This document shows positions 1 to 64,000 of a stretch of 64,000 bases of DNA, piece by piece. Positions within the stretch are counted from its first letter, which is position 1, and each line of letters begins with the position of its first letter. The position numbers were made by a program, and so were the translations under genes. The notes beneath the pieces are model-generated. The model searched no databases. It saw nothing but the letters and a program-made list of their open reading frames with translations, and had not been told where the DNA came from. This DNA comes from Citrus sinensis (taxonomy: Eukaryota; Streptophyta; Magnoliopsida; Sapindales; Rutaceae), in the NCBI RefSeq assembly GCF_022201045.2, contig NC_068556.1, positions 4,690,001-4,754,000 of the forward strand. Reading direction: 5' to 3'.

Positions 1-1699
1 CTTTATAAAAACTTTTATATTAAAATACTTTTATAATTTTTAATAAAAACTCTCATTAATAATCAAATATCTAAATTTTTTTAATAAAGACTCCACTTGT
101 ATAAATTCTACCAACAAAAGCTCAATAAGTGTGAAAGCGATTGAGTTTAGTTATCTTATTTCAAAAAAAAAAAAGAGTTATTCATATGGAAACAAATCAT
201 CAGGCCAGGCTTGGGCTTTGTAAAGCCCGGCGGGAGCCCAATAGGAATGACATCACAATTAAGTGTTGTTTTTTATTTTTAAAAAAGGAAAAATTGCTGT
301 CAGAGCAAGGCCTAAGGGCTCAATCTCCAACTGAGCACTCCAACAAAAATCTGACCAGCCGACCAAGACTGACAGTATGCTTCCCAGAATCCAGCCCAGA
401 AAATTTTTTGACCCAGTTAATCATGAGGTCTACGTAAGTTACATTATCAATAAGAAGCCAAAAAAAAGTGGAACGAAGTTGTAGAATGATCTTTGGATTT
501 AACTCTATTCTCTTTCTTTCTCCATTAATAAATCATCAACCACCACTAAAATCTTACTAATGAGAGAATCTTGACCTTATGATATTGGATTAACTAAATT
601 AGGTTTTACTTTTGATTGGTTTGAAATGTTTTGGATTTTAATAAGTTGTCAGGTCAGATTCAATCCCAAGTATAAAATCTAATATACAACGGATTGGGTT
701 CGGATTTGAGAAAAATCTAACGGATTTTAACTATTGAACTCCCCCTACTACAAAAATATATTTAGATAACTGAAATTTATTATCTTGTTATCGTCACCAT
801 AATTATAATTATGGTTTTAATTGTAATTAATAGTTGTAGTTGTACATAAGAATTGCTACTACAAGTACTATTAAAAATTGAGAAACAAATTTATTGGATG
901 GTAAATAAGTAATTTTCAAATTATAAAATTTGTGATCAAGATTGAAGATTATAATTTTGACGTAATGTGACATCATGAGAACAAGTTTCTAACTATTGAA
1001 GTGATTGTAATGTGACATTATGAGAACAAGTTTCTAACTATTGAAGTGATTTATTTGAAGCCAATGAAACCAATATTCAGTGACTCTGATGTTGAAAGTG
1101 TGACTTTAAAAAAAACAAAGTCAAGAGTTTTGGCTGTCAAAAGCAAGCAGTGCCTCAAATGAAGAAGCCGCATTATTTGATTTTTTAAGCCCATAATATT
1201 GAAACTTTTAGGCAAAATTTTGCCTAAAGAAGGAAGCTCTCATTTGAGAGCTTGAGATCCCAAAATTGAAAGTATTCAATTGGTGAATACAAAGAAGCAT
1301 TCAGGCTTTTTGACTGAAGAGAAATATTTTTAGGTATGTAGATATATTGTAAGAACATTTGGCTTCTTACGAGTTTACTTTATATAAGAATATTTTTTTG
1401 GATCATGTATTTAGGATTTCGGTGAGAAAAAATTATTTTTGAAATTATAGTTATATATTAGATTTTTTTGTTGTTTTTTCACAACAATCGTAGTTTTTTT
1501 CCATATTTAGAAATTTACACGTAAATTTTACATTGTGTAATTAATATATTCTCCATTTAATTTTTTCTATTTATTTATTAATTAACAAATTAATTTAATA
1601 ATCTTTAAAGGAATCTCAATTTCCTAACATCTAATTATAGAACACACAAAAAGAGCTGCCCCCCCCCCCCCCCCCCAACTCCACAAAGAAGTGCCCCCA
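1..1699. other. AT-rich intergenic flank with a 45-bp tandem duplication and a poly-C run
   Basis: No gene is supported here. A 98-codon open frame at 141-437 has no recognisable domain and low-complexity composition. A 45-bp unit is present twice head to tail at 962-1006 and 1007-1051 with a single obvious mismatch. A run of 18 C lies at 1659-1676. The rest is AT-rich non-coding sequence. Confidence 0.7.
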
Positions 1700-2330
1700 C
1701 TGACGTTGATGCTAACGAACGGTGACGTTTTGCTTCTCCTAAGTTTGATATTTAAAAATTATGCCATCTTGTTGATTCTTAAAAGGAAATATAGCAATGA
1801 TTTAGACGCATAATTCAATTATTCCTTCTTGTTTTTCAATGAAGGGTTAGAAATTATGTGCCCTTTAATTCACACTCAACCCTAATTAATGCAGTCGCGT
1901 GTCAAGCTACGATTGGACCATGGATTTTGAATTAAATCTCTAATAACACCCACCCAGGAAAGTAGCGAACCGGCTTGATACAGACATTTGCAAGATCAAA
2001 CTCAGTATTAAAAACATCACCCGGACGGCAACAACAATGATCACGTGTTAACTACTTTGTTCGTAGCCTTTGTGTTTTGCAATGCTCTAGCAAGAGAATT
2101 GTCGTGGGATCATTCATCACAGGAATCTGCTAAAACTTGTGATTCCACTCTTGTCACGTTTGCCTTCCTGTAGAACGGTTTCTTTCATAGCTTTTGTCAG
2201 CGACCGGGTCCTATGTCAGCTTCTGATTTGTCTATAAACTAGTAGCAGCCAGGAAAATTTAATTATTCATCAAAATCCCCGGCACCTCGTCTTTATAAAT
2301 TATATTATAGTTTATGACATCAGAGCTTCT
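1700..2330 (+). promoter_or_regulatory. Putative promoter of the 2-alkenal reductase gene
   Basis: A TATA box (TATAAAT) at 2294-2300 lies 54 bp before the ATG, which predicts transcription start near 2325-2330. A G-box core CACGTG is at 2042-2047. Two TGACG cores, the half-sites of as-1-like elements bound by TGA-type bZIP factors, lie at 1701-1705 and 1723-1727. Such sites are known to drive electrophile and xenobiotic responses, which would suit an alkenal reductase. That link is inference, because short motifs occur by chance. Confidence 0.45.
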
Positions 2331-2353
2331 ACAGCACAAGGGAGAAATTAACA

Positions 2354-3851
<1,498 letters not shown>

Positions 3852-4261
3852 AATGAGCCAAAAAATAATTTTGCTTTATAAGTTGATATCTCCAGCAATA
3901 AGTAAGCACAAGAAAGTTGTGGCGCTGATGAGTGCTAAACAGAAATATCTGGAGTGCAATTTATATTTTGTAGTGTATGTCAATTTCTTTCCCTTGGAAT
4001 GTTTGCCCGTTGGTGTTCGTTGAGCTATAATTGACTCGGTAAATTAGAAGAATATTTGCATCACTAGGATCTCAAGTTCTCAACTTAACAAGAAAGTCTC
4101 ACATGGGTTGCCCGGACGGATGCCATTTATGCACCCGTGAACCCACCTAACATAGTTTTACCATTTTAGTATAAAGAAAAAATTACAAATATATAAATCA
4201 CTAGTACTATAATTGGAAAAAGTACATATGAAAGGTCAAATCAGCTACATGATTGTAGCCA

Positions 4262-6252
<1,991 letters not shown>

Positions 6253-6374
6253 ACAGCGCAAGAAAATAAAGAGGAATACCTGACATTTTCTGTAAGTTTT
6301 TAAGAACAAATATAAACATTTGACATTTCGTTAAAAATTGCGTATTGTGAAAATATATAATTGATACTATTTGT

Positions 6375-6952
6375 TAGGGATGACAATTTGACACGACCCT
6401 AATTTTAGTCCAATTGATCAACCCTAATTTTTCAGGATTTGCCCCAAATATTTGGGTTTCGGAACCCTATATAAAAAAAAATAGTTGTGGTCCTCGTGGA
6501 ATTGAATTGTGTGTGGAATAAATAATTGTAGAATTGAATCATGTATTTTAAATTTAATTGCATTGTGTGTTTTTAATGTTGAATTGTGGAATTGAATTGT
6601 AAAAAATCATTCCTATTAATTTAGTTGTTTTGTGAATTATTTTGTAATTAATTATATTATAGATTTTGCATATTGTGTTGTGAATTATTTTAAATTTGAA
6701 AAATCATTTATTTTATTTTATATTCATGGAATTGCAACTAGAAAGAGAACAAAAATTGTAAAGTAAGATAAATAAAATTAAGATGTAATCATAAAATTAG
6801 AAGATATTGACAAAATAGTGCGAAAATAAATACCTGAATCAGGTCCGATCTGACCTGTCCCCAAAACACAAATGAAAGGGCTTTTCTTAAGGTCGGACTT
6901 TTGATTTTATTAATCGGGTCGGGCTCGGGAATCCGATGGATTGTCATTCCTA
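6375..6952. mobile_element. Non-autonomous DNA transposon, probably hAT-type MITE
   Basis: The ends form a 13-bp terminal inverted repeat, TAGGGATGACAAT at 6375 and its complement ATTGTCATTCCTA ending at 6952, with one mismatch. Next to them are similar 8-bp sequences, CTATTTGT (6367-6374) and CTACTTAT (6953-6960), which match at 6 of 8 positions and look like an aged 8-bp hAT target duplication. The 578-bp interior is AT-rich with no coding capacity. The classification as hAT rests on duplication length and terminal style only. Confidence 0.55.
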
Positions 6953-8743
6953 CTACTTATGAGAGAGAAATGTGCATGGACGTAGGGAGTGTTGACGAGG
7001 CGACCGTTGAGCAAGACCCCACGTGGTCAGCCCTTACGAAAAGAGTCTGCACAACTCCTTTTATGAGATGAGAGAAGAAAGCTGTGCAGCTTTCTTCCTG
7101 AGGGCCGCCCAGTGGGATCTCAGTCTTTATAATAATAATAATAATAATTTATTTTATAAATCTATTTGATATTCTAATTCTATACATCAATATAACTATT
7201 CACTTCAAACCATTTTATTTTTCTCGAGTAGTTCAAGATTGCTCACCTGATCAAAATCTTATATGCAGGTATTATTATCAAACTACATTTAAACCACAGC
7301 CCATAATAATTACCTCAACACAATGGTTTGGATCCACCATGAAATACGTATGTTATGAATTGAACTGGGCCTTTTGCAAAAATCTTGATGCATCCTTAGC
7401 CATTAATAGAGTAGTGATATTTGATTATCCTTATTATATTTCACCAAACCCTCAATTTTCAGTTAACACCAATAAAAAAATTTAAAATTAATCTTTATCT
7501 CTCAACGTACTCCACATAATCTCAAATTTACTCTTATTATAATTTTTATCTTTTTTCTAATCATCCACTATATAAAAACATATAAATTTTATTTTTAAAA
7601 AATCTTCAAAATCACTATAACCTCTCTTTCTTTTTAAAGGTTTTTATTCATCATTGCCATAACCATAAAAAAAGATTTGATCATTCTTCATCATCCCTTA
7701 TTGATTGTCGTAAATTAATTTCTTTCTATTACAACAATAAAGTATACAATATTTAATAAGAGATAATAATTTAAAAAGTTAAAAGAAATTAGATTAGCTA
7801 AATTATACATTAATAGAAATTATCATGTGTGTGCACTTAAAAACTATTTAACCTTTTAAGTCATTTGATATAAAGATAAATAGGTATTAATATAATATTA
7901 GCAGGGACTAATGAGTCATAATAAAGGGGTCAAATATTACAACTTCAATTATTATTATATTTTTTTAATGATTTCATAAGTTAATTGTTAGCTATGCCTA
8001 TTTTCTCTTGACATGCTTAACTTTTACCATAAGTTTTCACGGATCAAATCAACATTGTCAACATTTAATATCATGCATGCTTTCCTGTTATAATTAACCA
8101 AAGCTGATTCATGCATTGGATATGAATTTAAAATTAGGTTGATCTTTTTGCTAATTTTTTTTTATAAAGGTACAATTGGTAATTATTAGGTAAAAATATA
8201 AAATTAATTAAATTTTAATTGTATATTATTATACATATCTATGTGGCAAAATATTATGAATAATTCAGTACATGTTAGCTCATTAATTGTCCCAGTACAA
8301 TAGTTCAGATCTACTATGAAATCCGTACTTTATGAATTATACTGGACCTTTGAGCCTAACATCATTTTTTATTTAGTAAAAATAGTTAATAAAAAAATAT
8401 GTTTTTAAAATATTTTTTAAGTTTGGATTAGATTGTTATTAGCTAATCTAATATTTATTACTACTATATCTGAATTCAGAGATAATGGTTAAAAATATTT
8501 GGGTTTACCCACTTAGAGCTAGAGGCACCCCTCGGCCTTAGAAAAAAGGGCAAAAAATAAAGAGTATACTGTAGGATATAAATTCACATTAAGATGTTGA
8601 TAATATATGTCAGCTTGTTATACGTATATATAGAAATCAGTAACGAACAAGTGGCGCAATTCTAAAACAAGAAATTCCAAAGGGAAAAAAAAGGGCAAAG
8701 ACCGTAAGTCACTTGGCAATCCCACATTTATTTTTATTTTTTG
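6953..8743. other. AT-rich intergenic region with two related 60-bp direct repeats
   Basis: No gene is seen. A roughly 60-bp sequence near 7317-7375 (starting ACACAATGGTTTGGATC) recurs in the same orientation near 8293-8352 with about 75-80 percent identity, including the shared words ATGAAAT and TATGAATT. A short (AAT)n tract lies at 7126-7148. The remainder is AT-rich sequence without recognisable signals. Confidence 0.5.
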
Positions 8744-9352
8744 GGTAATTTTTAAAAAACTCTCATGAAGTTTGGGTTTGTTGTAAGTAGATGGCGAGAA
8801 TCTATTTATTTGTAAAAAATCTCCTACCGTCAGTTAATTTTAATATTGACCGTTAGTTGACTGTGCAAAGACAATATTACCCTTAACAATAGTTTGTAGA
8901 CTGACATAACTAAAAAAAAACTAAAATTGTTGGCGCGAAAAGCACAAACTCTATCTTTTGACAATTTTATCCTTGTCAATTTCAAAGATTTACAATATTA
9001 TAGGTAAAGATTATGACTATTTCATTTTCAAATTTTTAATTTTATCTTTCTTGTAGGAACTTTAAGGAAATATCAATAATTTAAAGAGGATTTTTTAAGT
9101 TTTTAATTTTATCTTTTTTATAGGAACTTTAAAAAAATATTAATAATTTAAAGAGGGTAAAATAGCCAATAATTTTAGTTTTTTTTAATTATTTTCGTCT
9201 ACAAACTATTGTTAAGGGTAATATTGTCTTTGCACAGTCAACTAACGGTCAATGTTAAAATTAACTGATGTAGAAAATTTTTTATAAATAAATTAATTCT
9301 CACCATCTACTTGTAACAAGCCCAAACTTCAGGGAGATTTTTTAAAATTACC
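8744..9352. mobile_element. Long-TIR MITE (Mutator-like), 609 bp
   Basis: The first and last roughly 190 bp are inverted copies of each other at about 85-90 percent identity. The left arm starts GGTAATTTTTAAAAAAC at 8744; the right arm ends at 9352 with the complement. Both arms contain CAGTCAACTAACGGTCAAT/complement and a shared AACAATAGTTTGTAGAC block. Between the arms a unit of about 85 bp ('TTTTAATTTTATCTTT...GGAACTTTAA') is duplicated in tandem near 9030-9160. There is no transposase, so the element is non-autonomous. Flanks are T-rich, making the expected 9-bp duplication ambiguous. It ends 110 bp upstream of the PPR gene and may contribute to its promoter. Confidence 0.8.
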
Positions 9353-9445
9353 TTTTTTTTTTTTTAATACTTTGGGAATCCCAATTTGAAAGTTCCATGG
9401 TGCACAAAATATAAGCGGCCCGGTATATAATCAAACACTCACAAG

Positions 9446-9466
9446 ATGTCCCGCCAATTCAAATGA
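9446..9466 (+). promoter_or_regulatory. Six-codon upstream ORF whose stop overlaps the PPR start codon
   Basis: An ATG at 9446 opens a six-codon frame that ends in TGA at 9464-9466. It overlaps the main ATG (9463-9465) in an ATGA arrangement. If the mRNA begins upstream of 9446, this arrangement would lower initiation or require reinitiation at the main start. The transcription start is unknown; a TATA-like TATATAA lies at 9424-9430, so the leader would be very short. Confidence 0.4.
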
Positions 9467-11046
9467 TTCAAAAAACAGTTACTGGAAACAAAACCAAAGC
9501 CCTGATTTCTCTGGCACAAAAATGCAGAACCCTAAACCAACTCAAGCAAATCCATGCTCACCTTCTTAAAACCTTCCTATCCGAAAACCCACTCGCCATC
9601 GGACCTCTACTCTCTGTTGCGGCAATCTCCAAAATCCCGTCTTTTTTCTCTTACGCTCGCTTGATTTTCAATCATTCTAGTCACAGAAACACCTTTATGT
9701 ACAACACTATGATTAGAGGTTATATGCAAGCTAATTTTCCCAAACTCTCCGTTTTCTGCTACTTAGATATGTTGGATATGGGGTTTGAGCCTAATAACTA
9801 TACGTTCCCGCCATTGATCAAAGCTTGTGTAATTCTTGGTCCTTTGGAAAATTTCGGGATGTTTGTTCATGCCCATGTTGTTAAGTTTGGATTCGGTGAA
9901 GACCCTTTTGTTGTTAGCTCGTTACTTGAGTTTTACTCGTTGGTTCATAAAATGGGAACCGCACGAGCGTTGTTTGATAAAAGTCCAGATAGAGATGTGG
10001 TCACGTGGACGACGATGGTTGACGGGTATGGTAAAATGGGGGATTTTGAGAATGCGAGAGAGTTATTTGAGAAAATGCCTGAGAGAAATGCTGTATCGTG
10101 GAGTGCGATCATGGCGGCTTATTCTAGGATTAGTGATTTCAAAGAGGTTCTTTCTTTATTTAGACAGATGCAAGAAGTTGGCATGAAGCCTAACGAGTCG
10201 GGTCTTGTGAGTGTTCTCACAGCTTGTGCTCATCTGGGCGCGATTACTCAAGGTCTGTGGGTTCACTCGTATGCTAAGCGGTATCATCTTGAAAAAAACG
10301 TGATATTGGCCACTGCAGTAGTTGATATGTACTCAAAGTGTGGTCATGTGCATTCAGCTTTGTCAGTGTTTGAGGGCATTTCTAATAAGGATGCTGGAGC
10401 ATGGAATGCTATGATTTCAGGTGTTGCCATGAATGGAGATGCCAAAAAATCACTTGAACTATTTGATAGAATGGTTAAAAGTGGGACACAACCCACAGAG
10501 ACAACATTTGTTGCAGTTCTCACGACTTGTACACATGCCAAGATGGTTAGAGATGGTCTTAATTTGTTTGAAAATATGAGTGCTGTCTATGGGGTCGACC
10601 CCCAGCTTGAGCATTATGCATGTGTTGTTGACCTCTTGGCTAGAGCAGGTATGGTAGAGGAAGCTGAGAAGTTTATCGAGGAAAAAATGGGGGGACTAGG
10701 AGGAGGGGATGCTAACGTGTGGGGGGCATTATTGAGTGCATGTAGGATTTATGGTAAGATCGAAGTTGGAAACAGAGTGTGGAGAAAACTTGCTGAAATG
10801 GGAATAACTGATTTTGGTACTCATGTGCTTTCGTATAATATCTATAAGGAAGCTGGCTGGGATATGGAGGCTAATAAAGTTAGAAAATTGATCTCGGAGA
10901 CTGGAATGAAGAAAAAACCTGGTTGCAGTGTGATAGAGGTGAATGGTGTAGTTGAAGAGTTCCTAGCAGGTGATAATCGTCACGCTCAGGCAGGAGAAAT
11001 ATACAGGGTGATTCACTCTTTTCTTAAAATGTCAAATTTGGTGTAA
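9463..11046 (+). CDS. Pentatricopeptide repeat protein, PLS class, E-type C-terminus, intronless
   Basis: This 527-aa single-exon gene encodes a tandem array of PPR motifs. Typical units include AYNTMIRGY-like 'MYNTMIRGYMQ' near residue 80, 'VVTWTTMVDGYGKMGDFENA' near 180, 'NAVSWSAIMAAYSR' near 210, and 'AWNAMISG' near 310. The variable spacing of P, L and S units marks the PLS class. The C-terminus (residues about 430-527: WGALLSACR..., KPGCSVIEVNG, EEFLAGD) is an E/E+ domain without a DYW deaminase. Family members bind single-stranded RNA in mitochondria or plastids; PLS-E proteins usually specify C-to-U editing sites and recruit a DYW protein. The N-terminus is basic and Ser/Thr-containing (MIQKTVTGNKTKA), compatible with an organelle transit peptide, but the target organelle is not decided. 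The RNA target cannot be read reliably by eye. Confidence 0.95.
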   Translation: MIQKTVTGNKTKALISLAQKCRTLNQLKQIHAHLLKTFLSENPLAIGPLLSVAAISKIPSFFSYARLIFNHSSHRNTFMYNTMIRGYMQANFPKLSVFCYLDMLDMGFEPNNYTFPPLIKACVILGPLENFGMFVHAHVVKFGFGEDPFVVSSLLEFYSLVHKMGTARALFDKSPDRDVVTWTTMVDGYGKMGDFENARELFEKMPERNAVSWSAIMAAYSRISDFKEVLSLFRQMQEVGMKPNESGLVSVLTACAHLGAITQGLWVHSYAKRYHLEKNVILATAVVDMYSKCGHVHSALSVFEGISNKDAGAWNAMISGVAMNGDAKKSLELFDRMVKSGTQPTETTFVAVLTTCTHAKMVRDGLNLFENMSAVYGVDPQLEHYACVVDLLARAGMVEEAEKFIEEKMGGLGGGDANVWGALLSACRIYGKIEVGNRVWRKLAEMGITDFGTHVLSYNIYKEAGWDMEANKVRKLISETGMKKKPGCSVIEVNGVVEEFLAGDNRHAQAGEIYRVIHSFLKMSNLV

Positions 11047-11663
11047 GTTTTGTGAAATATGCCTCTTTTTTCTTTATCGGAGTTTTCATGCAGAATTGTT
11101 TCTTCCTTGGAGAAATAATTTTTATGAAATTATAATGCAGTAAGCTACCCATTTTTTTATGTGCTGTTGCATTCTTTTAAAGTCATAGCTTTTATTTTTT
11201 TGTAAAGAAAATAATGCAATGGAAAAATTGCTGCTTCATACTTAATGTTAGAGAGGTATTCTTTTGTATACTTGCTCTTTTCTACTCTCTTCGAATTCCT
11301 TGCTTACTCTGGTGCAGTTTGATTATCTGGAGAGTAAAAATTAGAAAGAAGAGCGTTGCTTTCATGGGAATAATGGGATAATCAGCGAGGTTTCCGCTCC
11401 ATTTCTTTTGACTAAAATATGAATCGTAATGATGTACACCGCACTATCAATGATAGAACAACGGAGCTGCTACCTTACAACTTACAATTAACGTAAGCTA
11501 CAATCCTCTCTATTGGTTGTGGGCTCAAGAGAGACCCACAGCTCAATTTGTGAGGGGATATACCAGTAAGGTAGAGAAATCCTAAAATATATAGCTTGCA
11601 TGTTAATTCCACAGGCATTCTGCAGCTTGTGTGGGTCCATGGGAATTAAAAAAATCAGGAAAA
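11047..11663. other. Downstream flank of the PPR gene, no feature seen
   Basis: This contains the presumed 3' UTR of the PPR gene followed by AT-rich intergenic sequence. No open frame, repeat or RNA gene is supported. Confidence 0.6.
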
Positions 11664-12589
11664 TGCTACTTGTCCCGAGTCAAACCTCGGGTCAAACTCC
11701 GAATTTAAAACGGCCTCGTTTTACTAAGCAAAAAAACGCACTATTTGATGCCAAAATTGTTTTCCCTTTCCTTCGTTGATTGAGGTCAACTCCAGCCATT
11801 ATTGTCCTGAAATCAAGCCTTCGCGCATACCCAACTACCCCACTGCCACCACCGACAGCCACCACCGTTTCATTTGTACACCGGAGATAATCGCCCACAA
11901 CTCTAGTTCCGATTGTGTTTGTGTTTGTTTGAAATTTGGTCAAAAATTTTACACCATATCCATCAACACAAAGCTAATCAATCACCACCGAATGAGGAAA
12001 AAAAACATGATATCTTGGTTGATGTGTAATCTGTAGAGATTTTTAAATTTTTTGGCTCTTTATCATTATCCGTGAATTTTGTGACCTGGGTTTGTGGCAG
12101 TGATTGAAGGGTTTTAATTTCAGATTAAACATATATGTTTCGTTTTGTATGTTGAAGCTCATCTTTTTAAGGGGATAATATCTTTGACCAAGGTATAATA
12201 TGTAATTGCTTAAAAGTAGATGAGTTGTGAAATCCATTTGTTACCTCATAAGATGAAGAAATACAGGAAGATGAGGATCCTATACTGGAAGTTGTAATTG
12301 AAGTAGTTCAAGAATGGAAAAAAGACAGCATTCCAAGTGAAGTCTATAATGATGAAATTATGGCTGTGGAAGTACTCAAGGATGAAAATTCAAAGATGAG
12401 AAAGTATATTGCTAGAATACCAGTTAAGGGACAGCTGGGAAGCAAGGAAACCAAAAATGAAAAGTGATAGAGAAACAGCAGATGAAAGAGACAGGCAAAG
12501 GAAAAGGAAAAGAATTGTTACTGTCGAAACGGCGTCGTTTTACTAATTTTTCGGGGCTTGACCCGGGGTTTGATCTGGGATAAATAGCA
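11664..12589. mobile_element. Inverted-repeat-bounded element with gene-like interior
   Basis: The ends are inverted copies over about 40 bp at roughly 80 percent identity: left TGCTACTTGTCCCGAG at 11664, right the complement of TGCTATTTATCCCAGA ending at 12589. Each continues into a GTCAAAC..CGGGTCAA segment and a palindromic AAACGG..CGTTT block. No convincing target duplication is visible. The interior holds a G/C-richer stretch at 11770-11920. A frame at 12251-12466 (about 71 codons, acidic then basic: EEIQEDEDPILEVV..., MRKYIARIPVKGQLGSK) is preceded by an AG acceptor-like site. It reads like a transduplicated exon, but I do not recognise the parent gene. A Pack-type element is the working idea; an ordinary intergenic palindrome pair is the alternative. 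Confidence 0.45.
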
Positions 12590-12994
12590 GAACTCAAAAA
12601 ATCATCTTAGACAAGAAGTTGAGGCCCGATGCATCAAACGAATTAATGAAGCATCATCACACGAAATTCCTTCATTATGAGACTGAACAACACATATAAC
12701 TAAGCATCAGCTAACCTTTTTTTTTTCATTCTTTTGAAATCCTATGCATTAACATTTACCTACAAAATATGGTATAGAAGGTTGAAAAGGTAAAGGTATA
12801 ACATATACTCTTGCGTGGGAAGTGTTTTCCCTTCCAGTCTTCCGCTTTAGTTCCTAAAAGGCTGTTATCCGTCCCATTACCAGTCTGTCTCAATAACTGA
12901 CACAACATTTGAAGTGTTAATTTTCTCATCAAACGCTATGTGAAAGAAGGTTGACTTCAACAAAGTTGTTCTACTGCACTTCAAACTTCAGGGG

Positions 12995-15252
12995 TCAAAT
13001 GCAGTGCTTTGCATGAAAATCTTCAGCTGATATTAAACCAGTGATAAGGCGTTTAATCCTTTCAGCACCCGCACCAGGCTTCAGCTCACTGGTGTTTGCC
13101 ACTGCATGATTTGGAGCAGTTAAGTTTGAATTTCTTTTGTTGTTGAACCATCCACCGGGCACAAATCCATCAGCAATGCGGCCTAGCAGCTCAGAGTCAA
13201 TCTTATCAAGAACTGGTTCATTTCTACCAAATTTCCTGGCAAAGGGGGCATTGCTGTCGACCATCCTCTGGTAGTCATCAACATTGAGGAAATGTGGGTG
13301 TTGTTTTGGAGGATTGTCCCAAGATATGAAATGAAGATCGTGATTTACGGTAGTATTGCGGAACTCCTCAGCATTGCAGATAACAGTATGAAAATATCCT
13401 TCCGGTGAAGATAAAAAGTTGGCATAATACATGAGTACTATCCTCGGGAGATTGTCCCATCCCCATAAACAAAATTCTATGAAAGGGCGAGAGAGCATCA
13501 TCCAAGCAGAGCCTGAAGAAATCAGCAAATGAAATTGATTGGTCAATAAAAACTAAGTATGGTAAGATCATGTATCCAAACACCAGAACCTACAATTCTT
13601 CTGATAAAGTGAGGAAAATATACACGAATTAAAGGCATACTTAATTAGATAGTTGGTCAAATATATTGCTGTTTTGTTAATCTTTTAGTCAAATACAAAC
13701 CCAATCAGGACGGGTCAATGAAAACTTGGGACCCTAAACAGCCTTGAAAGCAAACACAATACTTTTTATATGTTCTATAGGCATGAGAAACGCAGCATGG
13801 TAAAACATAGGAAAATTGCTTCAGGAAGGCAGCAGGCTAATATCTCCACAGAATCAAGAAAAACTATGAACTAAAATTTTTTCAGAGGCATGTACTCCAT
13901 TTCCTAAAATGAGAAGCAGAAGAAACAAAAGTACTCACCAGTAAATAGCTTATATGCAGTTGGAACATTCCTTTTCTCTGGCACCCAAAACACATCAGAT
14001 TTTTGCACAGTATAAAGCCCCGGATCAATTATAACAGGCTTGGCTCTCTGGTACCTGCAGAATTTCAGAGGAAAACCTTTCTTAAGCGGCTTACGCATGT
14101 TATTGCAGATGTCTCTTTCAATTTCCATGTCCTATTAATTACAAAGAAAAATCAACAGAAAAGGATGAAACACATACTCCTTCCAACCAATGTCACTGGT
14201 ATGCTCAATAAAATTAAGGTTTCTTGGAATAGTTGACAACACATGGAGTAAATCTGTTGCACAAAGAAAAAAAAACAACAATTAGAGACATCTGAAAGTC
14301 ACTTGGAGCATAAACAGTCAACCAATGCTTCTGTCCCAAAATACATTGGCCTAATTTATGCCAACGATTGAATACACAGCCGGTAACATAAAATATACTC
14401 TTGTTTTATACTCAGAATCCAAATCAACAAATCAAACCCATTAGTGATGCGATTATATTCAAAAATCCAAAACATTGCTGATTAAATCAGAGGGCTTAGA
14501 TTAGTTTAAAGCTCGAATCGGCCAAGCCCCTAGCCAAAATTAGCAACAATCAAGTGGGTAATAAATAACTGATAAGCTGCTAAAACTATAAATGGTGTAT
14601 TTAATGAGACCAAAAAGCTAAGATTCCAAAACTCAAAATAAAATCAAATACAAATTAACTCACATCCCCATTTATCCATTGACTTACCATCTTGAGTGAC
14701 CAAAGGATAATCAGAAGCACTTAAGTTAATAAACCAATCCCAATCGCCGCCTTCCTTAAACAAAATAGCCGCAGCATGAAGCGTGTTAGTAACCATAGTA
14801 GGCCCCCTATAAGTAACCAAATTAGCCTTCGAAACCATCCTCACATTACCCACATTCACAAACAGAGGCTCACTCTCGACAAACCTCGCAAGCTCCAATC
14901 TCTCCTCAACAGGCGCCTCTAAATCCAAATGAACCGCGTACTGATTCCTCGGATGATACAATGCCTTTAACGTCCTCTTCAAGCTCTCCCCGTCTCCCGT
15001 TGAACCCGAAATCAAGTAAGCCAGCCTTGGAATCTTCTCAGATGACGTGGACACCACTTGCAGCTGTTGTTCGACGAATCTGGGACGTGGGGTTTGAACG
15101 TAAGCCCTGTTGTAGAATTTTGTGGAGGTTGAAGACATTGAAACGCTTATGATGATGAGAATAGTTGAAAGCAAGAGTGAAAACACAAGTGAAAAGAACC
15201 ATTTTTGCTTCTTCTGCTGTGGCTGCTGCTTGTTGTTGTTAATGTTGTCCAT
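12995..15252 (-). CDS. GT14 family glycosyltransferase (Core-2/I-branching type; beta-glucuronosyltransferase GlcAT14-like), 4 exons
   Basis: The model is complement(join(12995..13512, 13939..14054, 14178..14253, 14688..15252)). All borders are GT..AG and in phase, giving 424 aa. Residues 18-38 form a single hydrophobic anchor after a short basic, Gln/Asn-rich cytosolic tail, the topology of a type II Golgi enzyme. The lumenal domain contains RLAYLISGSTGDG, LHPRNQYAVHLD-like, WDWFINLSASDYPL, the join-spanning WKEYQRAKPVIIDPGLY, LFTGSAWMMLSRPF, and SPEGYFHTVICN...SWDNPPKQHPH, all characteristic of plant GT14. Arabidopsis members transfer glucuronic acid onto galactans of arabinogalactan proteins; this role is inferred by family. 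The third exon is short (76 nt in transcript position 2) and easily missed by simple gene finders. Confidence 0.93.
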
Positions 15253-15538
15253 TTTTTCTTTTTCCAGTGAACCGACGGAGGGCGAGGATCAAAACGACAT
15301 TTTCATTAAAGGAAAATGGGAATCAGAGTGCTTTTTAGTTTTGATGATGATGGTGGTGGTGTGTGGGTGTCATTGGAGTCCAAGAAAGTGGAAACCATTT
15401 ATGATTCTATGACTCTGCGGAGATAAAGATCAAAGCATAAAGAGGCTTTCGTTTAAAAACATTAATAACATGAGCTGGCAGGTAGTGATTGGCCCCAGAG
15501 GAATTGATTGGGTGGCACTGTGGGTAATTTCATAACAT

Positions 15539-15556
15539 ACACACACACACACACAC
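15539..15556. repeat. (AC)n microsatellite
   Basis: Nine AC dinucleotides occur in a row, followed by a short GCATATATGG tail. The tract lies about 290 bp upstream of the GT14 start codon, in its probable promoter. Confidence 0.9.
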
Positions 15557-15717
15557 GCATATATGGGTGTATGTATTTTTTTTTTCTTTTTTTCCAGCTA
15601 AAAGCTGCTTGGAAATGACGATGGGTGAGAGAACTGAGAATTGTATTTGACAAAAATTACAGTTTGGACTTGTACCTGACTTAGAATTCAACGAAAACAA
15701 AAAGATAATATTAAATA

Positions 15718-16178
15718 GAGAAATTATTATTTTATTATTAAAATTTTACTGACATATTATGTCAGGATTAAAATTTATCGAAAAATATATTTTACTACTA
15801 AAATTTTATGCCGTTATCAATTCATTATCATTAAGAAAAGTTAATATTTAACAGAAATTGAGTTAAAAGTCAATTTTACCTCTAAGAGTTTGGTAGTAAA
15901 ATAATAATTTCCTTAAAAATTCGGTAGTAAAATGATAATTTTCTTAAAAATTTAGTAATAAAATGATAATTTATATATTAAATTAATAGATAATTTTACT
16001 CTTACAGTTGAAAATATTTTTGATATCCTTATGACATCAGTAAATTTTTAACGTTATTAACGAAATGGTAATAAATTAATAACGACGTAAAACTTTAATA
16101 ATAAAATATATTTTTTGATAAATCTTGATACTGATATAATATATTAGTAAAATTTTGATAGTAAAATGATAATATCCC
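15718..16178. mobile_element. Long-TIR MITE (Mutator-like), 461 bp
   Basis: The outer 105-110 bp at each side are inverted copies at about 80 percent identity. The left arm starts GAGAAATTATTATTTTATT at 15718 and the right arm, read in reverse, starts GGGATATTATCATTTTACT at 16178. The interior is AT-rich with repeated 'GGTAGTAAAATAATAATTT'-type phrases near 15890-15970. Flanks resemble each other (ATATTAAATA before, ATGTTTAAATA after), suggesting an aged target duplication. The terminal sequence resembles that of the MITE at 46510-46986. Confidence 0.75.
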
Positions 16179-16955
16179 ATGTTTAAATAATTAGAGTTAA
16201 CAATTATCTAATTACGTGATAAAAATCTTATATTAACAAAATCAAAAGCATTAGATTTGGAGAATGACGCGAAGCGCGTATTTAATTTTTTTTTTTCAAA
16301 AAAGTTTAAATTAATAATTAATTGGTAGACAAGAAACTAATGTGTGAATTGTACACTCGTACCCCACGATCACGGGATTAATCAGAGAAAAAGTGGCCAC
16401 TAGAGAAGAAGGGAGTGTTGCGAGCGTGACAGACAGTTTATACCTGTGGCTGGTCATGGTTATTGGGTAGGTGAGGCGCACTCTCTCTGTGATTGGGAGG
16501 TGCGGTGCTGCGAATGGTGTGATTAATAAATTTTTTGATTTTGTAAAACGCGTACAAACTTCGAATAAATAGATTTTGGAAGAGATGGAGGATCTTAACG
16601 TAATTTACATTAATTATTGTGATGAAGAGATCCCCTCAAAAATATTTGCACAAAGACGAGAGCAGGCTTCATCTAGTCAACTTTTTAAGTCAAGTCAACT
16701 CAACACTATGCGTATGGTCCTGGTTATCATCCGTGGGCCCATACGAGAGCCGCCCCTGCGCCCTGGCTAGTGGCCACCATTTTTCTGAGCTCGGATAAAT
16801 GATAAATTGATTATATGTTTGCATAAATTATTTATCCAAAATGCATATTAACATTTCATATTTATCCTGATATACATTATAAAAATTTAAAAATTATCCT
16901 TATTAATTGGAGGATTAAATTATTAATTTCAAAAATTATTATTTCTAATCGTAGG
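16179..16955. other. Intergenic region, no gene supported
   Basis: A 64-codon open frame at 16576-16770 has no recognisable domain and biased composition. A small perfect hairpin (ACGCG-AAG-CGCGT) lies at about 16267-16279. Nothing else is supported. Confidence 0.55.
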
Positions 16956-19900
16956 TGTAATATTCTAAAGACACTTAACCATGCCACGTGTCTTTCCTTT
17001 CAAATAAAAGAAGTTACTCTAGAAAAATAACACCTAAGTTATTCTGGGAAATAACAACTAAGAAAAAGTTCCTCCATAGCTCATAAAGATGGCAAGAGGG
17101 GGGGATTAATTCCACAATCCATTAGTTTAGGAAAATCACACCCAAAGTTCGTAACGATAGGGAAATATGCACGTGTTCTATGATCAAATTCACATCCACG
17201 TGTATAAAAATGACAGATGACACATGTCATTAGGTTGAGGGTTCAAAGAAAAACTTTAAACCCATATCACTCACCATCTATAAATAGAGATCTATTTATA
17301 AGATAAAGGGGTCTTTGGCTTCCAAAAAGCATTGTTCATTCAAGAGAGAGAAAACTATGTCTCTTTAACCTTGATCAAATACTAACTTGGGTGTCGAAGT
17401 AACTTTTTCAAGTACTCACCTCGTCGGATTCAAGGTTAACAGTCGTGATAAGTTCTCCATAAACTATAAATATGTGTGAAGGTAAAAATCCAACACCTTT
17501 AATTGGCGTCGCCTGTGGGGAAGAAAGTTGCTGAAAATTTTTTTCTCTCACTAAAACTCACACAATCATTACTTTCCCATCATCTTTTTAGATTATATTT
17601 AGTTGTGTATATTTGTAAAAAGAAGTAAATACTCACATATGATCATTAAAAATGAGTTCATGTGTGAGACCTAAATTTCAAACATGATTAAAAAGGGAAT
17701 AAAGCCAAAAATCCAAGCTCAAAATATAGAAGTCTCACCTCTATTTTAATTTACATTTACTGGCAATGAAAGCAAAGAAAATGAAAAACTCATTTGGTCA
17801 ACATAAAAGTTTGACCAAATAATAAAAAGTCAAGATGGTAAAATATGGTTAAAATGGTTACTAAAATAAAATCCAAGATCAATTTATCTTTTATTTTATT
17901 GTCATTTTCTTTTTAATTATGCTAATTCTCTAATAGTTATGCTAACTTATTTACATTTCTGCCATTTTAGTTATTCCAATGTACTTCTTTATTTTTCTAT
18001 GAGTGAGGTTAAGGAAAATCCAAGCATTCACCTTATCCGGGGAAATATATGAAGGGTAGTAAGTCAATGTGGATCAACATAACTCTATATTCTAATTTAA
18101 CAACTATGATTCCACATCTAACATATTAACACATTTTATTTTCAATTTTCCTATGTCATTCCTGACTTTACTTGACTTACCCACAAGTGAGGCTAAGGAA
18201 AACCCAAACATTCACCTCCTAATAGAGAATAAACAAATGGGTACTATGCCAACGTGGATTAGTCTAGCATTCCTTATATGTTATGTAGTTAACAATTATC
18301 TTTACACATCTAACCTTAACACTTCCGCATTTACTATTATGATTATTTATAAATTTTATAATATTTATAAATATTATAAATTAGCCCACCAAAAGAAATT
18401 ACCCTAGAGCAACAATCAAAAGATTAGCCTTAGAAAAACTGAAAATAGGCTGAAAAGAAAATTAGCCCACCAAAAGAAAGAGTTAGAGTCCACACAGAAC
18501 AAACTTAAAAAGGCACATAAGGAATCGATAGTGATGAGGAACGAATTTTGCAAGAATACCTATATAAGGAAATTCAAAAGATCCTAAGGAAACTCTTGAA
18601 AGAATTTCCAAATGGCTTCCGCAGCAGATTATGCCTGCTTTTGAACAACAGTCAAAAGAATAGGTTTGGAAAAACTAAAAATGGGCGGAAATGCAAATTA
18701 GTCCACTAAAAGAAAGGGTCGGAACCCACGCAAAATAAACTCAAAAAGGCACGTAAGGAACCAATAATGATGAGGAATGAATTTTCTAAGAATCCCTATT
18801 GAAAAGAATTCAAAAGATCCCAAGAAAACTCCAGAAAGAATTTTCAGATGGCTTCCATAGCAAATTATACCATGGTATTGACCCTCTAGAGAAAAAGCTA
18901 AGGTCCATTTGAGTCACATTTTGGACTATTCTAAATGCTTATTTAGATTGACAATTTGTAGATGAGGAAAATTTTGTTCTAGCCAAGACGAAGATATGAA
19001 TTATTTAAACTCTTAAAAATATTGATCCAATTAATAATGTACAACTCACTATTATTGATCACAAAACGTAAAAAATATTTCATAGTTTCAAATGCATCAT
19101 GCACTACACTAATGAGCATTCACATCTTAAATACTCATATCTATGCATCTCACAAGAATTCATATTTATCATTGTCTCATGAGCGCTCATGATCATCTCA
19201 TACATTGCCATATATGCTTCTGAAAATCTCAAAATTCATTTTAGAACTGACCAGATTACCTAGGGAAAATTCTCATTTCCCACGGAACTTCTTTATATAG
19301 AAAAGTTCAAAGAACAATAAATATGCCCCCTCTATCAATGGAAAATAATATCTCCTCCTAGAGCTTCAGTTCAAGAAAAAAGTTCAAAGAATAAGAAACA
19401 TTCCCTCATATGTTAAGGAAAAAGTAAATTTTCTCTTAGAACTTTTGTTTAAGGGAGAAGTTCAAAGAATAAGAAATATTTCCTCCTACATTAAAGGAAA
19501 AGATAGATTTTCTCATAGAACTTTAATTCAAAGGAAAAGTTCAATGAATAAAAACATATTCCATCCTAATCAAGGGAAAATTAGATTTCTTTTTAAAACT
19601 TCAGTTCAAGAAAAAATTTTAAAGAATAAAAAAGATTCCCTCATACGTCATAAGAAAGTAGATTTCCTATTAGGACTTTGGTTCAAGGGAAAAATTTAAA
19701 AAGAATTAATGTTCTCTCTTATGTTAAGAGAAAAGTATATTTTTTTTCCAACACTTTAGTTCAAGAGAAACGTGTAAGAATAATTAATATTCCCTCTTAT
19801 GTTAAGGAAGAAGTATATTTCTACCAAAGAATAGTTTAGTGAAATAGTTTAATTTTCATTGCTCAAGAAAATGAGGAAAAGTTTCTCTAATAATATTCCA

Positions 19901-21420
19901 CTAGAATAGCTCACTTTTCCCTAGCCCAATGTAAAGGAAAAACTTTCATAGGCCAAAAAGGAGAAAATTTTTCCTTATAAAGTTCTTCGGAATAGCTTTC
20001 TTTCCTATGCCAACAACAAGGAAAAACTTTGTTAGGCTAACAAGAGGAAAAATTTTCCTAAGCCAATAAAGAGAAAAAGTTTTGTGATATTATTCTTGCA
20101 GTATAAGTCACTTTTTCCTGTGTCAAGAAAAAGTCAATGCCTTGTAAGACAACCGAAGGTTAAGGAAAAACCTAGGCAAACAAAAGGCAAGGTAAGAAGA
20201 GCATGCCAAGCCATGAGCGAATGCCCAACAAGATAAACAAAAGCTAAAGAATGATAATAGCAAACAAAAACTAAGGAAAAACAAAGTCACAAGCTAACCA
20301 AGGAAAAAATGAAAGTCGAAGCGAACAAGAGAAAGCCAAACTAAGGAATGACCAACCCTATATAAGGCAAGACAAAAATGAGTCAAGCTAAACCAAGGTA
20401 TAAAATATCTGCTTACCAAAATCCGGAATAAAAACAAAGATTTTCATAAAACATTCCTGAAGTAGTTAAAATGCCTAGGGATGCATTTTCCCTTAGAACT
20501 TCAGTTAAAAAAAAAATTGAGAAAACTAACATTTTCTCTCAGAGTTTTAGTTTGGGGGAAAATTTAATGGATTCAATTATTTAAATAATAATCACAATTT
20601 CTATTGGAACTTCAATTCAATGGAAGAGTTCAAAGAATAACTACCATTTTCTTTGAAACTTCGACTTATAAGGAATTGAAAGAGCTAACATTTTATTTAG
20701 GAACTTCAGTTAAGAGGAAATATTTCACTTTTCCTAAGTTAATAAAGAGAAAAGTTAATTGATACATTACTCCTGAAATACATTCAAAAGCCTAAGGCAT
20801 AACTCTTTAAAAAAGGCCATGTGGCCAGTCAAACAAAAATCAAAACTTTTTATTCTACTCAAAGTATTTTCTAAAAAAAATACACTCGTGGGGGAGAGTA
20901 ATGTATGTGACATATTCTAAAGACATTTAATCATAAAACGTGTCCCTACTTTTAAATAAAAGAAGCTATTATGAGAAAATAACACCCAACCTATACCGGA
21001 GGAATAACGCTCAAGAAAATTTCTCCCCATAGCACATAAAGATGGCAAAATGGGGGATTAGTCCACAATCCATTAGTCCAAGAAAATCACACCCAAAAGT
21101 CATAACGACAAGGAAATATGCACGTGCGGAATAATTCATTACGATCAAATTGGTGACATATGTCAGTAGGTTGAGCATTCAAAGAAAAACCTTAAATTCA
21201 TATCACTGATCATCTATAAATAGAGATCCATCTCCAAGAGAAATGGGTCTTTGGACGGAGAGAAAACTCATTTTCTCCTCAATTCACATCTCTTTAACCT
21301 TGATCAAATACTAATTCGAGCGTCGAAGTGCCTTTTTTCAGGTACCCACCTCGCCGAATTCTTGGCATACAAATTCTCCATAAACTACAAATATGTGTGA
21401 AGATAAAAATCCAACACCTT
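16956..21420 (+). mobile_element. Old non-autonomous LTR retrotransposon (LARD-like), about 4.5 kb
   Basis: Two long direct repeats, 16956-17500 and 20902-21420, share landmarks in order: ATATTCTAAAGACA, CATAAAGATGGCAA, CACAATCCATTAGT, ATCTATAAATAGAGATC (with TATA box), ACCTTGATCAAATACTAA and a terminal AAAAATCCAACACCTT. They are the LTRs. Directly after the left copy, ATTGGCGTCGCCTGTGGGG (17501-17519) looks like a primer binding site. A purine run GTGGGGGAGAGTA at 20888-20900 precedes the right copy as polypurine tract. The 3.4-kb interior has no gag or pol domains. LTRs differ by many substitutions and indels, so the insertion is old; no clear target duplication remains. The family cannot be named from the sequence alone. 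Confidence 0.87.
17975..20745 (+). repeat. Repeated segments making up the LARD interior
   Basis: At least three repeat families are stacked. A unit of about 170 bp occurs twice (about 17990-18135 and 18175-18335; landmark GAGG(T/C)TAAGGAAAA(T/C)CC). A unit of about 235 bp occurs twice (about 18410-18640 and 18645-18870; landmark AAAGGCAC(A/G)TAAGGAA and AATGGCTTCC-like end). A unit of about 60-75 bp built on 'AAGTTCAAAGAATAA...CCCTC...AGGAAAA' recurs roughly seven or more times from about 19270 to 19830, with looser copies at 20480-20740. A related 'GGAAAAACTTT' array fills 19855-20120. The function is unknown. Confidence 0.7.
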
Positions 21421-22514
21421 CACTTATTATATTGAGATAACAAAAAAATAATAATAATAATATACAAGTATTAATTTTAATAATCAATTATTGTATATAT
21501 AAAATAAAAAAAATTTATATACATGTTTATTGATGTGTAAGTAAATTTATTTTAATATTATGTTCATTTTAAGTCATTTAAAATTTTATGGTTACTCTTC
21601 TTCAGATAATTAGAGTAATGATAATGTGTCAATATTTGAGTCTAAATTGATAAAACATTCATCGTTAGATGAGAAAATAATAATTTTAAAGCCTATTCTT
21701 CTTCTTCTTCTTCTTCTGATATGGAGTAGCACGATTAAATTAATTTACCTAATTTATGTATGGTCTTTTTTAACATTTTAAGAAGTGTAGATAGTAAAAC
21801 TTAATTTTTTTTTAACTTAGCACATGAGTATACAAAATATTAATAGAGTGTTCAAAATAATTTTTAGTGTGCAAATAGCCCCACCCTTATACATATATAT
21901 CATGGTCCTTATTGGATTAACAAGTCATCTATCATATTGCTCAAGTTTTAAGATGCTTAACTTTCAAATTTTGAAGTAAAGGTTGTCATATTTCCGTTAA
22001 AACCAATTGATGCTCAAAGTATGGAAATTCAATTTCATCGCTTTGTTGTCCAATGGCTAGTCGTTGGCTCTCGTAAGGCCAACCATCCTCATATGCAGCC
22101 CTTTATATTTTATTATGTTTCTATTATATTCTACTTAAGTTTATAATTTCAATATTACGATCCCATCATTCAAACCGAATACATTGAGCTCATTCTCTTC
22201 AAAACCTTTAATTTTTCATTAGAATTTCAACTTCACAGGTGATTCTCTGTAAATCCCAATGGACATTTTAGAATAGATTTAAGAAAAGTTTTCTCAAGGG
22301 ATCTAGTCTTTCTTCCCAAGGCTTCTCTTTCTCTAAAAGAGAAACCAGGAATGAAAGGTACATGAGTCATAAGGACTCTTTACATCACTCACAGTTTGGG
22401 TGGTTGATTCTAAATTTCCATTTAAACAAAACCTTAAGTTCTTTCTTTGGGAGATATTTAAGGCATTCTGTTGAAGTGGTTAGAAAGATAGTTATTGCTT
22501 TGGTGTAGCTACGT
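21421..22514. other. AT-rich intergenic region leading into the LINE
   Basis: This contains short (AAT)n at about 21452-21468 and a (CTT)n tract at about 21698-21717. No gene is supported. The last 200-350 bp may be the 5' UTR of the adjacent LINE, but the true 5' end is not visible. Confidence 0.5.
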
Positions 22515-25500
22515 TTAAAATCATAAATACGGAAGAAATTATTCGTAAATGTCAAGCTATAACGCTGAAAGAAGAAGAATAAAATACGGTTGCATTGTTA
22601 GGCAAGATGAAAGCAAAAGGAATAAAGATCACAACAAACTGTCTAGTAGAGAAAATACTGCTAACAAGAGGAGTTAAATTAGAGGGCCTAAGATATGCCA
22701 TGAGATAGGTATGAAGATCCATTAAGAATGTGAAAGTTGAAAGCATGGGGAGCAACGTGTTCTTATTCAAGTTTGACACAGAAGAAGACAAGAAGATAGT
22801 ACTAACGGGAGGATCCTGGCATTTTGACAGAGCATTAATTATTTTATCGAAACCCATGGGGTGGGAGATGTCCAAAAACAATCCTTCACTCATGTTACTT
22901 TCTGAGTGCAATTTCATAATGTGCCCATCATGTGTATGCACAAGGAAGCCATTCAAGAGCTGGCGGAAAAAGTTGGAACAGTGGAAGAGGTGGATACAGA
23001 TGAAGATGGAGAGTGTATTGGAGCATTTACTAGAGCTCGGGTCACTACAGATGTTACTCATCCCTTAAAAAAATCATATTTATCAAGCCGGAAAATGAAA
23101 TGAAGATTCCAATAGCAGTCATATATGAAAGATTACCAGACTTCTGCTTTTGCTTTGGGATGTTAAGGCACCAGTATAGAGAACGCTTAAAGTATAAAAG
23201 GACAATCAAAAGAAAAGCTTGCATTCGGAGGTTAGATGAAAGCAGCTACGCCTACTGAAAGGGCGAGACAAAGCAAAGCAAAGAGTAGAGAATGAGAGAA
23301 TCAAGTCAAGAATCGAACAAACATAACCCGATCCAACACAACACACCAAGTCCAAAACAATCTGCAGGAAAACCCGGACGAGGAAAATGGGTCAGGAGAG
23401 CCTCATATTGAAGAATTAATCCAATGATATCGAGCAATGTGCCGATAACAGACGAATCTTTATTAATGAAAAGAGATGAGGAACTGCAACAACAGCTAAT
23501 AGGCAGCGTGAAGCAAGCAAGTACAATTGACATGGAGGTAACTCCTCGAAATAGGGGTTCAAGGGTGGGAATGAAAAATGAAAATGGGAGGGAATTGGAG
23601 AAGGAAAGGAAATTGACAAAAATGACCCAGTGAGCCCAAACTAGCAAAATCCTGGGAACAAGCATTGCCAAGCAAAGAAAAAGGAAGCGGATCATGGGCT
23701 TACTCAACATAGGCAAAAGCCCACTAGGAGAAAGTGGAAGCTGCAAGCAAGGGTTAAAAAGTCTAAAACAGAAAACCTTATTAGGCTATTGGGAAGCAAA
23801 ATAACAGGCGGCGACATTGGATACAAAAGCCCAGAGAAAAAAAAAACGAAACTGATTAGCCCAACAAAACAAGTAGAGTGGTATTCTTAGCTTAGTCCCC
23901 CTCAAACTGAACTGATGCTAGAAAAAAAAATGACATCGAAGGCAGTAATGGAGAATTTAGAGGAAATGTAACAAGAAAGATCAGCGGAGGCTGGTGACCA
24001 GCCCCACAGGCAGCCATGAAAACCTTGAGTTGGAACGTTCGAGGTTTGGGGAATCCCTGAACGCGTCTAAGCTAAGGAAAATTCTCCAAATGCATAGGCC
24101 TCAAATCTTATTCTTGTGTAAGACAAAATTAAGGTCTAGGCAGACGTACGAAGAGTGTAGAAGGTTAAACTTCGACAATAATTTTGCAGTTGGAAGGAAT
24201 GGAATGAGTGGTGGAATAACTTTATGTTGGAAAACAGATGTTCAGCTCAAAATTATCTTTTATAGTAGCCATCACATAGATATTGTGATCAATACTGCTA
24301 ATGGTAAAAAGTAAAGGTGTACATGGGTTTATGGTCACCCGAAAATGTAGCAAAAGAAGCACACATTGACACTGCTTAGGAGACTAGTAGGGTTGTCATC
24401 TTACCCTTGGCTGTGCTTTGGTGACTTTAATGAAATATTGCACATGCATGAAAAAACTGGTGGCAACAATAGAAATCTTAATTTGGTGGTTGACTTTAGA
24501 CATGCTATTAAGGATTGTAACTTGGTGGATGCAGGCTGTACAGGATATCCCTTTACCTGGTCTAATAGAAGATTTGAACCCTACTTGATTGAAGAAAGAC
24601 TAGATAGATTCTTCTACAGCAAAGAATGAGGAAAAAGCTTTTATGACTCAACAATAACCAATTTGATAACCTGGATATCGGATCACTCTCCAGTGGCTTT
24701 TGAAGTAAAAGAAATGAGCTTTGTGCCGAGATATGCTAGAAGAACATACTCACAGGTGCATTATAAAGATATGTGGAGTGCCTATGATGCATGTAAGGAT
24801 ATTGTAAGACAAAATTAGTACAATTGCTAGGACTAGAATGATGGAAACCCGGTTCAAAATTTTCACAAAACAGCCAATACCTCTTTAGCTGAATTAAAAC
24901 TTTGAAGTAAAGAGGAGTTTGGAGGCAGGCAAAGAGAAGCTGAAAAGCTAATAAAGCAACTGAAGGAGGTCAAACAAAACTACAAGCACTATGAAGATGG
25001 GAACGAAATCAACAGAATAAAAAAAAAAGCTCAACAATTTGCTGATGGATGAGGAAATGTACTGAAAACAGAGGTCAAGAGCTGATTGGATAAAGGTAGA
25101 GGACAAAAATATTAAGTTCTTTCATTCCAGAGCTTCCGCTCGAAAAAGAAAGAACATCCGCTCGAAAAAGAAAGAACAAGATATGGTGCGTGGAGAATAA
25201 ACAAGGTAATTGGGTTGAAGAAAAAGATGAGACTGAGAAGGAGTTTTGTGAGTATTTCTAGGAGATATTTTCAACCACAAAACTAAATCAAGTTCAGATG
25301 GATGTTGCGTTGGAAGGGTTAAAGCCTTTGGTAACAGAGGATATTAATGATCAATTGACTCAACAATTCGCAGCCGAAGAGATTATAAAAGCCCTAACAC
25401 AGATGTGCCCAACAAAAGCACTAGAACCAGACGGATTACCAGCTATTTTATTTCAAAAACAGTGGCAATCAATGAAGGTATGGGTGCTCTTAACTTGTCT

Positions 25501-27966
25501 TTATGTGCTAAACAACCAAGGTAATATAGCTCCCTTGAATCATAATTGCATTGCCTTAATCCCCAAAGTAGTTAAGCCTAGGAAAGTCACTGACTTTAGA
25601 CTTATCAGCTTGTGTAATGTAATTTACAGGATAGTTACTAAAACCATTGCAAACAAGCTAAAACCTATCTTAGCCCAAATCATTTCCCCTACATAAAATG
25701 CATTCATTCCCCGCAGACTCATTACCGACAATATCATAATAGGCTATGAATGCCTTCACAAAATTAAGTATTGTAAAGGAAAGAAGAATGACAAAGTAGC
25801 TCTGAAGTTAGATATTAGTAAAGCTTATAACCGAGTTGAATATGGATTTTTGAAAGAAATAATGAGGAGAATGAGGTTTCCAAGAAGGTGGATAGAGTTA
25901 ATCATGCAATGTATCACTACTGCATCCTTCTCTGAGCTTATTAATGGAACTTATAAGGGCTTAATCCAACCTCAAAAGGGTCTGAGGTAGGGTTGCCCGT
26001 TATCTCCTTACTTGTTTATCATTTGCGCAAAAGTTTTTCTAATCTGTTGATGCAGGCAAAAAAAAGGAAGATTATTCAAGGCCTGAAATTCAGCAAAGAC
26101 TTAACCATATCTAATTTACTTTTTGCTGAAGATAGCATGATTTTTGCAAAAACATCCGTAGAAAGCTGCAAGCATCTAAAGGCCATCCTTAAATGTTATG
26201 CTCTAGCCTCATGACAAGTCTTCAATTATGACAAGTCTTCCATGTTCTTTAGTGGAAAATTTCTAGGAAAACAAGTTGAAGCAATAAGAGACATATTCCA
26301 GTTCAAAGTGGTTTCGAGGCATGAGAAGTATCTTGGTCTTCTATCCATGATCGGGAGGAAAAAAATGGAGTTCTTTCATGAAATAAAGCTTAAAGTAGGA
26401 AGCAAAATTGCAAGTTGGCAATATAAGTTCTTATCTAGTGGAGGCAAAGAGGTGCTTTTTAAAGTGGTGGCACAAGTTATCCCGGCTTATGCCATGAGTG
26501 TGTTTCGAATCCCAGTTGGCATTTGTGATGATATCTAGAGAACAATGGCCAGATTTTGGTGGGGCTCTAAAAAAGACAGGAAAGGGATGCTTTGGGCAAA
26601 ATGGGAGAAGCTGAGCTGTGCAAAGACCAGAGGAGGACTAGGATTCAGAGATCTCACTAACTTTAACCAGGCTCTAGGAGCCAAGCAGGGGTGGAGGCTA
26701 TTGCAGTATCCTAATTCGTTAGTAGCTAAGGTTTTACAAGCAATATACTATAAGCAAACTGATTTCCTTCATGCCAAGGCTGGTTGCAACCCCTCATTCA
26801 TTTGGAGGAGCATATTGTGGGGTAGACAAATCTTACACAAAGGGGTTAGATGGAGGTTGGAAACAGAGAAAAAGTGCAGATCTTCAAAGATAATTGGATT
26901 CCTAAACCAATGAGCTTTAAACCAGTCTTTCCATCAACTCTTCATAAGGAAGCTCAAGTTGCCGAAGTGATTGGTCCGGAAAACCAATGGAATGAAGGTC
27001 TAATCCGTCAGCATTTCTCAAGAGAAGATGCAGAGGCAATGCTTAAAATTCCACTGCCAAAGGAAGATAAGGATGATGAAGTGCTATGGCACTTTGACAG
27101 GAAAGGGCTTTATTATGTGAAAATTAGCTATCGAATAGCCCTTCAACTAAAGTTTTATAATTCCCCAAGCTATTCCAATAATGTATCCAATGCTGGAATG
27201 ATCTGTGGACCTTAAATCTACCTGAGAAAATCAAAATCTTCTTGTGGAGAGCAGTGAGGAATCTGTTGCCAACAATAGAGAACCTTTAGAAAAAGAAGAT
27301 CTTGCCAACCTTAGTGTGCCAAATTTGTAAACGAGATGTATAAACTGTTACACATGCACTATTACAGTGCAAAGGCCCTCAAAAAATGTGGAGGCAAATT
27401 TCCTTTACAGTAGAATTTCAAGATATCACACATCAGGATATCTTAGGCATGATACAGGAGTTAGGGAGGAATTTGTCAAGAACTCAAATGGAGTTATTGG
27501 TGGCGTATTGGTGGGTGGCTTGGACTGAAAGGAATAAAATGATCTTTGAAGGCAAGAAACTGAATCCTTTAGTGGCGGTATCCAAAACTGAGGTAGTGGT
27601 GGAAGCTTTCAAGAGGGTTAAAGAGCCTGGGAAAACATCTGTTGTTTCAAAGCCAAATGAGCTTAAGAAGCAGTGGGATCCTCCCCCTAGCGGCATTTAT
27701 AAGCTTAATGTCGATGCAACCAAACAAGCTGAAGCTCAGATAGCTAGACTGGGAGTTGTAATGAGAGATTCCAATAGTAGAGTAGTGATGACAGTTGCTT
27801 TTAGAGGAGAGGTAAGATTCTCGAAAGCTGAAGCAATGGAATGGGGTATACAGGCTGCAATACAAGCAAAAATGCACTCTGTAATTGTGGAGACAGATTG
27901 CCTAGAAGTGGCTAACTTAGTCGACAACTTCACAGGTGAAAACTCTAAATTTGTAATTAGGCCGAC
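22515..27966 (+). mobile_element. L1-type LINE (plant RNase H-bearing L1 clade), decayed and 3'-truncated
   Basis: ORF1 region 22515-23960: a DUF4283 RNA-binding-like domain (NVFLFKFDTEEDKKIVLTGG, 22740-22815), then a zinc-knuckle remnant (YERLPDFCFCFG near 23125-23160). ORF2 starts at 24016 (MKTLSWNVRGLGNP). It runs through an APE-type endonuclease (CFGDFNEILH near 24415, RLDRFF, then SDHSP near 24680), reverse transcriptase (ISLCNVIYR, KLDISKAY, GCPLSPYL, LLFAEDSMIF at about 25600-26150), the zf-RVT region (26545-26830) and an RNase H domain (KLNVDATKQ..., ETDCLEVANLV, 27700-27930). Many stops and frameshifts interrupt both ORFs, for example a TGA at 24057 where the family has Arg (CGA). 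The RNase H domain breaks off at about 27960, so the true 3' end and A-tail are missing. Confidence 0.93.
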
Positions 27967-28560
27967 CTTTTTTTTTTTGTTGTGTTTAGTTAACTAATTC
28001 AGGTACTCACCTGGGTGCTATTTATTTTGCCGGTCTCTTTCCTTTCCCTCTCCTGCTTGACTTCTCGCTTGTGCTTGGTGACCTTTCATGTCAACTCTTT
28101 TTCATACTGTGTGAACGCTACCGCAATCGCATCATTCACTTCCGCGACAGACAACAATCAAGCCATAGTGATATTCAATTAAAACGTTAATGTGGCAAAG
28201 TGTTTGTAGACATACAAGTATTTGACTAACCACCGCCCTGATGATCTGATGATTACCAACAACTTGAAAAAGAAAATTAACCTCAACAGTCAACATAGAC
28301 GAGATGAAGGTGATGCTGAAACAAGCAGCTTCCAACTGCAAATTACACAGACTACTATGAACCAACTTGATAACACTGTAACTTACCACTACAATGTCAT
28401 ATGTTGAGGAAAGCTCTTGGAACAAGTCCTCTAATGACAAAAAACCAAAATGGTTTCTCAATTTCACGGGGCACAGTCTGCAAAGTATACAAGAGATTTG
28501 CTCAAGTTCATTTAATCCATTCAACGGTAATCTTTACGACAATATCTAACCAGAGAACAG
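27967..28560 (-). other. Unresolved minus-strand gene-like segment next to the LINE break
   Basis: A run of 12 T at 27968-27979 could be an A-tail of something inserted in minus orientation. Upstream of it on that strand are short stretches with splice-like borders: an acceptor after a pyrimidine-poor tract near 28483, a donor GTAAG near 28385, and an acceptor CAG near 28343. Short open pieces follow (for example SVAEVNDAIAVAFTQYEKEL near 28085-28150). I do not recognise a protein family. It may be a decayed host gene fragment, or the 3' remnant of whatever removed the LINE end. Confidence 0.3.
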
Positions 28561-28789
28561 AGCACATTAAACACAGTTATAACCATTGTTTGTAGCATCA
28601 TTCATTCATTGCAGGTTCTGGTAAATATGATTCCAAAAGCTTTCCCATAATGCATGACAAGAAAACATAAAAGACAAAAATACAAAGATTAATAATAGAA
28701 GATTTCCAAGCAGCACAACTACACCATCAGTCAAAGCCTCTAACCACCATCAAAGAGGCCCATCACACCGAATATGAATCCCATTATAT

Positions 28790-30464
28790 TCATATCAAGA
28801 GCTTCTCAATGGCATCCTGCATTTTGACAACAGAAAGCAAAAGTCAGAATGCAAGATAAAACAAAAAATAGAAGTGGCTAACAATAATAACTCTTGATAA
28901 CACCAAATTAAAATAGAGTACCTTCAGCTGTTGAATTTGAGTCTTCAACTGACTCGCCTCATTTGAGGTCACAGAGCAAGCAATGACAGGTCTTGTGACC
29001 CCACATGCCCTGCCAAGAGCCTGCTTTGAAGGGACAAAAACATAGGGAACATTCTGCAAAATTCAAATGAGAAGTTCATTTAGTTTCATGCTCATGGTAA
29101 ATCCAAACACATGAAAAGCAAATGTGAAAGTCAATTATAAGACTCTTTCTAATCTAGAAAGTGTTCCAAAAGAATCATGGAATTTAGCTAATTCTTGTTT
29201 ATTTCAAAAGAATCATCCCCTGAAAATCTTTTCCAACAAGAAAACATTATATTGAACAAATACCAATATAACTCCTACAATTACTTTATCGTATTAGTTT
29301 GTACACGAATTTCCACAGAACGGAATAGGTATTGTGTATTTGTGTAGCTGATAATATAATAATCCAGCAAGCAACAGACAGAAATATTGTCAAACCTTTT
29401 CCCATGAACAAAATATAACTTGCCTTACTGTATATGGTAATTCTTTCTCCATTGGATTATAAACAGTAGATATAATAGCCCTTTTGAAACAAAGTAACCA
29501 TTTTCCAACTTTTCAAAATAATCCATAGATGTTTTCGAAGGCAAAACTTCAGTTTACTGATCTAAAATTCAAATGTCTGCTTTTTTTGGGGGGGGGGGTG
29601 GGGGGGGGGGGGGGGGGGGGGGATGACCCTTAAGCCCAACATAACTTGTGCTTTTAGTGATGCCACTTACTGAAATTAAGCATTGATTTAAGAGACAGGT
29701 TGCACTCAAAGAAGTGCTCAAGCACACCAACTAAGACATGACTATTATAACCTTCAACTTGCACAATTTACTTTACAGAGATTAGGATCTCCCTAGAAAG
29801 ATCCTAGTCATGCAAACAAGAAATATCTAGCTGATCATATACAAATCATAAATGTAAAAAGCGATAAAGACGCTGTATAGAGTAATTTCCACCACACACA
29901 AAAAAAAAAGAGTTCAAAACCTTCTTTTAACACTTTCACGATAACTTCTGAACACAAAACATAAAATCCAAATAAATTAAAAAGCAAGCAGTCAAAGTAC
30001 CTTGTCCTCTGCAAGCAGTGGAAGATGAAGAAGAATCTCCAGAGGCTCGGTATCAGCAGCCATCACAATAAACTCGGAGATACCTCTGTTAAGAGTCTTA
30101 GTAGCTGAAATAGCAACAATCAACCAAAAACGACACCGTATTATACAACCAGACATAAATACTTCCGTACGAGTGACAAAAAGAATAATTAAAGAGAGAG
30201 AGAGAGAGAGAGAGAAAGCAAGGAAACCTTCATTGGCGCCCTTTTTGAGCTGCTTGTAATTGGCAGCTTGCTGAACGAGATCCAGTATCGTGATTGTGAG
30301 ATTAGAATCTGCTAGCGGGTAAGCTTTAGGGTTCACTGCTTCTCCTGTCTGCAAATGCAAATAAAAACACAACAATCAGTAAACGAAATCACTTCACAGA
30401 TCGTATTAGAAATGAATTAATTGAACAATTACAGACGGGCTGTGCCTGAGAGGGACAGTACCAT
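28790..30464 (-). CDS. SNU13 / NHP2-like protein 1 (15.5K, L7Ae family), 5 coding exons
   Basis: The model is complement(join(28790..28816, 28922..29053, 30001..30104, 30228..30348, 30462..30464)), giving 128 aa, the exact length of plant and animal orthologues. It is an L7Ae/L30e-fold RNA-binding protein that binds the kink-turn of U4 snRNA in the U4/U6.U5 tri-snRNP and of box C/D snoRNAs, acting in splicing and rRNA methylation in the nucleus and nucleolus. Diagnostic blocks are [69 protein letters not shown] and a C-terminal DAIEKLLI. The first coding exon consists only of the ATG, and the last encodes eight residues. The 944-bp intron between 29054 and 30000 contains a long poly-G tract. 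All borders are GT..AG. Confidence 0.97.
29588..29622. repeat. Poly-G tract in a SNU13 intron
   Basis: There are 35 bases of G with a single T interruption, preceded by seven T. Such tracts can form G-quadruplexes on the plus (non-template for SNU13) strand and are error-prone in sequencing, so the exact length is uncertain. Confidence 0.85.
30193..30215. repeat. (GA)n microsatellite in SNU13 intron 2
   Basis: Eleven to twelve AG dinucleotides lie 13 bp from the donor site of the second coding exon (donor at 30227 on the minus strand). On the SNU13 transcript the tract reads as (CU)n. Confidence 0.85.
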
Positions 30465-30990
30465 TTTCGTGGTGGCGGGGACGGAGGCTAGGGTTTTTGT
30501 GGCAGCTAATGAAGCGTACAAAGGTCCCAGGGTTTAAGCGAAAGAAGAGGCGCTCGAAACATCGAAAGAGACTATTTATACAGAGAGGGTCAAGCTCAAC
30601 CAAACGTGAAAAATCCAATACGCAGCGTTTTGTCGCCTCCAAAAACATTATTTCAGATTATTTAGGCTTATAACTAGTTATTATTATACATATTTTTGTG
30701 CTAATGCTAGATCTTTTTTTAGAGAGGGTGTTGCCTAGTTGTTAATCTGAGAGGCCTTAATTTTAAGTATTTTCTTGACAATTATATGGTCTAAAATCTT
30801 AATTTTACTTTGGGAATATACTTTGTCATAAATAAATTTTGCACATATCATGTGCAAGCTAGTAATTAGCTAATTTTCGAAATTAAATAAAATTTTGAGC
30901 TCCAAATTAGACCAAACGGATTTTAATTGGTTTGAGTTGCTCAATGATTTTGATTAAATTGATATATATTTATATATTGAAGGATTCATT
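30465..30990. other. SNU13 leader/promoter and intergenic spacer
   Basis: The first 150-200 bp are GC-richer and probably hold the SNU13 5' UTR and promoter on the minus strand. The remainder is AT-rich. The final five bases, TCATT at 30986-30990, are the left target duplication of the solo LTR. Confidence 0.5.
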
Positions 30991-32125
30991 TGTTAACATA
31001 TATGTTTCCATAATATTGATTTTGATGATAACAAATAAGTTTAAGAATTATTAATCTTTTAAGCTCAAATTATTTAATATTCTTTTTAAATAAATCATTA
31101 TTTTCACATTATAAATGTTTTGTATTTAATGGAAAAATGATTTTATGAAATTGATTGTTTTTATTCTTTTTAAATAATAAATCATTATTTTCACATTATA
31201 AATGTTTCATATTTAATGGAAAAATGATTTTATGAAATTGGTTGTTTTTCAAAGTTTATGGTTTAATTGAAAGCATTTTGAAAACTTTGAAACAAACAAG
31301 TATTGCTTGAAATTTTGGTGAAGGACTTATTTGAAAAGTGTCATAGCATTTTGGGCTATAACATAATTTCAGAAAGTTTTGGGATTAACAAAGTATTATT
31401 TAGAAATTCTGAAATTGGACCTATTTGCAAAGTTTCATAACGTTTTGGGCTATAGTACAGTTTTGGGGTCAAACTGTAATTTTGAAAAATAGTACACTGT
31501 GTAGGTTACTGTAGCAATCACTGTAGCAAACGGCTAACCGTTTATTTAAAAATGGCTAACCGATAATTTCCAGAAAGCATGTTCTGCAAAGTATTGTTAA
31601 AATGATGATTCTGGAAACTAACGGTGAACCGTTTACTGAAAACGGTTAACCGATTATTTCCAGATTGCTAACCTTGAACCGTTTAGTAAGAACGGTTAAA
31701 CCAAATTTGTTTCGCAGGTCTCTGGAAATTAACGGCGAAAGGGTAAGCCTAAACGGCTAACCGTTTATTTGAAAATTGGCCCAACGGTAACTTTGACCAG
31801 CCTAAACGGTTAACCGTTAATGGTTAACGGCGAACCGTTTTCGTGCAGACAATCTATAACGGCTAGTTTTTCAGCTCCAACTATAAATAAGCTCAATCCA
31901 ATTCAAACAAGAAGAATTCCAACGATCATCATTGAGCAAAATATAGAGAATACAACTTTCATTGAGCTTTAAATCTTTGTATTCATCTCATTCATTCACA
32001 CATTGAGCTTTCACTTGTGATCAAACACATTGTGTGAGAGAGATTCATTTGTAATCTTTTTTGTAAAATCAAGTTAAAAGATTGTAAGTGTTGGGATACA
32101 CTTGGGTTAAGAGATTGGAGATAAT

Positions 32126-33508
32126 TGTTGTGCAAATTTTAATGTACTCGCAAGCGCACGAATCTGTTGTAGTATAGATTAATGGTGACGAGTGTCGATC
32201 CCACGAGGAGGTGGATTTTAATTGTGTAGAATTAATTTTGTGAATGGGTGATTGGATTTGTGGTGGAAATGATTGGAATATGCTAAAACTTAAATTAAAA
32301 TGGAGAGAATAAATTCTAAAATTGGTATTGAAATGGTGAGAATAAATTGAAGAGAATTATATTGAAATGACGTACTTGGGTATCTGGATCCGTATCAACA
32401 TGCATCATGGGCTAAATATTCCTTATTAATGCCAATTAAATCATGAGGGGGGAATCCACACCTCATGAACCACGCTCTAATCAATATGGTGCTAAGGGTT
32501 TATCGTGCCAAATAATAATAACCTTATACTAGAGAGCCGGTGTAACCAAGGCGGTATCTAGACAAGATTAGTATTATTTGTCGACGAGAAGTCAAAACAT
32601 CCACAAAAACTAGAGGGGAAGAGAAAATAAATTTACCAAATTAAGCCCATGACACATGTTGAGACTTCACCTTCAACCCAAGCTTGAAAGAAAATTAGCC
32701 ACTCATAATTGAACTAGGGGCAAAATAGGAATTTATTAAAATACAAAGAAAATACAAGATGGAGAGGGAATTACAGAAAACAGAGTCCAAAAATGGATTC
32801 AGAGATATCAAATTAGGGGGGGGAGGCCCCCTTTTTATAGATACATGGAGTAAATCATGGCCATCGGATTAAAAACAATTTGGACGCTCAGGATTGCGCC
32901 ACGTCATCAGTCAACAGTCCACGGTTTGACCACGCGGATGAACAGTAACACGGTTTGACCCGACTTTGAACAGTAACGCGGTTTGACCCGGATGAACAGT
33001 AACGCGGTTTGGTTGAAAATAATCCTGTGTGATACATGCACCGTACGCGAGATTTTTCGTCCACTGATATGCTGCCACGTCACCATCAACAGTACATAAG
33101 AATTTTGGTCCAACAGGATCGTGACACCTCATCAGTCAATGCCACATCATCGGTCAATGCCACGTCATCATCCGTCTATGTGAACAGTGTCGTGAACAGT
33201 AACGTATACAGTACCGTACACGTGAATAGTACCGTACATGTGAATAGTGTCATTTTTCCTTTTATGCTCCTCCTAAGGTTTTCGACCGTCCTGAGTTCAA
33301 AAGTGATGTCCGTTTTGCCGTCTGATCTCTCCTTTATTGTGAAATGACTATAATGCCCCTAAAATACATAAAATACTTAATTAAAATAAAACACATGTAA
33401 TTAAATCACAAGAAGGTTAAATATATAAAAGTAAGGGTTGTTAGTAAGACTTAAAATGTAAAATGACGGTTTTCTCCTTTATAAATATGCATTTTCTAAC
33501 ACTCAACA
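32126..33508 (-). repeat. 3' LTR of the Athila-like element
   Basis: This is 1,383 bp, almost identical to the copy at 43284-44667. Positions 32895-33260 are rich in repeated words: GAACAGTAAC(G/A)CGGTTTGACC-type units and CCACGTCA motifs (bZIP core TGACGTGG) at about 32899, 33074 and 33169. Open frames in this region are present identically in both LTRs and have no recognised domain, so they are not called as genes. Confidence 0.97.
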
Positions 33509-35436
33509 CACCCCCCAACCAGCTTATTGCTAGTCCCTAGCAAATAAAGCGAAAACAAAATTCAAATTCAAAATAATTTTTTTTTTGTTTTAATAGAAAC
33601 ACTCGTATTTATTCCATCAGATTAATGATAGCAATCAAATAAAAGTATAAGCATTATCTCCAGTCTAAAGCAACATCACACCCACATCAACTATCCACAT
33701 GAATTAGCCTAGTAGACTTTGTTTTAGCTACTCTCAAGAATGACATGTCAAACCCCAAAATCTCACTGGAAGTAGTGACACTCTCACAAATAAATTAATC
33801 CCAATAAAAATAGTCACTCCAATGAATGGTAATTGAGAGAGAAAATAATAAAGAAGTGATATCACATGCTCTCACCAAGATGAAATAAATATGCCCTCAG
33901 CTTAGAAATAATACGATCTCAAGTCAAATAAAATGTTAGTCAACCCACTTTATTTATCTTTTTTTTTTTTAATTATGCATCACTACATCTTTTTAGCCCA
34001 TATAACTAGCTTCTACTTCAAACTATAGTTCCCTAAAATCAAGAAGGACTTTTATTAGGACGAAACGTAGGCTAGGGACATGGCTAACAAAGAAGGAAAA
34101 TAAAGAAAACAAAGTGTATGTTTGAGAAAAATGCAGAGAATTTTTTTTTTTTTTTTTTGGAAGTTGCAAGGTGGATTTCACCTATTTTTATTCTTTTGAA
34201 ACAACAACTTTTGTTTTTGTTTTTATTATTTTTTTTTTTTTGCTTTTATTTGGCATAACTTCACTGAACAAAATAATTATTTACATTTTCTCAAACATAA
34301 ATAGGTGATGGAACTTATAAGATATCGGGTAATACTCCAAATCGGAGTGGGTCAAGATAATAAGTTGACAAAGAAAAGGTTTTTTTTTTTTTTTTTTTAA
34401 AGGCTCAAAAGGGTTAACTATGGATATTAAATAAAAGGGATGGCTTGAAAGGCTCAAACGGATCAAAGATGGCCTCTCCATCGTCTTTTAGGGCTCTAAA
34501 TAATCTTCCATATCTACTAGTTAGATGGGCCTCCAAATGTAGCAACACACTCTTTTTTCTTTTTCTTTTTTCTCTTTTTTTTTATTTTACAATTTTTTTT
34601 TTAAGGGTTAACTCAAAAGTAATTTAGAGATCGTGTATAAAATAATAAACTGCTAAGCTGTATAAAGAGTGGGCAAAAGGGTTATTCTCCAAGAAAAATA
34701 ATAGGCTCAAAAACTCACTTGGTACTTATTATGACATGTTCATTCCTTCAAGCAACTCACATTTGTCTCCGACATCAACATGTAAAGTAGCAAACATAGC
34801 GTAACATCACTTAAGACCAAAGATAATACAAATACTAAAATTTGAAATTAATCATGTCATCCAATGTTAAAACAAATCACACATTTTTTTTTTAAACATC
34901 ATTCTACCCCCCAACCTATTCTAAACATGAAAGGAAAATATGCATGCAGAAATGTGAAAATGATGTATAAAAACTAATTAGAAAAGTTACACGTAAAATG
35001 ATAGAAAACGAAAATGATTTTTTTTTTTTTAAAAGAAGATGCGTTTCTAGAGGAACTACACTCCATATTCAGCCATCTTCGACTCAAAAGTTGGAAAATG
35101 TATATTTATAGAGGAGAAATTAAAGAAGAAAAATAAACATAAACACATAATAAAGAAAAAGAAAATGTCTGAATTTTTTTTTTTTTGAATTTTTTTTTTC
35201 AAACAATGAAGATGCGTTTCTAGAGTAACTACACTCCATATTCAGCCATCTTCAACACAAAAAGTTAGCAACAGTTAGTTTCTACAACAAAAAATTAGTA
35301 AAAACTTAACCAAAATTTCACAATTGTCGACTATTCCCTCCCCCCAACCAGAACGAAACATTGTCCTCAATGTTTGAAATGAAAGAAGTAGAGTTTAGAA
35401 GACATCACCTGGGTGGTGCAACACAGAAGAAAATAT
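33509..35436 (-). other. Non-coding 3' internal region of the Athila-like element
   Basis: About 1.9 kb lies between the LOG-like ORF and the 3' LTR. It has many long T or A runs and the polypurine tract at its LTR end. A segment of about 63 bp containing GAAGATGCGTTTCTAGAG and CCATATTCAGCCATCTTC is present twice, at about 35035-35098 and 35208-35270, in direct orientation. No coding region is supported. A noncoding stretch before the 3' LTR is known in Athila-type elements. Confidence 0.7.
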
Positions 35437-36144
35437 TTACAGGCGGAGAGTTAAATCTAATTTGTACTTCTTACTGCGGCTACTGTTACCATCATTATTT
35501 GGACGCTCCAACACAAAGGTCCAGGGGTCTGGCTCCGGTCGATAAGCTTGTAACATATCAAGTAGCTCATTAGCAGTGTGAGCACAAATAAAGAGTTTTT
35601 TCACATTAGCGGGAATGAAATAGTTTTTTATTGCATGATTAAGAAATGCGATAAAGCCATCATAAAAGTTATTGACATTTAACAAACCGATAGGTTTCTG
35701 GTGGATGTGCAGATGGGCCCAAGATGCTAGTGTGATAAGTGCCTCTAGTGTTGCAAGATCTCCTGGAAGGAAAATAAAAGCATCAGCATAATTAAGCATT
35801 TCAGTTATTCTTTCTTGCATACCTGAGACGACTAACTCTTCTCCAGTTGATGAGTCAGACGAACTGCCCAATGGTTTTAGGACTCTTGGGATGATGCCTA
35901 ACACTTGACTTCCTCTGATAAAAGCTGCTTCTGAGACCATTTTTGATAACCCTCGATTACCTCCTCCATACACCAAGTGTAATTTTCTCGCTGCTATGCT
36001 TCGACCAAGATCTATGGCTGCCTCAACGAACTCTTTATGTTTGCCATAGGTAAAACCGGAAAGCACACAAATGTTCTTGAATTGTCTATTGGGAGTAGCT
36101 GCCATTGCGATACTTCTAAAAAACAATTTGTGAGTGCTTGACAA
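35437..36144 (-). CDS. LOG-like (LONELY GUY, cytokinin riboside 5'-monophosphate phosphoribohydrolase family) protein carried by the retrotransposon
   Basis: A single open frame of 235 codons (a second possible start, MAATPNRQ, is 13 codons in) has the LOG layout from end to end. It contains FKNICVLSG near residue 22 (LOG: KRICVFCGS), HLVYGGGNRGL near 56, VLGIIPRVL near 82, MQERITEML near 109, DAFIFLPG near 122, SWAHLHIHQKPIGLLNV near 140 and a closing YRPEPDP segment. LOG enzymes release active cytokinin bases from nucleotide precursors in the cytosol. Plant LOG genes have several introns; this copy has none, which suggests capture of a spliced transcript. The region matching the catalytic PGGxGTxxE signature is diverged, so activity cannot be assumed. 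It lies inside the element, in the same orientation as gag-pol, in the env-like position. Confidence 0.85.
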   Translation of the reverse strand: MSSTHKLFFRSIAMAATPNRQFKNICVLSGFTYGKHKEFVEAAIDLGRSIAARKLHLVYGGGNRGLSKMVSEAAFIRGSQVLGIIPRVLKPLGSSSDSSTGEELVVSGMQERITEMLNYADAFIFLPGDLATLEALITLASWAHLHIHQKPIGLLNVNNFYDGFIAFLNHAIKNYFIPANVKKLFICAHTANELLDMLQAYRPEPDPWTFVLERPNNDGNSSRSKKYKLDLTLRL

Positions 36145-36422
36145 AAGATATCATATTTAAGAGTCTTGGTGATAGTGGGTCATGGTTGTGTATGAGGTAA
36201 TATGTCAGTGTCAAATAACGCGTAAAGCACGTGCTCGCAAGTCAAAAAGAAAACAGTAAAAAGGAAAAAGCAAACAGTAATAAAATTATTAAAGACAATA
36301 ATGCAAACAATAAGACAATAGTGAAATAAAATAACAATAAAGTAAAAGGATATTTACAGGTAGTTGCGACTGTGGCTCACATCTTCCTCTGGTTTTACGT
36401 CCAGAAACGGCTTGAACGCCCT

Positions 36423-36980
36423 CTATGGGTCGAGGATAGGCTTCCTATCCAGTTTTCTTATAAACTGGCAAACAGGGTCGTTTATAGTCAGATTCCCGAG
36501 ACTATATCGTGCATGCTCTTTCTGGAATAATGGCCATAACTGGAGAATCGCTCCTTGCACATATCCACTGGGATGCGTTTCAAGAGACAAAATGATATCA
36601 TCCAATGACTCCTTATTCAAGCCATCCCTAATGAATTGAATCTTATCTTCCCTGTTATCAGACACCATTCCTAAAGAACATGGGTTTTTATTGCAACTCA
36701 TTCTGGCACACTTATGACAAGCAACAGAAATTCTTCGAGCTCGTCGTTTTCTTGCATAATTTCCTTTACCACAACCAGGCATGTATGCAATAAATTTTGG
36801 AGGTAACTCACCTGCCGATCGTACTTTAGCCTCGATTAACCAACGGATGTCAGCAGGTATGTTATTCCTCATGAGTAATCGCATGCGTTCGGACCGAGCT
36901 TTATAGATCGTAAGGAGGGCATTCTGAGGAAGTGAAGGGAATCGCTTGTGAAGCTTCGCTAGAATCTCGTTTCTGTCCAT
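36423..36980 (-). CDS. Cysteine-rich basic protein resembling carla-/vitivirus nucleic-acid-binding proteins, in the retrotransposon
   Basis: The 185-codon open frame has a helical N-terminal half (MDRNEILAKLHKRFPSLPQN...). A basic patch with a zinc-ribbon-like cysteine cluster follows: YARKRRARRI at about residues 75-84, then CHKC...C....C (C-x2-C-x4-C-x4-C) at about 88-101, then a conserved-looking IQFIRDG near 114-120. In Betaflexiviridae, nucleic-acid-binding proteins (carlavirus cysteine-rich protein, vitivirus p10) have the same order: an A-R/K-R-R-R-A basic motif, a short cysteine cluster, then a 'FI/V..G' segment. Those proteins bind RNA and often suppress RNA silencing. The likeness is by eye and from memory. 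Alternatives are a plant zinc-finger gene captured by the element or an element-specific protein. It is placed between the integrase region and the LOG-like ORF. Confidence 0.65.
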   Translation of the reverse strand: MDRNEILAKLHKRFPSLPQNALLTIYKARSERMRLLMRNNIPADIRWLIEAKVRSAGELPPKFIAYMPGCGKGNYARKRRARRISVACHKCARMSCNKNPCSLGMVSDNREDKIQFIRDGLNKESLDDIILSLETHPSGYVQGAILQLWPLFQKEHARYSLGNLTINDPVCQFIRKLDRKPILDP

Positions 36981-37121
36981 ACCTTCGCCTCAGAATATCA
37001 GTTATTATGGGAAACTGAAGTAACCGACTTGATTGTCACGGAGTACCGTTATCCGCCACTTCACCGGGGTAACAAACTAAAGCACACAAATAGAAAAACA
37101 AATTAAAACACACAAAGAAAA

Positions 37122-37397
37122 TTAAAATCGTCCTCTTATTGAATTTACCTCAAGCTCCAACTGGATGTCGTAAACACTTCTCTCAATGTCTCTGAGTTGG
37201 TGTTCTAAACCCTCAACATAGGCTACTAACTCTGGTGGTTGTAGAGTCCAAATGCGATGTGTTTTACAAAATTGAATCTGTCTTTTGAGATGAGTTTTGA
37301 CACGTTGAAGTGGTTTAAGAATGTTCAGGAGGAACGGTCTAAGTATGAGACTCATGATTAACAATGATAAGAGAAAACTTAATGGTAAAATAAACAC
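37122..37397 (-). CDS. Small membrane-anchored helical ORF of the retrotransposon
   Basis: The 91-codon frame begins with a strongly hydrophobic stretch (MFILPLSFLLSLLIMSLILRP, residues 1-21) like a signal anchor. A basic linker follows, and then a Glu/Leu-rich segment (VEGLEHQLRDIERSVYDIQ, about 60-80) likely to form a coiled coil. It is the first ORF after the integrase region, about 90 bp away, where Athila-type elements can encode env-like proteins with transmembrane segments. No homologue is recognised, and the length is short for an env-like protein. It may be a remnant or an exon. Confidence 0.5.
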   Translation of the reverse strand: MFILPLSFLLSLLIMSLILRPFLLNILKPLQRVKTHLKRQIQFCKTHRIWTLQPPELVAYVEGLEHQLRDIERSVYDIQLELEVNSIRGRF

Positions 37398-37485
37398 ACT
37401 TATGCAAAAACAATTTCAATTAGCAAAAGAATAATAATAAAAAGAAAGAAAGAAAAATCAAATCAACGAAAAGAGAAAAAAAAAA

Positions 37486-40400
37486 TCAATTCAAATTTGG
37501 TGGGTCACTCAAATTTATTTCGGTGTCTTCTTCATGTGGTTGGTACTCTAGATATGGCTTTAATCTTTGACCATTAACTTTAAACGTGACACCATTCTTT
37601 GGGTCTTTAATTTCAATTGCCCCATGTGGAAAAACAGTATGAACAATAAATGGGCCAGACCAACGAGAGCGTAACTTACCTGGGAATAGGTGCAAGCGAG
37701 AATTGAATAAAAGCACTTTCTGACCTGGAGTGAACGATTTTCTCATAATTTGCTTATCATGGAAGACTTTCATTCGTTGCTTGTAAATCTTGTCATTTTC
37801 GTACGCGTCATTGCGAATTTCTTCAAGTTCTGCCAGCTGTAATCTTCTTTCTGAGCTGGCTTGCTGCATGTCAAAATTGAATTTCTTGATGGCCCAATAT
37901 GCACGATGCTCGAGTTCCACAGGTAGGTGGCAAGCTTTTCCATACACTAGCCTGTAGGGTGACATCCCAATCGGGGTCTTGAAAGCCGTTCTATATGCCC
38001 ATAATGCATCATCAAGTCTTAATGACCAATCTTTCCTGTCTGGCCTCACCGTCTTTTCTAATATGTGCTTTATTTCTCGATTGGAGATCTCAACTTGGCC
38101 ACTGGTTTGCGGATGATACGGGGTCGCCACTTTGTGTGTGATTGAATACTTTGTCAAAAGTGCTTTGAATGCTTTGTTACAAAAGTGGGCACCAGCATCA
38201 CTGATTATTGCTCGAGGGAATCCAAAGCGTGAAACAATGTTACTTTTCAAAAATGCTATCACCACCTTGTGATCATTGGTCCTACATGGAATAGCTTCTA
38301 CCCATTTTGATACATAGTCAACAGCAACCAATATGTATTGATGACCAAAAGACGGGGGAAAAGGTCCCATGAAGTCGATACCCCATACGTCAAAAATCTC
38401 AACCACTAAAATTGGATTTAGTGGCATCATGTTCCTTCGCATAATGCTCCCCATTCGTTGACACCTATCACATGAAGAACAAAAAGTGTAAGCGTCTCGA
38501 AATAGTGTTGGCCAATAGAAACCACATTGTAAAACTTTAGTCGCTGTTTTCTTAGCACTGAAATGGCCTCCACAAGCTTGTTCATGGCAGAATGAAAGGA
38601 TATTCTGAATTTCATTTTCTGGGACACATCGTCTAACAATTTGGTCTGCACAATACTTGAACAAATACGGGTCATCCCAAAAGAAATTCTTTATTTCCGC
38701 AAAGAATTTGATCTTGTCTTGCTTGGTCCAATGCTCTGGAAGTTTACCTGTAACAAGATAATTAACTATATCAGCATACCAAGGTAATACTTCCACACTC
38801 ATTAATTGTTCATCTGGAAATGACTCATTTAATGGTAATTGTTCTATTATTGTGTCAAAATGGAGACGAGAGAGATGGTCCGCCACAACATTTTCTGACC
38901 CTTTCTTATCTTTGAATTCCAAGTCAAATTCCTGCAAAAGTAACACCCAACGAATTAGTCTAGCTTTTGCATCTTTCTTTGTGAGAAGATATTTAAGAGC
39001 AGCATGATCTGTGAACACAATTATTTTACAACCAATGAGATAAGATCGAAATTTTTCTAATGCAAACACTACTGCTAGCATTTCTTTTTCAGTAGTTGAA
39101 TAGTTCAACTGTGCATCATTTAATGTCATACTAGCATAGTAAATAACATGGGGAATTCAATCAACTCTTTGTCCTAATACTGCTCCTACTGCATAATCAG
39201 ATGCATCACACATGAGCTCAAATGGTAATTTCCAGTTCGGGGCCTGAATGATGGGTGATGATGTCAACAACTGTTTTAATTTTTCAAACGCCATAAGACA
39301 TGAATCATTAAAGATAAAAGGTACATCCTTAGCAAGTAAATTGCATAAGGGTCTAGAAACTTTGCTAAAATCTTTAATGAAACGTCTATAGAAACCAGCA
39401 TGCCCAAGGAAAGATCTTACTTCTCTGACTGTTTTGGGTGGAGGAAGATTAGAAATGAGATCCACCTTGGCTTTGTCAACCTCAATACCTTTACTCGAAA
39501 TGATGTGACCGAGAACAATACCTTGTTTTACCATAAAATGACATTTCTCCCAATTTAAGACCAAGTTCTTCTCGATACATCTCTGCAGAACTAGTGTTAG
39601 ATGATGTAAACATTGATCAAATGAATCACCAAAGACAGAAAAGTCATCCATAAAGACTTCAAGAAATCGTTCAACCATATCAGAAAAAATGCTTAGCATG
39701 CATCGTTGAAATGTAGCAGGTGCATTACATAATCCAAATGGCATTCTCCTATATGCAAATGTGCCAAAAGGGCAAGTGAAAGTAGTTTTCTCTTGATCTT
39801 TTGGTGCTATGGGAATCTGATTATATCCTGAGTAGCCATCTAGAAAGCAATAAAATTCATGGCCTGCTAATCTATCAAGCATTTGATCAATAAATGGTAA
39901 AGGAAAATGGTCTTTACGTGTGACAGAATTCAACTTTCTATAATCAATGCATACACGCCATCCTGTAGTTACTCTAGTGGGTATCAATTCATTATCAGCA
40001 TTCGTAACTACTGTGACTCCTGACTTTTTGGGGACAACTTGTACAGGACTGACCCATGAACTATCAGAAATTGGATAAATGATACCTGCATCTAATAGCT
40101 TAAGGACTTCAGTTCTAACAACTTCTTTCATGTTAGGATTTAACCGACGTTGCATCTCCCTAGTAGTTTTAGCATTTTCATCAAGGTGAATGTAATGCAT
40201 GCAGTCTACTGGGTTTATACCTTTAATGTCTGCTATGGTCCATCCTAATGCCCCTTTGTGCTCTTTCAAAACATCCAACAACTTACCTTTTTGTTCGTCA
40301 TTGAGAGATGCTGAGATGATTACCGGTAGAGTACTTTCTTCTCCCAAAAACGCATATTCCAAAGTGTTGGGCAATGGTTTGAGCTCGAGTTTCGGTGGTG

Positions 40401-41649
40401 ATTCTGATGATGGAATGAGTTGCTTCTCTGATGGTGCTAGTTGCTCAACTCTTGACTTCCATTTATTAGTGTCCATAGATGGTGCTGAGTCAAGCAGGGC
40501 ATTGACCTCATCAACCGATCTGTCAATATCAAAATCAAAACCAAAGTGAGTTAAACATGTTTGTAAAGGATCATCACTAAGGTTTGAAAGAAAAGTGTTA
40601 TCAACTAATGCTTCGATTAAATCCACATCAACAATTCCATCATCTGCACTGTGAGGTTGTTTGGCAATGTTGAAGATGTTCAGCTCCATAGTCATGTTGC
40701 CGAAGGACAACTGCATATTTCCAGTTCTACATTGAATGTGAGCATCCGCAGTTGCCAAGAAAGGTCGGCCTAGAATAATGGGGATGTGCTTCCTTGAATC
40801 CTGTATTGGTTGAGTGTCAATTACAATGAAGTCAACAGGAAAATAAAATTTGTCTACCTGGATAAGCACGTCCTCCACAATACCACGAGGTATTTTTGTG
40901 GACCGATCTGCAAGTTGTAACACCACTGGAGTTGGGTGTAATTCTCCCAGTCCAAGTTTCACAAACACTGAATAAGGTAACAGATTTACACTAGCTCCTA
41001 AATCCAACAAAGCATTCTCAATTGTGTGGTTCCCTATACTACATGAGATAGTGGGGGAGCCTGGGTCTTTGCATTTTAAAGGAATTTTATGTTGGAGTAT
41101 AGAACTAACGTTTTCTGTTAAAAATGCCTTCTTTTGAACATGCATGTTTCTCTTTTTAGTACAAAGGTCTTTAAGAAACTTGGCATAAGATGGAACTTGT
41201 TTAATAGCATCAAGCAAAGGGATGTTAACACTTACCTGTTTGAAGATTTCAAGAATCTCACCTGTGGATTTTCCCTTTTTTCCTTTGGCTAACCTCTGAG
41301 GAAATAGAGCTTTGGGAACATATTCTTGTGGGTTGGTTTCTTCTTTCTCCTCCGGTGATGAGTCATCAACATTCACAGGTACAATTTGATTTTCTTTTGT
41401 CACTGGCATCTCCACCTTGTTGTCGACTTCTTTTCCTTTTCGCAAGGTCATTACTGCTTTGACCTCTCCATGCTGTTGTGGTGAACTGGTACTTGCTTCA
41501 TGTACTCCTTTAGGATTAGGCACTGGTTGACTTGGAAACTTACCTTTCTCAACGGTCATTGCCAAGGTCTGAACTGAAGAAGCAAGTTGTCCCACCATCT
41601 TCTCGAGGCTTGAAACTGATTGGGCTTGTGAATTGAAGCCTGCTCTCAA
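37486..41649 (-). mobile_element. pol region of the Athila-like element
   Basis: Domains in order on the minus strand are: an aspartic protease (ALLDLGASVNLLPYSVF, near 41000), reverse transcriptase (WRVCIDYRKLN, LPFIDQMLDRLAG, PFGLCNAPATFQRCM, VFMDDFSVFG, about 40000-39600), RNase H (LPFELMCDASDYAVGAVLG, then [10 protein letters not shown]), and integrase with a HHCC-type zinc finger (H..H..C..C near 38600-38450) plus the catalytic core ([39 protein letters not shown]). The sequence types as Ty3 of the Athila/Tat branch. It looks close to whole and is counted in the roughly four interruptions of gag-pol. Confidence 0.95.
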
Positions 41650-42932
41650 CTCATTTCGTAGTCCATCAATGGTGCGATTCTGTTGCTCAATCGTGGAGTG
41701 AGTAACATTCTTGAAATTTTGGAATGCATCCTCCCATGGTCTGGGTTGAGAGTAGTTCTGGTTCTGATTGTATGGTCTGAATGGGGGCTAAGAGGCTTGA
41801 GGAACTTGAGGAATTTGTTGCATTGGTGGAGCTGGAGCTGCTGGTCCATTCTGTTGGAATCCTTGAGACCATGAAAAATTGGGGTGGTCTCTCCATCCAG
41901 GGTTATATGTGTTGGAGTATGGGTTGTAATTTGATGGCTTTCTCATTACACCTATGGCATTGGCTTGATCTGAGTATGAGTCCTGGTCATGTGGTTCTGT
42001 TGATTTAGCAGTCGATAACGATGCTATTTGTCGAGCAAGACCTTCAACCATCTCCTTGACTTCTTTGATTCCCGAAGTTGACTCGCCAATTTGAACCTCA
42101 TTTACTCCCTTAATTCGTCTAGTATTCCTGAGTGATCGACTCCGTTGTTGGGAATTATCCGCTTGTCGCTGGAAGAATTCCCAAATCTCTGATGCACTTT
42201 TTGACATTAGCTCTCCTCCACTTGTCGCCATTAGCCATTCTTGCACATTTGGCAATAATCCCTCCAAAAGTATTGGCATTGGTGCCATTTCTCGTACCCA
42301 TGATGTGGACACTTCAAGAGTAGCCCATTGAATCGCTCCCATGTTTCGAAAAATTGCTCGTCCTCTCTCTGGGTAAACTCCGAGATTTCCCTGCGAATAG
42401 CATTGGTTTTATGCACTAGGAAATATTTATTTAAAAATTTTGTAACCATTTGTTCCCATGATGAAATGCTATTGGCAGGTAAAGTATTTAACCATGAACG
42501 AGCTCTATCCTTTAAAGAAAATGGGAATAGTCTAAGTTTGACATCATCGTCTGAAAAATTTTCATATTTAAAAGTTTGACAAATGGCATGAAAATCATTC
42601 AGATGATTATATGGATCCTCATTTTCTAGGCCATAAAATGTGGGGAGACAATTTAGCACACTAGGTTTTAATTCGAAACTCCTAGCAGCTACATTTGGGT
42701 ATCTTATGCATGATGTACTCAAATTAGCTAAGGGACTGAAGTAGTCCTTAAATGGCCTCTCTTGTGGTTGCAAATCCATTTTATTTTTAACGTGTTTGTG
42801 TGTGCGAAGTGTTTTTTCTAATTCAAGGTCTATAGGTTCAAGATTAGGTAATAATGACCTACGACCATGCATGCAAAATAAATAAAATAAAAATAAAGAT
42901 GCAAACAAAACAAAAAATAAAGATGGGAACAA
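41650..42932 (-). mobile_element. gag region of the Athila-like element
   Basis: The start has a hydrophobic leader-like stretch before the gag homology. The core matches Ty3-type retrotransposon gag (PTFYGLENEDPYNHLNDFHAIC-like, FPFSLKDRARSWLNTLP, WEQMVTKFLNKYF), followed by a Pro/Gln/Asn-rich tail (YNPYSNTYNPGWRDHPNFSW), all typical of Athila gag. The region is largely open. Confidence 0.88.
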
Positions 42933-43283
42933 AACAAATAAAAATAAAGAAGAGGGAGAAATTACGATACTAACCTTATTGCGCTATTACAACCTTTCTA
43001 TAAAAATACACAAAAATAAATACGTGAAAGAAATTAACTAAAAATTAAATTAATAAGATAAACAAAAAAAAAATTACAAAGAAAAATAAATGGAAAATTA
43101 AATTACAAAATTTTAAAGAAGAGAAAAAGAAAAGAAATACTAACCTTTAAATGTAGATTCACTTTTTTTTCTTTTTTTTTTAATAATAAAAAAAATACAA
43201 GAAAACAAATAAAAGAAATTATTCACAAAAATTAATTCTATGAATTAAAATTACTTACCTCCCCGGCAACGGCGCCAAAAACT
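42933..43283 (-). other. Leader and primer binding site of the Athila-like element
   Basis: A purine/AT-rich leader of about 330 bp separates the 5' LTR from gag. The primer binding site at about 43262-43279 reads TGGCGCCGTTGCCGGGG on the minus strand, complementary to the 3' end of tRNA-Asp, and lies a few bases from the LTR edge at 43284. Confidence 0.85.
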
Positions 43284-44667
43284 TGTTGTGCAAATTTTAA
43301 TGTACTCGCAAGCGCACGAATCTGTTGTAGTATAGATTAATGGTGACGAGTGTCGATCCCACGAGGAGGTGGATTTTAATTGTGTAGAATTAATTTTGTG
43401 AATGGGTGATTGGATTTGTGGTGGAAATGATTGGAATATGCTAAAACTTAAATTAAAATGGAGAGAATAAATTCTAAAATTGGTATTGAAATGGTGAGAA
43501 TAAATTGAAGAGAATTATATTGAAATGACGTACTTGGGTATCTGGATCCGTATCAACATGCATCATGGGCTAAATATTCCTTATTAATGCCAATTAAATC
43601 ATGAGGGGGGAATCCACACCTCATGAACCACGCTCTAATCAATATGGTGCTAAGGGCTTATCGTGCCAAATAATAATAACCTTATACTAGAGAGCCGGTG
43701 TAACCAAGGCGGTATCTAGACAAGATTAGTATTATTTGTCGACGAGAAGTCAAAACATCCACAAAAACTAGAGGGGAAGAGAAAATAAATTTACCAAATT
43801 AAGCCCATGACACATGTTGAGACTTCACCTTCAACCCAAGCTTGAAAGAAAATTAGCCACTCATAATTGAACTAGGGGCAAAATAGGAATTTATTAAAAT
43901 ACAAAGAAAATACAAGATGGAGAGGGAATTACAGAAAACAGAGTCCAAAAATGGATTCAGAGATATCAAATTAGGGGGGGGGAGGCCCCCTTTTTATAGA
44001 TACATGGAGTAAATCATGGCCATCGGATTAAAAACAATTTGGACGCTCAGGATTGCGCCACGTCATCAGTCAACAGTCCACGGTTTGACCACGCGGATGA
44101 ACAGTAACACGGTTTGACCCGACTTTGAACAGTAACGCGGTTTGACCCGGATGAACAGTAACGCGGTTTGGTTGAAAATAATCCTGTGTGATACATGCAC
44201 CGTACGCGAGATTTTTCGTCCACTGATATGCTGCCACGTCACCATCAACAGTACATAAGAATTTTGGTCCAACAGGATCGTGACACCTCATCAGTCAATG
44301 CCACATCATCGGTCAATGCCACGTCATCATCCGTCTATGTGAACAGTGTCGTGAACAGTAACGTATACAGTACCGTACACGTGAATAGTACCGTACATGT
44401 GAATAGTGTCATTTTTCCTTTTATGCTCCTCCTAAGGTTTTCGACCGTCCTGAGTTCAAAAGTGATGTCCGTTTTGCCGTCTGATCTCTCCTTTATTGTG
44501 AAATGACTATAATGCCCCTAAAATACATAAAATACTTAATTAAAATAAAACACATGTAATTAAATCACAAGAAGGTTAAATATATAAAAGTAAGGGTTGT
44601 TAGTAAGACTTAAAATGTAAAATGACGGTTTTCTCCTTTATAAATATGCATTTTCTAACACTCAACA
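43284..44667 (-). repeat. 5' LTR of the Athila-like element
   Basis: This is 1,384 bp and is the near-identical partner of 32126-33508. It carries the promoter for the element on the minus strand. A TATAAA motif at about 43993-43998 (read as TATAAAAAGG on the minus strand) is a plausible TATA box, downstream of the CCACGTCA/CGGTTTGACC motif cluster. Confidence 0.96.
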
Positions 44668-44984
44668 ATAATCTCTTGTTGTAAAGGTCCATTGACACCT
44701 TGGAAGTCAATTGTAAGCGTTTGAAGCCTTGGGAGGCTAGCTTAGTGAAATCCTCAAGCCCGGTGTGCTTGGAGGCGTGGACGTAGGCGGGGATTGCCGA
44801 ACCACGTAAAAATCCTTGAGTTTGCTTTCTCTTCCCTTACTCATTCATTATTGTGCTTTTATTGAATTTATTGTTTTCGAATTTATTAAGGCATTAGATT
44901 AAATTGTTGTGTGGTTTGCCTAGGATAATTTTAAAATCCCAATTCACCCCCCCTCTTGGGTTGCCTAGTTAGTATTTCATCATT

Positions 44985-46144
44985 ATTATTATTTAACTTG
45001 GTTAATTGTTGGGACAATTGGACCAACCTAATCCGTGGCAAACCCCTATCGCCTTGGGGCACAAGCATCTAAATTGGGTTTTTTGATGGGTTTAGCCGTT
45101 TATAGATGCATTGATGCAAGCTCTTAATAATAAAAGTAATAGAATATGAATTTTGATTACACTGATTGCATTCCCTAATTAGAGAAGCGGACTCAATTTT
45201 AATTATATATTGTGTATAACGTATTATATTTAAATTTCTAAGAAATAAATACATACATACATACATACAAATACCTCCCTCTAAGGCTTGTCACTAAAAT
45301 CGAATCATAAGAAAAGTAGTAAGTAAAAATTAATTTGGAGTTCGCTTGCCTCAAGTAGTATGAATTATCAACAACTTATTAGTTGAGTTGATTGACATAT
45401 GATCCAGTTATTTTTGAAATAAAAGGTTCGAATCCCTCTCAATTGTGAGAGTAAAATAAAGAGAATTATACTCTCTAATGTTGACAATTTAACTCACAAA
45501 TTTTCTATTGCTCATCTGATTCTAGATTTAAAAAAAAATAACACAAAATTATAATTTTTCTAAGGGTGAAATTATTTAAACCCACTAAACTATTCACTAA
45601 ATTTATTTAAAAATTTTAAATTTTACTCAACAAACTCACATAAATACTCAATACACCCTTAATAATCTCAATTTATATAAAAATAATATTTTTACTAATT
45701 AAACCCATTAAATTCATTTATAATTACTAATTGATTTAGGTCTTATGAACGCATAAGGATACAAATTTGTGAATTTATTTTTGTTTCATTCACCTCACAA
45801 CTCATTTTACTTTGCTTGTATGCATGCACATGTAGATTGAAAAATAAAAGAAAAAAGTTAGCAGTACACTAAAACATATGCAAATGAACAAATTAACATG
45901 CATGCTTCTTTTCTAAGAGCCACATGATGATATGCAACTGACTGAGATTTGCTCAAAACATACCAAAAAGGGAACATTAAAAAAAGTAAACAAAAATGAA
46001 AAAGAATAAATATAAAATATTTCAAAAGTTTCTAGCATTAGTCATTTATCTCTCCTCGCAATGGCATGCTCATGTTAACCTAGTGTCATATGTATTAAAA
46101 ATAAAAATAATAATAATAAATGAAACAACCTACTGCATAACTTA
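44985..46144. other. AT-rich intergenic region with a possible SINE
   Basis: No gene is supported. It contains a short (TACA)n tract at about 45250-45268. Apart from the SINE-like sequence listed separately, nothing is recognised. Confidence 0.5.
45353..45535 (+). mobile_element. Possible tRNA-derived SINE
   Basis: A perfect Pol III box B, GGTTCGAATCC, lies at 45426-45436. A box A-like stretch (TTAGTTGAGTTGATTG) lies about 45 bp upstream, near 45380-45396. The sequence ends in an A-rich run at about 45528-45536. A convincing target duplication was not found, so boundaries are approximate. It differs from the SINE at 4849-5159. Confidence 0.42.
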
Positions 46145-46416
46145 GGGTGCGTTTGGGATTGAGGTGCTGTAGCTTTTAAGCTACAGCTGTTGTGAAAAAA
46201 AAGCTGTAATTATGAAACAAAAGTTAATATTATATAATAAATATAAATTTTAAATAATAATTTTGATAAAATTATTAAAAATATAATAAATTTTATATTA
46301 TACAAGTGAAAATTATATCAATATAGTTTAAAAGCTACAGCAGTTAGTGTTTACCAAACACTTTAGTGCTGTAGCTTTTAAGCTACAGCTGCCCAACCTC
46401 AATCCCAAACGCAACC
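46145..46416. mobile_element. Tourist-like MITE (PIF/Harbinger), 272 bp
   Basis: The terminal inverted repeat is GGGTGCGTTTGGGATTGAGG at 46145 with its complement ending at 46416 (one mismatch in 21). It is flanked by the 3-bp duplication TTA at 46142-46144 and 46417-46419. Inside each end there is a second palindrome, GTAGCTTTTAAGCTAC. TTA duplication and G-rich termini are the marks of PIF/Harbinger MITEs. Confidence 0.88.
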
Positions 46417-46509
46417 TTAATTTATTCAACTTTTGATGTAATAGATATAACTGAATTACTCTTACCATTTCATATTAAGTGAACAATCTTTTTGGCTAAA
46501 TAATACTAA

Positions 46510-46986
46510 GGGTTATTATCATTTTACTACTTTAAAAATTGTCAAATATCAAATTATTACAATAAATATTGTCTCCTATCATTTTTCTACTATCTCTTTA
46601 TAAAAATATCATTTTACTTCTTTTCCGCTACAACCATTAGTTGACTAACAAAATACTAATTTTATCCTTCATGATTCAAAAAAATAATAAGATAAATTTG
46701 TAATCCATATATCATAATTCCAACAAAAAGAATTATGTTGGTATTGTATATCCATTTTAATAAATATATTACAAATTTATTTTGTAAATAAGTTTCAAGT
46801 ATTTTTTTAATCATGAAGGGTGAAATTAGTATTTTATTAGTCAACTAACTGGTCAATTAACGGTTATAACGGAAAAGTAGTAAAATAATATTTTTCTAAA
46901 GATGTAATAAGAAAATGATAGGAGACAATATTTGCTGTAATAATTTGATATTTGATAATTTTTAAAGTAGTGAAATGATAAAATCC
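46510..46986. mobile_element. Long-TIR MITE (Mutator-like), 477 bp
   Basis: Arms of about 200 bp are inverted copies. The left starts GGGTTATTATCATTTTACTAC at 46510; the right ends at 46986 with the complement of GGATTTTATCATTTCACTAC. The flanks TAATACTAA (46501-46509) and TAGTACTAA (46988-46996) match at 8 of 9 bases, a Mutator-length duplication. The interior has no coding capacity. The tips resemble those of the MITE at 15718-16178. Confidence 0.82.
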
Positions 46987-47235
46987 ATAGTACTAACTCA
47001 AAAGCAGATAGGTCATGACAGCCATAGGTTTGTATTAATTATGATTAATGGTGTTATATCTAAAAGAAAGGTACACCCAAAATTAATTATCTGGTTCAAT
47101 TTTTTTCAAAATTTCAAACTATGTTTCAATAAATTAATAAGAAATAAAAAATATTAATTTAGGATTTAAAAAAAATATAATATTTAATGTAAAGATAGAT
47201 TCAAAGAATAATTTTTTTTTTGTTATATATTAGTA

Positions 47236-47385
47236 GGGTCAGGCTACAATGCAACTGTGGTACCGTGCCACAGTTGCACCAGTCGTTGGATCCACTCAAA
47301 TGAGTGGAGTCCACTTAAATAAATGGGAATTCAATGGTTGGGTGCAACTGTGGCACGGTACCACAGTTGCACCATAGTTTTATCC
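47236..47385. mobile_element. Foldback MITE with 9-bp target duplication, 150 bp
   Basis: The arms are near-perfect inverted copies over about 31 bp (TGCAACTGTGGTACCGTGCC and beyond), with looser tips (GGGTCAGGCTACAA versus GGATAAAACTATGG). Each arm is itself palindromic around GGTACC. It is flanked by ATATTAGTA (47227-47235) and ATATTAGTG (47386-47394), 8 of 9 matching. It lies 308 bp before the SEC11 start codon. Confidence 0.85.
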
Positions 47386-47617
47386 ATATTAGTGTTGGTA
47401 ATTGTAATTTAATTTAAAATTATTTTGAAAAGTGGGTTCAGTAAGTAGATTTTTTGGATTCAAATAACCTGCACATTTTACAATTAAATCATAAAGACGA
47501 AGAAAAAATACGAGACGAGTACACATGGCACAAGACAATTGACAGGGCCACGCTACGGTGGCCCACAGATGGAGAACAAGTAGTCAAACATAAGCAACTG
47601 ATTTTGACAAGCCTCCC

Positions 47618-47624
47618 TATAAAT
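47618..47624 (+). promoter_or_regulatory. Probable TATA box of the SEC11 gene
   Basis: TATAAAT sits 70 bp upstream of the ATG at 47694, which predicts a transcription start near 47650 and a short leader. No other strong TATA motif lies in the 150 bp before the gene. Confidence 0.5.
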
Positions 47625-47693
47625 TGCAGCTGGTGCAATCCACAGACAGGGCTGAGCTTCGGTTTAGAGTTCGGAGATTTAATCAAAAGGAAA

Positions 47694-50600
47694 ATGGGTT
47701 GGATTGGAGAGAGCATCGAATCCGTCAAATCCATGAAGATCAGAGACTCTCTCTTTCAGTTTATAACTCTCGGTTTGTCTCCTTCTTTAGTACCATCAAT
47801 TGTTGTATATACTATATAGAAGCTTGATGCTAGCAAATGTAAATTTTGATTAATATCCGAACAGTCTTCAATGACTTTGCTGCTTGGTGTATTAACCCTA
47901 CATCGAATTTCACATAAAATAACAGATAGCATTGCCGAGATCTTTTCGTGTACAATTGTGTTGGCGCACAGTTCCAGTTGTATTAGGTGCTTAATCCCGC
48001 GAGGGGCTTGTTTGTTTTGCACTGTCTTTACACAGGCATGATTGTTTCATCGGCGTTGATCATATGGAAAGGGTTAATGTGTATAACTGGAAGTGAATCA
48101 CCTGTTGTAGTTGTGCTTTCCGAAAGTATGGAACCTGGATTCCAACGGGTGAGTTTTTATTACTTATTTGTCTGAACAACAATTGTTGAAAGAGCATCAA
48201 TGGGTGACTCGTTCGAAAATTGTTTTAGCGACTCAATGGATCTCAGTTCAGAACAAACTGGTAGCAATTATTGGCAGTTCATTTGATGCCATTCTCTCTA
48301 TCTCTCTCTTTTGTATCTGGGTATGTACATAGACCAGAGTGTGCTAAAAATAACTGTTTTCAAATAGTCATGTTTGCATCTGATGTGTTGGTCGCTGTAT
48401 TATTACTCTTCATTGTCTTCATGTAATTTTGAACTTAGAGATTTGCATAGATGTTCCTGAAGTTTAATCCTAAGTCACCAGTATTCTGCTTTGTCATTTT
48501 TTTCGCTTTTGGAAACCAAGTCTAAAGCAGCTTTCTGCCTGGAATAGTTTCGAGAAGCTGAGCCTTTTGAATTTCATTTTTCATACAGGGTGACATTTTG
48601 TTTCTGCAAATGAGCAAGGACCCCATTCGTACGGGAGAAATTGTCGTATTTAATATACAGGTATGTTGTTTATCCCCAGCAATTATAGCATGAATATTGT
48701 GGAAAACTTATTAATGGAGATTCAATTTTGATCTTGCTTGGACCATCTGACTTTAGCATTATTTATGGAACATTAACTGTCTCTTGTAAGGATTAATCTT
48801 CATCCTTTTGATTAACAAAATACTTAAGCTTCATTAGCACTACTTCTTCATTTTTTATTCGTTATATCTTTAAAGGAAAAAAAGATTTGAGAGCATTTAT
48901 ACAACATTTAACATTAGCTACTTCAATTTACTTAGTAGGTTGCTACTGTAATTCACATTGCTGTATGTTTCTTTTGCTTCTTTCTATCCAGTCTGTTCTT
49001 GCTACTTGTTTTAATTGTATTGAACATTTGTCCTTCAACTATATGTTTTCCATGTTTTTTCAGGGACGTGATATTCCGATTGTCCATCGAGTAATTGAGG
49101 TAAGAATAACGGATGCTTCATATTTTTTCAGCTGTCTCACATATAGCAAAATGAAGGGGGAGAGGAATTTACGAAATTATTGGCTGTCTACTGTGGAAAT
49201 CTAATTCAGATTTCAGGATATTCTGATTCACATACCTTTGGCTTCTACTCTCTTTGATTTTTACCATTGATGGCTTTAAAGCTTGTGGTTGTTTTTTTTT
49301 TTTTTGGGTTCTTGTGGGGTGTGGAAGAGGCATCAGATTATGGCTACTTATGCTTCTGATAGTGTTTGTGTCTTAAAATTCTAACATTGGATTACATTTG
49401 GCTCGTACTGCTGTATACACTGATGTTCTTTTAACAACAAAATTGTATCTTATGTACACATTTATAGGTTCATGAGCAGCGACAGTCCGGCGAAGTTCGT
49501 ATCCTCACAAAAGGTACAACATTTCTCATGTCCATGTAGTTACTTGTTGACAATATGGAGTTGACTGAATTTCATTCCAACATTCTTGTCTTGCCAAGCA
49601 CTAAAGTCTTTTTGTGAACATAACTTTTTTATTCGTATGAGTATATTTGATGTTTATGGAAAGCAAACATAACATGCAGTCATCGTGAAATTTCATAAAC
49701 CCTTGCAGGAAATGTTCCCAGATATTTTGTATATTCCTTTGCTTTTTTATATATGTATGATTTAATTATTCATTCAGTGGCTAATTTTCTAATATCTTGA
49801 TTGGATACTTCTATCAGGAGACAACAATGATGTTGATGATAGGATGTTGTATGCTCAAGGCCAATTTTGGTTGAAACAAGAACATATCATGGGCAGAGCC
49901 GTAGGGTAAATTTGACACCTATTAAGAAACTTATTATTTCTAAGCTTACTGTATTTGACCTATTGAACTAATATTTACATTTATTAGGAACATCTCATGG
50001 TGTCCAAGTTAGTTTATATGACGCATTGCATATTAACTTTTAGATATAGCTTTTATTTACTTTTTGGTCTTGATAACATAATGTGGATCCTATGTATATT
50101 TTTATGTTTGCTGTATTAATAACTGATGAATTCATTTTGCCTAACTGAATTATTCCAATTTTAGATGACAAAAGTTGCATCACTCGTTGAATAAATGTCT
50201 ATATAAACAAGATTGATTGTTTACATTTTATCATCCTTACTTATTTTCCTTGTATATCAATGTTAGAAATTACAATTTGCTTTTGTTATTTTCAAGAGAC
50301 TTTGTTCTTTGTAATGGATCCCTTCTATTCTGAAAAACTTGATCTTCATGAAGTGTAATTATGCCTTCCCTCTGCAGGTTCCTTCCTTACGTTGGTTGGG
50401 CGACAATCATCATGACTGAAAAGCCTATCATCAAGGTTTGGTTTTGTTGGACTTTTTAGAGCACTTACAATGACAAATAGAATTTTTTTTTAAAAATAAA
50501 AATGTTTCAACCTCAGGAAATTGCTTCAAATCACACATATCTGTAGTAAGATTTTATTACAAACATTTTAATTGGTATTCGGAAAGGAAAAAGGCAAAAG

Positions 50601-50703
50601 TCCTCTCTCTCAAACTGGTTATTAACTTTTTTTTTTTTTTTAATTCTTGCAGTACATACTAATAGGGGCTCTGGGGTTGCTGGTCATAACGTCGAAGGAT
50701 TAG
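47694..50703 (+). CDS. Signal peptidase complex catalytic subunit SEC11, 8 exons
   Basis: The model is join(47694..47772, 48036..48148, 48589..48660, 49064..49099, 49468..49513, 49818..49905, 50378..50435, 50653..50703). All borders are GT..AG and in phase, giving 180 aa, equal to the plant family length. SEC11 is the serine protease of the ER membrane complex that removes signal peptides from secretory proteins. The N-terminal region ([17 protein letters not shown]) leads into one membrane helix (residues about 27-43). The catalytic Ser is in SESMEPG (Ser57), the catalytic His in PIVHRVIE (His96), and the Asp region is [11 protein letters not shown] (from Asp117). A C-terminal hydrophobic helix ([16 protein letters not shown]) closes the protein. 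All expected active-site residues are present. The gene is likely constitutive. Confidence 0.97.
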
Positions 50704-53576
50704 AGATCCAACACATTTCTTCAAGTCTCGACTCATAATTTTGACCATTTTAAACTTCCTTTTTGAAATAGAGAAAAAGGGCACAAATGCTTGATTCTTA
50801 GAGATTCAGCACGGTGTGCCATTGTGTGAACTAGCTTTTAACATCAATTTGAAAAAAAAAAAAAAAAAACAGTTATCCACAGTGGTAGGATTTTGCTTTT
50901 TATTGATAGATTTTCTGCTTTTGGTAACATAAATCTTGTGCTGGAAAATGTCTTCTTTTCGAGTTCATGGCCTTTGGCATGTAGCTTCAAGATCCACCAC
51001 CAAGACAGCCCGCTAAACTAATTGTAATTCGTTCTCCCCAGCTTTAAAGCTTGTAGACTAATCGGTCGATTGAAGAAGTTATTCACGGAGCATCATCGAC
51101 AAGTTGACACAACGCAATTTGAGCAAGTAGTCAATACAAAGTTGACCTTTCTGACCTTTCCAAATAATGCCCTGAGAAATACTTGTCGATAGTTTTCTCA
51201 AGTTTCAACGAAAGCAACTTTCCTGCCATTTGGGGTGGTGAAAATCTGAATATTTAGGAAGAGAAATTCCTTTTGAACCTTCGTTGCACTGTTGTCTCGT
51301 CTGTCCAACGGTAGCTGTCTTGTCTGCCGAGTGAAAGCATTCTCTTGGGAGAAGCTCGCATCATTTAGGTGAATTTTAAGGCAAGCTGACTTCAGAACCA
51401 CCAGCAGTTGGTCCTTTCTTGGGAAAGAACCACGACGGAATCTGAAGAACCACATCCAGTCCATAACAAATCCAATAAAAGTCAGCAAGACTGCCAATGG
51501 TTCGGATTTTCAAATCTTGTTTCTAAATTTAACTACGAGTGGTTCCGCTTCTCTGTTTGGTTTGTTTATAGTACAAGTTGTTGGGTCTCATTCTCATAAC
51601 CATGCCATGTCTCGTTGTCCACCCACAGCTTAAAGACGGGATCAAAGAAAGCAATTGCTATAAGCCCGGATAACTTTAATTACTTGTACAGGCACACTTA
51701 ATTAAACCCAGTTGCTGCCTGCCATTTGGGACGGGTGTCGAGGTACGTACCCAGTTACAGTAATCATTGAATCATGTTACAGGGATGACGACTACCAATT
51801 AGCCAAGCCATTGATGATTAATTAGTTATAATCAGACGGTGTCAATTCTAGCAAACTAGAGTTTCAGTTAACTTTAGTATCTGTGGTCCTGTGGATGCAT
51901 GGGAAACTTTTGAGACAGCTGATTATTTGATGTTCGGTGCAAAACACTATCTGTGTATCACTAACCTATAATCTATCATATCAGGTAACATCATGAAGTA
52001 TCCGATCCATATAATAAAGAACCAGCTCGCAGATAATCAGATCCCACAATTTCAGAGAAAGATTCAGCTGTCACCAAGGCCAAATTTGTGAGGTTAAAGG
52101 CTAATTCTAAAAACGATTCTAAAATCGATTCAATGTACAATCAGAGAATGATAATAAAAATCGAAAAGAGACGCTTTCTTCCTTTCTGCATAACTAGTCC
52201 ACATACCATCCCCAACACTTCATCGTACAAGTGGGTCTCCATTTCTAAAGATAGGAATAGAATGAACAACAAAACCTAAAATCCTCGCCAACAAAATTAG
52301 TAAGTTACCAAGACTACTGGTCAGAAGAGTTCACATGCCAAATAATAATATTCTTAGTCAGCGAACCTAACACAAGTTGGCACCAGGTGAATACCCAAAT
52401 CATCTCAAGCTTTGCAATAACAAACCGTGCTAATAAGCATACTAAGACCAACACGAGGATATCAATTGAAATGAATTATTGTGCACCGATTAAACCAGAA
52501 ACATTGATTGGTTCATATACATAAAAGCAGAGGATACCCAAAATAAAATTTCTACAGAATCAATAATATGTAATGTAAATATCAATTTTGAGACTTCCGC
52601 AGAATGAATCCACACTCATCTCCATCAAGGCCAGAGTTACAAGTATTTCTACCGGTGCAATTTATATGACACCAATAGTTTAAAGCTGAAAAATTACGAA
52701 CTAAAGGTGCAAAAGGTATAGACAATAACCAGATTTGACAAAGATAACTCCAAAAATCACTAGTATTATCCTTCCTCCTGTGTAGATTTCAAAAGCTATA
52801 TTTGATCTTCAAAATGGCAAATGTTGAACAAGTAGACCAGATAAGCAATCTGCAAAAGAAAATTTAAAATATATAATTTTAAACAGAATTGGATATCCGC
52901 TCTACTCTTAACAAGAGCCAAAATACATCTGCCTAAAACATCATCAAACAGCTAGAAACTGATAGTTAAGGTTCATAATGCGTAATTAGACATCCAGCTG
53001 TTGGAGCATCATGGGCAACAACAGACCCTAGAGACAGTTAATTGCGCTCAAAATTTCTTCAAATATCCATCAGCACATAAATTATGGCATTAAAACAAAT
53101 AAATTCTCATATACAAACCATTTACAACAATGCTTAAAACTTCATTACACAAGAACAATGTTCCATTTCCCGAGGATAGGATCAACTTTATGAAAGATTT
53201 GAACATGCATTAATTGAATGTGGGAGAAAATTACTTCAGTTTTGCTTCAGCTTGTTTCATTGAACCAGATTTCAGTAACATGATTGCTACTCCTATCTGA
53301 ATAATGAATATCATAGCAGCACAATCAAGCTAACCTTTATGCAGATTACTACAGAATTATTGTCATATTTACCAAAATGCTGAGCATTCCAATTCTCAAC
53401 CCACAAGCACAGAAAAAAGGAATAGAAAGAGACATATATCTAAAAAAAGTGAAAGAAACATTCAATTCAATCGTTCAAACGAATAAAATAACTTATAAAG
53501 CTTAACTGACATTCACAATAAAAAACAATAATTTAAATCATGTAAATTCAGTAGCATTATACCTTGATTCGACTCA
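50704..53576. other. Intergenic region between SEC11 and the J-protein gene
   Basis: This holds the SEC11 3' UTR, then about 2 kb without a recognised gene. A 99-codon minus frame at 51198-51497 starts with a hydrophobic stretch but has no known domain and no supporting context. The last several hundred bases probably belong to the 3' UTR of the minus-strand J-protein gene. Confidence 0.55.
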
Positions 53577-54653
53577 TCAAGCTGGTGAATACTGAAACTT
53601 CTGCCACATGTCACAATGGGGAGTCTCCTTTATAAAACCCCACTGCTGCCGCTGAATCTCTAACCGGCAATTCTGTGCAAGAATAGTAAAGTAATCCTTT
53701 TCAACTTGCTTTTCCAGCCTCACTCTCTGAACACTACCCACCGGATAGTCCTGCTCAAATTTGCTAGACTTCACATAAAAATTCACCCCTCTTTCCGTTG
53801 TAAACTTGTACTCATAAGGGTAAGACCTCGACAAGGCATAAATTGGATCAGAAGACGGCAAAAACTGCAAGAGAATTATCAAAATCACAGGCAACAACTG
53901 AATCAAGGCACGTAAATTAAACCCATCGGAGCCATTACGATCAGCCGTTCCCGTGGCCACTCCCTGCCCGAAATTAAAATGCCGAAACTGAGTCCTGGCT
54001 GGCGGCATTCCCCCGAAGAAAAAGTTCCTAAAAATCTCCTCAGCATCAATATCCGAATCATAAAACCCGTTAAACCCACGGGCGGCCCGAGTATGAGTCC
54101 GTGGCTGATAAACGGGCTCATCTGACCCAGTAATATCATATTTTTTCCGACTCTCATCGTTGCTCAAACACTGAAACGCCTTTGATACCGCTTTAAAGGC
54201 TTCTTCGGCGCCTGGAGCTTTGTTCTTATCGGGATGAACCTTCAGCGATAATTTTCTATAAGATTTCCGTACATCTTCGACCGTACAAGATCTTTCAACC
54301 CCTAGGATTTCGTAAAAATCTTTCGTTTTCTTAATCTGTCTCACGATCGCGATTTGCTCTTCGGTGTACGCCGGAGAGGACGAAGAAGAAGCTGACGGAG
54401 ACGCGCCAGTTGATGGGCCCCGGTGTCGGATCGTCGATTGATCGGACGGCTTTGAATTGGGCTCTGCGGACGGGCCGTTAGGGTTTGTGTTGGGGTCGGA
54501 CTCGATGGATGAGATGATGTCGTCAACCGGAAGAGAAGGATCGAGGCGGCGAGCCTTGGACAGAAATTTGATCGCACGCGCTCGATCGCCTGATTCTAGC
54601 GCTTCTTTGCCGATTTTGAAACATTTCAAGGCGTCATCTTTATTCCCATCCAT
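53577..54653 (-). CDS. DNAJB12/DNAJB14-type ER J-protein (DnaJ + DUF1977), single exon
   Basis: The protein has 358 aa from the ATG at 54653; the frame stays open further upstream, but [15 protein letters not shown] is the conserved start of this family. Order: a helical TPR-like N-terminus (residues 4-40), a Ser/Pro/Asn-rich linker (50-100), a J-domain (111-175) with the HPD motif at 140-142 ([11 protein letters not shown]), a Gly/Phe-containing region (190-235), one membrane helix (about 249-266, [17 protein letters not shown]), and a C-terminal DUF1977 domain ([13 protein letters not shown]...WQKFQYSP). Family members are ER-membrane HSP40s with the J-domain facing the cytosol, recruiting HSP70 for quality control and ER-associated degradation; that role is inferred. 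Divergently placed with respect to RRS1, 1.3 kb apart. Confidence 0.95.
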
Positions 54654-55977
54654 GATGAAAATTGAAAAACCACACAAGAACAAATAACACAATATATATA
54701 TAAATATCACAAACCCTAATCCTAATTTATTGCCGATTGCGAATCATAATAGTGTTAATATAATGGATCTGACATAAGAATTTGAATTTGAGGGGTTCAA
54801 GGATTCAGGGGGTGGTGTCGTAAGTTGAGGGTAAGGAGGAGAAGGAAGAGGAGAAGTGTCAATGAAATTATCGTCTTTCTGATTAAAGTACGTTGGCTGA
54901 GTTTTAGGATGTGTTTGGATACTCGACGGTTCCTACTTTCTGTTCAACTTAGAGCAGTCAACATTACGGAGTAACCAAACACTGTCTTTTGTCGATTTTT
55001 TGTTAGGGATTAATTTCGTATTATTCCATTGATTATATTTAATTAGACCTTTATTTTTAAAATTTCAAATTACCTTCAAGTTTTTCATAAAAAGATTAAA
55101 AAAATCATCAATTCACATAGTTTTTTCTTTATTTTTGAAAAAGAATAAGGTAATTTAGAGATTTTTAAAAGTGAAGATGACAATTTAAAAATAGTAATCC
55201 AATTTTAACCTTTTAATAATTAAATTGTATATAATAACATTTGCATCCCTGTATTTTTTTACAATTTACAATTTTGTTATATATATATATATTCATGTAA
55301 ACTTGAAATTGATTTTTTTTTTAATTTTTAAGATATTAAAATGAAGGTATTGTATCGTCCTTTAATTTAAAATTTAATTTTTTTAAAGTATGTGTTGGAT
55401 ATCAAAATAATAAGAGAATATAAGGGATAGGAGATGGGTTCAAATATTTATATTTCTTTAGGAAAAAAATTTCAATTCATACAAATTTATGTTCACAAAT
55501 AGTAAAGGTCGAAAAGGAAATTTCTTATGGGCGCACAAACAGCGATTGACATCTCATATTTAATCCGGTTGTTGATATCTTTAATTTCACTTAGATTTTT
55601 GTTATGTTATATAATTATGTAACATATATGATTATGTAACGTAACAATCTCCATCCACTTACTCTCTATTTATCCCTAAATTAAAGATAAAATTATTCTT
55701 ATACCCTCCAAATGAGAAAAAATTCCTTAGGTCCTGACCCAATGGGAGTATGGGACTAGTGTGAATGAGGAAATAAATGTATCCTTTGTTGAGATATTTA
55801 AAGGGTTAAGGATTTCAATGTTATTAGCCCAATTACACACTTCACAAACAAATCATAGCTTCATAGGGCACACCAGATGAAAAACAAAACTTTCCATAAA
55901 AACGACGTCGTGAGTTTGCTGTCGTTTATTTAGCCGCCCTCGTTTGTGAAACCCTGAGAACTCGAAACTGCTAAGCA
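54654..55977. other. Spacer between the divergent J-protein and RRS1 genes
   Basis: The left end is the J-protein leader with a short (AT)n at about 54692-54702. The middle is AT-rich with no gene. The right end probably contains the RRS1 promoter, including an ACGACGTCGT palindrome near 55902-55911. Confidence 0.5.
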
Positions 55978-58900
55978 ATGGAGTCCCAAAATCAGTACGA
56001 AGTCGACCTCGGTAATCTCTTGGCTTTCAACCATTCTCACCACTTCCCATCCCTCCCCTCTTCAAGGTTTGGCTTCTTCACCCGTCCTTTTTTTAATTTG
56101 TTTTCTTTTTGTTTTAATATATTCACATATTTGCAATTTTCTGTTGTGTCTGTGATTTCTCGACAGTGTGTGCGGCCGTTTTGTTTTTTCTTTAATTATT
56201 TTCCATATATATTGTGTGCAAGTATTTCCAAGTATACCAGCTAGTTTAAGCTTATTATCATGCAACTGTTTAATATTTTTGTTTTTGTGATTTTGTTGTA
56301 TTTTTTGGTTTTAGGAGGTTGATTTTGTATTTTATGTAAAAATCTTGATTTGCTTAGGGAGGAACTAGTAAAGGAATGTCTAGAGGAGGGCACGAAGTTG
56401 GTTCAAGCCATTGCAGATCGTCTTTTTAACTTACCTTCAACAGAAGATGTAGATGGCCCTATTGTCACGTTGCCTCCACCTACAACTAAATTGCCTAGAT
56501 CGAAGCATGTAAGCTATCCTTTCTATTCGTTATATCGCCCAATTGTAGTTCTTTATCTACTTCAGTTTGGGTTGGCTACAGATACTTCATTGTTTTATAA
56601 TTAGTAGCAGCAAGGCATGTGCATATATTTATTGCTTTTGCTAAAAATTACTGATTTTACATTTCTTTTTGTTTTGTTTTCTTTTCTTTTTGGCTACTCA
56701 ATATGAAGTATGATATTATGCTCTATTAGTTCTCATGTACCACAAACTTTTGCTGATATGGGTTCGTCTAAAAAGCATTTGCATGATTAAGTGGGAACAA
56801 AGGATGCAGAAATTAGAAGTGTATAACTCAGTCCTGATTTTGCATGAAAATGATTTTAAGGGTTGTCCCTTAATTGTTTGGAGCGCTGTTTAGCTTTTAT
56901 GCAATTGTTTGAAGAAATCATCTGAAAGGTTGCTTGTCCGCTTAATCAACAGTTCACTTTTAAAATGCAGTAATCCATTAAAAAATTGTAAGAATAGTAA
57001 GTTTTCCCGCAGAGAGGGCCATTTAGTGGTGCTGTTTGCTACCTACTGTGAAATACATATCTGCCAGTGGTTTAATAATGCGGTGCCAGAATATAGAAGT
57101 GTTTAATTATCCCTTCTGACCATCAATGTGATGCTTCAAGGTGAACATTATTTGAACCAAGGTTTTCAACTATTTTTCAATGACAATGATATGGTAAATG
57201 TATTTTTCTTTTTATCCATGTGTTTTATTATTTAATTAAATGGTTGATGAAAGTACATCGCTTTTTTGCCATGGTGATATCATCTGGATTAGTACACTTG
57301 TGGCCATTGCTACTTTGCTAGCATGTTCATCTGTCTACAGCTTTGTAATGCAAAATTTCTGAGATGATGTCTTCTGCTTCCTTATGTTCAGTGTGTAAAA
57401 CTTTTTATTATTTCTTTTTCAGCTACCAAAGCCTAAACCTCCTACAAAATGGGAATTGTTCGCCAAGAAGAAAGGTCAGTTATATGTAATCATCTTCAGC
57501 ATTCATGGCCTTTTTTCCTGAATGTTTTGGTTATGACAAAGTAAATTAAGCAATATGAGGATTGGGCCTTGGATAATCAATCGAATTAGTTTTAATATTT
57601 TGGATGATCTTGATTTGTCCTTATTTATGTTTGATAATTTAATCGTTTTTACAGGTGTCAATCACTGATGAAAAGGTTTTGAGATATTTTGCAGGTATCA
57701 AGAAGCGTAAGAAAGACAAGGTTGTTTGGGATGAGCAAACTGGTACTTGGAAACGTCGCTTTGGTTATGATCGTGTTGATGATGATAGAGATGTGCCCAT
57801 CATCGAGGCCAAGATGACTGATGGTAAGTAGTTAAACGATCCATGTTGCAATTTAAATATGAAGTAAAGGTACCAAGATAATGTTGCAACTGAAATTTAA
57901 ATGCTTTTTGCTTTTGGAACTGGAAATTCTTATCATATCAGACCAATTTATCCTGTCGTGAAAAGACTTTTATTGAACATTTACCTTCAGAGCCAGGAGA
58001 GGATCCTTTTGCTAAGAGGCAAGAAGAGAAGAAAAAACGAGTTGCTAAGCAAGATAAGAATCGGTTGCAGAACTTGAAACAAGCTGCCAAAGTTGGTGCT
58101 TTGCCAAGGTTTTGCTCTGCCATTTCTTGTTAAGGTTTCTTGTGGCATAAATATGTACACATATTTTCATGCATTGCAATGCATCAAGCCCTTCACAGCT
58201 TTCATCTACAGAAGATTTTTCTTGTCAATTTTAATTAAAGAAACTGGATTTTAAAATTGGTTTCACTTTGTTTATTCAAATGCGAACCTATTGGTACTTA
58301 TAGGATAAGTGATCTTTGAGTTAAATGAACTATTAGGTTGTGGATTGTGTGTTTTGATTTGGTGATCTTCTTAAAAGTTGGGTTTATGTCCTTGGGCTTC
58401 AATAGTCTTGCATCATTGGCAGTGGCTCCATGCTCTCTTTTTTGCTGGTCATGGAACTTTCGGTCCAAATTGTTACATTTCTTCTATTCTTTTGTTTTCT
58501 TTTCCTTTTGCTTTCTGAATGCAATAGAGAAAATGGATAATTTTTAGGCTTGTTTCCAGTGCTGCACCTTGCACACGTTAGTGGTATTGTAAACAAAAAT
58601 TGAGTAAACTTTTTTTTGTAGCCATGTTCAACTAGCTGCCACAGCTTTGCCCATAACTGGGACCCAGGCTGCACCTAAGAAGTTTACCAAACATGAGCTA
58701 GGGGATGTAGCTGGAATTGCTGCAACTTCAACAGCTAGTGGTGGTAAATTTGACAAGAAAGTGCCTGGAGAAAAAGCTCCTAAACACCAAGGAAAGCATC
58801 GCAAGGTTTGTACACCTAGCCCTTTACTGCAATTGCTTCAAGAAAGTGACCCTTTTCTGAAATGTCTCAAAGGATAGCTTGAATTATTCAATTGTTCTGT

Positions 58901-59308
58901 TTTGGTTTCATTCAGTTCCTACCGGTTGTGGAAGGGTCAGGGATAGGCTCTCGAGAGAAGGAGCAGACTGATAAAGTCTTGAACAAGCTATTCTCTAAAC
59001 ATTCACATGAGATTCTTAATGTTGAAAAGGTATGTTGGAGCCATTTTGTAATGTTCCTCTGGTTTTTGATGTGGTCTCAAGTATTCAAAGACTCATTTTG
59101 GGAAATTTGCTCACGGTTTGAATACGTGTTGACTTGGATATAGGCTGTTACCGCGTACAACGTAAAGAGAGAGAAAAAACAGAGGCTGAAACACAATAAG
59201 AATGTAGAAGACAAGTCTTTGTCGACTTCAAATAAGTTGAAACCAAAGAAGCAACTGAACAAGAAGTCTGCAAAGAAGGGATCTTCTAAGAAAGGCAAAG
59301 CAAAATGA
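55978..59308 (+). CDS. Ribosome biogenesis regulatory protein RRS1, 8 exons
   Basis: The model is join(55978..56066, 56358..56508, 57423..57474, 57695..57823, 57991..58108, 58622..58805, 58916..59029, 59144..59308). All borders are GT..AG and in phase, giving 333 aa, close to known plant RRS1. RRS1 works with RPF2 to load the 5S RNP into pre-60S ribosomes in the nucleolus. Diagnostic pieces are [12 protein letters not shown] at the start, [25 protein letters not shown] spanning two junctions, [20 protein letters not shown], and [17 protein letters not shown]. The tail is very Lys-rich ([20 protein letters not shown]), typical for nucleolar targeting. Two introns are under 120 bp and one is about 914 bp. 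Confidence 0.96.
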
Positions 59309-60434
59309 AGTTAATAGTTAGTGATAACTGCTGTAAGCTTGTAGAGTTTTTGATTACATTCTACAAGGGTATCAATTTGGAACGGAATGAAGATCGTGCA
59401 AGTTTTATTATGTATTTTCAGGCAGAGCTCGTTATCCTCTTTATTTACCAGCTAATTAACTTCAATCAGTGTGTTTATTAGCTGTTTCATAAGGATTTGC
59501 TACACGATCTTCAGTTCACAGCCTGTACACGTGGCCCAAAATGATACAATCTGCTTCTGGACAATCTAATACAACCTTTCAAAATGAGAAATATCGATTC
59601 TATCCGAACCTTGTGGTATCTATCAGCTGCAGCGTTATTCTCTCAATTGGGAGAACCAGACGCAAATAGTGACAAAAAGAATGGGTGATTTCAAATTTTC
59701 AATCTTTCATCCGAAGCAAGGCCAAATTTTTTTCTTAATGTAATGAAAACCAACTTTGTAAAACCAATGTTAGGCTGCCAGAAGTTGATTTGGTTTGAAA
59801 TTGGACGGTTAGTATTGGGGTTAAATTGTCGTGCGTGTAAAGATATAGTTAATCCTGGCGGGCTTTTTAGTATTTCAGTATTTTTCTAGTAGGGTTAAAA
59901 GAAAGTGACAGTATCCAAAGCAATAGCGTAATTGTGACTTTGTCTTCCGCAAAGGGGCGCCTTTCGGAGAGTGAAGCAAGAACATCATACTTCGCTCTTT
60001 TCTCTGCTCAACTGTGGTGAGCACAGAAAGAGAGAAGAATCTTTCTTTATTGCGTTCATTGAAGCCATCTTGCAACTCTGATTACAGAATATCTCGTATA
60101 CTTTTATTCTCTATTTTCAAACTTGTTGCCACCTTGGCTCATATTCGTTCTTTGGTCAATTTGTTCCATTCCCATCAACCAAAAGTTGTTCTTTTTGGTA
60201 CCCATTAGCATAAAACCATTTTTTTTCCAAAGGAATGGTATAATTATAATAAGGGCTGGCCTAAAGCAATCCTAGGAGCGAGAACACGGCCACGGCCGCT
60301 ATCTCCTGCCAAGGAATATAGGTTTTTTTTTTTCTTCATCAAACATCAAACTATACAGTATTTATACAGATGAGTGGTTCTGTTTATTTCTTTAACTAGA
60401 AGAAAATACAAGTGTTTCAGGCTTTCAGTTAATA
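59309..60434. other. RRS1 3' flank and leader of the carrier gene
   Basis: No gene is supported. The segment from about 59930 is likely leader or promoter of the downstream carrier gene, but no clear TATA box or splice-supported leader intron could be fixed. Confidence 0.5.
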
Positions 60435-62278
60435 ATGGGGAAAACAAGTGTACAAGTTCCTCAGTATAGTAACAAAGATGTTGTGTTTTCTGGTTCTGGC
60501 ATCAAGCTTCAATGCAGTTCTCGGAAGAGTATTGGTTCCAAAAGCTTCTTTGCAAGTATTGGAGACGCTGCAAATTCTTTGGAGAATAGCGCACAACTTC
60601 CATTTATTAATTTGCTTTCAAAACATATGTCTCTGCCTGAACCGAGTTTTAGGATTGATAGGATCCCACAATTAGCATTGGGTGAGGTATTAGAGGCTGG
60701 AGAGAAGGTTGTAAAGAAGGAGGTTGGCTTCAAGATGAGAATTAAGATTGGAAATCCATCGCTAAGGAAGCTGATCAGTGGAGCGGTAGCAGGTGCTGTG
60801 TCTCGCACAGCTGTTGCTCCATTGGAGACTATAAGGACACATTTGATGGTGGGGAGTTGTGGGAATTCTTCCGGTGAAGTGTTTGATGCCATTCTCAAGA
60901 GTGACGGTTGGAAGGGCTTGTTTAGAGGCAATTTCGTTAATGTCATCCGGGTTGCACCAAGCAAGGCTATTGAGGTGAGTGATCTGCCTTCGATATTGTG
61001 TTTCTGATATTCATGTAATTTAACCCAATACTTTATTCTGTTTAATTGATACACTGCTAAGATTAGTGATACACACACACACGCATATACATATACATAT
61101 ACATATATTTTACCTATGTATTAAAAAGGACTTGGGACTCTTTTTATAATTGTTCTGAAATTCTGTCTGGTGTATTTTGCTTTTGGTGTTGTTTAACCCA
61201 ACATCCCATGTAGGGAGACGTTGATTTTGTTTCTCCTTCTTATTGTTACATTCCATTTCTTCAAGAAAGGTTTTTTTTTTAATTTTTTTTGGAAAAAAGA
61301 ATTACCTATAATTTTTTCAAGAGTAGGGTTCAGTGATCTTGAAATTATTGATTGTTTGTTTCTCTCTGTCTGACTTGTTGACTTACCCTGTATATAATCT
61401 CCTTTTGGCAGTTTGCTTTGTTATTTCATTGGTATTTATAAGTCTATTGGTTTGTGATCAATCTAAAAAGTGTTGGCTAAGAAGTTACATTTGATGTTTG
61501 TGCAAAAACGTTTTCTGGTGGTACCCTGCAGTTGTTTGCTTATGATACGGTTAAGAAGCACTTGGCCCCTAAACCTGGAGAAGAGCCCAAGCTTCCTATT
61601 CCTGCTTCGTCAATTGCAGGTGCTGTTGCTGGATTTAGCTCTACCTTGTGCACGTACCCACTTGAGCTACTTAAAACCCGAGTAACTATTCAGGTAAACT
61701 CAAGACATTAATATGATTAATTAAGTTAAATTTATTAACACATCTTATTTCACATAGCCAACCGCACCTCAAGTACTTGCGGCACTTTAATCTGATTGCA
61801 GAGAGGAGTGTACAAGAATCTCTTAGATGCATTTTTAACAATTGTGCGGGAGGAGGGACCTGCGGAGCTATACAGAGGCCTTACTTCCAGTCTAATTGGA
61901 GTAGTTCCATATGCTGCCACCAACTATTTTGCTTATGACACCCTGCGAAAAGCTTACAAAAAGGCTTTTACGAAAGAGGAAATCGGAAATATCGTGACTC
62001 TTCTAATTGGATCAGCAGCGGGTGCAATCTCAAGTAGTGCAACTTTTCCCCTGGAGGTGGCTCGGAAGCACATGCAGGCAGGAGCTCTGAATGGAAGACA
62101 GTACCAGAACATGCTTCATGCTCTTGCAAGCATCCTTGAGAAGGAAGGTCTTCCAGGTCTGTACAAAGGCTTGGGGCCCAGCTGCATCAAATTGGTCCCT
62201 GCAGCTGGGATTTCTTTCATGTGCTACGAGGCATGCAAGAAGATACTGATCGAGAAAGAAGAGAGTTTAATTTCCTGA
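60435..62278 (+). CDS. Brittle-1 (BT1)-type adenine nucleotide transporter, mitochondrial carrier family, 3 exons
   Basis: The model is join(60435..60974, 61532..61693, 61802..62278), giving 392 aa. A long N-terminal extension (about residues 1-105, Ser/Lys-rich) suggests plastid or dual targeting. Three Solcar repeats follow, each with the PxExxR/K signature: PLETIR near 131, PLELLK near 225, PLEVAR near 319. Each repeat has a following G-rich helix (GLFRGNFVNVIRVAPSKAIE; ELYRGLTSSLIGVVPYAATN; GLYKGLGPSCIKLVPAAGIS). BT1 proteins move adenine nucleotides (ADP-glucose in cereal endosperm, ATP/ADP/AMP in dicot plastids and mitochondria). Dicot substrate and location here are inferred. Introns are 557 and 108 bp. 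A polyadenylation signal AATAAA lies at 62598-62603. Confidence 0.96.
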
Positions 62279-62597
62279 AGGGAGTTCCTAAATGAGAATG
62301 GACAGTTTTGAAGTTCTGCTCACTTTCTTGGAAGAAGAAAAGCAAAAATATTTTTAGTAGTAATTTGCTCATTCTATTGGTTTTGGATTTCCTTGACCAA
62401 AGTTAAAGCTGATCGCTTGAGGAGGCTTATAGGGATTTAGAATTTTAGATATTACATTTTGCCTTGTTTTTTAGTTACAGTCGGGTATGAGAACTCAGAT
62501 GGGAAGGTTCTTGGTAGGTGTTGTTTGAAAGAAACAATATTCCCCTTTAAATGGCAGACTTTAAAGCAGCAAATTTTAGCTGCATGTCTGCATGATC

Positions 62598-62603
62598 AAT
62601 AAA
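62598..62603 (+). terminator. Polyadenylation signal of the BT1-like gene
   Basis: AATAAA lies 320 bp after the stop codon, in T-rich context, a normal distance for a plant 3' UTR. Confidence 0.5.
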
Positions 62604-63523
62604 GGGTTTTAACTGTATGGCCAATGCCAATGGTGATTGAATTACCCCCACTTTTCAAATTCTTTACGTATTGTAATACCAAAGCCATCAATCACCTGAC
62701 TGTTACGTTACATTCTTCCGTTCTGTTCTATTCCTCAGTTGCTTAAATTTAATTCTTCTACATCCAAGGTTACCGAGATTGCCAGCTAATCAACCTATTT
62801 AGAAAAGTTCATAATGTCAAGGAGTCCACAAATCTGCAATCGGAATCTGCAATCGAGCCAGTGTCGCGGAAAATTATCGCAAAGGCAAGAAAATAATTTG
62901 GTTCACCTGGAGCCAGCCAGGTGTTAAGAATTGGTAAAATAGATGGAAAATACTAAAATGAAATAAAGAAATCAACCTCCACACATGCAAAGCTATACAT
63001 GATGGCGAGTTAAATTCCAGCAAGCACGGGCCATGCCGACCAACATATCATTGATGAGTGTAAAAACAAGAGATTCTAAAAGAAGTAATTTTCAGAGCCC
63101 ACGATCGTGTTAACATTGAATTTCTCGAAATGAAAAGGACACTAATGATAGTCTAGTGTTCTTAATGCCAAAGCAATATTAACCAAAGAAGGATAAATCA
63201 ATTCTGACTAAACAGAATGCACATTGAGGATTGAAACAAAGCCAGTCTTTCACTCACTATGTAAGATACCAAAAAAGAACCCATACATTGAAGGTGCTTA
63301 ACAAAATTGGAGACAAAAGATAGAATAAAAAAATCACTAAATAAATTTTGAATACTAAATATGGTGTTTCTACACTCTTATCATAAAATTCACAATTACA
63401 AAACAAATTTAGGAGAATCATGAACGCAAAGCCAAAGATACCCCAATAATAAAAGAAAGTGACTAATTAAGCGTTCACCAGTGCTAGAGCATTAAAAACC
63501 AGATACTAAAATCCAAACTCATC
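62604..63523. other. Intergenic spacer, no feature seen
   Basis: This is sequence between the convergent BT1-like gene and the minus-strand gene at the right edge. It probably includes the 3' UTR of the latter. No open frame or repeat is supported. Confidence 0.55.
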
Positions 63524-63619
63524 TCAACTCTGTTCTTCACCATCGCCAACATCCCTCTCCTCGGCAGCAGCAGCCATCAGTTCATCAAAGTTTGCTGTCT
63601 TCTCCAGCCATATTTCAAT
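63524..63619 (-). CDS. Last exon of an unidentified minus-strand gene (partial)
   Basis: After a CTTTTCAG acceptor ending at 63620, an open stretch of 31 codons ends in TGA at 63524-63526. It encodes IEIWLEKTANFDELM, then an Ala/Glu/Asp-rich acidic tail ending GDGEEQS. The acidic C-terminus and clean acceptor support a real host gene continuing beyond the right edge. I do not recognise the family. The sequence from 63620 to 64000 would then be intron, and no further exon could be fixed in it. Confidence 0.6.
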   Translation of the reverse strand: MEIWLEKTANFDELMAAAAEERDVGDGEEQS

Positions 63620-64000
63620 CTGAAAAGGAGCATCACAAGAGCAAGAATCAGCTCCTGAATGTGATATTATAAAAAGAATTCTGTATCACATATATTCCAA
63701 TGACCTGAACATCAACACAAAATATTAATCATCCTAGAGGGAAATCAACATTGCTGACAAAACCACGTCTACCAAATATAATGTACACAGAATTATCCAA
63801 AAATATGATGACCTAAGATCCTCCAAATCACCAGCTTTAAATAAAAAAGTCCCTCCAAATCACCATCAAAATTTGACTACACTGGGAGAAGGACGAAGAA
63901 GCAGAAACTCTAAAAGAAAAAGCTATATCGTCCATTCTTGCAATTTCTGAAAATGAAGGTATATGAAGAGGACCATCCACAGCAGGTTTTTATGTTGCAT

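What the first reader, a model, noticed from the sequence alone, without database searches (positions are those of the whole stretch)
35437..37397. Three-gene accessory cassette in a very young Athila-like retrotransposon: membrane ORF, virus-type cysteine-rich ORF and LOG-like ORF
Seen: three separate ORFs (91, 185 and 235 codons) lie in tandem on the element's sense strand between integrase and the polypurine tract. Known: Athila elements can have an env-like gene in this position, but not, to my knowledge, a cytokinin-enzyme homologue next to a plant-virus-type nucleic-acid-binding protein. Inference: the element has recruited genes that might counter small-RNA silencing and alter the hormone state of the host cell. 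The near-identical LTRs show that the cassette moved recently.
Basis: partly seen in the sequence, partly recalled or inferred. Interest (0 to 1): 0.95.

Follow-up and report, generated by a model that had tools for sequence, protein, structure and literature searches.

The report
Retrotransposon with virus-like accessory gene cassette
A very young Citrus-type jumping gene carries three extra, evolutionarily preserved genes: a small coiled protein, a zinc-finger protein related to plant-virus proteins, and a hormone-enzyme look-alike that seems to have lost its active site but kept an apparent gene-repression tag.

Summary
A 12.5-kb Athila-like Ty3/gypsy element (32126-44667, minus strand; LTRs differ by one mismatch and one gap) carries three sense ORFs after integrase: a 77-aa ORF1 (not a 91-aa membrane protein), a 185-aa cysteine-rich protein (CRP) and a 222-aa LOG-like protein.

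They are genes, not chance frames. The trio, in the same order, occurs in three diverged subfamilies of this genome. Window-to-subfamily dN/dS is about 0.18-0.20 (LOG), 0.20-0.24 (CRP) and 0.3 (ORF1); neutral simulations rarely or never go so low. Nine of ten CRP relatives tested pass a Pfam cut-off for carla-/flexivirus nucleic-acid-binding proteins; the window's own CRP does not.

The hormone reading fails as stated. In every subfamily copy examined that covers the site, PGGxGTxxE is broken (here PGDLATLEA; catalytic Glu is Ala), while the fold stays under purifying selection: apparently a preserved pseudoenzyme. It ends in a conserved LDLTLRL tail, a match to the EAR (TOPLESS-binding) consensus.

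A LOG domain in Citrus gypsy elements was already in print; the searches made showed no mention of the CRP, the dead site or the tail. Function (nuclear/anti-defence effectors versus particle proteins) is inferred, not shown.

The parts
32126..33508 (-). 3' LTR of the element
   Evidence: pairwise alignment with 5' LTR, 1 mismatch + 1 gap
43283..44667 (-). 5' LTR
32121..32125 (.). target-site duplication ATAAT (left copy)
   Evidence: flank and LTR-end sequence
44668..44672 (.). target-site duplication ATAAT (right copy)
   Evidence: flank sequence
43260..43277 (-). primer binding site TGGCGCCGTTGCCGGGGA, 5 bases inside the 5' LTR; tRNA-Asp type by recall
   Evidence: sequence shown; tRNA assignment recalled
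41788..42872 (-). gag (PF03732), split over two frames in this copy
37486..41598 (-). pol: protease, RT, RNase H, integrase; one internal in-frame stop in this copy
37122..37355 (-).
   Evidence: omega about 0.3, 1-5 of 300 neutral simulations as low
36423..36980 (-). CRP: 185-aa cysteine-rich protein, basic stretch + C-x2-C-x4-C-x4-C, related to flexivirus nucleic-acid-binding proteins
   Evidence: omega 0.13-0.24 over 30 copies
35437..36105 (-). LOG-like protein, 222 aa, probable pseudoenzyme
   Evidence: PF03641 1.1e-27; motif PGDLATLEA; omega 0.12-0.24 over 24 copies
35440..35472 (-). C-terminal tail KKYKLDLTLRL of the LOG-like protein, containing LxLxL (EAR-type consensus)
   Evidence: consensus from PMC9956375 (abstract start in listing) and PMC7446885 (passages)
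33509..35436 (-). 1.9-kb A/T-rich stretch between the LOG-like stop and the 3' LTR, with a G-rich polypurine tract next to the LTR
   Evidence: no ORF of 80 aa or more from ATG in it

Best explanation
The region is the 3' accessory module of an Athila-like Ty3/gypsy retrotransposon family of a Citrus-type genome. Shown: three genes (ORF1, CRP, LOG-like) kept in fixed order in three subfamilies, with clear purifying selection on CRP and LOG-like and probable selection on ORF1. Two of the subfamilies look recently active (near-identical copies). Shown: the LOG-like protein lost key active-site residues before the subfamilies parted and has been conserved since. Inferred from that: it is kept for a job that needs the fold but very probably not LOG catalysis. 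Inferred further: the proteins act on the host cell or on the element's own RNA/DNA in trans. The CRP (basic stretch plus zinc finger, related to viral proteins some of which suppress silencing) binds nucleic acid and blunts silencing or helps packaging. The pseudo-LOG is a non-catalytic adaptor whose C-terminal LDLTLRL tail engages the TOPLESS co-repressor, to direct or to titrate it. ORF1 is a small oligomerising helper.
For: Cassette: LOG in 7 of 8 CRP-selected and CRP in 29 of 30 LOG-selected subfamily-1 loci (each set holds the window copy once); ORF1 match in 26 of 30 and LOG match in 26 of 30 CRP-selected subfamily-2 loci; all three open in subfamily-3 locus L069. Selection: median omega, window against subfamily 2, LOG 0.179 (24 copies), CRP 0.203 (30), ORF1 0.335 (24); LOG and CRP below all 300 neutral simulations in 4 of 4 comparisons, ORF1 below all but 1-5 of 300 in 4 of 4; third-position share of differences 0.51 LOG and 0.50 CRP against 0.53 integrase. 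Dead site: Asp116, Ala118 and Ala122 in 37 of the 37 subfamily-1 loci that have LOG (of 38; window copy counted twice); in the 24 of 30 subfamily-2 loci that cover the site no Glu122, no Gly116, no Gly118; same in L069 and L072. Alanine substitution of these residues nearly abolished CgLOG activity (PMC4979012 passages). Two host LOG exons of the same genome keep GGFGTLEE and GYGTLEE (L070, L071). Tail: 10 or 11 of 11 residues kept against 3 to 5 of 17 in the linker before it, in 4 subfamily-2 copies; 85 of 120 listed proteins have LxLxL in the last 12 residues, 8 of the rest an altered tail, 27 end otherwise. CRP: 35 of 36 aligned members match PF01623 and 34 of 36 PF05515 at E<=0.1, best 3.7e-08 and 1.1e-08.
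Against: No expression, binding or activity data. ORF1's signal is modest (third-position share 0.39; one comparison lay inside the simulated range). Omega between subfamilies 2 and 3 is higher: CRP 0.30-0.38, LOG 0.21-0.26. The window's own CRP is below both Pfam cut-offs (16.3 of 20.9, 14.5 of 23). In subfamily 3 (L069) the tail is not significantly more conserved than the linker (9/11 against 8/17, p=0.115). [quoted passage not shown] Some plant LOGs act mainly as phosphohydrolases (PMC11593424 passages), so some other activity is not excluded. AlphaFold models of CRP and LOG-like were poor (mean pLDDT 54.7 and 42.7), so no fold-level support.
Confidence: 0.55

Rival explanations
1. The accessory proteins are particle or replication proteins (env-like/capsid helpers): CRP is an RNA chaperone for packaging, ORF1 and the LOG fold are structural oligomers; no effect on host signalling.
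For: Position between integrase and PPT is the usual place of sense aORFs (PMC7264820, part 1 of 3 read); CRP is strongly conserved across genera (mean column identity 71% over 36 rows), as for a core gene; ORF1 has a coiled-coil-like C-terminal half by eye (no predictor run).
Against: Does not account for the conserved LxLxL tail beside a variable linker; no particle protein of this kind is known to me (recall).
Confidence: 0.25
2. The pseudo-LOG is a dominant-negative or sensor version of host LOG: it dimerises with host LOGs or binds cytokinin nucleotides and lowers active cytokinin.
For: LOGs work as dimers with a shared active site (PMC4979012 passages); the fold family is clear; Met96, Arg99, Thr119, Glu121 and Trp129 are kept in the window copy.
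Against: Only 39-41% identity to two Arabidopsis LOGs, so heterodimers are doubtful; phosphate-loop glycines lost.
Confidence: 0.12
3. One reading: an active cytokinin-activating enzyme that changes the hormone state of the host cell.
For: PF03641/TIGR00730 matches; UniRef names of some Citrus copies say cytokinin riboside 5'-monophosphate phosphoribohydrolase (taken to be automatic).
Against: In the window copy Glu122 is Ala, Gly116 Asp, Gly118 Ala, Lys100 Ile, His97 Gln, Glu125 Thr; the first three are shared by 37 of 37 subfamily-1 loci with LOG, and Glu/Gly are absent there from 24 of 24 covering subfamily-2 loci. PDB 5zbk differs from 5zbj by Glu to Ala at this place in the printed alignments and looks like a deliberate mutant (inference).
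Confidence: 0.05
4. Passenger DNA: transduced fragments or chance frames without function.
For: The window copy has broken gag and pol frames; captured host sequence in retrotransposons is known (PMC7264820).
Against: Three subfamilies, omega 0.15-0.34 against the window, neutral simulations not reached for CRP and LOG.
Confidence: 0.03

Closest known systems
Citrus Ty3/gypsy elements with a YgdH (LOG-type) domain (PMC9289625, citing Steinbauerova et al. 2011)
   Same: Same genus and domain; section 12 read: consensus sequences of C. sinensis and C. clementina, and P. trichocarpa without the filter. The Steinbauerova paper itself was not found held.
   Different: In section 12 and the passages seen there is no mention of the active site, the CRP neighbour, ORF1 or the C-terminal tail; the terms 'carla' and 'LOG' had 0 occurrences in its main text. 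Its supplements were not seen.
Athila elements with 3' sense additional ORFs / env-like genes
   Same: Order gag-PR-RT-RH-INT-aORF, sense orientation, position before the 3' LTR.
   Different: No PF03078 (ATHILA) match at E<=1 to any of 7 translations; no transmembrane segment shared between subfamilies by eye; two of the aORFs have recognisable viral and enzyme relatives.
Carlavirus/flexivirus cysteine-rich nucleic-acid-binding proteins (PF01623, PF05515), e.g. mandarivirus CRPs of citrus
   Same: Basic stretch followed by a four-cysteine finger, PF05515 matched over about 85 residues in relatives. Mandarivirus CRPs are pathogenicity determinants and that of CYVCV suppresses silencing (PMC12172455 abstract). 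That mandarivirus CRPs belong to these Pfam families is recalled.
   Different: Encoded by an integrated retrotransposon; conserved N- and C-terminal parts outside the Pfam match.
LONELY GUY phosphoribohydrolases (AtLOG3 2a33, AtLOG8 1ydh, PaLOG 5zbj, CgLOG 5its)
   Same: Fold family; 39-41% identity to 2a33, 1ydh and 5zbj; Arg99 kept.
   Different: PGGxGTxxE lost, no intron in the ORF, extra tail with LxLxL.
Effectors with C-terminal EAR motif (HaRxL21, PMC7446885, passages)
   Same: C-terminal LxLxL in a protein of a genetic parasite of plants.
   Different: No interaction data here; the bearer is a retrotransposon pseudo-LOG.

Membership tests
Athila-lineage Ty3/gypsy retrotransposon | LTRs, TSD, gag, PR-RT-RH-INT order with integrase last | tested here: met
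Athila-lineage Ty3/gypsy retrotransposon | RT/INT falls in the Athila clade of a reference tree | not tested
   No reference element library in these tools; the Athila label rests on recall of the RT/INT sequence and of the tRNA-Asp-type PBS
Athila-lineage Ty3/gypsy retrotransposon | PF03078 ATHILA ORF (not in all Athila elements, recalled) | tested here: not met
   no match at E<=1 in 7 translations
LONELY GUY cytokinin phosphoribohydrolase | PF03641 / TIGR00730 above cut-off | tested here: met
   97.2 of 27 bits; 127.4 of 96.35 bits. The stricter NF058542 (cytokinin LOG equivalog) is not reached: 90.5 of 300 bits
LONELY GUY cytokinin phosphoribohydrolase | PGGxGTxxE with catalytic Glu | tested here: not met
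   PGDLATLEA
LONELY GUY cytokinin phosphoribohydrolase | catalytic Arg99 | tested here: met
   37 of 37 subfamily-1 loci with LOG, 21 of 23 covering subfamily-2 loci
LONELY GUY cytokinin phosphoribohydrolase | phosphoribohydrolase activity | not testable with these tools
   needs an assay
Flexivirus-type nucleic-acid-binding protein (PF05515/PF01623) | Pfam gathering score | tested here: inconclusive
   window copy below (16.3/20.9, 14.5/23); 9 of the 10 relatives I chose for pass at least one cut-off, L069 just misses both (20.8/20.9, 20.4/23)
Flexivirus-type nucleic-acid-binding protein (PF05515/PF01623) | basic stretch plus four-cysteine finger | tested here: met
   RKRRARR then C88, C91, C96, C101 in the window; columns C88 and C91 nearly invariant and C96 invariant in 36 members
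Flexivirus-type nucleic-acid-binding protein (PF05515/PF01623) | nucleic-acid binding | not testable with these tools
   needs an assay
Env-like protein | transmembrane segment in ORF1 | tested here: inconclusive
   hydrophobic stretch lies mostly upstream of the conserved ATG and is not shared; no TM predictor was run
EAR-motif repressor/adaptor | LxLxL, conserved | tested here: met
   85 of 120 listed LOG-like proteins have it in the last 12 residues, 8 have an altered tail, 27 end otherwise; present in copies of all three subfamilies
EAR-motif repressor/adaptor | binding to TOPLESS | not testable with these tools
   needs an interaction assay

The most novel reading that the evidence does not exclude
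The element runs a virus-like effector suite: a zinc-finger protein shared with positive-strand RNA viruses (gene exchange between a retrotransposon lineage and flexiviruses, in either direction) and a host- or bacteria-derived LOG turned into a catalytically dead adaptor that hijacks the TOPLESS co-repressor to blunt defence or silencing. This would be a plant retrotransposon encoding the kind of nuclear effectors otherwise known from pathogens.
Probability: 0.22. Interest if true: 0.87.

Novelty: new variant of a known kind. Interest (0 to 1): 0.62.

Why it matters
Plant LTR retrotransposons often have additional ORFs of unknown origin and role. Here two of three ORFs have recognisable relatives and measurable selection, and one carries a specific, cheaply testable claim: a LOG fold preserved without its catalytic residue, ending in an apparent co-repressor tag. 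If right, it gives a direct test of whether plant retrotransposons encode host-manipulating proteins, and points to a gene family shared between retrotransposons and plant RNA viruses. It also warns that many database 'cytokinin riboside 5'-monophosphate phosphoribohydrolase' entries of Citrus are probably transposon copies without that activity (one cluster alone, P0123, stands for 705 sequences).

Tried and rejected
Structure prediction: CRP (A1, 36 rows) gave mean pLDDT 54.7, LOG-like (A2, 32 rows, 75-97% identical to the first) 42.7; both too poor, so no fold search was run. PDB by CRP sequence: one hit at E 0.058; by CRP profile: none at E<=1. Viral contigs by the CRP alignment: 21 pattern matches, none confirmed by tblastn, so no viral sequence could be put in a tree and the direction of gene exchange is open. 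ORF1 against Pfam: SKA1 (E 0.021, below its cut-off) and, in 5 of 6 subfamily members, RDM (best E 0.0033, cut-off not shown), taken as chance. The antisense-frame omega (0.28) was dropped as a control because that frame overlaps CRP; simulations replaced it. Integrase dS was saturated (median 2.7, undefined for some copies), so its omega of 0.086 is only indicative. Within-subfamily pN/pS is weak evidence: the loci were chosen by protein similarity. I could not list LOG-like relatives outside Citrus: one search found 597 but lists 120, in which every protein with a species name is Citrus; likewise one search lists 120 of 260. Splicing and expression could not be examined.
Full report
WHAT IS THERE. 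The window lies in a 299.7-Mb genome held in 11 contigs. It is not named; the closest named proteins are from Citrus x changshan-huyou (97-98% for the LOG-like protein), so I take it as Citrus or a near relative. On the minus strand lies a complete LTR retrotransposon, 32126-44667, with 1.38-kb LTRs that differ by one mismatch and one gap, and a 5-bp flanking repeat ATAAT. At a recalled plant rate of about 1.3e-8 per site and year that is an insertion of the order of tens of thousands of years. Behind the 5' LTR stands GTTTT-TGGCGCCGTTGCCGGGGA, which I recall as the tRNA-Asp-type primer site common in this lineage. gag (PF03732), protease, RT, RNase H and integrase follow in the Ty3/gypsy order. 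This copy is not intact: gag is split over two frames and pol has one in-frame stop. 'Athila-like' rests on recall of the RT/INT sequence; no reference tree was possible.

THE THREE ORFS. After integrase (stop at 37486) come ORF1, CRP and LOG-like, all sense. In the other subfamilies only the part from the ATG at 37355 is shared, giving 77 aa. A profile of six such proteins finds 96 proteins at E<=0.01, 36 of them exactly 77 aa long and 7 of them 91 aa. The hydrophobic leader is mostly outside the conserved protein. CRP has 185 aa, LOG-like 222 aa from its ATG. A 1.9-kb A/T-rich stretch separates LOG-like from the 3' LTR.

OTHER COPIES. Searches of the whole genome score only 150 candidates each: 149 of 150 CRP copies and 148 of 150 LOG copies closest to the window are free of stops, out of 1884 and 2113 first-look candidates. 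Of the 38 fetched subfamily-1 loci (two of them, L001 and L009, are the window copy itself), LOG is present in 7 of 8 chosen by CRP and CRP in 29 of 30 chosen by LOG. A query from a diverged Citrus protein brought out two further subfamilies. Subfamily 2 is old and mostly broken: of 30 loci, ORF1 matches in 26 and LOG in 26; 28 CRPs are in one piece, 7 of these without a stop. Subfamily 3 looks young: 19 of the 150 rows share one score (288.7 bits, E 1.7e-84) and have no stop. I fetched two (L069, L072): in L069 ORF1 is 56%, CRP 68% and LOG 74% identical to the window's, all open; L072, cut shorter, shows the same for CRP and LOG. In the loci where they match, the order ORF1-CRP-LOG is the same.

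SELECTION. Nei-Gojobori omega between the window copy and subfamily 2, medians: LOG 0.179 (24 copies, dS 0.82), CRP 0.203 (30 copies, dS 1.18), ORF1 0.335 (24 copies, dS 1.07; measured on the 91-codon frame); an integrase piece gave 0.086 (23 copies) but with saturated dS. Copies with at least 60 aligned codons were used, broken ones included. Against subfamily 3 (L069): LOG 0.201, CRP 0.243, ORF1 0.316. Between subfamilies 2 and 3 it is higher: LOG 0.21-0.26 (4 copies), CRP 0.30-0.38 (5 copies). Simulated neutral change, rejecting only stops, gives a median near 0.66: LOG and CRP lie below all 300 simulations in 4 of 4 comparisons, ORF1 (77-codon frame) below all but 1 to 5 of 300 in 4 of 4; in a first run of 200 the 91-codon frame of ORF1 lay inside the simulated range (0.331, minimum 0.21). 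Differences fall at third positions in 51% (LOG), 50% (CRP), 53% (integrase) and 39% (ORF1). So CRP and LOG-like are under clear purifying selection and ORF1 probably. Within subfamily 1 pN/pS is 0.27 (CRP, loci chosen by LOG), 0.25 (LOG, loci chosen by CRP) and 0.5 (ORF1), weak but in line.

CRP. The window's CRP scores below Pfam's cut-offs for Carla_C4 (16.3 of 20.9 bits) and Viral_NABP (14.5 of 23). Its relatives do better: of 36 aligned members, 35 match Carla_C4 and 34 match Viral_NABP at E<=0.1, best 3.7e-08 and 1.1e-08, and of ten that I chose for nine pass at least one cut-off, with Viral_NABP matched over about 85 residues. The protein search found 260 relatives (120 listed): besides Citrus, the named ones are from Xanthoceras, Acer and Populus, at 60-69% identity over 98% of the length. 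Their genomic setting was not visible to me; that they are retrotransposon genes there too is inferred. On that inference CRP is a core gene of a lineage in at least Sapindales and Malpighiales. The shared part is a basic stretch and a four-cysteine finger. Mandarivirus CRPs are pathogenicity determinants, one of them a silencing suppressor (PMC12172455, abstract). Whether Pfam's viral models contain retrotransposon sequences I could not check; direction of transfer is open.

LOG-LIKE PROTEIN. It matches PF03641 (1.1e-27), TIGR00730 (4.9e-37) and solved plant and bacterial LOGs (2a33, 1.9e-44), but stays far under the cut-off of the specific cytokinin-LOG model NF058542 (90.5 of 300 bits). It is 41% identical to AtLOG3 and to PaLOG alike and sits on a long branch, so capture was old, from a plant cDNA or a bacterium. 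The ORF has no intron, while the host exon in L070 reads as if an intron ends just before GGFGTLEE. PMC4979012 (passages) names Arg99 and Glu122 as catalytic, Gly116, Ala117, Gly118, Thr119 and Ser19 as phosphate binders, Met96, Lys100 and Glu121 around adenine and Met96, His97, Lys100, Glu125 and Trp129 at the prenyl site, and reports almost complete loss of activity on alanine substitution of the AMP-binding and catalytic residues tested, Ser19 excepted. PMC8234997 (passages) also calls Arg and Glu fully conserved and critical. By motif spacing the window has Arg99, Thr119, Met96, Glu121 and Trp129 but Asp116, Ala118, Ile100, Gln97, Thr125 and Ala122. Among the 37 subfamily-1 loci with LOG all have Asp116, Ala118 and Ala122; 24 of 30 subfamily-2 loci cover the site, with no Gly116, no Gly118 and no Glu122 among them; of the 120 listed proteins 109 have Ala122, none has Glu122, Gly116 or Gly118. 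Subfamily 3 reads PGDLATFEA in both loci. Prenyl-site residues vary among LOGs (MmLOG, same paper), so the argument rests on Glu122 and the two glycines. The active site was thus lost before the subfamilies parted, and selection on the rest continued: a maintained pseudoenzyme. No assay supports this yet, and some plant LOGs act mainly as phosphohydrolases (PMC11593424, passages), so another activity is not excluded.

THE TAIL. The LOG-like protein ends in KKYKLDLTLRL. The one host LOG exon read to its stop (L070) has no such tail. It contains LxLxL, one of the two EAR consensus forms (PMC9956375, start of abstract in listing). Between subfamilies 1 and 2 the 11 tail residues are kept in 10 or 11 of 11 while the 17-residue linker before it is kept in 3 to 5 of 17 (Fisher p 0.00007 to 0.002 in four copies), with 3 to 5 synonymous changes inside the tail; against subfamily 3 the contrast is not significant (9/11 against 8/17, p=0.115). 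Of 120 listed proteins 85 have LxLxL in the last 12 residues, 8 have an altered tail and 27 end otherwise; as a crude yardstick 6 of 120 CRP-family proteins have it there. In HaRxL21 a C-terminal LMLTL binds TOPLESS, but an EAR motif alone is not sufficient (PMC7446885 passages). I therefore offer TOPLESS binding as the likeliest specific role, at perhaps one in three.

WHAT IS KNOWN. The LOG (YgdH) domain in Citrus sinensis and C. clementina gypsy consensuses, and in P. trichocarpa without the filter, is in print (PMC9289625 section 12), citing a 2011 paper not held here. For the CRP, PMC searches 'Carla_C4'+'retrotransposon' (0 papers), PF05515, PF01623, 'viral NABP' and 'carlavirus nucleic acid binding' with 'retrotransposon' (0 papers with two of the five), and broader ones (20 listed of 126 and of 41) showed nothing in the titles and abstract starts listed. 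Of those lists I opened PMC7264820 (part 1 of 3) and PMC11728184 (passages). No search was made for the tail or the dead site in retrotransposons as such beyond 'YgdH', 'lonely guy' and 'lysine decarboxylase' with 'retrotransposon'. Most subscription papers are not covered.

VERDICT. Real, conserved and more interesting than a hormone gene: a preserved, probably dead enzyme beside a virus-type protein in a recently mobile element. Function unproved. New variant of a known kind (LTR retrotransposon with 3' additional ORFs).

Noticed in passing
G000 C1:7550644/7561788, C2:2333060/2344205, C3:30623840/30634964, C8:14243636/14254803: Pairs of near-identical CRP copies on one strand 11.12-11.17 kb apart, close to one element minus one LTR (about 11.16 kb): looks like tandem elements sharing an LTR.
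   Followed up: no
L013, L016, L038 and other rows: The open frame around LOG-like varies between copies (for example 237, 247, 267, 283, 313 or 334 codons), i.e. an in-frame extension in many copies.
   Followed up: no
P0005, P0087, P0118, P0171, P0193, P0203: Annotated Citrus proteins that fuse CRP with LOG-like parts; could be spliced readings or annotation artefacts.
   Followed up: no
window 25298-27997: Several plus-strand ORFs that look like a broken non-LTR (LINE-type) reverse transcriptase and RNase H, by recall of motifs.
   Followed up: no
[quoted passage not shown]
   Followed up: partly
L069 against subfamily 2: Subfamilies 3 and 2 are close in CRP (dS 0.27-0.35) but farther in LOG (dS 0.54-0.62): a hint of recombination between subfamilies within the cassette.
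   Followed up: no
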